Virus record (IMG/VR): IMGVR_UViG_3300010370_000310 | Coordinates: 1 to 20,496 of that record | DNA: 20,496 bases | Direction: 5' to 3' (one strand) | From: a virus | Shown here: positions 1 to 20,496 of the stretch, piece by piece | Layout of the letters: the number at the start of each line of letters is the position of its first letter | How positions within the stretch are numbered: the first letter of the stretch is position 1 | Notes under the pieces: generated by a model | The model's input: only the letters and a program-made list of their open reading frames with translations | Told to the model about the DNA's origin: nothing | Database searches by the model: none | Translations under genes and position numbers: made by a program

Positions 1-3
1 TAA
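1..3 (+). other. Probable stop codon of an upstream gene (TAATG junction)
   Basis: The window opens with TAATG, so a TAA stop would overlap the portal start codon by one base. The same one-base stop/start overlap (TAATG or TGATG) recurs at 4059-4063, 7187-7191, 7492-7496 and 7677-7681. It is therefore likely that another gene of the same operon ends here. By phage gene order it would be the large terminase, but none of its sequence is in the window. Confidence 0.4.
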
Positions 4-1841
4 TGGCACGAATTTCTAACAGGGACATTATCGCCAAGTACCGCAGCCGCATCGAGCAGTCTCGTCAGTGGCGTCGTGAGGAAAACTACGACGACCTGTG
101 GGAACGAATGATAAACCTGTATCGAGGAAAGCATTATCGTACGACCGCAGACGAGGACCGTCTGCTGGTTAACATTGCGTTTGCTACTATCAACGTGATA
201 GGTCCTAGTGTTTCGGTGAATCATCCGAAGATTACGGTAAACGCTAAGCGTTACGAGGATGCTGACCGTGCGGTGGTGACTGAGGCGATTGTTAACTATT
301 GGTGGCGGCATTATGACTGTCAGCGTGATTTCCGCCGAGCAGTAAAAGACATGCTGGTTGTGGGCCACGGCTGGCTGAAGACCGGGTACCGATTTGTTGA
401 GCGTTCAGAAGGCGAGTACGAGTTCACCGACGAACTCGCATCCACAGCGCCAGAGTCTGTGTCTGAGAGCGAAATCAAGATTACAGAGGACCGCCCATTC
501 GTTGAGCGCATCTCACCGTTCGATGTGTTTGTTGACCCAGATGCGACCAGCATGCAGGACATTCGTTGGATTGCTCAACGCATCCGACGACCATTGTCGG
601 AAGTGAAGAAGGATAAGCGGTATAACTCGGCTGCCCGTCAAGAGGCTTCGCCTTCGCACTACTCAAAGTGGAAGATTGATGACCGTCGCAAGACTCGCAC
701 AACCTACGAGGAGCAGGACGGGTATGTGGAGATTTGGGAGTTTTACGACATTGACAAAAACAAGATGTCGGTGTTCTGTGACGGGGGCGACAAGTTCCTT
801 GTCAGCCCCATCGAAATCCCGTTCTCATTCGGGCATCCATTTGTGATGCTTAGGAACTACGATGTGCCCGATTACTTTTACCCGATGGGTGAACTGGAAG
901 CCATCGAGCCTTTGCAGTTGGAGTTGAACGAGACTCGCACACAGATGATGAACCATCGAAAGAGGTTCTCCCGCAAGTGGTTGTACAAGGAGTCGGCGTT
1001 TGACTCGGATGGTCGTAGCGCCTTGGAGTCCGATGAAGACAATGTGATGGTTCCTGTGGTTTCTGAGGACGGTCTAAATAATGTTGTTGCACCGATGCCT
1101 GCCGTCATTAGCCCACCCGAGTTCTACAACCAGTCGAACCTGATTTCGTCTGACATTGACCGTGTATCGGGCGTATCAGAGTACATGCGTGGTGCTCTGC
1201 CTGAGATTCGTCGCACAGCGACCGAGGCGGCCATTGCACAAGATGCTGCTAATGCCCGTGCCTCAGACAAGTTGGCCGCCATTGAGCGTACGATTGCTGA
1301 TTGTGCCCGCCGTCTTGTGATGCTGGCACAGCAGTACATGACTGGTGAACAGGCGATTCGGATTGTCGGGGAAGGTTCGATGCCTGCTTGGTTGAACTTT
1401 GACCGTGACTATGTGAAGGGCGAGTTTGACTTTGATGTTGAGGGCGGTTCTACCGCCCCCGTGAATGAGTCGTTCCGCCGTCAGATGGCTTTGCAGGTGG
1501 TGGATGCGATGGCTCCGTTTGCTGGTCAAGGGATTATCGACATGCCAAAGTTGGCGAATTATGTTCTCCAGTACGGTTTCGGTATTAAGAACGCTGGCTC
1601 GTTTGTTCAGCCTGCTCCTCCACCGATGCCAGAAGGCATGCCTGAAGGCATGCCCGAGGGTATGCCGCCCGAGGCTGCTCCGATGCCGCCAAACCCAATG
1701 CCTGCGGTTCCTGCTGGCATGGAGGGCATGCCCACTGGTGGGCTGCCGATGCCCACGGACATTCCGCCAGAGATTCTGGCACAGTTGTTGGCTGCGGGTA
1801 ATCCGCTGCCAAATACAGCGTTACCGCCTCAGGGCATGTAA
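3..1841 (+). CDS. Portal protein (head-to-tail connector of a podovirus-like phage)
   Basis: This 612-residue protein is the probable dodecameric portal through which DNA is packaged and ejected. The N-terminal part is charged and helical (about 1-60). A middle part carries SPFDVFVDPDA (about 168-178), a pattern seen in P22-like and other podoviral portals where an aspartate/proline-rich strand precedes the stem and clip. A long helix follows around SGVSEYMRGALPEIRRTATEAA (about 390-412), typical of the wing and stem region. The last 80 residues are a Met/Pro/Gly-rich tail with tandem MPEG repeats, which is unusual and probably disordered. Length fits the family (roughly 500-750). Position directly before scaffold and capsid genes supports the call. 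The ATG at 3 overlaps a putative upstream stop. The assignment rests on motif memory and gene order, without a database search. Confidence 0.85.
   Translation: MARISNRDIIAKYRSRIEQSRQWRREENYDDLWERMINLYRGKHYRTTADEDRLLVNIAFATINVIGPSVSVNHPKITVNAKRYEDADRAVVTEAIVNYWWRHYDCQRDFRRAVKDMLVVGHGWLKTGYRFVERSEGEYEFTDELASTAPESVSESEIKITEDRPFVERISPFDVFVDPDATSMQDIRWIAQRIRRPLSEVKKDKRYNSAARQEASPSHYSKWKIDDRRKTRTTYEEQDGYVEIWEFYDIDKNKMSVFCDGGDKFLVSPIEIPFSFGHPFVMLRNYDVPDYFYPMGELEAIEPLQLELNETRTQMMNHRKRFSRKWLYKESAFDSDGRSALESDEDNVMVPVVSEDGLNNVVAPMPAVISPPEFYNQSNLISSDIDRVSGVSEYMRGALPEIRRTATEAAIAQDAANARASDKLAAIERTIADCARRLVMLAQQYMTGEQAIRIVGEGSMPAWLNFDRDYVKGEFDFDVEGGSTAPVNESFRRQMALQVVDAMAPFAGQGIIDMPKLANYVLQYGFGIKNAGSFVQPAPPPMPEGMPEGMPEGMPPEAAPMPPNPMPAVPAGMEGMPTGGLPMPTDIPPEILAQLLAAGNPLPNTALPPQGM
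1626..1661 (+). repeat. Three tandem 12-nt units coding for MPEG repeats in the portal tail
   Basis: Units at 1626-1637, 1638-1649 and 1650-1661 all encode Met-Pro-Glu-Gly. They differ only at third codon positions (CCA/CCT/CCC, GAA/GAG, GGC/GGT). A degenerate continuation with MP pairs runs to about 1760. Confidence 0.85.
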
Positions 1842-1870
1842 CGGAATTACCCACTAAGTAGAGCAACCCT

Positions 1871-1877
1871 TGGAGGA
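1871..1877 (+). promoter_or_regulatory. Strong ribosome binding site for the scaffold gene
   Basis: TGGAGGA lies 8 nt before the ATG at 1886. It fixes the scaffold start and indicates independent, efficient initiation rather than coupling to the portal gene. Confidence 0.8.
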
Positions 1878-1885
1878 CTCTGATA

Positions 1886-2677
1886 ATGAGTGAAATTATA
1901 AGCGACGAGGTTCTGGTCGAAGAGACCCCAGTGGAAGAACTGGGACAATCTCAAGAGGTTCAGGACGCAGTTGATGCCTTGACCGAGGAGCAGATTGAAC
2001 TGCTTCCCGTTGACGAGTTCGGAGACAAGTATGTTTCCGTGACTGTTGATGGGGAAGATGTTCGGGTTCCTTTGAAAGAGGCGCTCTCTGGATACCAGCG
2101 TCAAGCGGACTATACCCGCAAGACACAGGAACTCAGTGAGCAACGGCGACAGGTTCAATTCGGTGCAGCCCTGCAGGAAGCCCTGCAGAAGAATCCGAAG
2201 GAAACCTTGGACCTGCTTTCACAGCACTATGGTCTGAATCAGCAAGCCCCTTCTGAGGAAGAGGAACTGTACATGGACCCGGTGGAGAAGCAGTACCGAC
2301 AGTTGGAGCAGCGAGTTCAAGCCTTCGAACAACAGAAGGCGATGGACGAGTTGGAACGGACTGTGCAGTCGCTGGAGCAGAAGTACGGCTCAGACTTTGA
2401 TGCCAATGAAGTGGTCGCCAAGGCTTTGGCGATTGGTTCAACGGACTTGGAGGCTGTTTACAAGCAGATTGCTTTTGACAAGGTTTACGAGGATGCTAAG
2501 GCCATCCGCCAGATTCGTGAGAAGAAGGCGGTTGAAACCCAGCAGATTGGTGAAGCGAAGCGACAGGCGTCTGTGGTGAGCGGCGGTTCAAGTGCATCGA
2601 GTGCCGATGTTTCTGCGAGACCCATCACATCGTTGCGAGACGCTTGGGAAGCCGCAAAACGGCAAATCGACGTCTAG
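1886..2677 (+). CDS. Capsid assembly scaffolding protein
   Basis: This 263-residue protein sits between portal and major capsid protein, the usual place for a scaffold that directs shell assembly and then leaves. The first 50 residues are acidic. A segment at about 50-90 reads KYVSVTVDGEDVRVPLKEAL followed by GYQRQADYTRKTQEL, a combination known from phage scaffolds and gp9-type head assembly proteins. Residues about 90-220 are Gln/Glu/Lys-rich with predicted coiled coil (for example YRQLEQRVQAFEQQKAMDEL). The C-terminus is short, Ser/Ala-rich, then basic (SLRDAWEAAKRQIDV), which is the expected capsid-binding end of a scaffold. The start is set by a strong Shine-Dalgarno sequence. No protease domain is visible. 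Confidence is high from position plus composition. Confidence 0.85.
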   Translation: MSEIISDEVLVEETPVEELGQSQEVQDAVDALTEEQIELLPVDEFGDKYVSVTVDGEDVRVPLKEALSGYQRQADYTRKTQELSEQRRQVQFGAALQEALQKNPKETLDLLSQHYGLNQQAPSEEEELYMDPVEKQYRQLEQRVQAFEQQKAMDELERTVQSLEQKYGSDFDANEVVAKALAIGSTDLEAVYKQIAFDKVYEDAKAIRQIREKKAVETQQIGEAKRQASVVSGGSSASSADVSARPITSLRDAWEAAKRQIDV

Positions 2678-2688
2678 CACTTACCTCT

Positions 2689-2696
2689 AAGGAGAA
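2689..2696 (+). promoter_or_regulatory. Ribosome binding site for the major capsid gene
   Basis: AAGGAGAA lies 6 nt upstream of the ATG at 2703. It is among the strongest Shine-Dalgarno matches in the window, fitting the most abundant virion protein. Confidence 0.8.
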
Positions 2697-2702
2697 ACTA
2701 TC

Positions 2703-3644
2703 ATGGCTGGAAACGCCAACTTTGATGCGTTGCTGTCAACGACGCTTGCGAACTATCGCAACCAGTTGACCGACAACGTGTTCACCGCACGACCCCTCAC
2801 TTACTTCCTCATGGACCGTGGACGCATTCGCATGCTCAACGGTGGCACGAAGATTGTTGAGCCGCTCATCTACGGTCAGAACTCAACCGTGGGTTCGTAC
2901 AGTGGTTACGACACGATTTCGTTGACCGCTCAGGAAGGCATCACGGCAGCCGAGTACGATTGGAAGCAGTACGCTGCATCCATCGCCATCTCGGGTATTG
3001 AAGAGGCGAAGAACAACGGCGAGCAGGAAATCATCAACCTGCTTGAGGCGAAGATTATGCAGGCTGAAGAGTCGATGCGTGAGTCGTTCAACCAGATGTT
3101 CTTTAGCAACGGCACCGGCAACTCGGGCAAGGATTGGAACGGTCTTGGCAACCTCGTGTCCTCGGTGGGCACTGTGGGTGGCATTAACCGTGCCACGGCT
3201 GGCAACGAGTTCTGGCGTTCGTATGTAAATGCGAACTCGGGTACGCTGAGCCTCACGAACATGGCGACTGCCTACAACACCGTGTCGGTTGGTAATGACC
3301 ACCCCGACATGATTCTGACCACGCAAACCCTGTACCAGAAGTACGAGGCTTTGCTGCAGCCACAACTGCGCTACACGGACACCAAGACGGCTGATGCTGG
3401 ATTCCAGAACCTGCTGTTCAAGGCTGCCCCTGTTGTGTACGATGTGCACTGCCCCGCTGGTTACATGTACGTGTTGAACAGCAAGTACCTGTCGCTGGTC
3501 GGTCACAGTGGCAAGTGGTTCGCTCAGACGGAGTTTGTCCGCCCAGAGAACCTCGATGCCCGTTACGCCCTCATCATGTGCTACGGCAACCTCACCTGCC
3601 GTAACGCTGCGAAGCAGGGTGTTATCACGGACGCAACCGCCTAA
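2703..3644 (+). CDS. Major capsid protein
   Basis: This 313-residue protein is the probable shell subunit of HK97-fold type. Supporting features are its position after the scaffold, a length in the usual 300-400 range, and the sequence style: an N-terminal arm ending in TYFLMDRGRIRMLNGGTKIVEPLIYGQ (a capsid N-arm/E-loop pattern with 'GG..I..PL.YG'), a central acidic helix (EEAKNNGEQEIINLLEAKIM, about 100-119), a Gly/Asn/Ser-rich stretch, and a C-terminal part with P-domain-like strands and WFAQTEFVRPENLDARYAL. Codon use differs sharply from neighbours: 25 of 27 Asn codons are AAC, against 13 of 32 in the nozzle gene, as expected for a very highly expressed gene. A perfect hairpin follows the stop codon. 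The call does not rest on a database match. Confidence 0.88.
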   Translation: MAGNANFDALLSTTLANYRNQLTDNVFTARPLTYFLMDRGRIRMLNGGTKIVEPLIYGQNSTVGSYSGYDTISLTAQEGITAAEYDWKQYAASIAISGIEEAKNNGEQEIINLLEAKIMQAEESMRESFNQMFFSNGTGNSGKDWNGLGNLVSSVGTVGGINRATAGNEFWRSYVNANSGTLSLTNMATAYNTVSVGNDHPDMILTTQTLYQKYEALLQPQLRYTDTKTADAGFQNLLFKAAPVVYDVHCPAGYMYVLNSKYLSLVGHSGKWFAQTEFVRPENLDARYALIMCYGNLTCRNAAKQGVITDATA

Positions 3645-3657
3645 GGTTGCATGGTTC

Positions 3658-3683
3658 GGGTCGGGGGCTGAAACCCCCGACCC
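3658..3683 (+). terminator. Strong stem-loop after the capsid gene, probable transcription terminator or attenuator
   Basis: GGGTCGGGGG (3658-3667) pairs perfectly with CCCCCGACCC (3674-3683) around a six-base loop (CTGAAA), giving a 10-bp GC-rich stem starting 13 nt after the capsid stop. The downstream bases (TTATCCAATTTGATTTAT) are T-rich but not a clean T-run. It may be a partial terminator that raises capsid mRNA relative to downstream genes, or an mRNA 3'-end stabiliser. Confidence 0.8.
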
Positions 3684-3705
3684 TTATCCAATTTGATTTA
3701 TAGTT

Positions 3706-3710
3706 AGGAG
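3706..3710 (+). promoter_or_regulatory. Ribosome binding site supporting a GTG start
   Basis: AGGAG lies 6 nt before GTG at 3717. No ATG lies at a usable distance, so this site decides the start of the next gene. Confidence 0.7.
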
Positions 3711-3716
3711 AACACT

Positions 3717-4061
3717 GTGGCAAGCAAGAAGAAGAGCACCGGCAAAAAGACAACCAATAGCGGACAGGGATACCTTGACACGTACAATAAGCAAGTTGGT
3801 AAAGCAGTATCCAAGGTTTATAATGATGCAGTTTATGCGAATCCCAAAAGGTATGGCGGGATGAAGGGTGCTGCAAATTTTGCCAAGGACCTGAAGGACA
3901 ACGTCGGCCCATTCTGGGAAAGTTACAGACTGAAGGAACAGGTGTCACGAAAGACAAGGCAGATTGGTTCGGACAAGGCTTACATGCGTTCGGAAAGTCG
4001 TGAGCGTGCCCAGACTGCTCGTAGGATTAGGGCTTCCCGAGCAAAAAAGGGTAGCAAATAA
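3717..4061 (+). CDS. Small basic protein of unknown function (GTG start)
   Basis: I do not recognise this 114-residue protein. By direct count it has 29 Lys/Arg against 9 Asp/Glu (net about +20). The N-terminus is a Lys-rich, low-complexity tail (MASKKKSTGKKTTNSG). The middle has aromatic residues (YLDTYNKQVGKAVSKVYNDAVY, NVGPFWESYRL) suggesting a small folded helical part, and the C-terminal 25 residues are Arg/Lys-rich. It follows the post-capsid hairpin and overlaps the next gene by one base (TAATG). Its slot, between capsid and head-tail adaptor, is where decoration, head-completion or DNA-binding virion proteins often lie. A role in binding packaged DNA is inferred from charge only. Confidence 0.75.
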   Translation: MASKKKSTGKKTTNSGQGYLDTYNKQVGKAVSKVYNDAVYANPKRYGGMKGAANFAKDLKDNVGPFWESYRLKEQVSRKTRQIGSDKAYMRSESRERAQTARRIRASRAKKGSK

Positions 4062-4507
4062 TGCCAAAGGTAGGAAAAAATGTGGCAAAGCGTCGTGCAG
4101 AACGCAAAGAGTTTGTTGCTAAAGCAAAAGAGCGTGGCGTTAGTGCCAAGACCGCACGAAAGCGTTACTACGTGCAGACACGAGCCAAGGAGTTAGAAGC
4201 ACAGGGAAAGCCAGTTGACCGTGCTGCTCTCAGGAAGAAGTTTGAGTCTGGGAATGTTTCTCGCAAGGGTTTTGGTGCGCCAAGGAAGAAGGCCGCTGGA
4301 ACGACTGGTGCCAAGACGAGGCCGAATGTTGGTGATGCCAAGGATTACAGGGCTCCAATGCGAAAGATGAATCTGACTCAGGGAACGGGAGATGCGAAGG
4401 ATTACAAGCCACCAGCACGCAAGATGAATCTAACTAAAGGCACGGGTGATGCCAAGGACCGCATGCGTCGCAAGAATGCTCGTCCGCCTCGTGGGGCTGG
4501 GTACTGA
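4061..4507 (+). CDS. Highly basic repeat protein of unknown function
   Basis: This protein has 148 residues, with 24 Lys and 20 Arg against 13 Asp/Glu by count (net about +31). Residues 1-85 are helical and Lys/Arg-rich. Residues 91-109 and 110-128 are two tandem copies of a 19-residue unit beginning GDAKDY and ending RKMNLT.GT, and a third copy begins GDAKD at 129 and then breaks into an Arg-rich tail (RMRRKNARPPRGAGY). Start and stop are coupled to the previous gene by TAATG at 4059-4063. The repeats are conserved at protein level with silent and conservative changes, suggesting selection. I do not recognise the family. Binding to DNA or RNA, or to an acidic capsid surface, is plausible from charge but unproven. 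Confidence 0.75.
   Translation: MPKVGKNVAKRRAERKEFVAKAKERGVSAKTARKRYYVQTRAKELEAQGKPVDRAALRKKFESGNVSRKGFGAPRKKAAGTTGAKTRPNVGDAKDYRAPMRKMNLTQGTGDAKDYKPPARKMNLTKGTGDAKDRMRRKNARPPRGAGY
4331..4444 (+). repeat. Two tandem 57-nt coding repeats plus a truncated third
   Basis: Units at 4331-4387 and 4388-4444 encode 19-residue repeats (GDAKDY...RKMNLT.GT). A partial third unit starts at 4445 with GGTGATGCCAAGGA, the same opening as the first unit. Internal substitutions are mostly synonymous or conservative (R/K, M/A, Q/K). Confidence 0.85.
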
Positions 4508-4508
4508 A

Positions 4509-4640
4509 ATGCCGCAGAAGTATCGCATTCTCGCAAGCCACGCTGACTCCAGCCCGAAGGCTGGCACAAAGACTTCGTCTTACCCCAAGTCGAAAGGCAA
4601 GGGGAAGATGGCGAAGCCCAAGAAGGCTGGCAAATACTAG
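4509..4640 (+). CDS. 43-residue lysine-rich protein
   Basis: The ATG at 4509 begins one base after the TGA of the previous gene (4505-4507). The same frame is open upstream to 4446, but a start there would overlap the repeat gene by 62 nt for no reason, so I prefer 4509. The protein has 11 Lys and 1 Arg with one acidic residue. Its C-terminal half (PKSKGKGKMAKPKKAGKY) resembles histone H1-like tails in composition. It is the third consecutive strongly basic small protein. The ribosome binding site is weak (TGGGG about 15 nt upstream), so expression is probably coupled. Function is unknown. Confidence 0.6.
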   Translation: MPQKYRILASHADSSPKAGTKTSSYPKSKGKGKMAKPKKAGKY

Positions 4641-4673
4641 GTTCTAGGTAACAAAGGGCACTAAAGGGTGATG

Positions 4674-4883
4674 ATGAAAAACTCTGTCCCCGCCCACGCC
4701 CTATACGGAAAACCTGTTACGGGCTATAGATTGGCCGCTATTGACGGTGCTCGTCTAGCGGCTGCCTCGGCTCCGTATGAGGGCCGTAACCGTTGTATTG
4801 CGAACGATGATACCTGTGAGGGTCCCCGTGCCAAAGGCACGGATTTCTGCATTGGTCATCTTCGCTCAATGAAGGAAGCCTAA
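4674..4883 (+). CDS. Small Cys/His (zinc-knuckle-like) protein
   Basis: This is a 69-residue protein if the third of three possible starts is used: GTG 4668, ATG 4671, ATG 4674. AAAGGG at 4663-4668 has usual spacing only to 4674. The C-terminal half holds C41-x6-C48-x10-C59-x2-H62 (RCIANDDTCEGPRAKGTDFC then IGH). This resembles the small 'RC.a......C...a..g..fC..H' zinc-binding motif recurrent in phage and bacterial small proteins. The N-terminal half is Ala-rich. It abuts the adaptor gene exactly (stop TAA 4881-4883, ATG 4884). The zinc-binding prediction is reasonable. The biological role is unknown, and nucleic-acid binding is one option. Confidence 0.7.
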   Translation: MKNSVPAHALYGKPVTGYRLAAIDGARLAAASAPYEGRNRCIANDDTCEGPRAKGTDFCIGHLRSMKEA

Positions 4884-5576
4884 ATGTTGACTATTGTTGA
4901 GTTGCGGGCACAGGTCAGGGGCATGGCTGACCTTGATGAGGTTGACTTGCCTGATTCGGTGATTGACCAGTACGCCCGTGAAGGGTTCCAGCGCATTTAT
5001 GCGTTGGAGCGCAAGTGGCCGTATTTGGAGGAAACTTATACTTTTAACACGGTTGCTAATCAGCGTGAGTATGACATTGCCACGATTGGTGACATTCGTG
5101 AAATCATTTCGATTGTGGACACTAGCGCTTCTGGTGAGCGGTTCACTTTGATTTCTAACGCTGAAGCGGAGGAGATTTGGTTGGGCAACACGGATACTCC
5201 GAGTCGCCCGTATTTCTTTTCGTTTTGGGATAAGAAGATTTATCTGTGGCCAAAACCAGACAGCGTGTATCCGATTACTGTGCGTGCGTACCGTAATCCT
5301 ACTTACACTTGGTTGACAAATACTGCGTTGACTATTGACATGGACGAGTGGTTCCATCAGATTTTGCCTTACTTTATTCTTGGTCGTGCATACCAGCGTC
5401 AAGAGGACGCTGAGTTGTCGGCAATGCACATGCGTTCGTTTGAGGAAGGTGTTGCGTTTGCTCGAAGGGATTTGATGCGTGGTTCGTCGGCTCAGCCCGT
5501 GGTGATGTCTGGTGGACGCAGGTATCCGACGATGAGGCGTTGGTTGCAGACTCTTGGTGGGACGCTTGGGCAATGA
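4884..5576 (+). CDS. Head-tail adaptor (tail tubular protein A / gp4-like)
   Basis: This 230-residue protein probably forms the ring attached to the portal. In T7 this is gp11 and in P22 gp4. It starts with a helical pair (MLTIVELRAQVRGM, then LPDSVIDQYAREGFQRIYALERKWPYLEETYTF), which is a typical opening of this family. A beta-rich middle follows (REYDIATIGDIREIISIV, RPYFFSFWDKKIYLWPKPD at about 110-128), and then a C-terminal long helix region (WFHQILPYFILGRAYQRQED, EEGVAFARRDLM). Length fits (about 170-240). The ATG directly follows the previous stop and has GAAGGAAG (4871-4878) 5 nt upstream. It overlaps the nozzle gene by 4 nt (ATGA). Confidence 0.8.
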   Translation: MLTIVELRAQVRGMADLDEVDLPDSVIDQYAREGFQRIYALERKWPYLEETYTFNTVANQREYDIATIGDIREIISIVDTSASGERFTLISNAEAEEIWLGNTDTPSRPYFFSFWDKKIYLWPKPDSVYPITVRAYRNPTYTWLTNTALTIDMDEWFHQILPYFILGRAYQRQEDAELSAMHMRSFEEGVAFARRDLMRGSSAQPVVMSGGRRYPTMRRWLQTLGGTLGQ

Positions 5577-7189
5577 GTAGGATTTACACTGAACGGTTTG
5601 ATGACTTTACTGGCGGTTTGAATCTTCGTGCTGACCAGTTTCAGTTGGCACGAAATGAGTCACCTGACATGTTGAATGTTGAGGTTGACCCTCGTGGTGG
5701 TTTGTTTACTCGGGGTGCAATGAGGGAAATCAACTCTACGGCTATTGGTGTGACTTGGACGCCGAACAGATTGTATCCGTTGAATGGTGAGAACGCTAGA
5801 TTGATGCTGAGTACTGCTACTCGTGTGCTGCATTCTTCTGGTAGTAATTTTTCTGTGCTTGAGTATTCTGCTGGTAATCCCGTTGCGCCTTCTTCGGCGC
5901 ACGGGTCTTGCATGGCTCAGTGGGGTCCACGCATGTACATGACTACGGGAACATCAGGAAATGGTGGGTATCGTTGGTTGCCTACCGATACGTATGCCGA
6001 GGCTTTGACTGCTAGTGGAACGAATCCGAATGCTTGGCAGGCAACCCCTGATGTTTCTGCGCACAAGATGCCAACCGCAGAACACATTTGTGTTCATGCG
6101 AACAAGATGTTTGCTGCTCACCTTACAGAAAATGGTGTTCATTATCCGAATAGGGTTCGCTGGTCGCTTGAGGCAATACCAGACAACTGGGCTGAGGATG
6201 ATTACATTGATTTTGAGGGTGGCAGTGATGGCATAACGGCGATTGCTTCTGTTGCTGGTCAGTTGGTTGTGTTTAAGACAAACAGAATGTTTGTTGTTTA
6301 CGGTTATGATTCGAATGATTTTCAGGTTGTTGAGGTTTCTACGCAACTTGGTGCAATTTCACACGAGCACATTGCGTCTGGTCCGACTGGTGTGTATTTC
6401 TTTTCTCACCCACAGGGTTTGTATTACTACAACGGTTCTCAGGTTCTTGATTTGTTTGAGCGGTTGAAGTCGATGTATCCACTCGGATACATCAATTCTG
6501 CTGAGGATGAAGAAATTTTTCTTTCGTATGTGAATAAGCGTGTGTGGCTGTCGATGCCGTTTTCTCGTGTGACTTCTGTTGATTATCCTTCTGTTTGTTT
6601 TGTGTATGACCCGACAATTGGTGAGGGTGGTGCTTGGGTGGCGCATTCCATCGCAGATGGAAAAGCGCCGATTGGTGGATGTGACTGGATTGATTCAACT
6701 GGCGTGACACGGCACCTGATGTGCCATCCGTCAATTCCTCGGGTACTTGAAGTTGACATGTATGAATACGAGAAGGATTTGTTGGCTGGTGTGGAGACTG
6801 GGTTTGCGAGTTACTACAGGACTGGTTGGGTTGACGGTCGCAACTATTCCAGTAAGAAGATGTTCCGCCGTCCTGACATGGTTGTAAAGCAGGTTGATAC
6901 CACAAGGAATCTGAATGTGAAAGTGTTTCACAACTATGAGGAGGCTGTTGGGAACGAGAGAAAGAATTTTAACATCGAGTTGCCTGCTTCGTCTGGCGGA
7001 ATGTTGTGGGGTTCTGGAACTTGGGGTTCTGACATTTGGGGTTACGACTCTGAGGGTGCACAGGTTTTGAAAGGAAACAATCTTGGTTTTGCGAGGTCTG
7101 TCCAGTTGTTGTTGACTGGCCCTAATGGTTTGTCTTGGGGCATTGACAGTATCTCGTACAAGTACAACGTGAGAAAGGTTACTGGCTGA
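5573..7189 (+). CDS. Tail nozzle protein (tail tubular protein B / gp12-like)
   Basis: This is a 538-residue protein. The ATG at 5573 overlaps the adaptor stop as ATGA. An in-frame upstream start at 5540 would add 11 residues inside the adaptor and is less likely. The N-terminus, FTGGLNLRADQFQLARNESP followed by DMLNVEVDPRGGLFTR, matches the opening seen in T7 gp12-like and P22 gp10-like tail proteins. A beta-propeller-like middle contains NRVRWSLEAIPDNW and IDFEGGSDGITAI then LVVFKTNRMFVVYG (about 190-240). Near the end a Trp/Gly repeat reads WGSGTWGSDIWG (about 480-491). Together with the adaptor it would build the short tail. It ends in a TGATG junction with the fibre-like gene. Confidence 0.82.
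   Translation: MSRIYTERFDDFTGGLNLRADQFQLARNESPDMLNVEVDPRGGLFTRGAMREINSTAIGVTWTPNRLYPLNGENARLMLSTATRVLHSSGSNFSVLEYSAGNPVAPSSAHGSCMAQWGPRMYMTTGTSGNGGYRWLPTDTYAEALTASGTNPNAWQATPDVSAHKMPTAEHICVHANKMFAAHLTENGVHYPNRVRWSLEAIPDNWAEDDYIDFEGGSDGITAIASVAGQLVVFKTNRMFVVYGYDSNDFQVVEVSTQLGAISHEHIASGPTGVYFFSHPQGLYYYNGSQVLDLFERLKSMYPLGYINSAEDEEIFLSYVNKRVWLSMPFSRVTSVDYPSVCFVYDPTIGEGGAWVAHSIADGKAPIGGCDWIDSTGVTRHLMCHPSIPRVLEVDMYEYEKDLLAGVETGFASYYRTGWVDGRNYSSKKMFRRPDMVVKQVDTTRNLNVKVFHNYEEAVGNERKNFNIELPASSGGMLWGSGTWGSDIWGYDSEGAQVLKGNNLGFARSVQLLLTGPNGLSWGIDSISYKYNVRKVTG
5879..5905 (+). other. Intragenic GC-rich hairpin in the nozzle gene
   Basis: CCCG-T-TGCGCC (5879-5889) pairs with GGCGCA-CGGG (5896-5905) around TTCTTC: ten base pairs with a single bulged T. 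It codes for PVAPSSAHG. There is no clean T-run after it, so it may be coincidental or may slow transcription or translation. Confidence 0.45.
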
Positions 7190-7494
7190 TGGCTACCTTG
7201 AACATTCCGAACACTTTTGTTGATGCGACTACGGCTGAGGCTAGTGAGGTAAATGCTAACTTCATTGCTGTAAAACAGTTTGCCGAGGGTTTGTCAGATG
7301 GCAGCAACATTGATGCGAGTGCTATCACGAGCACAAAGTTGGCTACTTCTGCTGTGGTGGAGGGAAAGATTGCTTCTGGTGCTGTGACGACTGCAAAGAT
7401 TGCCGATGGTGCTGTTACTGATGCAAAATTGGCTCCCGGTGCTGGTGGTGGTCCATCGATGAATAACATTTTGGCCAATCAGGTGTTTGGGTGA
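7189..7494 (+). CDS. Short tail-fibre-like repeat protein
   Basis: This protein has 101 residues. The N-terminal 45 residues (TFVDATTAEASEVNANFIAV) match a segment I know from the start of phage tail fibre and tail-associated proteins. Residues 50-79 are three 10-residue repeats (KLATSAVVEG, KIASGAVTTA, KIADGAVTDA) and a fourth begins at 80 (KLAPGA). Such K-[IL]-A-x-x-A-V repeats usually form a trimeric shaft. The end is a Gly-rich link and MNNILANQVFG. No receptor-binding head domain follows, so the protein is either a stub/shaft that needs a partner or a minor tail component. The TGATG overlap with the nozzle supports a tail role. AGAAAGG (7172-7178) is the likely ribosome binding site. Confidence 0.7.
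   Translation: MATLNIPNTFVDATTAEASEVNANFIAVKQFAEGLSDGSNIDASAITSTKLATSAVVEGKIASGAVTTAKIADGAVTDAKLAPGAGGGPSMNNILANQVFG
7336..7425 (+). repeat. Three 30-nt coding repeats (fibre-shaft decapeptides)
   Basis: Units at 7336-7365, 7366-7395 and 7396-7425 encode 10-residue repeats starting with Lys, and a partial fourth starts at 7426. DNA identity between units is only partial, while the K-[IL]-A...AV pattern is kept. Confidence 0.75.
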
Positions 7495-7679
7495 TGCAAG
7501 AAATCCGCATCCCCGCCCTGACCACTTTGACGACAGCAGATGCTACTGCTGTGCGTGCAATTGTGGCTGCGTTGGTTATGGAGATTGAGTCGTTGAAGCG
7601 GGATGTCGAGTCCCTGAAGAGGACTCGTGAAGATGTTTATGTGAATCGGATGATGACGATGAGAAGAAGGGGTGCGTAA
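7494..7679 (+). CDS. Small coiled-coil protein (61 residues)
   Basis: The ATG at 7494 overlaps the preceding TGA (TGATG); GTG at 7491 is an in-frame alternative. The sequence opens MQEIRIPALTTLTTADA, then has a helix with clear heptads (AIVAALVMEIESLKRDVESLKRTRED, residues about 22-47), and ends with an Arg/Met-rich tail. It overlaps the following gene by one base. The size and heptads suggest an oligomerising tail or internal component, but I cannot place it in a family. There is no export signal, and its Ala/Val stretch is too short and flanked too closely by charge for a confident holin call. Confidence 0.65.
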   Translation: MQEIRIPALTTLTTADATAVRAIVAALVMEIESLKRDVESLKRTREDVYVNRMMTMRRRGA

Positions 7680-8113
7680 TGTCGGTGTTTGACCCGAGCG
7701 TTTACGAGGCACGTCGCCGGGGTTTGCAACAGAACTATGCTGCCGAGGGTGCGATGAACGCATACCAGCAGTTCATTTCGCAGCAGCGTGGTCGGCGTGG
7801 TGTCGCTGACCTTGTGCGTGAATACGAGAAGGCTGCGCCTCAGGTGGTGTCTTCGTATGGTCGTCGTGGTTTGTCTGGCCCTAATGTTCGTTCTGGTGTG
7901 CTGAATCGTGCGTTGCGTGAATTCGCTCAACAGCGAATTCGTCAGCAGTCGGACATGGAGCGTCAGTTGGCTGAGTCTGCTATGGGGTATGACTTGTCGG
8001 AGCGTCGCCGTCAGGAGATGTTTCAGTCTGCGTTGCAGGATTTGGAGTCGGAAAAGGCTAAGGAAATAGCGGAGAGTGCCAGAAGTATTCTGGCTTATAG
8101 GGCGGGAGCGTAG
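7679..8113 (+). CDS. Putative small internal virion protein
   Basis: This 144-residue protein is Arg/Gln/Glu-rich and almost entirely helical (SQQRGRRGVADLVREYEKAA, then RALREFAQQRIRQQSDMERQ). There are no cysteines. It is placed after the tail genes and before larger helical proteins, the position of the small internal core protein in T7-type gene order (gp14). That analogy is by position and composition only. The start is TAATG-coupled and has AAGAAGGGG (7664-7672) 6 nt upstream. The stop (8111-8113) is two bases before the next ATG. Confidence 0.65.
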   Translation: MSVFDPSVYEARRRGLQQNYAAEGAMNAYQQFISQQRGRRGVADLVREYEKAAPQVVSSYGRRGLSGPNVRSGVLNRALREFAQQRIRQQSDMERQLAESAMGYDLSERRRQEMFQSALQDLESEKAKEIAESARSILAYRAGA

Positions 8114-8115
8114 CG

Positions 8116-9285
8116 ATGGTTGAGACTAATAGAGGGTTCAAGGTTTATCCGGGTACTACACCGAAACTTGTTTATGATGTAAAGCCGAATGCTCCTTGGA
8201 ACATTGGTGGAACGATAGGTGGTGAGGCGTTTGCCCAGACGCCTCAGGAACGGTTTGTTGAGCAATACCAAAGTGGGATGGGTGGAAAATCAATTTATTT
8301 CGGTGGCATGACTCCGTCTCAGCGCAGAGAACTTGGTTATGGTGATGCGTACGAAGTTGATGCGCAAAAACTCTATGACGAGTTTGTTGCTGCTGGCGGT
8401 TTTAATGTTCCTAAGATTCCGGGTCTCGGTGGCTCTGGTATGTCTTCGGCGGATGCGTTGGCTTTGCAGAAGTATCGTGATGAGCGTGCCGACCGTGCCG
8501 CCCAGCAGCGTGCACTGCAACAGTACCTTGCCAGTGGTCGTCTCGGTGGCATGAGTGCCGCCGAGGAAGCAGATGCGCAAGCACAGTATCAGCAGGCTTT
8601 GGCAAACATTGCCGCTGGTTATGGTGCGGCTGAGCAGTTGACTGGCGAAGGATACGGCGGCTTGGAGCAGTATCTGCGTGAGAATCAGGTGAACCCGTAT
8701 GCGGGTATGACTGTGAATGCTGGGTTGGTGACGAATCCGATGGAGCAGTTCTTGCAGGCGTATGGTGCATCCAGCCCTGATGTGCAGGCGGCTGTTGAGG
8801 CTGAGCAGTTGGCTCGCACCAGTGGTGCTGGTGCGTTCCAGAATTTGATTGATGTGTTGTCTGGTGCTGCTGGGCAAGCACAAACGTCCCGTGAGTCTGA
8901 GGCGAGAATGGCTCGGACGGTGGCTGAGCAGTTGTTGGGTCAGCAGAGGGCTGGGTTTGAGTCTCAGGCTGCTTCGGCTCGTCAGGCTGCGTTGGCTCAG
9001 ATTGCTCAGCGTCAGGCTGACCGTGAGTACGCTATTGAGAAGGCGTTGTTGGAGTTGGGTGTCATGCCAAGTGGTACTGAGGATGGTGGTGGAGAAGAGT
9101 CCTCTGGTGCTTCCGAAACTACTAGGGGTAGGCAGGAGATTGCGGCTTCTGCGCCGAACCTTAAGGCTGCTGCCCGTGAGTTTGCGCCCAAGTACATGGA
9201 GAAGAACCCAAATGCTACGCCTGCTCAGATTCGTAAGGCGTTTCCGAAGTTGGCGGCTGATTTTGATGCCGCTAAGAAGAAGTAA
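8116..9285 (+). CDS. Ala/Gln-rich putative internal virion or ejection protein
   Basis: I do not recognise the family of this 389-residue protein. The first 115 residues are a Gly/Pro/aromatic-rich, probably folded part (KVYPGTTPKLVYDV, KSIYFGGMTPSQRRELGYGD). Residues about 120-310 are long Ala/Gln/Glu helices (RDERADRAAQQRALQQYLAS; AQAQYQQALANIAAGYGAAE; ASARQAALAQIAQRQADREY). An acidic Gly/Ser linker lies at about 316-335 (GTEDGGGEESSGASE), then a Lys/Ala-rich C-terminal helical domain with TPAQIRKAFPKLAADF. Such Ala/Gln-rich helical proteins after tail genes are commonly virion proteins ejected with the DNA (T7 gp15, P22 gp20 or gp7 are analogues by position). GGGAG (8104-8108) precedes the ATG by 7 nt. 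Confidence 0.65.
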   Translation: MVETNRGFKVYPGTTPKLVYDVKPNAPWNIGGTIGGEAFAQTPQERFVEQYQSGMGGKSIYFGGMTPSQRRELGYGDAYEVDAQKLYDEFVAAGGFNVPKIPGLGGSGMSSADALALQKYRDERADRAAQQRALQQYLASGRLGGMSAAEEADAQAQYQQALANIAAGYGAAEQLTGEGYGGLEQYLRENQVNPYAGMTVNAGLVTNPMEQFLQAYGASSPDVQAAVEAEQLARTSGAGAFQNLIDVLSGAAGQAQTSRESEARMARTVAEQLLGQQRAGFESQAASARQAALAQIAQRQADREYAIEKALLELGVMPSGTEDGGGEESSGASETTRGRQEIAASAPNLKAAAREFAPKYMEKNPNATPAQIRKAFPKLAADFDAAKKK

Positions 9286-9302
9286 CGGAAGGGTTATTTA
9301 GT

Positions 9303-10481
9303 ATGTCAACTCCTTTTGAGCAGTTGCTGGCCTTGTTGGCAAGCCGTGGGGGCACGGACTTGTCCAGCGCCCTTGCGGACCCGTATTTGTCGTACATTGC
9401 TGGGTCTTATCAGCCTGAGCCGATGAAGTCTGAGGGTGACATTTATGCGGAGTTCGCCCCAACCTTAATGTCTATTGCCAACACTGAGCCTCCGGGTTCG
9501 TGGCGGCAGGTTGCCGCCTCCTCGATTGCATCAGGTGTACCTGCTTACAGGGTGAAAGAAGATGTGCTTCGTATTGCGTCGGAGAATCCAGACGCTTTGG
9601 GTTTAACTACTTCGGATGAGGCCACCAAGTTTGTTGATGAGTTGGCCTCAGAGAATCAGCGTGCACAGAACGAGTTGACGAAGCAGGCTGAGCGTCAGGA
9701 CCCGTTCCAGAAGGCTGGATACCCGGGTGCGACTCAAGTGTATTCACCATCTGATGTGGTGAACATGAACCCTGATTTGTTTTCTTCGATTATTGGCAGG
9801 AAAACTCCTAGCGAGTTGCAGACTAGGTTGGATGCTATTCGTGAGTATGGGAATAGAACTATTACTAGGGAGCAGAAGCCAATGGCCGAAGTGCAGCAAG
9901 GATTGGAACGTCCTCAGGGCGAACTTTCTGCATTTCTTTACGGTGGAAGTCCAGATTCAAAGATACGTGGCACCGCAGCAAATGTTTATTATGACCCATC
10001 GCAAGACAGGGCAACGACATTGACTGACGCCTTCAAGAAGGCTGGTTATCGTGGTGGCAAAACGTATCTTGGTGGTTTGATTGTTGAGAAACCAATTAGT
10101 TATCTTCAGGGTTTGGCTTCTGGTTTGGCTGACATTCCTTGGACAATTGGTGAAGACATTGTTGACGATTTTGGCACTGGACAGTATGGCGCTACTCGTG
10201 AGAAACGCATCCTTGAGCGTGAAGCGCAGAAGCGAACAAAGACCGACGCCGAGGGTAAGCCTAAAAGGGTTTTGTCCAAGTCTGCAACCGAGGCTTTGCG
10301 AAGGAATGCTTCCGAGGCTGCAAAGTTGGTTTCACGGATGAAAGGTGGTGAGGAATACAATCAGCGTGTTGCTGCTGCTTTGGCGGAAAAGATTTCTCAA
10401 GGAATGCAGGAGTACGGCAGAACACCTTTGTCGGATGCTCTTCTTCGCTCTGCGATTGTTGCCCGTCAACTAAGGAAGTAG
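9303..10481 (+). CDS. Putative internal virion protein, 392 residues
   Basis: A GGAAGGG (9287-9293) lies 9 nt before the ATG. The N-terminal region is helical with hydrophobic stretches (FEQLLALLASRGG, YLSYIAGSY). A charged helical region with ENQRAQNELTKQAERQDPF lies near 115-133. A Gly/aromatic region with GYRGGKTYLGGLIVEKPISY (about 245-264) leads into LASGLADIPWTIGEDIVDDF, amphipathic and perhaps membrane-interacting. The C-terminus is Lys/Ala-rich (about 310-390). No catalytic motif is seen. It ends 8 nt before the giant gene and probably acts with it in ejection. This is inferred from position; an unrelated structural role is also possible. Confidence 0.6.
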   Translation: MSTPFEQLLALLASRGGTDLSSALADPYLSYIAGSYQPEPMKSEGDIYAEFAPTLMSIANTEPPGSWRQVAASSIASGVPAYRVKEDVLRIASENPDALGLTTSDEATKFVDELASENQRAQNELTKQAERQDPFQKAGYPGATQVYSPSDVVNMNPDLFSSIIGRKTPSELQTRLDAIREYGNRTITREQKPMAEVQQGLERPQGELSAFLYGGSPDSKIRGTAANVYYDPSQDRATTLTDAFKKAGYRGGKTYLGGLIVEKPISYLQGLASGLADIPWTIGEDIVDDFGTGQYGATREKRILEREAQKRTKTDAEGKPKRVLSKSATEALRRNASEAAKLVSRMKGGEEYNQRVAAALAEKISQGMQEYGRTPLSDALLRSAIVARQLRK

Positions 10482-10489
10482 GTTTTTGA

Positions 10490-13400
10490 ATGGCTGTCGC
10501 TAAAGACAACCAGCAGTTGCTGGAGTCGCTCCGCCGTGTCGGAGACACCAGCAGAGGTGTAGCACAGAACTCTAGGTACACGCCGCCAGCAGGCGCACGA
10601 ATGAGTTTAGGTGTCAATGATGAGCGGTTGCGGGCACTTCGTGCCGCACCGCAGTTGAAAGACCAGATAGATGCCATTGCGGCGGGAAAACCACAACCGT
10701 CTGGTGCGGCGGGCACAATTGGGAAACTGATTCTTGATAACCCTGTGTCGAAGGTTGCTTTGAATGCTTTGTCGGTTGTGGATACACCTAGGCGTGCAGT
10801 TATTTCTGGTGTTCGTGAACTGGTTGATTTGGTTGATGGCGACAGCGCAACGAAAGGTTCTTTTGCTGATTGGTACAAGCAGACCGCAGACCCGACGTAT
10901 GGGTTTGGTACGGCTTTCCCGATGGACGGCTGGGGTGGTCGCATCTTGGGTTTCGTTGGTGATGTTGCTCTTGACCCATTGACTTATGCAACGCTTGGTT
11001 CTTGGGTTCCAGCCAAGTCTGTAATTAAGTCTGGTGTTTATGCTGGTCAAACTTTGCGTTCGACATTGGGTGTGAGAACTTTGGCTGGTGCTGAAGGTCG
11101 TTTTGCTTTGGCGAGATTGTCGAAGACGATGGGCGCTAGTGATGAAGCGGTGAAGCAGATTGCCGCAAGGGGTGCTATTGCTGTGCCTGCCGAGATTGCT
11201 GACAACATTGGTTTGCGTAAGGCTGGCATCTACTATTTTGGAACCCGTGTTCGGGTTCCGCTTTCTGCTCCAGTAGCAAATCTTGTTCAACGTGGTTTGG
11301 TTAGGACTAGGTTGGGTTTCTTTGGTTGGGAGGCTGGAGAAAAGATTGGTCGCCAGTTTGCTCTTCGTGGAACGAATCCTTCGGCGGACACATCGCTTCA
11401 AAGGTTCCGTCTTGCCACAGGTAAAACTACTGCACAGGAGGCTGGCGCTTTTATCGGTGAGTTCGCCGCACAAGATGTTGCTCGTGCAACTAAAAGGTTT
11501 GCAATTGACACAGCAGTCAAGTACAGCCGTCAGTTGATGGATGACCCTGATGTTCAAAATGTTTCCACTTCTGTTTATAGGCTGCTTGATACGCCGCAGG
11601 AGAAGTGGGCTGAACTTGGCATCAGTCCAACTGCCACAGAGTTAAAGGCTTACGACAAAATAAGACCAGTCTTTGAGCGCATGCACGCTGATGTAGAAGC
11701 CGCTTTCGCCAATGCTGGTGTTCCTATTTCGTTTGGAAAGATTTCGGATTACCTTCCGCACATGGCCACCGATGATGCTTTGAAGATGATGGATGATGAA
11801 GCGTCTGCTTACGCTAAGCAAATCCGCCAGTACCTAACAGTAAACCAAACGGACAATGTTGGTTCGTTCCGTTCAAGAACACTCAGGAAGGGTAGCGACT
11901 GGTTTTCTCAGGACGGCAAGTATCCGGCACTGACTCAAGCCGACATTGATGGTGGCGTGCAGAGATTAAACCAGTTGTTCCGTGAACGAACTGGTTTGGA
12001 TTTTGATTTTTACGAAACAGACATTAAGAAAATCCTGAATCGTTACTCCAACTATTACGGTCAACAGATTGGTTCTGCTGCATACATGAAGGAACTGTTT
12101 GGTAGTGACAACCTAAGGTTTGCCAAAGAGATTGCCGAGTTCTCCGAGGACTATTACGACATTGTCAACCAAAGTGTCAAGACGGCAACAAACGCTCATA
12201 GCGAATCCTTGAAGGGTGCATACGAGGATGTTGACGTTATTCTGCAGAATGTAATCGAGGCAAGCGATGTGCTGACTAGAAAAACGGCGACAAGAACTAG
12301 ACCAGTTGGCGAACTGGCTCAGGTTGTTGCTGATGCTAAAGCAACCCTGAAAGAGATTCCTACAGAAGAGAAGGCGCTTGCTCGTCTTGTGTCTGCAAAG
12401 TCTAGGTTGCAGGAACGAATGAACAAGTTGAGTGCAAGTTGGAGAAACTTCGAGAATCAGTTTGCAGAAGAGTCTGACATTCTTGACATGATGCGACAAG
12501 AGCACAATGCTCTGGTCGCACAGCACGAAAAGGTAATGTCTACCCTTAACGACTTGATTCGCAACGACCAGTTCAGGACTCTTCGCATAGATGAAGTTGC
12601 GGACACAATGCAGTCTTTGAAGAATGAAATCTCCAACCTGAATCTTGAGATTCGTCAACATGGCAGCAAGTGGGAAACCATGCTGGAGAAACAGCAGACA
12701 CTTCTCGGTGACTTTGATAAGTATTACGAGGACCCGTGGGCCGGTCTTGGTGACAGCCCCGCCGACCGTGTTCTTGGTTTGGTTCGCTTCAGCGGTCGAG
12801 GTAAACAATACGACAGCATTCTCGGCAAACTGGATGACAAGACATTGTTCTCTGATTGGAGTGGACAGAACACGACTGACGCTGTGCGTGAACTGCGTTT
12901 ACGGATTGACCCCAACGCTGAGTTTTCTGCCGCACAATTGAAGAAGATGACCGCCGCTGATGTGCGTGAAATAATTTCTTCTGGGTTCACTTCTGCCGCA
13001 GACACAACCAGATTGCGTATGGCTGCCGCTTGGCTTGTCGCCAGAGACATTCACATTAATGGCGGTCTTGTTCCCACTGACGAAATTTATTTCGGCAGGC
13101 TCAAGAAAATGGAGGGACTGATTGCCCGTGCAATCGAAGTGGACAGATTGGTTCGCTCTGACGCCACTGGCGAAAAGTTTGTTGCAGGATTCAAGAATGT
13201 GGTTGAGATTGAATCCCAGATAGCCGACTTGGATGCTAGGTCTTCTGCGATTGTGCAGGAGATGTATCGCCTTGAGGATAAAACTTCGGCGCTCATGGAC
13301 ATTCTTTATAAAGAAGAAGACAAACTTTTGGTTTGGGCTAAGACGGAAAGAGAGATTGAGGTTCTTAGGAAAGAACTGAACACCGTCAATGATGAGTTGC

Positions 13401-16400
13401 GTGTTGCAGAAAACAATAGGCAGAAAATCATTAAAAAGTATCAGCCAGAACAAATTGAGGCTTTTAATACGCTTTCGGGAAACAATTTCCGTCAACTCAC
13501 CGAGGAGTTGTCGGAAAGTATTTCTGAATACTATTTCCACTCTCAGGTCAGATACATGTTTTCTGGAATGACAGAAGAGGCTGCGTCTCTCGGGCTGGTT
13601 CCGACCGAGCGGATGTACAACGCTTTGGTTGCGAGAATAACTGAGTACGATTTGGAACTTGCTGGAGCGGTAAGCCAGAAGGTTAAGGCGACTCAGGATT
13701 TGTTTGCTTCACTGCGTGAGGCAAACAGGTCGTATACGGGCACAGATGCTGGCATCTACCTGTTGAACAACTTGATTGATTTGTTCAAGAATCCCGAGAG
13801 GGCGGCTGATGCGGCGTTGATGCGTGAGATGTTCCCCGAGGTTGAAGCGGTTGTTGCTCGCAGAATGGATTCTTTCCGCAGCGGTAGGGCTTACTTTAGA
13901 ATTACCGAGGGTGATGCGATTGCCCGCTCCATTGACGAGACAATGAAGAGGCTGGGTGTTGCTCAGGTTCCCGGCACGTATCTTGTGCCCGCACCTCAGA
14001 CGGGTAGGAAGATTACTAGGCAGGCTCGAATTGCCCGCATGACGGATGAACAGATTGCCGCAGAAGCGGAGGAGTTCCGCAACCTACGCATTGTTGATTC
14101 AGCAGAGTTGCAGGAATCTTCGAAAGGTTTGGAAACCCGTTTCAAGTCTGTTAAGCAAAACCTGCAGAGATTGCTGTCTGAAAGAGACAGGATTCAAACT
14201 CGTTTGATGAATCACGAAAACGCTGTTGCAACAATACAAAATGTTCCAGTTGAAAGTTCTCGTAATGCATTGATAGAAAAACTTACGAAGAGCGGAAAAC
14301 TTCTTGATGAACAAACAGTCAAGGACCTTAAGGATGGTATTCGTTCTATCAGTGAAATAGAACTCAGGCATTCGCAGGCTCTTTCAACCGTGTCAAAGCA
14401 TAGCAAGTGGGCGAATGGAGCAACGAAGCGTTTGACTGGCAAGAGTGGTAAGCGTTCTGGTGCAAAGATTATGAATGCGATGATGGCGCAGGGCGATTCC
14501 TTTGGAATCGGCCCACGCCTAAGTGCTGCAATCGGAAAAGAAACTGGTGGTAGCCCGCTTGCCGTTGAGTCGTTCTTTGCTGATTTGATTGGTGGTGTTA
14601 AGCCAGACTACAGAATCATGCCACGAAACGCTATGTCCCGTCATGGCAAACTTGTTCGTGTGATTCCAATGAGGGAAGATTTTGTCAACATCTATCAGCG
14701 TGCCGACAATCGTTTGGTTGACTCGGCTGGACAGTTTGTTAATGATGGCGGTAATCGAGTTGACATTCAGTTCCGTGAGTTGGACATCGACGGAAACATT
14801 GCGGCTGAAACAGGTAAGCCCGTAATGAAGGGCGCAAAGTCCACGAGGCCAACGATTCTCGTTAAGGCTGAAGATTCAGAGTTGGGCAAGATAAGGTCGA
14901 GGGCTGCGTCTCGCTACGGAAAACTTCGTTCCCTTTCAGTAGATGCCGAGTTAATGCCGACCGAAAGTTTGAAGATGGGGACAAGAAACCCTGACGGCTC
15001 TACGAGTTGGTTGTTTACCGAGGGTCTGGTTGGTCGTGGAGCGTATGCTCACCAGTTGGAGTTGGCTCTTGATGTGCTCGACGACAAGCAAAAAGTTGTT
15101 GACAGGTTGACCAAAGAAGTTTCTGACTTGGAGAAGAAGGCAGCAACCAAGACTCGTCAGATAGACCGTGCACAGCCGAGCGAGGCTCGGCGTACAGTTG
15201 CTCGTCGCAGAATCGACAAGGCCCGTAGATTGTCTGCGAAGTTGGATGCGCTGACCCAAGGACCGGGTCAGTTGCGGGCACAAGAAAGGCGTTCGTTTAA
15301 TGACTTCTTGAAGAAGTTGGCGTTGTTGGACGAGAACTCTATTGAGAACTTTTCTTGGAACATTTCTGCGGACGAGTTCCCTGTTGGTTCGGCTGGTCGC
15401 ACATCGGTTGACGAGGAGTACGCAAGGATTCTTGAGCGCAACATTGAGAAGTTGCGTCAAGTGGTTGGAAGGTTTGAGCGTGGCATCATGGCGGAGATGC
15501 GTATGCCTGCATCTGCGAATCCGCAGATGCGTCAGTTGAACGCCATGTTGTTTGATTTGGAGCAGACAAGGCAGCGTATTGCTGATGCAGCGGCTACTGG
15601 CTTGAGGCCAGAGGATTTTGCTTTCACAAGGGCAGAGTTTATGTCGTTGTGGTCAGAGATTACACCAGAGCAGGCTGGCGTATTGCGACGAGAGTTTGCT
15701 CAGTTGAGTAGTGAGTTGAATGCTCGTGTTGGTCAGCAGTCCTCGCCTGTGTATGCAAGGTTTGCTCCAGAAAAAATTGCAGAAAACACTGCACGAATTG
15801 AACAGGTGATGTTGAGGATGCGTGAGGTTGGTGTCTTGTTGGACCAAGTTGCTTCTCAAGATGTTGCCCTGCGTAAAGCAAAGTTTCTATTTGACAAGTT
15901 TGATGATGTCGAATACCAGAGAATTAATGGTATTGCCCAGAAGATGAGGACAAGAAACTCGACTGGTATTCGTGGTGGTGTTGGTGTTGAAGTTCGTTTT
16001 GGCGGCCCAAAGACTGCTGCGGCACGGCAGGTTGCAATGGATGCCGGTTCGGCAACTGGCGATGTTGATGAGGTTCTGGCTGTTCTCGGTGGACAGATTG
16101 CCGCTAAAGAAAAAGAAATGGCCACCTTGCGCAGGGGCACTGGTCAGTATCTTGCGGTTAAGAATGACATTGAGCGTTTGCGTCAACAGTTCCATCAAGT
16201 TTCTCGTGCTAAAAATAATTCTCGTTTTGAGACAACTGTTGTTCAGCAAAAGGATGTTGTTTCTTGGGACAAGCGTAAGCAGTTGGGTGCGTTGAATCTT
16301 TATCTTGCTGATGCCCCTGCGGCATCGGACGCCGCCGTAAGGCAGCGCCGTGCCAACCTTAACAAGGTTTTCAATGAGTCCCCAGAGGGGCAGCATTTGA

Positions 16401-18829
16401 TTGAAGTCAGCAATGTCCAAAAGGAAATTGTTGATGCACGCATGGAGCGTGACTCGATTTATCAAACCAAAGAAAATCTCATGGCCGCTAGGCGTGAGAT
16501 ACAAGCAATCATTGCTGAGAAGCGCAGGGAGATTGCCGAGTTGCGTATCGATAGAACCATCGATGACGCTAACGAAATTCTTTCTGCTGCCCAGAAACAA
16601 ACCAAGACACGCCTAGGGAAGGTGTCGAAGCAGGAGCCGCTGAAGACGGGTCGGCAAGCACAGAAGGCTTTGGAGCGTGACATCAATAGGGAGCGTGGCG
16701 GACGCAGGTTCTTTGAGTTGGATGAAGAATTGTTTGGCTCTCTACAGGCGAAGAATGCTGGAGAGTTGACGGAGAAACAGTCGCAGCGAAGGGACATGTT
16801 GGAGAGGTTGTATGCGTTGGACCTTGAGCATCTTGCTTTGTTGGATGAGCGCAAGGCAACTCTTGATGCTGTGAACGATTTGGTCAAGGTTGGTGATGAA
16901 GGTGCACGTGCGCTTGGTTTGCCGTTGCCGAGTCAGATTCTTCGCAACCTTGAACTTGGTAAAGAGTTGCGTAAGTCTCAGGCTAAGGCAACCAATCCAA
17001 TGGTCAAAGAAATCTTGAAGAAAGAAAAGAAGGTTGCTGCTTTGACGAAGAGCAAGGATGCTGTCGAACGCAAGATTGATGATGAGTTTGTTGGTTTGAA
17101 CGACGCAGTCAAGACGGCTCAAGCCGCCTATGACTTTGCGCGCACATCGAGAAAGCCCGCCGAGGAAACTCTTCGTGTCGCTCAACAGCAGTACGACATC
17201 GTCAAGCAGTTGAATTCTGACGCCAGAAAACTTCGTTCTTCTATCAGCGCAAAAACTGATTCTTGGTATGAAGAGTTTGATGAGTTCATGCTTGATGTCG
17301 AGCAGATGATGCCGATGCTGAAGGGAACCGATTTAGAGAAGCCTATTCGCGATGTGCACGCATCGTTCCTTGCACAGAAGGCAATCGTGTTGCAGGAGAA
17401 GTTTGGCAAGTCTATTGCCGAACAGGAGAAACGTGTTCTCGATGGCATCAAGGGTTTGGTTTCAACAGACCCTGCTCAAGCAGCATTGACCGCATCTCTT
17501 GCTGGTCCCTATGGCATGCCGAATGCTATTAACTTTACAACTATTTTTGATGAAGGGTTTGTGCAGTTGAGTGAATACTTCCCGAACATTGGTGTTCGGA
17601 AAGAGTTGGCTGAGATTGTTCAGAACGTGCATCGAGCACAGGACCCTGCCGTCACTAGGGAACTTGCCAAGTTCTTGACCAAGTACACGCAATTCTTCAA
17701 GGGGTACGCAACTCTCAGCCCCGGGTTCCATGTTCGCAACGGCTTGACAAACGGCTTCATGTTATTTGCTGCTGGTGGTAGACCACAGTTTTTGGCGGAG
17801 GCTTTGCAGTGGTCGAAGTCTTGGACCGCTGCTTCTGGTCGTGGTGTGACGTTTGCCGAGTGGATAAAGACGGTTCCACAAGCAAACCGTCAGGTTGTTT
17901 ATGATGCGATGATGGCTACAGCCGCATCTGGTGGTGGTCTTGTTGATGATGCTCTTCGTGAAGGAACATTGTTTGGAACAAAAACAAGCCGCAAGTTGGG
18001 TCAATGGCTTGAACAGCATTCACGGTTCATGTTGGCTTACGATGGTATTCGTAGCGGCATGGACATGCAGGCTTCCGCTGCTCGTGTCCGCAGGTTCTTG
18101 GTTGACTACGAGAATGTGTCGAATGCAGACTTGTTGATGCGTCAGATTATTCCGTTCTGGATGTGGACCAGCAGAAACGTGCCCATGCATTTGATGAACA
18201 TCTGGATGAACCCGAGGGCATACCAAATCTATGGTGCAATTAAACGGAACTTGGAAGACAAGGAAGACAATCGACCTGTTCCGCTGTGGATGCGCGAGAT
18301 GGGTGCGTTCAAGTTGCCATTCGGAAAAAATCTGTATGCTTCGCCTGACCTTGGTTTCAACAGATTGAATCAGGACATTGAGCAGTTGCGTGACCCTGCT
18401 CGTTTTGCGTCGAACCTGAACCCGCTTATTCGTTTGCCTATCGAGTTGATGGGTGGACGGCAGTTGTATTCTGGAAGACCGTTTGATGAGCAGCCTGTCG
18501 AGGTTCAGGGTGGTGCATCATCGGTGATTCAGCCGCTGCTGCAGGCGTTGGGTTACGGTGAGACTGGTCCTACTGGCAAAAAGTTTGTGGACGACAAGGC
18601 GTATTATGCGTTGCGCAGTTTGATTCCGACGCTCTCGCAAGCGGAGCGTCTCATTCCATCGACCCCTGCCTATCAGGAGCGTGGTATAGCGAACCCGCTG
18701 CTCGGCTACTTGGGTGCGCCTGTGCGTCAGGTCACCCAGCAGATGAGCGAGAGTGAGGTTAAGAGGATGCAGGCACAACTCAGGGAACTTGCTGAGCGTG
18801 GCAAAACATTGAGGGGGGGAGAGGGATGA
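10490..18829 (+). CDS. Giant virion-associated protein (2779 residues)
   Basis: This is one uninterrupted frame of 8340 nt. AAGGAAG (10472-10478) lies 11 nt before the ATG. The N-terminal region has a hydrophobic/Gly segment GFVGDVALDPLTYATLG (154-170) of a style I associate with large phage virion proteins. SDYLPHM (419-425) is followed by FRSRTLRKGSDWF. From about 600 on, coiled-coil rods (about 628-745, 905-995, 1210-1250, 1523-1600, 1859-1905, 1966-2040, 2178-2258) alternate with more globular parts, including a beta-rich part at about 1340-1490. The C-terminal 380 residues hold HVRNGLTNGFML (2414-2425) and RQIIPFWMWTSRNVP (2551-2565), resembling a conserved C-terminal module of very large phage proteins ('polyvalent-type'). 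I looked for lytic transglycosylase, P-loop, methyltransferase and N4-type polymerase motifs and found none convincing. By position it corresponds to the large internal core/ejection protein of T7-like phages. Function is inference. Confidence 0.7.
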   Translation: MAVAKDNQQLLESLRRVGDTSRGVAQNSRYTPPAGARMSLGVNDERLRALRAAPQLKDQIDAIAAGKPQPSGAAGTIGKLILDNPVSKVALNALSVVDTPRRAVISGVRELVDLVDGDSATKGSFADWYKQTADPTYGFGTAFPMDGWGGRILGFVGDVALDPLTYATLGSWVPAKSVIKSGVYAGQTLRSTLGVRTLAGAEGRFALARLSKTMGASDEAVKQIAARGAIAVPAEIADNIGLRKAGIYYFGTRVRVPLSAPVANLVQRGLVRTRLGFFGWEAGEKIGRQFALRGTNPSADTSLQRFRLATGKTTAQEAGAFIGEFAAQDVARATKRFAIDTAVKYSRQLMDDPDVQNVSTSVYRLLDTPQEKWAELGISPTATELKAYDKIRPVFERMHADVEAAFANAGVPISFGKISDYLPHMATDDALKMMDDEASAYAKQIRQYLTVNQTDNVGSFRSRTLRKGSDWFSQDGKYPALTQADIDGGVQRLNQLFRERTGLDFDFYETDIKKILNRYSNYYGQQIGSAAYMKELFGSDNLRFAKEIAEFSEDYYDIVNQSVKTATNAHSESLKGAYEDVDVILQNVIEASDVLTRKTATRTRPVGELAQVVADAKATLKEIPTEEKALARLVSAKSRLQERMNKLSASWRNFENQFAEESDILDMMRQEHNALVAQHEKVMSTLNDLIRNDQFRTLRIDEVADTMQSLKNEISNLNLEIRQHGSKWETMLEKQQTLLGDFDKYYEDPWAGLGDSPADRVLGLVRFSGRGKQYDSILGKLDDKTLFSDWSGQNTTDAVRELRLRIDPNAEFSAAQLKKMTAADVREIISSGFTSAADTTRLRMAAAWLVARDIHINGGLVPTDEIYFGRLKKMEGLIARAIEVDRLVRSDATGEKFVAGFKNVVEIESQIADLDARSSAIVQEMYRLEDKTSALMDILYKEEDKLLVWAKTEREIEVLRKELNTVNDELRVAENNRQKIIKKYQPEQIEAFNTLSGNNFRQLTEELSESISEYYFHSQVRYMFSGMTEEAASLGLVPTERMYNALVARITEYDLELAGAVSQKVKATQDLFASLREANRSYTGTDAGIYLLNNLIDLFKNPERAADAALMREMFPEVEAVVARRMDSFRSGRAYFRITEGDAIARSIDETMKRLGVAQVPGTYLVPAPQTGRKITRQARIARMTDEQIAAEAEEFRNLRIVDSAELQESSKGLETRFKSVKQNLQRLLSERDRIQTRLMNHENAVATIQNVPVESSRNALIEKLTKSGKLLDEQTVKDLKDGIRSISEIELRHSQALSTVSKHSKWANGATKRLTGKSGKRSGAKIMNAMMAQGDSFGIGPRLSAAIGKETGGSPLAVESFFADLIGGVKPDYRIMPRNAMSRHGKLVRVIPMREDFVNIYQRADNRLVDSAGQFVNDGGNRVDIQFRELDIDGNIAAETGKPVMKGAKSTRPTILVKAEDSELGKIRSRAASRYGKLRSLSVDAELMPTESLKMGTRNPDGSTSWLFTEGLVGRGAYAHQLELALDVLDDKQKVVDRLTKEVSDLEKKAATKTRQIDRAQPSEARRTVARRRIDKARRLSAKLDALTQGPGQLRAQERRSFNDFLKKLALLDENSIENFSWNISADEFPVGSAGRTSVDEEYARILERNIEKLRQVVGRFERGIMAEMRMPASANPQMRQLNAMLFDLEQTRQRIADAAATGLRPEDFAFTRAEFMSLWSEITPEQAGVLRREFAQLSSELNARVGQQSSPVYARFAPEKIAENTARIEQVMLRMREVGVLLDQVASQDVALRKAKFLFDKFDDVEYQRINGIAQKMRTRNSTGIRGGVGVEVRFGGPKTAAARQVAMDAGSATGDVDEVLAVLGGQIAAKEKEMATLRRGTGQYLAVKNDIERLRQQFHQVSRAKNNSRFETTVVQQKDVVSWDKRKQLGALNLYLADAPAASDAAVRQRRANLNKVFNESPEGQHLIEVSNVQKEIVDARMERDSIYQTKENLMAARREIQAIIAEKRREIAELRIDRTIDDANEILSAAQKQTKTRLGKVSKQEPLKTGRQAQKALERDINRERGGRRFFELDEELFGSLQAKNAGELTEKQSQRRDMLERLYALDLEHLALLDERKATLDAVNDLVKVGDEGARALGLPLPSQILRNLELGKELRKSQAKATNPMVKEILKKEKKVAALTKSKDAVERKIDDEFVGLNDAVKTAQAAYDFARTSRKPAEETLRVAQQQYDIVKQLNSDARKLRSSISAKTDSWYEEFDEFMLDVEQMMPMLKGTDLEKPIRDVHASFLAQKAIVLQEKFGKSIAEQEKRVLDGIKGLVSTDPAQAALTASLAGPYGMPNAINFTTIFDEGFVQLSEYFPNIGVRKELAEIVQNVHRAQDPAVTRELAKFLTKYTQFFKGYATLSPGFHVRNGLTNGFMLFAAGGRPQFLAEALQWSKSWTAASGRGVTFAEWIKTVPQANRQVVYDAMMATAASGGGLVDDALREGTLFGTKTSRKLGQWLEQHSRFMLAYDGIRSGMDMQASAARVRRFLVDYENVSNADLLMRQIIPFWMWTSRNVPMHLMNIWMNPRAYQIYGAIKRNLEDKEDNRPVPLWMREMGAFKLPFGKNLYASPDLGFNRLNQDIEQLRDPARFASNLNPLIRLPIELMGGRQLYSGRPFDEQPVEVQGGASSVIQPLLQALGYGETGPTGKKFVDDKAYYALRSLIPTLSQAERLIPSTPAYQERGIANPLLGYLGAPVRQVTQQMSESEVKRMQAQLRELAERGKTLRGGEG
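11240..11259 (+). other. Perfect 8-bp hairpin inside the giant gene
   Basis: GGAACCCG (11240-11247) pairs with CGGGTTCC (11252-11259) around TGTT. It codes for GTRVRVP. No T-run follows. It may be chance within codons for this sequence or an RNA structural element. Confidence 0.4.
18811..18825 (+). promoter_or_regulatory. Purine-rich ribosome binding site for the peptidase gene
   Basis: GAGGGGGGGAGAGGG lies directly before the ATG at 18826, inside the last codons of the giant gene (which read RGGEG). It supports this start and efficient re-initiation at the ATGA overlap. Confidence 0.75.
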
Positions 18830-19341
18830 AGCACCGTCGACAGTACACGGGTAACGCCGACGGCGTAGCCAAGGGGTTGCGTCCCGGCATGAAGGTGTGG
18901 ATTCAGGAAGTGATTGACCTTAGCGATGGGGTGTTGTGGAACAACGGTGCGTTTGCTGTCAGGGAGATGCGCTCGAAGTCTTCACTGAGTGTGCACGCCA
19001 CGGGTCGTGCGGTTGACCTGAGTTACCGTGGGAAGAAGGGTGGCCGTAAGAAAGCGGTGGATGTTATGAGGTTGCTGGTCCGTTACGCAGACGAAGTCGG
19101 CCTAGAAGCCATCTTGGATTATTTCCCGAAACCACATGGTCGGGGCTACCGCTGCGACCGTGCAGGTTGGTCTCGTTACCGTCGCCCGACAATCTCGGGT
19201 GCGCCGGGTGGGGACTGGATACATTGTGAAGTGTCCCCTGAGTTTGCTGACAGTCCAAAGAGGGTGCGTCAGGGGTTTGCGAAAATTCGTGCTGACATTC
19301 TTCAAGGTCAATCTCAGGCTGGTCCAACAACACAATCTTGA
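18826..19341 (+). CDS. M15-family zinc peptidase (probable endolysin or virion-associated peptidoglycan hydrolase)
   Basis: This 171-residue protein carries the M15 (D-Ala-D-Ala carboxypeptidase/VanY-like) signature: SVHATGRAVDLS (55-66), where His57 and Asp64 fit the zinc-binding S-x-H-x6-D motif, and GDWIHCE (129-135), where His133 would be the third zinc ligand and Asp130 or Glu135 the acidic catalytic residue. Expected substrate is the peptide cross-link or stem of cell-wall peptidoglycan. There is no signal peptide or transmembrane segment and no obvious separate cell-wall-binding domain, although the Lys/Arg/Gly-rich stretches could bind wall polymers. It overlaps the giant gene by 4 nt (ATGA). 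A virion-associated entry role or an endolysin role are both possible; no holin is recognised next to it. Residues 80-171 are overlapped on the other strand by another gene. Confidence 0.8.
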   Translation: MKHRRQYTGNADGVAKGLRPGMKVWIQEVIDLSDGVLWNNGAFAVREMRSKSSLSVHATGRAVDLSYRGKKGGRKKAVDVMRLLVRYADEVGLEAILDYFPKPHGRGYRCDRAGWSRYRRPTISGAPGGDWIHCEVSPEFADSPKRVRQGFAKIRADILQGQSQAGPTTQS

Positions 19342-19591
19342 GCACCATCCCTAACGGGATGTGCACGGGACCACTGGTTATCTTTAGGTCTGGTACTTCG
19401 TCTGGCATGTACGACGACACCAGCGTCAGGTAGCCCTGTAGGCAGTCGGGCCACAGGAAGCCTACGGTGACTACGGTTGTGCGTGCAGGCTCATACTTCT
19501 CTACTTCAGTCCATCCGTTCTCCCCGTCAAATGCATCAATCCAATGCACAGCGACGAGTGCCCACGGGCATTTGATTAGTTCAGTCTTCAT
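19064..19591 (-). CDS. Phage protein with Trp-rich beta core; antisense C-terminal extension over the peptidase gene
   Basis: This is a 175-residue reading frame. ATG at 19591 is chosen (TTG at 19600 is an alternative); AGAAGG lies about 11 nt upstream. It overlaps the upstream gene by 11 nt. Residues 1-90 look like a real compact protein: ALVAVHWIDAFDGENGWTEV, then TTVVTVGFLWPD, then VHIPLGMVLKIVLLD. I recall a small phage family with 'V.W.DA...GW ... V..G.l ... IP..vv..i..L', but not its function. From residue 91 the frame continues without a stop through 278 nt antisense to the peptidase gene and ends at TAA (19064-19066). That part has low-complexity, shadow-like composition (Pro/Ser/Arg/Gly). 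The core is likely functional; the extension is doubtful or a sign of a lost stop codon. Confidence 0.7.
   Translation of the reverse strand: MKTELIKCPWALVAVHWIDAFDGENGWTEVEKYEPARTTVVTVGFLWPDCLQGYLTLVSSYMPDEVPDLKITSGPVHIPLGMVLKIVLLDQPEIDLEECQHEFSQTPDAPSLDCQQTQGTLHNVSSPHPAHPRLSGDGNETNLHGRSGSPDHVVSGNNPRWLLGRLRLRNGPATS
19342..19364. terminator. Hairpin at the convergent gene boundary, possible weak bidirectional terminator
   Basis: GCA-C-CATCCC (19342-19351) pairs with GGGATGTGC (19356-19364) around TAAC, nine base pairs with one bulged C. It starts directly after the peptidase stop codon (19339-19341). There is no T-run on either strand, so termination ability is doubtful. It also lies inside the minus-strand gene. 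Confidence 0.3.
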
Positions 19592-19883
19592 AAGGGTCAA
19601 TGCCTTCTTCCGACAGGTGGACTTCGATTGTTTTGATGATTGAGGACATGAACACGCTTATCTTGAAGGCTGCTTCAATGTCACCTTTCAAACTTTTTTG
19701 CCATGCTTGACACATTTCGATGGCTGATTGGTTGTCGGCGGTCAGCACGATGCTGATGCCGTTGTCCATGTTGCGTTCAATCTGTTCGGCTTTGTCGTTC
19801 ATGGATTCAATCTGTTCGTGCGGAACGATTTCGTAAATCCACTGGTCGTCTACCCCTGAGTGTTCTCCGTTATCGCCGCTCAT
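19581..19883 (-). CDS. Small acidic protein of unknown function (100 residues)
   Basis: ATG at 19883 has GGAG (19893-19890) at 6-nt spacing. The frame is open further upstream to 20015, but that part is the shadow of the gene described next, so the start at 19883 is preferred. The protein opens with a Gly/Asp/Glu-rich arm (MSGDNGEHSGVDDQW), then two probable helices, one charged (HEQIESMNDKAEQIERNMDN) and one with hydrophobic face (AIEMCQAWQKSLKGDIEAAF, KISVFMSSIIKTIEVHL). It ends EEGIDPYED. It overlaps the upstream gene by 14 nt and the downstream gene by 11 nt. The family is unknown to me; a small host-takeover or regulatory protein is possible in this block. Confidence 0.7.
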   Translation of the reverse strand: MSGDNGEHSGVDDQWIYEIVPHEQIESMNDKAEQIERNMDNGISIVLTADNQSAIEMCQAWQKSLKGDIEAAFKISVFMSSIIKTIEVHLSEEGIDPYED

Positions 19884-20043
19884 GTTTGGCTCCGTTCTCA
19901 ACATGAATGTATCTGGTCGGAATCCCATTTTCGGAAATACCTTTGCCGATTGACACCCTGCCGTATCGCTCAGCAAGTATCGCAGCCACTTCCGCAGGAG
20001 AGACCGCAACATCAAAGCCCACCGTTATCTGCCAAGTCTTCAA
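19870..20043 (-). CDS. 57-residue protein with TTG start
   Basis: This small gene is easily missed because the start is not ATG. A frame from TTG 20043 to TAA 19872-19870 encodes MKTWQITVGFDVAVSPAEVA followed by AILAERYGRVSIGKGISENG and IPTRYIHVENGAKHERR. It has the look of a compact alpha/beta protein. GAGAGAGAGG (20060-20051) precedes TTG by 7 nt, a good Shine-Dalgarno spacing. TTG 20049 and GTG 20022 are alternatives. It overlaps the sigma-like gene by 32 nt at its start and the 100-residue gene by 14 nt at its end, filling what would otherwise be a gap of about 130 nt. No family is recognised. Confidence 0.65.
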   Translation of the reverse strand: MKTWQITVGFDVAVSPAEVAAILAERYGRVSIGKGISENGIPTRYIHVENGAKHERR

Positions 20044-20395
20044 GTCCAATCCTCTCTCTCACGATGGGGTTCTCTAGGAGAATCAACTTTAGCCGATTCA
20101 TCGCCGCATTTGTAAGCCTCCAAGCATGAGGCTTGGATACGCCAAGGCGCTGCCCCAGTTCTTCAAACGAAATCATTTCACTGTTGATTGCATCAATGAT
20201 GAACCTGTCCTCATCAGACAGTTGTTCGATGCATGACGCCACCGCTTCTCGCAGTGGCTGTAGTTCTTGCACAGACTCGACTGCATCTTCTCCGATTCCA
20301 GCCATCATCAACGCTTCGATGGGTGTCTCGGGTCGGCGGTGACCACGCATCGATGCGATGTGCATCGGACTAAGGGAAGAATCTTTATTGGTCAT
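20012..20395 (-). CDS. Sigma-70 region-4-like helix-turn-helix protein
   Basis: This protein has 127 residues from ATG 20395 (overlapping the upstream stop by 11 nt). The frame is open further upstream, but there it is Cys/Ser/Arg-rich and is a shadow of the upstream gene. Residues 48-107 resemble sigma factor region 4: LREAVASCIEQLSDEDRFII, then ISFEELGQRLGVSKPHAWRL with the 'EL...LGVS...A..L...A..RLK' helix-turn-helix pattern (about 76-105). There is no region 2 (core-polymerase/-10-binding), so it is unlikely to be a full sigma factor. It may be a promoter-binding regulator or polymerase-appropriating protein. The Shine-Dalgarno sequence is weak, suggesting coupling. The HTH call is firm; the sigma relation is an inference from motif style. 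Confidence 0.75.
   Translation of the reverse strand: MTNKDSSLSPMHIASMRGHRRPETPIEALMMAGIGEDAVESVQELQPLREAVASCIEQLSDEDRFIIDAINSEMISFEELGQRLGVSKPHAWRLTNAAMNRLKLILLENPIVRERIGLEDLADNGGL
20346..20357. other. 12-bp perfect palindrome
   Basis: CGCATCGATGCG reads identically on both strands. It lies in the coding part of the sigma-like gene (HIASMR region), and a near repeat of GATG/CATC follows at 20356-20367. It could be an operator for a dimeric regulator or simple chance. Confidence 0.3.
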
Positions 20396-20496
20396 CGGCA
20401 TCAAACGCTGGCTCGATGAGCAACGCCATGACTTCATCTGGCAACAGCAGGTATCCTCTCGCAGGATTCGTTGACGAACCTGCAAACACTTTGAGA
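20385..20496 (-). CDS. 3' end of an unidentified gene running off the right edge
   Basis: A minus-strand frame enters at the window edge and ends at TAA (20387-20385), giving 36 codons that end GYLLLPDEVMALLIEPAFDA then DDQ. The composition is protein-like (hydrophobic helix then acidic end), and the ATG of the sigma-like gene lies in its last codons (11-nt overlap), as seen at the other junctions in this block. Too little is present to identify the product. The start is outside the window. Confidence 0.55.
   Translation of the reverse strand, partial: LKVFAGSSTNPARGYLLLPDEVMALLIEPAFDADDQ

What the first reader, a model, noticed from the sequence alone, without database searches (positions are those of the whole stretch)
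10490..18829. 2779-residue protein alternating coiled-coil rods and globular parts, 41 percent of the window
The sequence shows one uninterrupted 8.3-kb frame with at least seven coiled-coil stretches, a hydrophobic segment near residue 160, and no enzyme motif I can recognise. In T7-like phages the position would hold the internal core/ejection protein (about 1300 residues with a transglycosylase in T7). Here it is twice that length and seems to lack the transglycosylase motif. It might be an ejected channel/rod, a tape-like conduit, or a polyvalent protein delivered into the host.
Basis: partly seen in the sequence, partly recalled or inferred. Interest (0 to 1): 0.75.

Follow-up and report, generated by a model that had tools for sequence, protein, structure and literature searches.

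The report
Giant cysteine-free phage ejection protein
A short-tailed phage that probably infects actinobacteria devotes about 40% of this 20.5-kb fragment to one giant rod-like protein with no cysteine at all, most likely a protein stored in the phage head and fired into the cell to make a path for the DNA.

Summary
In detail: one uninterrupted 2779-codon frame (10490-18829), with heptad-rich stretches well above chance and no recognisable enzyme. The 'hydrophobic segment near 160' is not a membrane helix; it is a highly conserved motif (GFVGDVALDPLTYATLG).

Seventy-nine complete proteins (this one included) share one plan: a conserved N module (about 480 aa), a variable spacer (162-2249 aa, coiled coil only in the longer classes) and a conserved C module (about 400 aa). 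The C module resembles the LPD38 region that ends phage 'polyvalent' giants, but below family cut-offs.

The strongest clue is composition. Eighty relatives contain no cysteine in 191,081 residues. Of 32 gene families at these loci, essentially only the giant and the genes just upstream lack it. T7 gp15/gp16, P22 gp7/gp20/gp16, N4 vRNAP and JC1 gp67-gp69, known ejection or virion proteins, also lack it.

Best explanation (0.75): the largest member of a four-gene ejection cassette, stored in the head and ejected through the portal. No transglycosylase, polymerase or effector domain was found. It is a new variant of a known kind; whiB in close relatives points to actinobacterial hosts. Packaging and ejection are inferred, not shown.

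The parts
10490..18829 (+). Giant 2779-aa protein, 0 Cys, 26 Trp
10667..12115 (+). Conserved N module, residues 60-542, mostly helical in the predicted model
   Evidence: profile boundaries; alignments; model
10931..10999 (+).
12116..17611 (+). Variable spacer, residues 543-2374: coiled-coil rods alternating with globular parts; 162-2249 aa in relatives
17612..18796 (+). Conserved C module, residues 2375-2769, related in fold to the C-terminal region of large polyvalent proteins
17978..18160 (+). LPD38-like segment (residues 2497-2557, ending in IIPFW) aligned with the JC1-type profile
   Evidence: E 2.4e-4, probability 44%
7679..8113 (+). Cassette gene 1, 144 aa, 0 Cys; homologues 142-161 aa in 78 ORFs
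8116..9285 (+). Cassette gene 2, 389 aa, 0 Cys
9303..10481 (+). Cassette gene 3, 392 aa, 0 Cys
3..1841 (+). Portal protein (SU10/P22 type), context
4884..5576 (+). SU10-type adaptor, context
18826..19341 (+). Putative endolysin/peptidase directly downstream (weak family matches; 2 Cys, so outside the cysteine-free block)

Best explanation
The giant is the largest of four consecutive ejection (pilot, internal virion) proteins of a podovirus that probably infects an actinobacterium. Proposed course: the four proteins are stored in the head near the portal. On adsorption they leave through the portal and tail before or with the DNA, as partly unfolded threads or beads on a string. They then reassemble in the envelope as a conduit through wall and membrane. 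The conserved N and C modules would do docking and assembly. The fast-evolving coiled-coil spacer would be the extensible rod. Cysteine is excluded because these chains pass a narrow channel and an oxidising exterior, where a disulfide would jam transit or refolding. Shown here: gene order, module plan, spacer variability, confinement of coiled coil to the spacer, cysteine exclusion limited to this cassette (plus the scaffold), and no recognisable enzyme domain. Inferred: packaging, ejection, conduit formation and the reason for cysteine loss.
For: Position after portal, head protein, adaptor and hub and before a lysin, kept in Shocker, Brad and MW202795. 0 Cys in 191,081 residues of 80 giants against 2444 in 217,713 residues of other ORFs at the same loci. 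Of 32 gene families six have at most 0.18 Cys per 1000 residues: the giant, the three upstream genes (one in two clusters) and one unlabelled family of the size of the gene directly upstream of short-spacer giants. Positive controls with 0 Cys: T7 gp15 and gp16, P22 gp7, gp20 and gp16, N4 vRNAP, JC1 gp64 and gp67-69; T7 gp14 has one. JC1 gp69, an LPD38 giant, is abundant in purified virions with gp67 and gp68 (PMC9144972). C-module fold matches giants of that kind. Papers on N4-like phages already link the cysteine-free vRNAP to passage through the tail.
Against: No virion proteomics or structure of this family. Cysteine absence is not sufficient: scaffolds, N4 head protein and P22 gp26 also lack it. 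It is not necessary either: the LPD38 giant of Bacteroides phage BKO1-TP3 has 8. No convincing membrane segment in the cassette. A review ties ejection proteins to podoviruses of Gram-negative hosts (PMC8954989).
Confidence: 0.75

Rival explanations
1. Polyvalent effector: the giant is ejected, but its main job is to act on the host (anti-defence, host takeover) through globular parts of the spacer that belong to undescribed domain families.
For: The C module resembles that of polyvalent giants fused to ART, zeta-toxin, helicase and RelA/SpoT domains. The spacer diverges fastest, as expected of arms-race parts, and holds globular stretches between rods.
Against: No known effector or enzyme domain in this protein or 23 relatives. 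Short-spacer relatives work with almost no spacer (162-259 aa).
Confidence: 0.13
2. Retained structural protein: the giant is a tail or head component (tape-measure-like, tail tip or fibre-linked) that stays with the particle.
For: It is encoded among virion genes; weak PHROG matches to a tail fibre family (phrog_19395, 14 of 21 C modules, best 1e-5) and to tape measures.
Against: The relative Jasmine has a 10-nm tail (PMC5513430), far too short for such a tape. Retained virion proteins of these phages (portal, head protein, hub) carry cysteine.
Confidence: 0.08
3. The cysteine signal is only a by-product of coiled-coil, scaffold-like composition and says nothing about ejection.
For: Scaffold proteins, helical and not known to enter the cell, are also cysteine-free.
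Against: The N and C modules, which are not coiled coil and contain Trp, lack Cys equally. JC1 gp69, described with helicase-, methylase- and LT-like domains, has 0 Cys in 4515 aa. 583 of the giant's 2779 codons are one mutation from a Cys codon.
Confidence: 0.1

Closest known systems
T7 core/ejection proteins gp14-gp15-gp16 and P22 gp7-gp20-gp16
   Same: Last and largest gene of a run of ejection genes downstream of portal, scaffold and head protein; cysteine-free (T7 gp14 has one)
   Different: T7 gp16 1318 aa and P22 gp16 609 aa against 2779; no sequence match worth counting; no transglycosylase domain found here; four cassette genes rather than three; probably actinobacterial host
N4 virion RNA polymerase gp50 with gp51 and gp52
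   Same: Giant, cysteine-free, last gene of a cassette with two smaller cysteine-free proteins; proposed beads-on-a-string ejection (PMC12633501)
   Different: No RNA polymerase domain found; no sequence relation seen; coiled-coil rods dominate the middle
Burkholderia phage JC1 gp69 ('DarB-like', LPD38 polyvalent giant) with gp67 and gp68
   Same: Giant after two smaller cysteine-free virion proteins; 0 Cys; C-terminal region of likely related fold
   Different: 4515 aa with helicase-, methylase- and LT-like domains; LPD38 over the cut-off there, not here
Microbacterium phage Shocker gp37 and Arthrobacter phage Brad gp26 (Jasminevirus)
   Same: Same locus, N motif, cysteine-free with the genes just upstream; Shocker also matches the C module
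   Different: Shorter (1743 and 1803 aa), about 22-25% identity, uncharacterised; Brad does not match the C profile by sequence, only its relative GurgleFerb by fold

Membership tests
Podovirus ejection-protein cassette (T7/P22/N4 kind) | Encoded in the late virion operon after portal and head genes as the largest of consecutive genes | tested here: met
Podovirus ejection-protein cassette (T7/P22/N4 kind) | Packaged in the virion and released on infection | not testable with these tools
   Only by analogy with JC1 gp69 (PMC9144972)
Podovirus ejection-protein cassette (T7/P22/N4 kind) | Forms a trans-envelope channel | not testable with these tools
   No membrane segment predicted, which does not exclude it
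T7 gp16 family | N-terminal transglycosylase (SLT) domain, which can move to the gp15 homologue in some phages | tested here: not met
   No Pfam or NCBIfam match in the giant, nor Pfam match in the three upstream proteins
LPD38 (PF18857) | Score over the curated cut-off of 27 bits | tested here: not met
   No match in the window; two relatives at 16.1 and 13.2 bits inside the C module
LPD38 (PF18857) | Shared fold with LPD38-bearing C-terminal regions | tested here: inconclusive
   Foldseek prob 1.00, E 1e-44 to 1e-4, to large-polyvalent-protein entries, TM by query 0.36-0.41 for the distant ones; profile comparison E 2.4e-4, probability 44%
Polyvalent proteins (Iyer et al. 2017) | Two or more effector or enzymatic domains in one ejected chain | tested here: not met
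   None in this protein or 23 relatives; undescribed domains would be missed
N4-type virion RNA polymerase | T7-like RNA polymerase domain | tested here: not met
   No such match
Tail tape measure protein | Long tail whose length the protein sets | tested here: inconclusive
   Virion of this phage not seen; relative Jasmine is short-tailed; tape-measure PHROG matches only at E 0.03-0.14

The most novel reading that the evidence does not exclude
Podoviruses of actinobacteria use an unrecognised ejection machine in which one giant chain, with fixed docking modules at both ends and a coiled-coil spacer of adjustable length, spans the thick wall and sets the reach of the conduit; and cysteine exclusion is a general mark by which ejected proteins can be picked out of podovirus genomes.
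Probability: 0.2. Interest if true: 0.85.

Novelty: new variant of a known kind. Interest (0 to 1): 0.62.

Why it matters
Relatives of this virus's head protein are common in public viral contigs (at least 598 matching stretches), yet the largest gene of these genomes had no assigned function. If right, it extends the podovirus ejection cassette to phages of probable actinobacterial hosts, where a review ties it to Gram-negative ones. In the papers I found, the cysteine rule was reported only for N4-type vRNAP; here it marks a whole four-gene cassette and also holds for T7, P22 and JC1. That makes 'which virion proteins are ejected?' testable from sequence across phage databases.

Tried and rejected
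Whole-protein searches of Pfam, PHROGs and PDB gave nothing useful. Coiled-coil look-alikes (SMC, 'helix-rich protein', ATG17, FIMAH, tape measures) were rejected as composition matches. Fold search of the N and C models in the PDB found only helical bundles, aligned mainly to the coiled-coil parts; this does not show a new fold. A first scan with the whole giant found nothing; the head protein and then the C module were used instead. The full C alignment was too divergent to scan with. No relative turned up in prokaryotic genome contigs. Two expected records were not held. A locus of a Shiga-toxin-converting phage fetched among LPD38 hits was set aside unused. Spacer length against host was looked at through whiB: 23 of 58 long-spacer loci and 0 of 8 short-spacer loci with 3 kb or more downstream carry it (p 0.04, relatives not independent), but MW202795 has a short spacer and two annotated whiB genes, so no rule is claimed. 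A transmembrane reading of residue 160 was rejected. A weak N-profile match to T7 gp16 (E 0.018 in an unfiltered search) was not counted.

Full report
What is there. The window is the whole of a 20,496-base virus record, a fragment of a podovirus genome. Before the finding lie a SU10/P22-type portal, scaffold, major head protein, SU10-type adaptor and a hub-like virion protein. The reported frame is real: 2779 codons at 10490-18829 without a stop. Coiled-coil periodicity is about twelve times more frequent than in shuffled copies. The segment near residue 160 is not hydrophobic enough for a membrane helix (maximum 1.16) but is a highly conserved N-terminal motif.

Relatives. The giant itself is too divergent to find by a simple scan, so I went through the head protein, which is 83-89% identical in 80 viral loci. 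Giants sit at the same place there. A C-module alignment then brought in 80 loci with 69 complete giants. Among named phages only a few relatives were found: two uncultured podoviruses from Manatee Spring, Microbacterium phage Shocker and the Arthrobacter Jasmineviruses. Jasmine is a podovirus with a 10-nm tail (PMC5513430). One of the two closest relatives and 22 more loci carry WhiB-like genes; the former was confirmed against Pfam. A freshwater-actinophage paper calls whiB a key indicator of actinophages (PMC10202952).

Anatomy. Profiles of the two ends place an N module of about 480 aa and a C module of about 400 aa in 79 complete proteins, the C module usually ending about 10 residues before the stop. 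Between them lies a spacer of 162 to 2249 aa in length classes. Against three near relatives, identity is 57-66% (N), 34-39% (spacer) and 66-75% (C), with most gaps in the spacer. Coiled-coil signal is confined to the spacer and to the longer classes. Models: C region mean pLDDT 81.5, N region 76.8, both mostly helical.

Cysteine. The giant has no cysteine but 26 tryptophans. All 80 giants together: 0 in 191,081 residues; other ORFs at the same loci: 2444 in 217,713. After clustering, six of 32 families have at most 0.18 per 1000 residues. Five of them are the giant, the homologues of 7679-8113 and 8116-9285, and two clusters of the 9303-10481 gene. The sixth, unlabelled, has a median of 284 aa and matches in size the gene directly upstream of short-spacer giants. 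The giant and 389-aa clusters hold 5 and 3 cysteines; those of the giant cluster are not in the 80 giants and probably sit in fragment ORFs, such as those of the broken giant in L197. Head protein, portal, hub and lysin have 3.7-9.6 per 1000; the scaffold has none. In controls, T7 gp15 and gp16, P22 gp7, gp20 and gp16, N4 vRNAP and JC1 gp64 and gp67-gp69 have none, T7 gp14 has one, and most head, portal and tail proteins have some; N4 head protein and P22 gp26 are exceptions. Papers on N4-like phages report the vRNAP case and tie it to passage through the tail. I found no paper in this library that generalises it, and a review of ejection proteins does not mention cysteine.

C module and polyvalent giants. 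The best BFVD matches are 'large polyvalent protein associated domain' proteins, with further matches fused to ART, zeta-toxin or helicase domains, plus the Shocker and GurgleFerb giants. LPD38 itself is reached only below cut-off in two short-spacer relatives (16.1 and 13.2 bits; a third hit lies outside the giant), while JC1, K248, BKO1-TP3 and MinM2 score over 119 bits. Profile comparison aligns the segment before IIPFW with the JC1-type region, E 2.4e-4, probability 44%. I take common descent as likely but not shown. JC1 gp69 is abundant in purified virions together with gp67 and gp68 (PMC9144972), and LPD38 is reported only from phage-type polyvalent proteins (PMC5512222).

Mechanism. T7, P22 and N4 eject internal proteins that form a trans-envelope channel; for N4 a beads-on-a-string chain is proposed to pass a channel of about 35 angstrom (PMC12633501). 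The four cysteine-free genes here (144, 389, 392 and 2779 aa) fit the same logic. The conduit role, the copy number and the meaning of spacer length are inference. A host-acting role of globular spacer parts remains possible.

Limits. Relatives are not independent, so the counts are not probabilities. The heptad score is home-made. Cysteine absence is neither necessary nor sufficient for ejection. The host is inferred from whiB in relatives, since the window itself showed none.

Noticed in passing
window 1886-2677 and its homologues: The scaffold protein is also cysteine-free in all 49 distinct homologues, as are the T7 and P22 scaffolds; scaffolds also leave the head, which may be the common reason.
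   Followed up: partly
L240:698-17359: The 5553-aa LPD38 giant of Bacteroides phage BKO1-TP3 has 8 cysteines, the exception among the giants counted; its host is an anaerobe, where disulfides may matter less.
   Followed up: no
L197:449-11281: In this relative the giant is broken into several ORFs in different frames, by mutation or sequencing error.
   Followed up: partly
L154-L233: WhiB-like genes appear only at long-spacer loci (23 of 58 against 0 of 8 with 3 kb or more downstream), but MW202795 (short spacer, two whiB) breaks a simple rule.
   Followed up: partly
window 20012-20494 (-): Opposite-strand ORF with a weak sigma-70 region 4 match, open at the contig end; the acI phages E7 and F5 are also reported to carry a sigma-70 factor.
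   Followed up: no
window 7189-7494: A 101-aa ORF matches stretches of much longer tail fibre families; homologues range from 75 to 298 aa, so it may be a fibre anchor stub.
   Followed up: no
window 4334-4458: A 57-bp tandem repeat (2.2 copies) lies inside the small basic 148-aa ORF between head protein and adaptor.
   Followed up: no
PMC10202952, phages E7 and F5: An 8-kb variable island of hypothetical genes separates these two otherwise similar 39-kb acI phages; it is the size of this giant gene, but their genomes were not at hand to test it.
   Followed up: no
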